The notes beneath the pieces were generated by a model. It saw nothing but the letters and a program-made list of their open reading frames with translations. It searched no databases and was not told the origin of the DNA. A program made the translations under genes and the position numbers. A DNA stretch of 13,658 nucleotides. Origin: Tannerella sp. (GTDB lineage Bacteria; Bacteroidota; Bacteroidia; Bacteroidales; Tannerellaceae). Positions 1-13,658 of this stretch are shown one piece after another; within the stretch, counting starts at the first letter, position 1; every line of letters starts with the position of its first letter. The stretch is taken from contig JAITQL010000031.1 in NCBI GenBank assembly GCA_031288935.1, forward strand, positions 1 through 13,658. The letters are read 5' to 3'.

Positions 1-634
1 TACCGGCTAATTGAATGAGCAGGAAAAAGTCGACCATCGAATGGACGGCCGTTTCGCTTTGCCCTACGCCAACGGTTTCGACGAAAATCGTATCAAAACC
101 GGCAGCCTCGCACAAGATAATGGTTTCTCTCGTCTTGCGGGCTACTCCGCCCAGCGAACCGGCTGTGGGGGAGGGGCGTATAAATGCGTTTTTTTCGCGC
201 GAAAGGGTTTCCATGCGCGTTTTGTCGCCCAGGATACTGCCTTTGGAACGTTCGCTGCTGGGATCAATGGCAAGTACGGCCAGCTTGTGCCCTTTGCGTA
301 TCATGTGCATGCCGAAAGCATCAATGGAAGTACTTTTTCCGGCTCCGGGCACGCCCGTGATACCGATACGCACGGAACGTCCCCTGTGCGGAAGGCATCG
401 TTCGATAATCTCCTGCGCCTGCCGGTGATGTTCGTCCCGGGCGCTCTCAATCAGCGTGACCGCCTGGCTGAGGATGGCAATATCTCCACGAAAAATACCC
501 TCCGTAAACTCGGAGGTCGTGTACTGTTTCGGGCGTATGATTTTTTTGAGATAAGGGTTAACGGTCGGCACATCCGACACGCCTTCGCTGACTTTTAATC
601 CTTTGTATTGCGCTTCGTTTTCAGGATGTATCAT
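1..634 (-). CDS. meaB: MeaB/ArgK-type GTPase, methylmalonyl-CoA mutase chaperone (3' end cut by window)
   Basis: The 211 visible residues match the MeaB/ArgK (MMAA) G-protein family, which loads and protects the adenosylcobalamin cofactor of methylmalonyl-CoA mutase in the cytoplasm. In Bacteroidales this enzyme works in the succinate-propionate route. The helical N-terminal part (about residues 40-82) is followed by the Walker A motif GVPGAGKS at 94-101, then AIDPSSERSKGSILGDKTRM (switch region) and the G3-like motif ETVGVGQSE near residue 190. The base-recognition motif and dimerisation arm lie outside the window. The start ATG at 634 is 9 bp after the stop of the DUF1573 gene, so the two are probably cotranscribed. 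The mutase subunits are not visible here. Assignment to the family is firm; a different substrate mutase in this subfamily is the only realistic alternative. Confidence 0.93.
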   Translation of the reverse strand, partial: MIHPENEAQYKGLKVSEGVSDVPTVNPYLKKIIRPKQYTTSEFTEGIFRGDIAILSQAVTLIESARDEHHRQAQEIIERCLPHRGRSVRIGITGVPGAGKSTSIDAFGMHMIRKGHKLAVLAIDPSSERSKGSILGDKTRMETLSREKNAFIRPSPTAGSLGGVARKTRETIILCEAAGFDTIFVETVGVGQSETAVHSMVDFFLLIQLAG

Positions 635-643
635 TCCGTTCTT

Positions 644-1780
644 TTACTTGTATCCTTCGGCGACGATTCGGATTCCGCGCACCGGGCCGCGCGCGTCGTT
701 ACACACGACATACAGGTCTGTTTCCAGCGTGCCTTTTACTGTTTTCGGGTTGAGCATCACGTTCAACGTAACCGTTTCACCCGGCTGTAACGTTTTCCTG
801 TCTATTGCCACCTGCACACGTTCGTCGTCGCAACCGGCGCTGTGAAGCGTCAGGGCCGATTTGCCTTCATTGGTGATTGTAATCTGCTGCGACGCGCGCT
901 TGTTGCCCAATCCGAGGAATCCGCTTTTCTTCAACTTGCCAAAGCCTGCCACCGTATTCGAAAGCTGGATAGCCGGCCCGTTGGCTTTTTGTTCTGCCGA
1001 CAGGAGCGAAAAATCGTCGATAAAGTTCATCGAAACCGGAAGTGTCTGTATGTGCGTAACGCCGGAAGCGCTCACCGTCTTCCACGTAATCGGGTTCAAT
1101 AAATGGCCGCGCTTGTCGGCAAGCCCGGAGGCATCCAGCGTAATCCTGAACCGTTCCGCCTTTCCGCTTTTCAACTGTTCGGGTGCTTCCACCCGGATAA
1201 AATCCGGAATGTTTTCGAACGAAAGCGTCAGATCTTCATCGGCGAAGTTCTGCATCCACAGTTCCTGCTTGATCACTGCTCCGGGGCGAACGGTATAAAA
1301 TACAAACTCCTTCCGTTCCATCTGGACGGTACCGATCGTATCATGAAAACTCCGTTGCAGATTGGCGGATTTGGGCACCACATCCCCCGTGATCGATACC
1401 CGCAGACGCTGCTCCTTGTCGTTGGTGTAAATCATTACATTCTTCTTGAACGGGCCGGGACGGTTCGTCGGATCGTATGTAATGATTACCTCGCCCTTTT
1501 TTCCCGGCGCGATCGGAGCATTCGTCCACTGCGGTTCCGTGCAGCCGCAGGAAGACTGCACGTGTGTAATGACTAATGGGGCATTTCCGACATTCCCGAC
1601 ATGAAACACATGAGTGGCAAAACCGCTTTCTTCGTTGATCAGTCCGAAATCAAATGCAGTCTCGTCCAGGGCGGCGACCGGTTTTCCTTCCGTTTCCGCC
1701 TTCACATCCTGCGAACGAACCGACTGGCACAGGAAGCTCAGTCCGCAAAGAAAAACAGCAAATGCCCGCATAGTCTTCAT
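644..1780 (-). CDS. Secreted DUF1573 protein, long form with Ig-like repeats
   Basis: This 378-residue protein has an N-terminal signal peptide (hydrophobic stretch about residues 5-20, likely cleavage after the SVRS region). A DUF1573 domain spans about residues 38-135, with the family pattern FDFGLINEESG, a CGC triplet at 78-80 and an IAPGKKGEV turn. About 240 further residues look like two more beta-sandwich segments (about 140-255 and 270-378), the last with the turn LQPGETVTLNVMLNP typical of ASH/Ig-like folds. DUF1573 proteins are common in Bacteroidetes and Planctomycetes; their function is unknown. The gene follows the short DUF1573 gene by 21 bp, suggesting duplication and extension, and precedes meaB by 9 bp. 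An A/G-rich stretch (AAAAAAGAAG) lies just before the ATG. A start at Met4 is also possible. Confidence 0.9.
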   Translation of the reverse strand: MKTMRAFAVFLCGLSFLCQSVRSQDVKAETEGKPVAALDETAFDFGLINEESGFATHVFHVGNVGNAPLVITHVQSSCGCTEPQWTNAPIAPGKKGEVIITYDPTNRPGPFKKNVMIYTNDKEQRLRVSITGDVVPKSANLQRSFHDTIGTVQMERKEFVFYTVRPGAVIKQELWMQNFADEDLTLSFENIPDFIRVEAPEQLKSGKAERFRITLDASGLADKRGHLLNPITWKTVSASGVTHIQTLPVSMNFIDDFSLLSAEQKANGPAIQLSNTVAGFGKLKKSGFLGLGNKRASQQITITNEGKSALTLHSAGCDDERVQVAIDRKTLQPGETVTLNVMLNPKTVKGTLETDLYVVCNDARGPVRGIRIVAEGYK

Positions 1781-1801
1781 CTTCTTTTTTTGTCGGGATG
1801 A

Positions 1802-2191
1802 TTACTTGGGAATCACGTTTCCCTTAATCGTCAGCGCATAGCTCCCGGTTTTTCCGTTGCTGTATACGCTTACTGTTTTTGTAAACCGGTTCGGCCGTCC
1901 GGACGGGTCATACGTAGCCTTGATTTCTCCTGTTTTGCCGGGAGCAATCGGCTCTTTCGTCCATTCGGGTGTCGTACAGCCGCACGAAGCCACTACTTTT
2001 GAAATAACCAGCGGCAATTCGCCGTTGTTAAGAACGGTAAAGGTATGAGATACCGGCCCGTCCACTTCATTAATATCACCAAAATCATACGTTGTACTGT
2101 CAACCGATGTAATAGACGCTTCTTTCTGTTGCGCATAAACCGTTCCGGAAGTCAGTAAAATAACTGTTAGTACACATAAAACACGTTTCAT
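1802..2191 (-). CDS. Secreted DUF1573 protein, short form
   Basis: This 129-residue protein is nearly all signal peptide plus one DUF1573 domain. The signal peptide ends at about residue 20 (TSGTVYA before QQ). The domain runs from about residue 33 to the end, with YDFGDINEVDG, the CGC triplet at 70-72, PEWTKEPIAPGKTGEI and the closing TIKGNVIPK. It is strongly similar to residues 38-137 of the long DUF1573 protein downstream (same order of motifs, both ending in a VxPK segment), so the pair looks like a tandem duplication. Function is unknown; location is probably periplasmic or cell surface. A TAACTTTG box at 2221-2228 in the gap after folA may give the DUF1573-meaB part its own promoter. 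Confidence 0.9.
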   Translation of the reverse strand: MKRVLCVLTVILLTSGTVYAQQKEASITSVDSTTYDFGDINEVDGPVSHTFTVLNNGELPLVISKVVASCGCTTPEWTKEPIAPGKTGEIKATYDPSGRPNRFTKTVSVYSNGKTGSYALTIKGNVIPK

Positions 2192-2220
2192 ATTATCATT
2201 TATTATAGTTAAAACACTGG

Positions 2221-2228
2221 CAAAGTTA
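2221..2228 (-). promoter_or_regulatory. Possible -7 box upstream of the short DUF1573 gene
   Basis: Read on the minus strand, TAACTTTG matches the Bacteroidetes -7 consensus TAnnTTTG and lies 29 bp before the ATG, in the short gap between the folA stop and the DUF1573 start. No clear TTTG is found 19-21 bp further upstream, so this may be a weak internal promoter or chance. Confidence 0.35.
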
Positions 2229-2231
2229 CCG

Positions 2232-2759
2232 CTAATTCTCTCCGGTTGTATCCGAAGGGCTATTATTTTTTCTTATATACGTAAAAAAAGTGTGTGCATG
2301 GGGATTTTTACCGTCCTGCGGAAAACCCTGACGGTCTGTTTCTATCCACTCTGAATCAGCGATCGGCGGGAAAAAAGTATCCGCATCCGCAAACGTATGA
2401 TGTACTTTTGTCAGATACATCTTTTCCGCCACGGCCATTGCCTGGCGGTACACGCTGGCGCCGCCGATGATAAACACTTCTTCTTCACCTTCACAGGAAG
2501 CCAGCGCCTCGCGCAACGAATGATACAGGGAGGCCTGTTCGTACTGCCTGTCCGGTTTTGTACTGAGGACGATGTTTTTCCGCTCAGGCAATGCGCCGCC
2601 GGGCAACGATTCGAACGTTTCCCTTCCCATAATCACCGTATGTCCGGTCGTAATGTCCTTAAAACGTTTCATGTCGCGGGGCAGGCGCCACAACAACTGC
2701 CGGTTTTTACCGATTGCCCGCTGCTCGTCCATTGCCGCAATAATAGAAATCACACTCAT
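2232..2759 (-). CDS. folA: Dihydrofolate reductase
   Basis: This 175-residue protein reduces dihydrofolate to tetrahydrofolate with NADPH. It has the full chromosomal DHFR pattern: ISIIAAMDEQRAIGKNRQLLW at the N terminus (residues 4-24), LPRDMKRFK with the acidic active-site residue Asp29 (counterpart of E. coli Asp27), the cofactor-binding segment VIMGRETFESLP, the EEEVFIIGGASVY motif near residue 95 and the C-terminal FADADTFFP strand. The length is normal for the family. It lies 36 bp downstream of thyA on the same strand, the classic pairing in which DHFR regenerates the folate oxidised by thymidylate synthase. The 3' tail (about residues 163-175) is polar and not conserved. Being of the normal chromosomal type, nothing marks it as a trimethoprim-resistance allele. 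Confidence 0.97.
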   Translation of the reverse strand: MSVISIIAAMDEQRAIGKNRQLLWRLPRDMKRFKDITTGHTVIMGRETFESLPGGALPERKNIVLSTKPDRQYEQASLYHSLREALASCEGEEEVFIIGGASVYRQAMAVAEKMYLTKVHHTFADADTFFPPIADSEWIETDRQGFPQDGKNPHAHTFFTYIRKNNSPSDTTGEN

Positions 2760-2763
2760 TTCC

Positions 2764-2796
2764 TGAATCTTTGAATTTTTTGAATCTTTGAATTTT
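2764..2796. repeat. Two direct copies of TGAATCTTTGAATTTT between thyA and folA
   Basis: Two perfect 16-bp copies (2764-2779 and 2781-2796), one base apart, fill almost the whole 36-bp thyA-folA gap and touch the thyA stop codon. The same kind of motif (TCAAAATTCGG twice) recurs at 7385-7425 upstream of pgpH, so this may be a common intergenic filler in this genome. There is no inverted symmetry that would suggest a terminator. Confidence 0.7.
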
Positions 2797-3590
2797 CATA
2801 CCGACACATCGCCTTTGATGTGCGGACAGGGGTCGTAATTGACAAGTTCGAAATCTTCATACCGGAAGTCGAAAAGGCTTTTCACACCGGGATTGATTTT
2901 CATCTGCGGAAGCGTCCGCGGCGTCCGCGTCAACTGCAACTTCACCTGTTCGAAATGATTGCGGTAGATGTGCGCATCGCCCAGCGTATGGATAAAATCA
3001 CCCGGCTCCAATCCGGTCACCTGCGCCGTCATCTGCAACAGCAGTGCGTAGGAGGCAATGTTGAACGGCACCCCCAGAAACAGGTCGGCGCTGCGCTGAT
3101 AGAGTTGCAGACTCAGCCGTCCGTTCGCCACGTAAAACTGGAAAAATGCATGGCAGGGCGGGAGGTTCATGTTGGCAAGATCGCCTACATTCCAGGCGCT
3201 GACCATGATTCGCCGCGAATCGGGATGATGCTTGATGGCATGAACGGCCTCGCCGATCTGGTCGATGAAACCGCCGTTGCCGTCGGGCCAGGAACGCCAC
3301 TGATAACCGTAGATATGACCCAGTTCGCCGTGCTCGTCCGCCCATTCGTTCCAAATGCGCACATCGTGTTTTTGCAGGTAATCGACATTCGTATCTCCGC
3401 TCAGAAACCACAACAATTCGTGGATGATGGACTTCAGATGCAGTTTCTTCGTCGTAAGCAACGGAAATCCCCCGCCCAGGTCAAACCGCATCTGATACCC
3501 GAAGATACTCAAGGTGCCTGTACCCGTCCGGTCTTCTTTTTTCGCCCCCTTCCGGAGCGTCTCGTCAAGCAAGTCTAAATATTGTCTCAT
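2796..3590 (-). CDS. thyA: Thymidylate synthase (ThyA type)
   Basis: This enzyme methylates dUMP to dTMP using methylene-tetrahydrofolate, leaving dihydrofolate for the FolA encoded just downstream. With the start at 3590 the protein has 264 residues, the same as E. coli ThyA, and opens [12 protein letters not shown]. Visible motifs are [12 protein letters not shown] (phosphate loop, Arg21), the invariant active-site segment [12 protein letters not shown] with the catalytic cysteine at residue 146, [20 protein letters not shown], and the ending [12 protein letters not shown]. An in-frame ATG at 3629 would add 13 residues, but it lies at the far edge of the promoter, which ends 9 bp before the 3590 ATG, so the longer start is unlikely. 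First gene of the thyA-folA pair. Confidence 0.97.
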
Positions 3591-3598
3591 AACGCTCG

Positions 3599-3630
3599 CA
3601 AAAGTAAGTATTAATACGGTTTGAAACAAA
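3599..3630 (-). promoter_or_regulatory. Bacteroidetes sigma-ABfr-type promoter of thyA
   Basis: On the minus strand TTTG (3627-3630), a spacer of exactly 20 bp, and TACTTTTG (3599-3606) match the -33/-7 consensus of the Bacteroides primary sigma factor. The box ends only 8 bp before the thyA ATG, so the expected start of transcription leaves a leader of just a few bases. This position fixes the thyA start at 3590. Confidence 0.8.
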
Positions 3631-3864
3631 AAATATTTCTCGCCGCAACCGGCCGGTCAAAAGAAACGGCATCCCCCGGCAACAGGCACGTCCTTCACTC
3701 CGCAGATGCCGTGACATAGCCGATCCTGCCTGTAAAGGACACTGCGCAAAGACCGGAAACGGGCGAAGCCGCAGAAGGCCGCTGACCGACAAACAGCGTT
3801 CGGTGATATTCCGAATCGCTCGATGAATCATTCGCCATGTTCCGGTTTTAATTTTCATCATGCG

Positions 3865-3883
3865 TACTTTTGCTTTATCTTTG
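3865..3883 (+). promoter_or_regulatory. Two overlapping-register -7 boxes upstream of the 21-bp array
   Basis: TACTTTTG (3865-3872) and TATCTTTG (3876-3883) both fit TAnnTTTG on the plus strand. They lie in the otherwise gene-free stretch 3591-4011, about 25-45 bp before the overlapping ATGs at 3908 and 3912. No perfect TTTG is found at the -33 position of either. They are the best candidates for transcription of the 21-bp array and the broken gene at 4249. From 3640 to 3860 I see nothing else: no conserved protein, RNA or strong hairpin. Confidence 0.55.
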
Positions 3884-3911
3884 CCCTCATTCATCCGATA
3901 ATCAGTTATGA

Positions 3912-4307
3912 ATGGAAACGGTTTTCAAATCATCATCCTGTTACTCGGCACACAGATCACCAACTTTAAGGAAACTCTCCGCCATTGACAGACATATCCC
4001 CGTAATTTTGCAAGTCGACTTTGCAATCCCAAAAGTTGGCTTTTCATTTCCAAAAGTCAACTTTGCAATTTCAAAAGTCGACTTTTCATCTACAAAAGTC
4101 AACTTTGTATTTCTAAAAGTCGACTTTGCTTTTTTACAAGTCGACTTTGCAAACTCACAAGTCAACTTTTTAATTTCAAAAATGGCGGTGCGGGCTGACT
4201 TATATACGGACTTTTTATACGGCTATACATTTCTAAAATTCAATCATCATGTCGCATACAAATTACATTCACGTCGCATTGAACGAACTCCGGGAATGGC
4301 TTGTTAA
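3912..4307 (+). CDS. Possible leader ORF running through the 21-bp array (doubtful)
   Basis: An open frame of 131 codons starts 29 bp after the second -7 box, crosses all eight 21-bp repeat units and stops 56 bp inside the next gene. In the array it reads as a heptapeptide repeat of the form VDFxxxK/VNFxxxK (for example VNFAISK, VDFSSTK), alternating hydrophobic and polar positions. The other strand is also open through the repeat (KSTFxxA-type heptads), so openness alone is weak evidence. A second ATG at 3908, overlapping by ATGAATG, opens a different 26-codon frame (begins MNGNGFQIIILLLGTQ). I do not recognise either peptide. If translated, this would be a leader peptide coupled to the gene at 4249 rather than a folded enzyme. 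Confidence 0.2.
   Translation: METVFKSSSCYSAHRSPTLRKLSAIDRHIPVILQVDFAIPKVGFSFPKVNFAISKVDFSSTKVNFVFLKVDFAFLQVDFANSQVNFLISKMAVRADLYTDFLYGYTFLKFNHHVAYKLHSRRIERTPGMAC
4012..4179. repeat. Tandem array, 8 units of exactly 21 bp with palindromic core
   Basis: Eight contiguous units of 21 bp have no spacers. Each starts AAGT and has the core AAGTCGACTTT or AAGTCAACTTT (unit 2 has GTTGGC), followed by an A/T-rich variable tail of about 9 bp ending CAA or CAC. The core GTCGAC is a perfect palindrome, extended to AAAAGTCGACTTTT where units 3 and 4 meet. The core types in order are GTCGAC, GTTGGC, GTCAAC, GTCGAC, GTCAAC, GTCGAC, GTCGAC, GTCAAC. A 21-bp period is two helical turns, so all cores face the same side of the DNA. 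The array sits between a promoter and the broken gene at 4249. It is not a CRISPR array because nothing separates the units. Confidence 0.92.
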
Positions 4308-4702
4308 ATTCCGGGACTGTCTGAAGCAGAACCTCAAGCGGTTTGGTCTCGCAAGCGGAACGGAAGAGCCGCTCGAAGCGAAAATCGAAGACTGTCTGGC
4401 TGCCTGCGCCGGGGCAAACCGTGCGAACGCGGGCAGGACAGACCGGCTTGGACGCAGGGAAAAGGCTGAAGGAGGCAACTGCTGCCGTGTGCGGCTTTGT
4501 CAACAGGTATCCGCGATGCAACGGGGCCGTAACCGACAGAGACCGCCTGTCGCCCGGACTGCACATCCGCGATACGGAACTTGCGCCCGCGCCTGTTCCG
4601 GCTACCTGTCCCCTGGCCGTCGTCACCCTCCCCGGCATACGGCAACTGTCCGTCGCCTTCCGCGCTGCCCGGACAGACTTTCAGCATGGAATCTCACCTT
4701 GA
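4249..4702 (+). pseudogene. Frameshifted, truncated gene of a Bacteroidales-restricted family (MSHTNYI... type)
   Basis: The first part, from ATG 4249 (opens MSHTNYIHVALNELREW), reads in one frame to about 4470 (NAGRTDRLGRREKAEG). The conserved continuation then appears in the next frame (+1): CGFVNRYPRCNGAVTDRDR, then DTELAPAPVPATCPLA, then PGIRQLSVAFR, ending at 4702. From memory, Bacteroidales carry many paralogous proteins of about 200-230 residues with this order: N-terminal MSHxxYIP and a helical domain, then VTDRDRxxxG, a proline-rich linker and IRxLxVHFR, then an Ig/fibronectin-like C-terminal domain. Here the frame breaks once and the C-terminal domain is missing, so the gene is probably dead. 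Its 3' end overlaps the convergent sigma factor gene by 9 bp. Family function is unknown. The alternative, a genuine 177-residue protein in the first frame, fits poorly because its second half is arginine/cysteine-rich and unlike any fold. Confidence 0.65.
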
Positions 4703-5236
4703 AAAGGTCAGGTAATCCTTCAGGTTTATGCGCAGTTGTTTCAGGGCTTTGGAGAGGTGGTATTCGACGGCCTTGGACGTGATGTTCAGCGCGGCGGCAA
4801 TCCGGCTTGCGGACATGTTCCGGTAACGGCTCATCAGGAAGATCTCGCGCGTCTTCTCGGGCAGAGCGTTCAAGGTAGCTTCGAGGATTTCGGTCACGTC
4901 GCGCGAGTAGATTTGCTCGGGATCGCAGGCTTCGAGCGTGGAAATGCGCGTGTTCAATTCTCTCATTCCGGTTTCGGACATCGTGGCCAGCGCTTCCTGG
5001 CGGGCGATTTCACGCCGCAGGTGATCAACGGACTTGTTTTTCACAATACCGAACAAAAAGGTGAGCGGATGACGGATTTCATGTTCCTTCATCGTTTCCC
5101 AGAGGCTGATTAACGCTTCGGAAGCAATGTCCTCCGCCACCCATTCGTCGTGGACGTAGGATTTGGCAAACAAAAACGTCCTCCTGTAATGGCTGACATA
5201 GAATTTGTTGAAATTGAACTGTCCGGTATCCGTCAT
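4694..5236 (-). CDS. ECF RNA polymerase sigma factor (Bacteroides expansion type), no adjacent anti-sigma gene
   Basis: The protein has 180 residues and standard ECF architecture. Region 2 (about residues 12-80) includes FLFAKSYVHDEWVAEDIASE and HPLTFLFGIVKNKSVDHLRR. Region 4 (about 118-175) includes LNALPEKTREIFLMSRY and the helix-turn-helix NMSASRIAAALNITSKAVEY. It directs core RNA polymerase to a small set of promoters. Most sigma factors of this kind in Bacteroides sit next to a FecR-type anti-sigma and a SusC/SusD pair; here there is none. Instead it lies 30 bp after the c-di-AMP phosphodiesterase gene on the same strand, so the two are probably cotranscribed. A good ribosome site (AAGGAAG) precedes the ATG. 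The 3' end overlaps the pseudogene from the opposite strand by 9 bp. Confidence 0.93.
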   Translation of the reverse strand: MTDTGQFNFNKFYVSHYRRTFLFAKSYVHDEWVAEDIASEALISLWETMKEHEIRHPLTFLFGIVKNKSVDHLRREIARQEALATMSETGMRELNTRISTLEACDPEQIYSRDVTEILEATLNALPEKTREIFLMSRYRNMSASRIAAALNITSKAVEYHLSKALKQLRINLKDYLTFSR

Positions 5237-5266
5237 GTCTTCCTTATGAAATTTGTGAACCCTGCT

Positions 5267-7312
5267 TCACGTCCGTTCGGTGATCAGGTCCGGGTAGCTG
5301 ATGCGCGTATGATACATGGTTTTCAGTTTCTCCACGAACGTAGTCTTGATCACTTCGATCTCGTGGAACGTCAGCGGCGCATTCTTCAGCAAACCGTCGG
5401 CCATCTGCCCGTCGATGATCCTGTCGACCAGCATACAGAGTTTTTCGTCCGTATATTCATTCAGACTGCGCGAAGCCGCTTCCACCGAATCGGCCATCAT
5501 CAGTATCGCCGTCTCCTTTGAAAAGGGATTCGGGCCGGGATACGTGAACTGCGACTCGTCTACCGGCGTGTCCGGGAAGGCGTTTCGGAATGAATGGTAG
5601 AAGTATTTGGTTTTTCCCGTGCCGTGATGCGTGCGGATAAAGTCGACGACGGCCTTGGGCAGCGAGGCCTTTTCGGCCAGTTTGATTCCCTCCGCGACGT
5701 GACGGATGATGATTTGCGCGCTCTTCTCGAACGGCAGATTCCGGTGCGGATTGGCGTCGCCCTTCTGGTTTTCGGTGAAGAATACCGGATGCTCCATCTT
5801 GCCGATGTCGTGATACAGGGCGCCGGTGCGAACCAGCTGCGTGTCGGCGCCGATTTCCGAGCCGGCGGCGGAAGCCAGGATCGAGACTTGCAGGGAATGT
5901 TGAAACGTGCCGGGGCACGTCTCCGAAAGCTTTTTCAGCAGCGGCGTATTGATGTTGGAAAGCTCTATCAGCGTGATGGGAGACGTGTAGCCGAAGAGCT
6001 TTTCCAGTATGTAGACCAATGTATAGGAAAACAGCAGCAGAATCAGGTTGATGCCGAAGAAAAGCAACACGATCCAGCGGATCTTGCCCAGGTCGCCTTC
6101 CTGGTAAAGCGACAGGCTCAGGTAGCCGAGCGTGTAGGTCATGAAGATGAAGATCGAGCAGCGGATCAGCTGCGAACGCTGCGACAGCTCTTTCAGGCTG
6201 AACACGACGACGATCCCGGCCAGGATTTGCAGGAGCAGAAATTCATGCGGAAACGGAGCCACGAGCGAGCACAGCAGCACGGTGACCAGATGCGTGAAGA
6301 GCGCCGTGTGCGAATCGAAGAACGTGCGCACCACAATGGGCACAATCGCAAACGGGAGTATGTAGAGGTTGAACAGGTCGTGCTTGACGCAGACTTCGGA
6401 AAGCAGGCAGAACACGAGCAGGCAGAGCAGGATGAAAATCGCGTTGCGGCGGCGGAAGAACAGTTCCGGGCAAAACGTGGCCATGTACAGTCCGCAGCAG
6501 AAAAGAATGCCGAAGACCAGGATAAACTGTCCCGTCCAGATAAGGCCGAGCTGTCTGTCGCCGGCCGAGCGGGATTCGTGGATGATCTTGAGCGAGCGGA
6601 GCATGTTGTACGTCTTGTGATCGACCACCTCGCCGCGGTCAACGATCCGCTCGCCGGCCTGTACCATTCCGGTAGATAGGGCGACGTTTTTCAGCTGTCC
6701 GTTCAGCATCTTTTCGGACATCTCCCGGTCTTCGCCCGCGTTGTCGGCCAGATAGTCGCCGACGTGAAACGACATCAGATGCGCTGCCTCCAGCGGCGGG
6801 GGGAGGCTGTTCAGCAGGCGGTCGTAAGCCGACTTGGCCGTATGAAAGTTCTCCGTGCGCCTCGGGCCGGCCATGTTGTTTTCCAGCACGTACACCTGCT
6901 CTACATGATCCTTCTTCAGGTTCTCAAGCTGCTGGGCCGGCAGGATGCCGCCGTCGTAGATTTGCTCCAGCTCGCATTCGATGTACTTCAGGTAAGGCGT
7001 GTCTCCGGTCTCCCGGACGGCGGCCGCCGAATGGTTGGCGCGCAGTTTTTCGATCTGTTCCGTCTTCACGTTCGTATCCAGCCGGAAATAAGGCTCGAAT
7101 TTCCGCTTGATACTGTCTTTTTCCGCCTTCACTTCCTCGTCGGTCTTGTAAATCGGGAAGTCGTTCGGCGCCGTCAGCAAGCCGTATCGCCAGGGTTTTC
7201 CCTCGTAGAACTGATAGCGGAACTTTCCCTCGCGCGGAAAGAAGTACGCAATCAGCATGGCTGTAATACCGAAGTATACAATAGATTGAACAGTCGATTT
7301 TTTTGATTTCAT
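5267..7312 (-). CDS. pgpH: 7TM-HD family membrane phosphodiesterase (PgpH/YqfF-like, c-di-AMP hydrolase)
   Basis: The 681 residues have the full 7TMR-HDED / 7TM / HD layout: one N-terminal membrane helix (about 8-24), a large extracytoplasmic domain (about 25-255), a cluster of seven membrane helices (about 256-436, starting LGLIWTGQFILVFGILF), then a cytoplasmic HD domain. HD-domain metal ligands are visible: His472 (FQHSLQVS), His501-Asp502 (ALYHDIGKMEHP), His563/His564 (RTHHGTGKTKYF) and Asp608 (MMADSVEAA). In PgpH of Firmicutes this domain cleaves c-di-AMP to pApA; the same reaction is inferred here. The start chosen is ATG 7312 (MKSKKSTVQ); ATG 7324 would add MYNA. The open frame extends much further upstream but that part is intergenic in composition. 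The ECF sigma gene follows in the same operon. Confidence 0.92.
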   Translation of the reverse strand: MKSKKSTVQSIVYFGITAMLIAYFFPREGKFRYQFYEGKPWRYGLLTAPNDFPIYKTDEEVKAEKDSIKRKFEPYFRLDTNVKTEQIEKLRANHSAAAVRETGDTPYLKYIECELEQIYDGGILPAQQLENLKKDHVEQVYVLENNMAGPRRTENFHTAKSAYDRLLNSLPPPLEAAHLMSFHVGDYLADNAGEDREMSEKMLNGQLKNVALSTGMVQAGERIVDRGEVVDHKTYNMLRSLKIIHESRSAGDRQLGLIWTGQFILVFGILFCCGLYMATFCPELFFRRRNAIFILLCLLVFCLLSEVCVKHDLFNLYILPFAIVPIVVRTFFDSHTALFTHLVTVLLCSLVAPFPHEFLLLQILAGIVVVFSLKELSQRSQLIRCSIFIFMTYTLGYLSLSLYQEGDLGKIRWIVLLFFGINLILLLFSYTLVYILEKLFGYTSPITLIELSNINTPLLKKLSETCPGTFQHSLQVSILASAAGSEIGADTQLVRTGALYHDIGKMEHPVFFTENQKGDANPHRNLPFEKSAQIIIRHVAEGIKLAEKASLPKAVVDFIRTHHGTGKTKYFYHSFRNAFPDTPVDESQFTYPGPNPFSKETAILMMADSVEAASRSLNEYTDEKLCMLVDRIIDGQMADGLLKNAPLTFHEIEVIKTTFVEKLKTMYHTRISYPDLITERT

Positions 7313-7384
7313 AGCGTTGTACATATTATTAATAGAAACATTTTCGTCCTTGTCCCGTTGTTTTCGGGGGATAAATGTACAAAA

Positions 7385-7425
7385 AAGATTCAAAATTCGG
7401 GATTCAAGGGTCAAAATTCGGCGTT
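7385..7425. repeat. Short direct repeats TCAAAATTCGG upstream of pgpH
   Basis: Two copies of TCAAAATTCGG lie in an A/T-rich run with a related GATTCAAG motif between them. They resemble the TGAATCTTTGAATTTT pair between thyA and folA. They lie in the 337-bp divergent gap between pgpH and gltX. I see no function. Confidence 0.5.
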
Positions 7426-7450
7426 TCGGGCAGATTGAATGCATTTCAGC

Positions 7451-7486
7451 GCCGGCGAAATGGCTTTTTACGGCCTTTTCGCCGGC
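7451..7486. repeat. GC-rich inverted repeat in the pgpH-gltX divergent region
   Basis: GCCGGCGAAA (7451-7460) pairs perfectly with TTTCGCCGGC (7477-7486). After one T-T mismatch, GGC/GCC pairs extend the stem to leave an 8-base loop. It lies between the two divergent start sites, so a terminator role is unlikely: no gene ends here. It could be a palindromic repetitive element or an operator. Just downstream (about 7505-7540) the motif GCCGGAA recurs three times at about 10-bp spacing. Confidence 0.6.
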
Positions 7487-7564
7487 GAATCCGCGTTGAA
7501 ATCCGCGCCGGAAGCTGCCGGAAGCCGCCGGAAATCCCGAATCTTGCATCTTGATGCCCGAATC

Positions 7565-7597
7565 TTTCAGTCGTTGAATAAAAAAGTAGTACTTTTG
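7565..7597 (+). promoter_or_regulatory. Probable promoter of gltX-waaA
   Basis: TACTTTTG (7590-7597) is a perfect -7 box of the Bacteroidetes type; TTTC at 7565-7568, 21 bp before it, is a one-mismatch -33 box. It lies 64 bp before the gltX ATG. An A/T-rich stretch including TAAGTTTACAG precedes the start codon, with no Shine-Dalgarno sequence, which is normal in this phylum. Confidence 0.55.
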
Positions 7598-7661
7598 CGC
7601 CGGATTCGGGCGATTTTTCCGAATCCGCGCTTTTTTAGAATAACAAACACTAAGTTTACAG

Positions 7662-9170
7662 ATGGTCAGAGTACGTTTTGCCCCCAGTCCGACGGGGCCG
7701 CTGCATATCGGCGGCGTCCGCACGGCATTATACAATTACCTGTTCGCCAAACAGCACGGCGGCCGGTTGATCCTTCGGATCGAAGACACCGATTCGCAAC
7801 GTTTCGTGCCCGGCGCGGAAGAGTATATCATTGCCTCCTTCCAGTGGCTGGGGATTCCCTTCGACGAAGGAGTGGGCTGCGGAGGCGCGCACGCCCCCTA
7901 CCGCCAGAGCGAGCGGAAGGCGATTTACAGGCAATACGTCGACCGCCTGCTGGCGGACGGGAGCGCGTATCTTGCGTTCGACACGCCGGCCGAACTCGAG
8001 GCCAAACGCAGGGAAATCCCCAACTTCCAGTACGACGCCTCCACGCGCGGACAGATGCGCAACGCGCTCACCCTGTCGCCCGGAGAGGTGAAGGCGCTGA
8101 TCGACGCCGGACAGCAGTACGTCGTGCGCATACGGGTCGAGCCGGACGAGGACATCCGCGTGAACGACCTGATCCGCGGCGAAGTGGTGATCCACTCGTC
8201 CATTATCGACGATAAAGTCCTGTTTAAATCCTCCGACGGCTTGCCGACCTACCATCTCGCCAATATTGTGGACGATCACCTGATGGAAATCACGCACGTC
8301 ATCCGCGGCGAGGAGTGGCTTTCGAGCGCTCCGCTGCACGTGCTGCTGTACCGCTGCCTGGGGTGGACGGATACCATGCCGGCCTTTGCGCACCTGCCCC
8401 TGCTTCTCAAGCCCGAGGGCGGAGGCAAGCTGAGCAAGCGCGACGGCGACCGCCTCGGATTCCCCGTTTTCCCGCTCGAATGGCAGGATCCCAAGAGCGG
8501 CGAGCGGTCGGCCGGCTATCGCGAAAGCGGATACCTGCCCGAAGCCGTGGTGAACTTCCTCGCCCTGCTGGGATGGAATCCCGGAGACGACCGGGAGCTG
8601 TTGACCGTGCAGGAACTGATTGACTGTTTCGATCTGAGCCGGTGCAGCAAAAGCGGGGCGAAGTTTGACCATGAAAAAGGCAAGTGGTTCAATCACCAGT
8701 ACATCCAGAAGCGTGCCGACAGCGAGGTAGCCGCCCTCTTCATGCCCGTTCTGCGGGCGCACGGCGTGGAGGCCGCTCCCGCGTATGTCGAAAAGGTGGT
8801 GGGGATGATGAAGGAACGGGTCAGTTTCATTCCCGACCTGTGGGGGCAGACGCATTACTTCTTCAAGGCGCCGGAAACGTATGACGAAAAGACGCGCGCC
8901 AAACGCTGGAAGGCAGACAGCGCCGTGCAGCTGGCGGAACTGGCGGACGAGGTGTTGAGCGACCGCGAGCCGTTCGACGTGGAAGGCACCGAAGAGGCCG
9001 TCAAGGCGTGGATCGCCGGGAAAGGCTACCATCTGGGCAACATCATGAACGCCGTGCGCCTGGCGCTGGTCGGCGAAGGCATCGGCCCGCAGATTTTCCA
9101 TATCACCGAAGCCGTCGGAAAGGAGGAAACCCTCCGGCGGATCCGGCGTGCCGTCGAACTGTTGAAGTAA
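7662..9170 (+). CDS. gltX: Glutamyl-tRNA synthetase
   Basis: This 502-residue class I synthetase charges tRNA-Glu with glutamate in the cytoplasm. The N-terminal Rossmann fold begins [20 protein letters not shown], containing the HIGH-type signature (His15-Gly18), followed by [11 protein letters not shown]. The second signature appears as GGKLSKRDG (Lys256-Arg260), the KMSKS counterpart. The C-terminal anticodon-binding helical part (about 330-502) is complete and the length is usual for Bacteroidales. A short insertion after the KLSKR loop ([20 protein letters not shown]) is a feature I associate with the Bacteroidetes enzyme. It is followed after 5 bp by waaA, so the two are almost certainly one transcript. 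Long open frames on the other strand are shadows of GC-rich codon use. Confidence 0.97.
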
Positions 9171-9175
9171 AACGC

Positions 9176-10447
9176 ATGAACGTCTTCTATACATCCGCCC
9201 TGCATCTGTATGCCCTGTCGACGGAGGTGGCGTCTTTCTTCCTGCGCAAGGCGCGGATGACGCGGCTGGGGCAATGGCATACCAACGGCATCCTGCGCGA
9301 ACGGATAGACCCCCGCGCCCGCTACGTCTGGTTTCACGCCGCTTCGCTGGGCGAGTTTGAACAGGGACGGCCGGTGATGGAACTCCTGCGGACGCGGTTT
9401 CCCGAATACAAAATCCTGCTGACTTTCTTCTCGCCCTCGGGGTACGAGGTGCGCAAAAACTATGACGGGGCGGACGTCATCTGTTACCTCCCCTTCGACA
9501 CGCCCTACAAGGTGAAAAAATTCCTCAACCTGGCGCATCCCGCCGTGGCGGTCTTTATCAAATACGAATTTTGGCTCAACTACCTCTCCGAACTCAGGCG
9601 CCGACGCATCCCGACATACCTGATCTCGGCGATTTTCCGTCCCGAACAGCTTTTCTTCAAACGCTACGGAGGGTGGTATCTGAAAGCGCTGTTCTGCTTC
9701 GACCGCCTCTTTGTGCAAGACCGCGCGTCGGCGCTGCTGCTGGCCGCTCACGGCGTGACGAACGTAAGCGTTTGCGGCGACACGCGCTTCGACCGCGTAC
9801 TGGCCGTTCAGCGACAGGCGCGCCTGCTGCCCGTTGTCGAGCAGTTTGTAGCCGGCGACAGGCCGGTGCTCGTGGCCGGAAGCACCTGGCCGCAGGACGA
9901 GGAAATACTCCTCGCCTACTTCAACGCGCACCCCGAAGTGCAGCTGATCATTGCCCCTCACGAGATTCACCGCGAGCATCTGATGGATATCGAATCCCGG
10001 CTCGAACGTCCGTCCATCCGCCTGTCCGAGACGAACGACCAGTCCGTTGCCGACAAGGACTGTCTGATCATCGACAGCTTCGGACTCCTTTCCTCCATCT
10101 ACCGCTATGGACAGATGGCCTACATCGGCGGCGGGTTCGGAAAAGGGATTCACAATACGCTGGAGGCAGCCGTGTACGGCATTCCGGTGATGTTCGGTCC
10201 GAAATACCAGAAATTCCGCGAGGCCAGGGAACTGATTGCCGCAGGCGGGGGCGTCTGCGTGACGGACGGCGGCGCGCTGGCGCTGCAAATGAACGAGTGG
10301 GTCGCACATCCCCAAGCGTGCCGGAATACAGGCCGCATAGCGGGCGATTATGTGCAGCAAAACAGCGGCGTCAGCGAAAAGATTTTCCGCGAAATACCGT
10401 TTTCACACGTTTCCGCCGGCCGCCCGGACGAAGTTCCGCAAGAATAG
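9176..10447 (+). CDS. waaA: 3-deoxy-D-manno-octulosonic acid (Kdo) transferase
   Basis: The protein has 423 residues (E. coli WaaA has 425) and belongs to glycosyltransferase family GT30. It adds Kdo from CMP-Kdo to the lipid A precursor at the cytoplasmic face of the inner membrane, so the organism makes lipopolysaccharide with a Kdo-lipid A core. The N-terminal hydrophobic segment is followed by WFHAASLGEFEQGRPV with the catalytic glutamate at residue 60, the same number as in E. coli. Further motifs are FIKYEFWLNYL, AIFRPEQLFFKRYGGWY, AGSTWPQDEE (nucleotide binding), IIAPHEIHREH and YIGGGFGKGIHNTLEAAVYG near the C terminus. The start at 9176 is 5 bp after the gltX stop; the frame is open upstream but only as a shadow of gltX. 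No further gene follows in the operon. Confidence 0.96.
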   Translation: MNVFYTSALHLYALSTEVASFFLRKARMTRLGQWHTNGILRERIDPRARYVWFHAASLGEFEQGRPVMELLRTRFPEYKILLTFFSPSGYEVRKNYDGADVICYLPFDTPYKVKKFLNLAHPAVAVFIKYEFWLNYLSELRRRRIPTYLISAIFRPEQLFFKRYGGWYLKALFCFDRLFVQDRASALLLAAHGVTNVSVCGDTRFDRVLAVQRQARLLPVVEQFVAGDRPVLVAGSTWPQDEEILLAYFNAHPEVQLIIAPHEIHREHLMDIESRLERPSIRLSETNDQSVADKDCLIIDSFGLLSSIYRYGQMAYIGGGFGKGIHNTLEAAVYGIPVMFGPKYQKFREARELIAAGGGVCVTDGGALALQMNEWVAHPQACRNTGRIAGDYVQQNSGVSEKIFREIPFSHVSAGRPDEVPQE

Positions 10448-10537
10448 ACCGGTTTACACAATTTCCCTGCTTTCAGAAAGGCGTCTTTTCATGAACGCCG
10501 TTCTATCATAGAAAGCCTGTGCCTCTCCGTCGCAAGC

Positions 10538-10663
10538 CGCCGTACCCTGTCCGCAGACGGAAGGGCAACGTCCTTCAAGCATTGGCACAGAACAACAGAC
10601 GAAAGAGTAACATACTTCAAACATTGGCACAGAACAACAGACGGAAGGGTAACGCCCTTTAAG
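10538..10663. repeat. 42-bp tandem repeat, two full copies plus a degenerate first copy
   Basis: Units 10580-10621 and 10622-10663 are each 42 bp and begin CATTGGCACAGAACAACAGA, followed by a variable middle and a CTTCAAA or CTTTAAG end. 10538-10579 is a degenerate copy that keeps only the second half (CAGACGGAAGGGCAACG and CCTTCAAG). A new copy starts at 10664 (CAATGTCACAG) but turns into a hairpin. The repeat follows waaA by about 90 bp. On the minus strand it reads as a 14-residue cysteine-containing repeat (SVCCSVPM), but I see no gene signals there. Confidence 0.85.
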
Positions 10664-10823
10664 CAATGTCACAGGGCAGCGCCCTGTGACATTGCATACA
10701 CGTTTGCCCCAGGCCCTGAAAGGGCGAAAGCCGGTTGCTATCAGGCTTTCAGCCCGGGAAGGGCTGTGTTGTTTCATACGCAGGGCGTTGCCCTGCGCTA
10801 ATGCTTAAAAGGCTTTCAGCCTT
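10664..10823. repeat. Cluster of short palindromes, probable dispersed repetitive element
   Basis: Five inverted repeats lie in 160 bp. CAATGTCACAGGGC pairs perfectly with its reverse complement (10664-10677/10681-10694, 3-base loop). GCCCT-GAA-AGGGC is at 10713-10725. AGCCC-GGGAA-GGGCT is at 10751-10765. CGCAGGGC-GTT-GCCCTGCG is at 10779-10797. AAGGCT-TTC-AGCCTT is at 10809-10823. Loops are mostly 3 bases. Sequences of this style (GCCCTGAAAGGGC, CAGGGCGTTGCCCTG) recur between genes in many Bacteroidales genomes as I remember them, so this is best read as a REP-like intergenic element. None of the hairpins is followed by a T run, so none is a standard terminator. Confidence 0.75.
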
Positions 10824-10933
10824 CCGAATATTCCCTTCTTCATCCCAAAAGAATACCGTAAACCTTTTTTGATTATGCAGGTCTTTATAAGTTAAATCTA
10901 CATAAATGCCCGTGCGCATGTCTTTTTTTTACT

Positions 10934-10941
10934 TACTTTTG
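10934..10941 (+). promoter_or_regulatory. -7 box upstream of the second 42-bp array and the DUF6261 gene
   Basis: TACTTTTG matches TAnnTTTG on the plus strand, after a T-rich run. No good TTTG lies 19-21 bp upstream. Expected transcription would begin near 10950, cross the 42-bp array and reach the DUF6261 gene as a leader of about 500 bases. A 12-codon frame (10959-10997, MHKITGKTMPRI) follows, overlapping by ATGA the start of a longer frame at 10994 that runs into the array. Confidence 0.5.
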
Positions 10942-11108
10942 ACCGCATTTCAAAAGCAATGCATAAAATCACAGGAAAAACAATGCCGCGTATATGAGCA
11001 TCTATCCGAACATATCCTATTTTCTCCGGTCGGCGCGCGAACAAAACGGTCTGAAAAGTAATCACAGACCGACCATCTTAATCTGCACTGTTCTGCAGTC
11101 GTGCTGTC

Positions 11109-11377
11109 GGCCGGAGAACCGGTATTCCAGCCCCGCGAAGCCGTGCGGGAGGCCGGAGAACCGGTATTCCAGCCCCGCGAAGCCGTGCGGAAGGCCGGAG
11201 AACCGGTATTCCACCCCCGCGAAGCCGTGCGGAAGGCCGGAGAACCGGTATTCCACCCCCGCGAAGCCGTGCGGGAGACCGGAGAACCGGTATTCCACCT
11301 TTCCGAAGCCGTCGGGAGGCCGGAGAACCGGTATTCCACCTTCCCGAAGCCGTGCGGAAGGTTGGAGAACGGGTACG
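11109..11377. repeat. Tandem array of 42-bp units (six, plus a decayed seventh) before DUF6261
   Basis: Units start at 11109, 11151, 11193, 11235, 11277, 11318; 11360-11377 is a decayed seventh. All are 42 bp except the fifth (11277-11317), which is 41 bp: it reads CCGTCGGGA where the others read CCGTGCGGGA or CCGTGCGGAA. Each contains CCGGAGAACCGGTATTCC with the palindrome ACCGGT and flanking GGA/TCC symmetry, then CCGCGAAGCCGTGCGG, an inverted repeat with an 8-base loop. Units 5-6 have TTTCC or TTCCC in place of CCCGC. All six frames are open in the repeat, so long open frames here say little, and the 1-bp deletion breaks every one of them. The array ends about 85 bp before the DUF6261 start. 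Confidence 0.93.
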
Positions 11378-11439
11378 CTGCCGGATCGGAACGGTGTCAT
11401 TGGCCGGCGAAGTGCATTTCAAGCGTCTCAAATTATTAT

Positions 11440-11456
11440 TAATCCATTAAACAGGA
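11440..11456 (+). repeat. 17-bp motif TAATCCATTAAACAGGA, copy 1 (before DUF6261)
   Basis: This is identical to 13193-13209 in front of the metallo-hydrolase gene. Here it ends 6 bp before the DUF6261 ATG, so its AGGA could serve as a ribosome-binding site. A 17-bp perfect match within about 1.8 kb is unlikely by chance and suggests a shared leader or a duplicated gene front. Confidence 0.8.
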
Positions 11457-11462
11457 ATCCGT

Positions 11463-12188
11463 ATGCAAATAAACACGTTTAGTAAGTCCAAACTCCACAA
11501 CAGCGAGTATTTTCAGTTTTTTACCGAAGAAAAAGACCTGATCGACCTGGCCACGCCCGCCGCACTGGGTATAGCGCCGCAGTATCCGGCCTTTGTGACG
11601 AAGTATTATCTGCTCGACGACAATCTGAAACTGATTTTCAAGAGTCCCGTGACCGCGGAGCGCGTGGAGGCCGACCACGTGCGCGACAACACGTTTGCGG
11701 GGACGCACGGCGCCGTACAGAACGCGAAGCACCACTTCAATCCGGAGATCGTCAAAGCGGCCGGACGGGTGGCCATCGTCTTCGATACCTACGGCAACAT
11801 TGCGCACAAGTCGTACAACGAGGAAACGGCCGACATTTTCAACCTTCTGCGGGAACTGCGCACCCATCATGCGCCGGACATCGAGCTGCTGGGACTGCTT
11901 CCCTGGCTCGAAAAGCTGGAGGCCGACAATCTCTATTTCGAATCGCTCACGAAGGAGCGCATCGACGAGATGGCGAAGGTCAGCGAGGATACGGTGAAGG
12001 CGATCCGGCTGGATCTGAACGCCATTCACGACGACATCGTCGCCCGCGTCAATGCCCGGCTCCTGCTCATGCCCGACGACATCTGCGAAAATTTTGCCCG
12101 CAAGCTCAACGCCTGCATCAAACTCTACGCCGACACCCTGGCGCAGCGCAGCGGACGCAGGCACGAACAGAATGATTTGGGTATATGA
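11463..12188 (+). CDS. DUF6261 family protein, function unknown
   Basis: This 241-residue soluble, mostly helical protein has no signal peptide or membrane segment. The opening (MQINTFSKSKLHNSEYFQFF), the segment VEADHVRDNTFAG, the pattern NAKHHFNPEI, KSYNEETADIFNLLREL and the C-terminal helical half match what I know of DUF6261, a Bacteroidales-restricted family that occurs in many copies per genome, often beside repeats. No catalytic motif is visible. The gene is preceded by the 42-bp array and the 17-bp motif. Its stop overlaps a short frame by ATGA (MSRLTLNDEEQE). The C-terminal tail RSGRRHEQNDLGI is low-complexity and not conserved. Codon use resembles the housekeeping genes of the window (GC-rich third positions), unlike the A/T-rich small frames that follow. 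Confidence 0.85.
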   Translation: MQINTFSKSKLHNSEYFQFFTEEKDLIDLATPAALGIAPQYPAFVTKYYLLDDNLKLIFKSPVTAERVEADHVRDNTFAGTHGAVQNAKHHFNPEIVKAAGRVAIVFDTYGNIAHKSYNEETADIFNLLRELRTHHAPDIELLGLLPWLEKLEADNLYFESLTKERIDEMAKVSEDTVKAIRLDLNAIHDDIVARVNARLLLMPDDICENFARKLNACIKLYADTLAQRSGRRHEQNDLGI

Positions 12189-12206
12189 GCCGTTTAACAT
12201 TGAACG

Positions 12207-12401
12207 ATGAAGAACAGGAATGACAGGAAACTTCACTGCCTCCAGGGAAATGAAAATCTGATAGGCAGACTGTTTAAAACGCACAAAGCAGTCTTCTATT
12301 CCGAGGATGTCGAAAAGATGGAAACAATGACGCTTGAAGAAAAAAATGAATATCTGCGCTATTTAAAAGGAGAAAACCGTTATGTCTATGAAGATGAATA
12401 A
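12207..12401 (+). CDS. Small hypothetical protein
   Basis: A 64-residue open frame starts 19 bp after the DUF6261 stop. It is charged and probably helical, with GRLFKTHKAVFYSED, KMETMTLEEKNEYLRYL and the ending GENRYVYEDE. Base composition is A/T-richer than DUF6261 before it. I do not recognise the family. It may be the front of a gene whose rest is the frame at 12437-12598, in a different register. A real small protein is plausible because the amino-acid mix is protein-like and acidic, but there is no homology evidence. Confidence 0.4.
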   Translation: MKNRNDRKLHCLQGNENLIGRLFKTHKAVFYSEDVEKMETMTLEEKNEYLRYLKGENRYVYEDE

Positions 12402-12436
12402 CTGTTCTCCGCTTCCAACCCTTGCCCCGTCCGCGC

Positions 12437-12598
12437 GATGGCGATTTTCAATACGGGTTTTTCGGTTTAACCGGATTTTATTATACGGCAACGCCAGACG
12501 GCAGGGGATGGATTGCCTATTCGGAAATGAAAGGTTTTGAATATGCAGAAAGATTGGCAATCTCATCATGTATTATGAATACGCTATGCTGTCCCTGA
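12437..12598 (+). pseudogene. Gene fragment without a start codon
   Basis: This frame has protein-like sequence (DGDFQYGFFGLTGFYYTA, then GRGWIAYSEMKGFEYAERLA) but no ATG. It is open back to a TGA at 12395-12397, with only a TTG at 12422 as possible start. The downstream end (about 12575-12598) runs into the repetitive element that begins near 12600, so the element may have cut the gene. It is probably a remnant, possibly of the gene whose front is at 12207. Family unknown. Confidence 0.4.
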
Positions 12599-12599
12599 T

Positions 12600-12795
12600 C
12601 ATCTCAAACCGCATCCCTATCGGGATGCACAGTTCGGTAGAAACCGTCTGCACGTCCCCGGCCCGGCATTCCAGGGGAATGCAACTCTATCTTTCGGGCA
12701 GCATTCCTGACGGCAGGACGACAGGAGCCGTCAATCATTCTTCTACCGGGCGATGCAGTCCGACGGGCTGCAAAACCCGTGCGAATATTACTCTT
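12600..12795. repeat. Palindrome-rich repetitive element (degenerate, noncoding)
   Basis: Inverted repeats with short loops are packed here: GCATCCC-TATC-GGGATGC, GCATTCC-AGG-GGAATGC, TGACGGC...GCCGTCA (12-base loop) and ACGGG...CCCGT. I have seen closely similar text, often mis-called as small proteins (minus-strand fragments such as GRADGFYRTVHPDRDAV), in several Bacteroidales genomes. It is therefore best treated as a dispersed repeat. The 429-bp stretch 12402-12830 holds only this and the gene fragment above. Confidence 0.6.
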
Positions 12796-12830
12796 AGACC
12801 TGACACGAAGCATTTGTTTAATTATTTACA

Positions 12831-13046
12831 ATGAACTGGAGATACTTTTTTAAGAAAACCCCGAAAAAGCAATATGAATTGTGGGGCGAAGACACTTTTA
12901 ACTATCAAGATATAGAGCGCTACCGCATCGCCGTTTACACCGACTGGCAAGAGGCAGAAGCGGAGTTGCAGAAAAGGCGGCAGGAAGCGGGCGGGGAAAA
13001 AGGAATCATGAATTATTGGATATGGGAAAGAGAAATCGAAAATTGA
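12831..13046 (+). CDS. Small hypothetical protein
   Basis: This 71-residue open frame opens MNWRYFFKKTPKKQYELWG, followed by EDTFNYQDIERYRIAVYTD and a helical EAEAELQKRRQEA segment, closing MNYWIWEREIEN. Rich in aromatic and charged residues, it looks like a small soluble single-domain protein. The start follows an A/T-rich stretch, typical for the phylum. The last 25 bp overlap the next small frame. I do not recognise the family. Small aromatic proteins next to repeats are sometimes immunity proteins of toxin systems, but no toxin gene is visible. Confidence 0.45.
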   Translation: MNWRYFFKKTPKKQYELWGEDTFNYQDIERYRIAVYTDWQEAEAELQKRRQEAGGEKGIMNYWIWEREIEN

Positions 13047-13189
13047 TTGGCAGATTTACTCCGGAGGCTCCAACTTTTACCACAAGCGTTCGTCGCAGTA
13101 GGAGGGAAAAGGTAGCGCCGCAGCCTGCATCTCCTTTTCACTGGAAAGAGAAAAACGATTCGGAAGGATTTGGCGGAGTAGATTTATGA
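13022..13189 (+). CDS. Very small hypothetical protein, overlapping the previous frame
   Basis: A 55-codon frame (opens MGKRNRKLIGRFTPEAP, ends EGFGGVDL) starts inside the end of the frame at 12831 and is in another register. It is basic, with a RRSRREK run, then PQPASPFHWKEKN. The overlap would allow coupled translation. It could equally be the displaced end of the 12831 gene after a frameshift. No family recognised. Its opening shares the residues LIGR with the frame at 12207 (NENLIGRLFKTHKA), possibly by chance. Confidence 0.25.
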   Translation: MGKRNRKLIGRFTPEAPTFTTSVRRSRREKVAPQPASPFHWKEKNDSEGFGGVDL

Positions 13190-13192
13190 TAA

Positions 13193-13209
13193 TAATCCAT
13201 TAAACAGGA
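13193..13209 (+). repeat. 17-bp motif TAATCCATTAAACAGGA, copy 2 (before the metallo-hydrolase)
   Basis: This copy is identical to 11440-11456. Here it lies 58 bp before the ATG of the next gene, so it is not its ribosome site. It may mark the front of a lost DUF6261-type gene or a shared upstream element. Confidence 0.8.
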
Positions 13210-13227
13210 CGCCCCTTAACGGAAAAA

Positions 13228-13243
13228 CAGGTACTTTTACCTG
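13228..13243 (+). promoter_or_regulatory. Palindrome CAGGTA-CTTT-TACCTG over a possible -7 box
   Basis: A perfect 6-bp inverted repeat with a 4-base loop contains TACTTTTA (13232-13239), one mismatch from TAnnTTTG, 28 bp before the hydrolase ATG at 13268. The layout fits an operator over a promoter. There is no TTTG at the -33 position. Confidence 0.35.
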
Positions 13244-13267
13244 CATAATTCAAAAAAACATCGGAAT

Positions 13268-13658
13268 ATGACAACACGTAAACGGATCACGTATTTAATT
13301 TCATTTTTTATGATCGCATCCTTGCCCGCGTCGGGCGTTGCGGCGCAGGAACAGGGCGAAGCCGGAACGATTACCTTTGAAGTGGGAGAGATTCGGATGA
13401 GTACGCTCTGCGAAGGGTCGCAGGACGGAAACAGCCAGATCTTGACGGGCGCCACGCCTGAAATGCTCAAGACGTACCTCCCCGACGGGACGTATCCCAT
13501 GGCGACGAACGTATTTTTACTCTCCATGAACGACAAACACATCCTGGTAGATGCCGGCTACGGCCGGCAGCTGTTTGACCATTTGCAGGCGCTGGACGTG
13601 ACGCCGGACGGGATCGACGCCGTTCTGCTGACGCACATGCACGGCGACCACATCGGCG
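13268..13658 (+). CDS. Secreted metallo-beta-lactamase-fold hydrolase (3' end cut by window)
   Basis: The 130 visible residues start with a signal peptide (MTTRKRITYLISFF..., likely cleavage after ASGVAA, about residue 26). The N-terminal half of an MBL fold follows: FEVGEIRMSTLCEG, a strand ending TNVFLLSMNDKHILVDAG, and the zinc-binding motif THMHGDHIGG with His123, His125, Asp127 and His128. The mature enzyme would be periplasmic. The overall look (long loop before the first strand, TPEMLKTYLPDGTYPMATN) resembles the quorum-lactonase/AidC-like MBL hydrolases as well as other secreted members; substrate cannot be told from this part. The remaining metal ligands lie outside the window. An open frame on the opposite strand is a shadow. 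Confidence 0.9.
   Translation, partial: MTTRKRITYLISFFMIASLPASGVAAQEQGEAGTITFEVGEIRMSTLCEGSQDGNSQILTGATPEMLKTYLPDGTYPMATNVFLLSMNDKHILVDAGYGRQLFDHLQALDVTPDGIDAVLLTHMHGDHIG

Follow-up and report, generated by a model that had tools for sequence, protein, structure and literature searches.

The window, by which we mean the whole 13,658-nt stretch of Tannerella sp. DNA analysed here (assembly GCA_031288935.1, contig JAITQL010000031.1, positions 1 to 13,658), contains tandem arrays upstream of genes from two protein families, one that we denote family A and the other DUF6261. The features relevant to this analysis are:

4003..4010, forward strand: match to the −7 box TAnnTTTG, letters TAATTTTG, one base before the array
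4012..4179, forward strand: array of eight 21-bp units with dyad core AAAGTYRACTTT (TRF and unit inspection)
4249..4470, forward strand: first frame of a family A gene, matching its N-terminal third (own HMM)
4457..4702, forward strand: continuation of that family A gene in a second frame, covering its middle part (profile match at 4457–4672)
10554..10674, no strand assigned: short 42-bp array, 2.9 copies (TRF)
11109..11375, forward strand: second array, period 42 bp, 6.4 copies (TRF; dyad alone P = 0.38)
11463..12188, forward strand: DUF6261 gene (PF19775, by Pfam), starting 87 bp past the 42-bp array

The first-pass annotation reported eight exact 21-bp units with palindromic cores at 4012–4179, and this was confirmed using TRF, which returned a row at 4012–4181 with period 21, 8.1 copies and a score of 144, and a top-scoring row with period 63 and a score of 205; across 100 Markov-shuffled versions of the window, the highest score at a period of at least 15 was 58. 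All units are contiguous and exactly 21 bp long, each consisting of the near-palindromic core AAAGTYRACTTT and a looser tail, with unit-to-unit identity of 87% over the first 12 bp and 59% over the last 9 bp. Within the 12-bp dyad, 4 to 6 of the 6 pairs are complementary, and the dyad score was reached by none of 100 permutations. The centre of the core reads GTCGAC in units 1, 4, 6 and 7 (4/8), GTCAAC in units 3, 5 and 8 (3/8) and GTTGGC in unit 2, such that the first two forms partly alternate along the array. A search of the array against its own genome recovered only itself and its own reverse strand.

The array has thyA, a family A fragment and an ECF sigma gene as neighbours. The octamer at 4003–4010, which we take to be a Bacteroidetes-type −7 promoter box on the basis of its consensus, and the family A match from 4249 agree with the proposed order of promoter, array and gene, although the gene itself is broken. 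We call this copy (4249–4702) broken because it matches the family A profile in two frames (ORF 4249–4782, E = 7e-19; ORF 4343–4702, E = 1.7e-13; both with our own HMM), while the C-terminal third of the profile found no match behind the array. The ECF sigma gene (4694–5236) has the family A remnant against its 3′ end and no anti-sigma-like neighbour. In four relatives (L342, L343, L344 and L347), the ECF sigma gene is followed by an anti-sigma-like gene (by eye); since the remnant lies where these relatives have that gene, we regard the spot as rearranged.

Two known kinds of array were rejected on local grounds. The units are contiguous, with no spacer-sized gaps, which argues against a CRISPR array; the Pfam hits of the eight window ORFs included no cas gene, and a single sub-cut-off Cas3_HD hit fell on a 7TM-HD protein. 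A plasmid iteron was rejected on the grounds that no replication initiator is found among the neighbours. No partition gene was found among the eight window ORFs scanned.

Family A proteins are about 222 residues long, give only sub-cut-off hits in Pfam and NCBIfam, and have no match in PADLOC or PHROGs. Counting the window's genome each time, the family occurs in 12 of the 41 genus genomes (74-residue query), 11 of 295 in the order and 5 of 296 in the phylum; it was not found in the viral_contigs collection nor, with one query protein, in the plasmids collection. The 25 named loci come from MAGs designated Tannerella sp., Prevotellaceae, Dysgonamonadaceae and, in one case, Treponema sp. In this last MAG, a family A gene accompanies a 21-bp array (L105, JAISMJ010000020.1), reflecting either mis-binning or transfer. 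Using 49 loci from the genus and order, from which repeat records and loci cut at the contig start were omitted (L027, L035, L119, L136 and L138 among them), we found an upstream tandem array at 42, with a fundamental TRF period of 21 in 36, 42 in 5 and 22/44 in 1. Four of these arrays have only about two copies, and two of the four lie more than 350 bp from the gene; six of the seven loci with no array are among the 17 from other genera of the order. Beyond the class, 11 of 14 loci carry an array (period 21 in 7, 42 in 2, 34 in 1 and 84 in 1). Tandem repeats with units of just 7 or 8 bp, such as CATTCTC or AATTAG-type ones, often occur near L039, L048, L052, L058, L069 and other loci. AlphaFold2 models family A with high local confidence (pLDDT 91.7, pTM 0.53), placing a beta-sandwich after a helical bundle. 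Most of the 50 PDB matches listed for the model are Fn3 domains, with no classical DNA-binding domain standing out among them, and the protein is accordingly modelled as a helical bundle plus an Fn3 domain.

The gene downstream of the 11109 array belongs to PF19775, whereas that downstream of the 4012 array belongs to family A. The short array at 10554–10674 is flanked by the DUF6261 module and by a KdtA-like ORF (by eye) that ends at 10447. DUF6261 is present in 31 of the 41 genus genomes and strongly expanded in some relatives, with 55 matches in the complete genome G032, and hhalign found no relation between it and family A (probability 0.2%). Apart from a weak hit in PADLOC (E = 0.013), DUF6261 matches only its own Pfam family, and a structure predicted from a single sequence reached a pLDDT of 41.5. 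An upstream array is found at 38 of 50 DUF6261 loci, 3 of the 38 being near-identical copies and 4 of the 12 loci without an array having little upstream sequence. The period is 42 in 21 arrays, 41 in 13, 40 in 1, 83–84 in 2 and undefined in the remaining one; none of the 38 has a period of 21. Outside the genus, 18 of 27 loci have an array (period 41 in 14, 42 in 3 and 43 in 1), not counting one locus truncated at a contig end. Array period goes with protein family in several genera and families, and for family A this association reaches beyond the class.

With the window protein as sole query, no DUF6261 gene was found in viral_contigs. The same protein matched one 6.3-kb scaffold in the phages collection (L371, MT837725.1; gene at 3932–4906), which is of human faecal origin, is labelled bacteriophage and carries Vsr-type nuclease and HU-like neighbours (by eye); TRF found no 21/42-bp array on this scaffold. 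The portions of the open-access literature searched contained an unrelated mention of DUF6261 only.

We compared family genes with their genomic background. In a sample of the window's own genome (G000; 63 contigs, 12 of them picked because they hold a family gene), an array accompanies 10 of 12 family genes and 11 of 270 other genes (Fisher, 3e-11). In a gene-call test on 20 random 20-kb stretches of G032 with an array limit of 250 bp, none of four family genes had an array inside that distance; of the three inspected, the first has a 42-bp array whose end is 373 bp upstream of the domain, the second an 85-bp array and the third 8/24-bp repeats only. When the limit was relaxed to 480 bp from the domain, arrays were found at 30 of 46 listed DUF6261 genes in G032 (55 in total), compared with 37 of 310 other genes; the comparison is not like for like because of the relaxed limit and because the 30 include one 14-bp and one 85-bp array. 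Gene calls, array detection and dyad tests relied on our own scripts. The counts include many loci per genome, one dominant genus and mostly draft assemblies (the window's own genome is about 56% complete), and locus counts are not independent since several loci share ancestry.

The symmetry seen in the window recurs across both array kinds. Dyads are about 14–15 bp long and evenly spaced at 20.5–21 bp. By column permutation, 18 of 41 family A arrays and 19 of 35 DUF6261 arrays have a dyad at P ≤ 0.05, with about 2 expected in each set, although 3 of the DUF6261 arrays are near-identical copies. The 21-bp array of the window reaches significance and its 42-bp array does not. Among 38 arrays of 40–42 bp (33 DUF6261 and 5 family A), the second dyad is offset from the first by exactly half a unit (mean score 0.475 versus 0.257 ± 0.039), so a dyad occurs every 20.5–21 bp in both array kinds. 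Such even spacing, present in the arrays of 40–42 bp too, is what the proposed side-by-side dimers on one helix face would give. Within dyads, the innermost pairs are complementary in 73–75% of cases for family A and 76% for DUF6261 (commoner series), compared with 83–84% and 90–96%, respectively, for outer pairs; this pattern fits a relaxed operator centre, but a hairpin loop as well. Compensatory double changes within arrays are few: 4 of 5 were complementary in family A, where 6.5 doubles were expected, and 7 of 12 in DUF6261, where slid controls gave 0–4.

Array letters vary widely between loci, while spacing and dyad symmetry persist, and the earlier proposal that spacing is kept as sequence varies is borne out across the loci of both families. 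L026 and L042 have a common upstream region (83% over 721 bp) and unrelated arrays, and the genes of L123 and L139 are 82% identical at the DNA level, again with unrelated arrays. Protein similarity tracks array similarity weakly (Mantel r of 0.26 and 0.20; reached by none of 2,000 permutations), a correlation partly due to recent duplicates.

Of 39 family A loci, 9, the window's included, have a TAnnTTTG box in the 150 bp preceding the array, against 2.2 expected from shuffles; on the reverse strand, the same test gave 3 of 39. In a second locus set, the box precedes the array at 6 of 34 loci (1.2 expected); between array and ATG, it was found at 3 loci (2.1 expected) and 4 loci (1.2 expected). 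This is thin evidence for a promoter; the arrays may lie in the 5′ leader.

The arrays combine dyad-symmetric sites with integral helical spacing (21 or 20.5–21 bp), as in a cooperative operator. On the basis of these observations, our leading interpretation, put forward tentatively and with slightly less than even confidence, is that they are DNA-level rows of putative dimer sites on one helix face, in or near the leader. Each dyad would be the site of a homodimeric protein, the two-helical-turn spacing would line the dimers up on one face for cooperative binding, and the array would act as a multivalent element controlling or marking the gene behind it, for example by blocking RNA polymerase just past the start site. 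The window array could accordingly represent the 5′ leader array of a broken family A gene and belong to the numerous phased dyad arrays of Bacteroidota, an assignment that we also make tentatively and a little short of even confidence. Counting against this interpretation are the roughly half of arrays that individually fall short of dyad significance and the median pI of DUF6261, 6.4. The family A fold, the unrelated arrays of closely related genes, the less complementary innermost pairs, the small number of compensatory changes, the six array-less family A loci in other genera, the thin promoter evidence and a 10-locus G032 array class with neither family nearby weigh in the same direction. 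As the family proteins are not obvious DNA-binders, a putative partner protein is at least as likely a binder, and we take the family protein itself to be the less likely of the two. A broader version, which we consider doubtful, is a two-part Bacteroidota system in which a diverse multi-copy protein family is paired with its own phased dyad array; the family would set the geometry of the array, at 21 bp for family A and about 41 bp for DUF6261, and each paralogue would have its own array sequence, sometimes spread to other genes.

Alternatively, the arrays could be selfish or mobilised dispersed repeats resembling REP/REPIN sequences, with family A and DUF6261 as carriers, cargo or helpers, an explanation that we regard as rather unlikely despite the dispersal that it would explain. 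The first-pass annotation held that arrays at random positions relative to genes would refute its reading, and here the picture is divided: arrays lie 5′ of family genes, but those of G032 occupy all kinds of intergenic region. The 400-kb sample of G032 contains 69 arrays beside all sorts of genes, 6 of 46 placed arrays lying between convergent genes compared with 22 convergent regions among 129 intergenic regions of at least 150 bp, and the G000 sample contains 45 in 439 kb, 15 of which were classed as contig-edge arrays, outside the last called gene of their contig. Four loci of G004 have the AAGTCGACTT array. At one, a family A gene (HMM E = 4e-47) follows it after 35 bp; at two others, an ABC-F-like gene follows after 114 bp and a YjbR-like gene after about 100 bp (both by eye); the fourth is at a contig start, with no same-strand ORF of 100 aa for 850 bp. 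One G032 array class has 10 loci genome-wide, with neither family inside 1.5 kb. At three of these (L281, L280 and L285, at 725371, 1679695 and 125679), an integrase-like gene is followed by a 42-bp array and two small HTH-like genes (by eye), and this unit is probably a mobile element carrying the array. Also in G032, a block of array plus DUF6261 gene occurs three times (L081, L082 and L083; 95–97% identity), with homology starting about 40 bp before the array and ending at the stop codon.

Grouping arrays by unit sequence could be taken to support such carriage. At score cut-offs 52 and 56, 11 multi-member classes of the G032 sample have one DUF6261 type each, and there is no class with two. 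In G000, five unit classes each connect a single family-gene array with one or two others at different sites (best link per class 56–92; permuted pairs, maximum 36); this sharing of classes, like that of the AAGTCGACTT array in G004, we count in favour of the dimer-site reading. A strict rule of one family gene per array class was not established, as the G032 pattern is within chance (permutation P 0.16–0.50 over four cut-offs). The rule is further undercut by the 10-locus class, which has no family gene, by two and one G032 classes holding two DUF6261 types at cut-offs 44 and 48, respectively, by the 10–12 G032 classes without any DUF6261 type, by a G000 class on five contigs with no family gene in the assembled part of this roughly 56% complete genome, and by a chained G000 cluster of 13 arrays that holds several family genes at the loose cut-off of 36. 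Moreover, neither family matches a transposase family in Pfam, NCBIfam or PHROGs, and the helical bundle and Fn3-like fold modelled for family A adds to the case against REP/RAYT membership. Selfish spread alone also leaves the family-specific fixed periods unexplained.

Neutral minisatellite turnover, in which mutation favours 21- and 42-bp units without selection, is unlikely. Copy number and unit sequence do change, and array density varies from that of G032 to 6 arrays in 176 kb in G013. In the copy-number comparison suggested by the first-pass annotation, G013 and G034 could be aligned on both flanks at two array loci. One array has the same length in the two genomes, and the other has 9.5 versus 2.4 copies, a difference of 294 bp, or exactly seven 42-bp units, for which assembly collapse is possible; the phase is kept in this change, which favours the dimer-site reading. 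Unselected turnover does not, however, account for the linkage of two unrelated gene families to arrays of family-specific period, in distant genomes too, or for dyad symmetry with exact half-unit spacing.

An RNA element, with the transcribed leader forming a row of hairpins that control translation or stability, would suit a position in the 5′ leader and the somewhat relaxed, loop-like innermost pairs, but we consider it improbable. Pairing in RNA would tolerate G-U, and inside significant dyads G-T mismatches show no excess over A-C mismatches (60 versus 68 in family A; 15 versus 19 in DUF6261), which disfavours hairpins and counts against a structured RNA leader; helical spacing also has no obvious use in RNA. 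Finally, an encoded heptad-repeat peptide, raised by the earlier suggestion of selection on a 7-residue reading frame because 21 is divisible by three and ORF 3912–4307 spans the array, is highly implausible given the negative coding score of that ORF (−21.9, versus +106 for the sigma gene), its lack of a Pfam match and the frequent 41-bp period of DUF6261 arrays.

Returning to the rows of putative dimer sites, if the link to the downstream genes is functional, two families without a known role gain a testable partner, the DNA array, with a spacing that follows the family. The arrays would then be regulatory or genome-organising elements that keep geometry and symmetry while their letters change, which sequence searches miss. 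The arrays may also partly explain the poor assembly of these genomes. Among open-access titles and abstract openings, we found no description of such arrays in Bacteroidetes, Bacteroides or termite Bacteroidales, and nothing on point for 41-bp repeats of P. gingivalis.

Several known systems share part of this architecture. Iterons of plasmid replication origins are phased direct repeats of about 21 bp beside a gene; unlike these, the Bacteroidota arrays are palindromic, adjoin no Rep gene and are not conserved in sequence between loci. F-plasmid sopC consists of about ten tandem repeats of about 43 bp, each with an inverted repeat, beside the gene for a DNA-binding protein. The Bacteroidota arrays are likewise tandem units with an inverted repeat beside a gene, but are many per chromosome and fall into many sequence classes. 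Like intergenic minisatellites or VNTRs, they are tandem and can change copy number by whole units, although they are tied to two protein families and have a fixed period and dyad symmetry. REP/REPIN sequences consist of palindromic units that are scattered through intergenic regions and fall into several sequence classes, some of which have a gene linked to them; in REP/RAYT systems, a Y1/HUH tyrosine transposase is linked to a repeat class. REP/REPIN sequences with their RAYT transposases (PMC3116915) are among the closest known systems. The Bacteroidota arrays resemble them in being dispersed, palindromic, divided into several classes and in some cases linked to a gene; they differ in that their units form exactly phased tandem arrays whose period varies by protein family, and in that the linked proteins match no transposase family.
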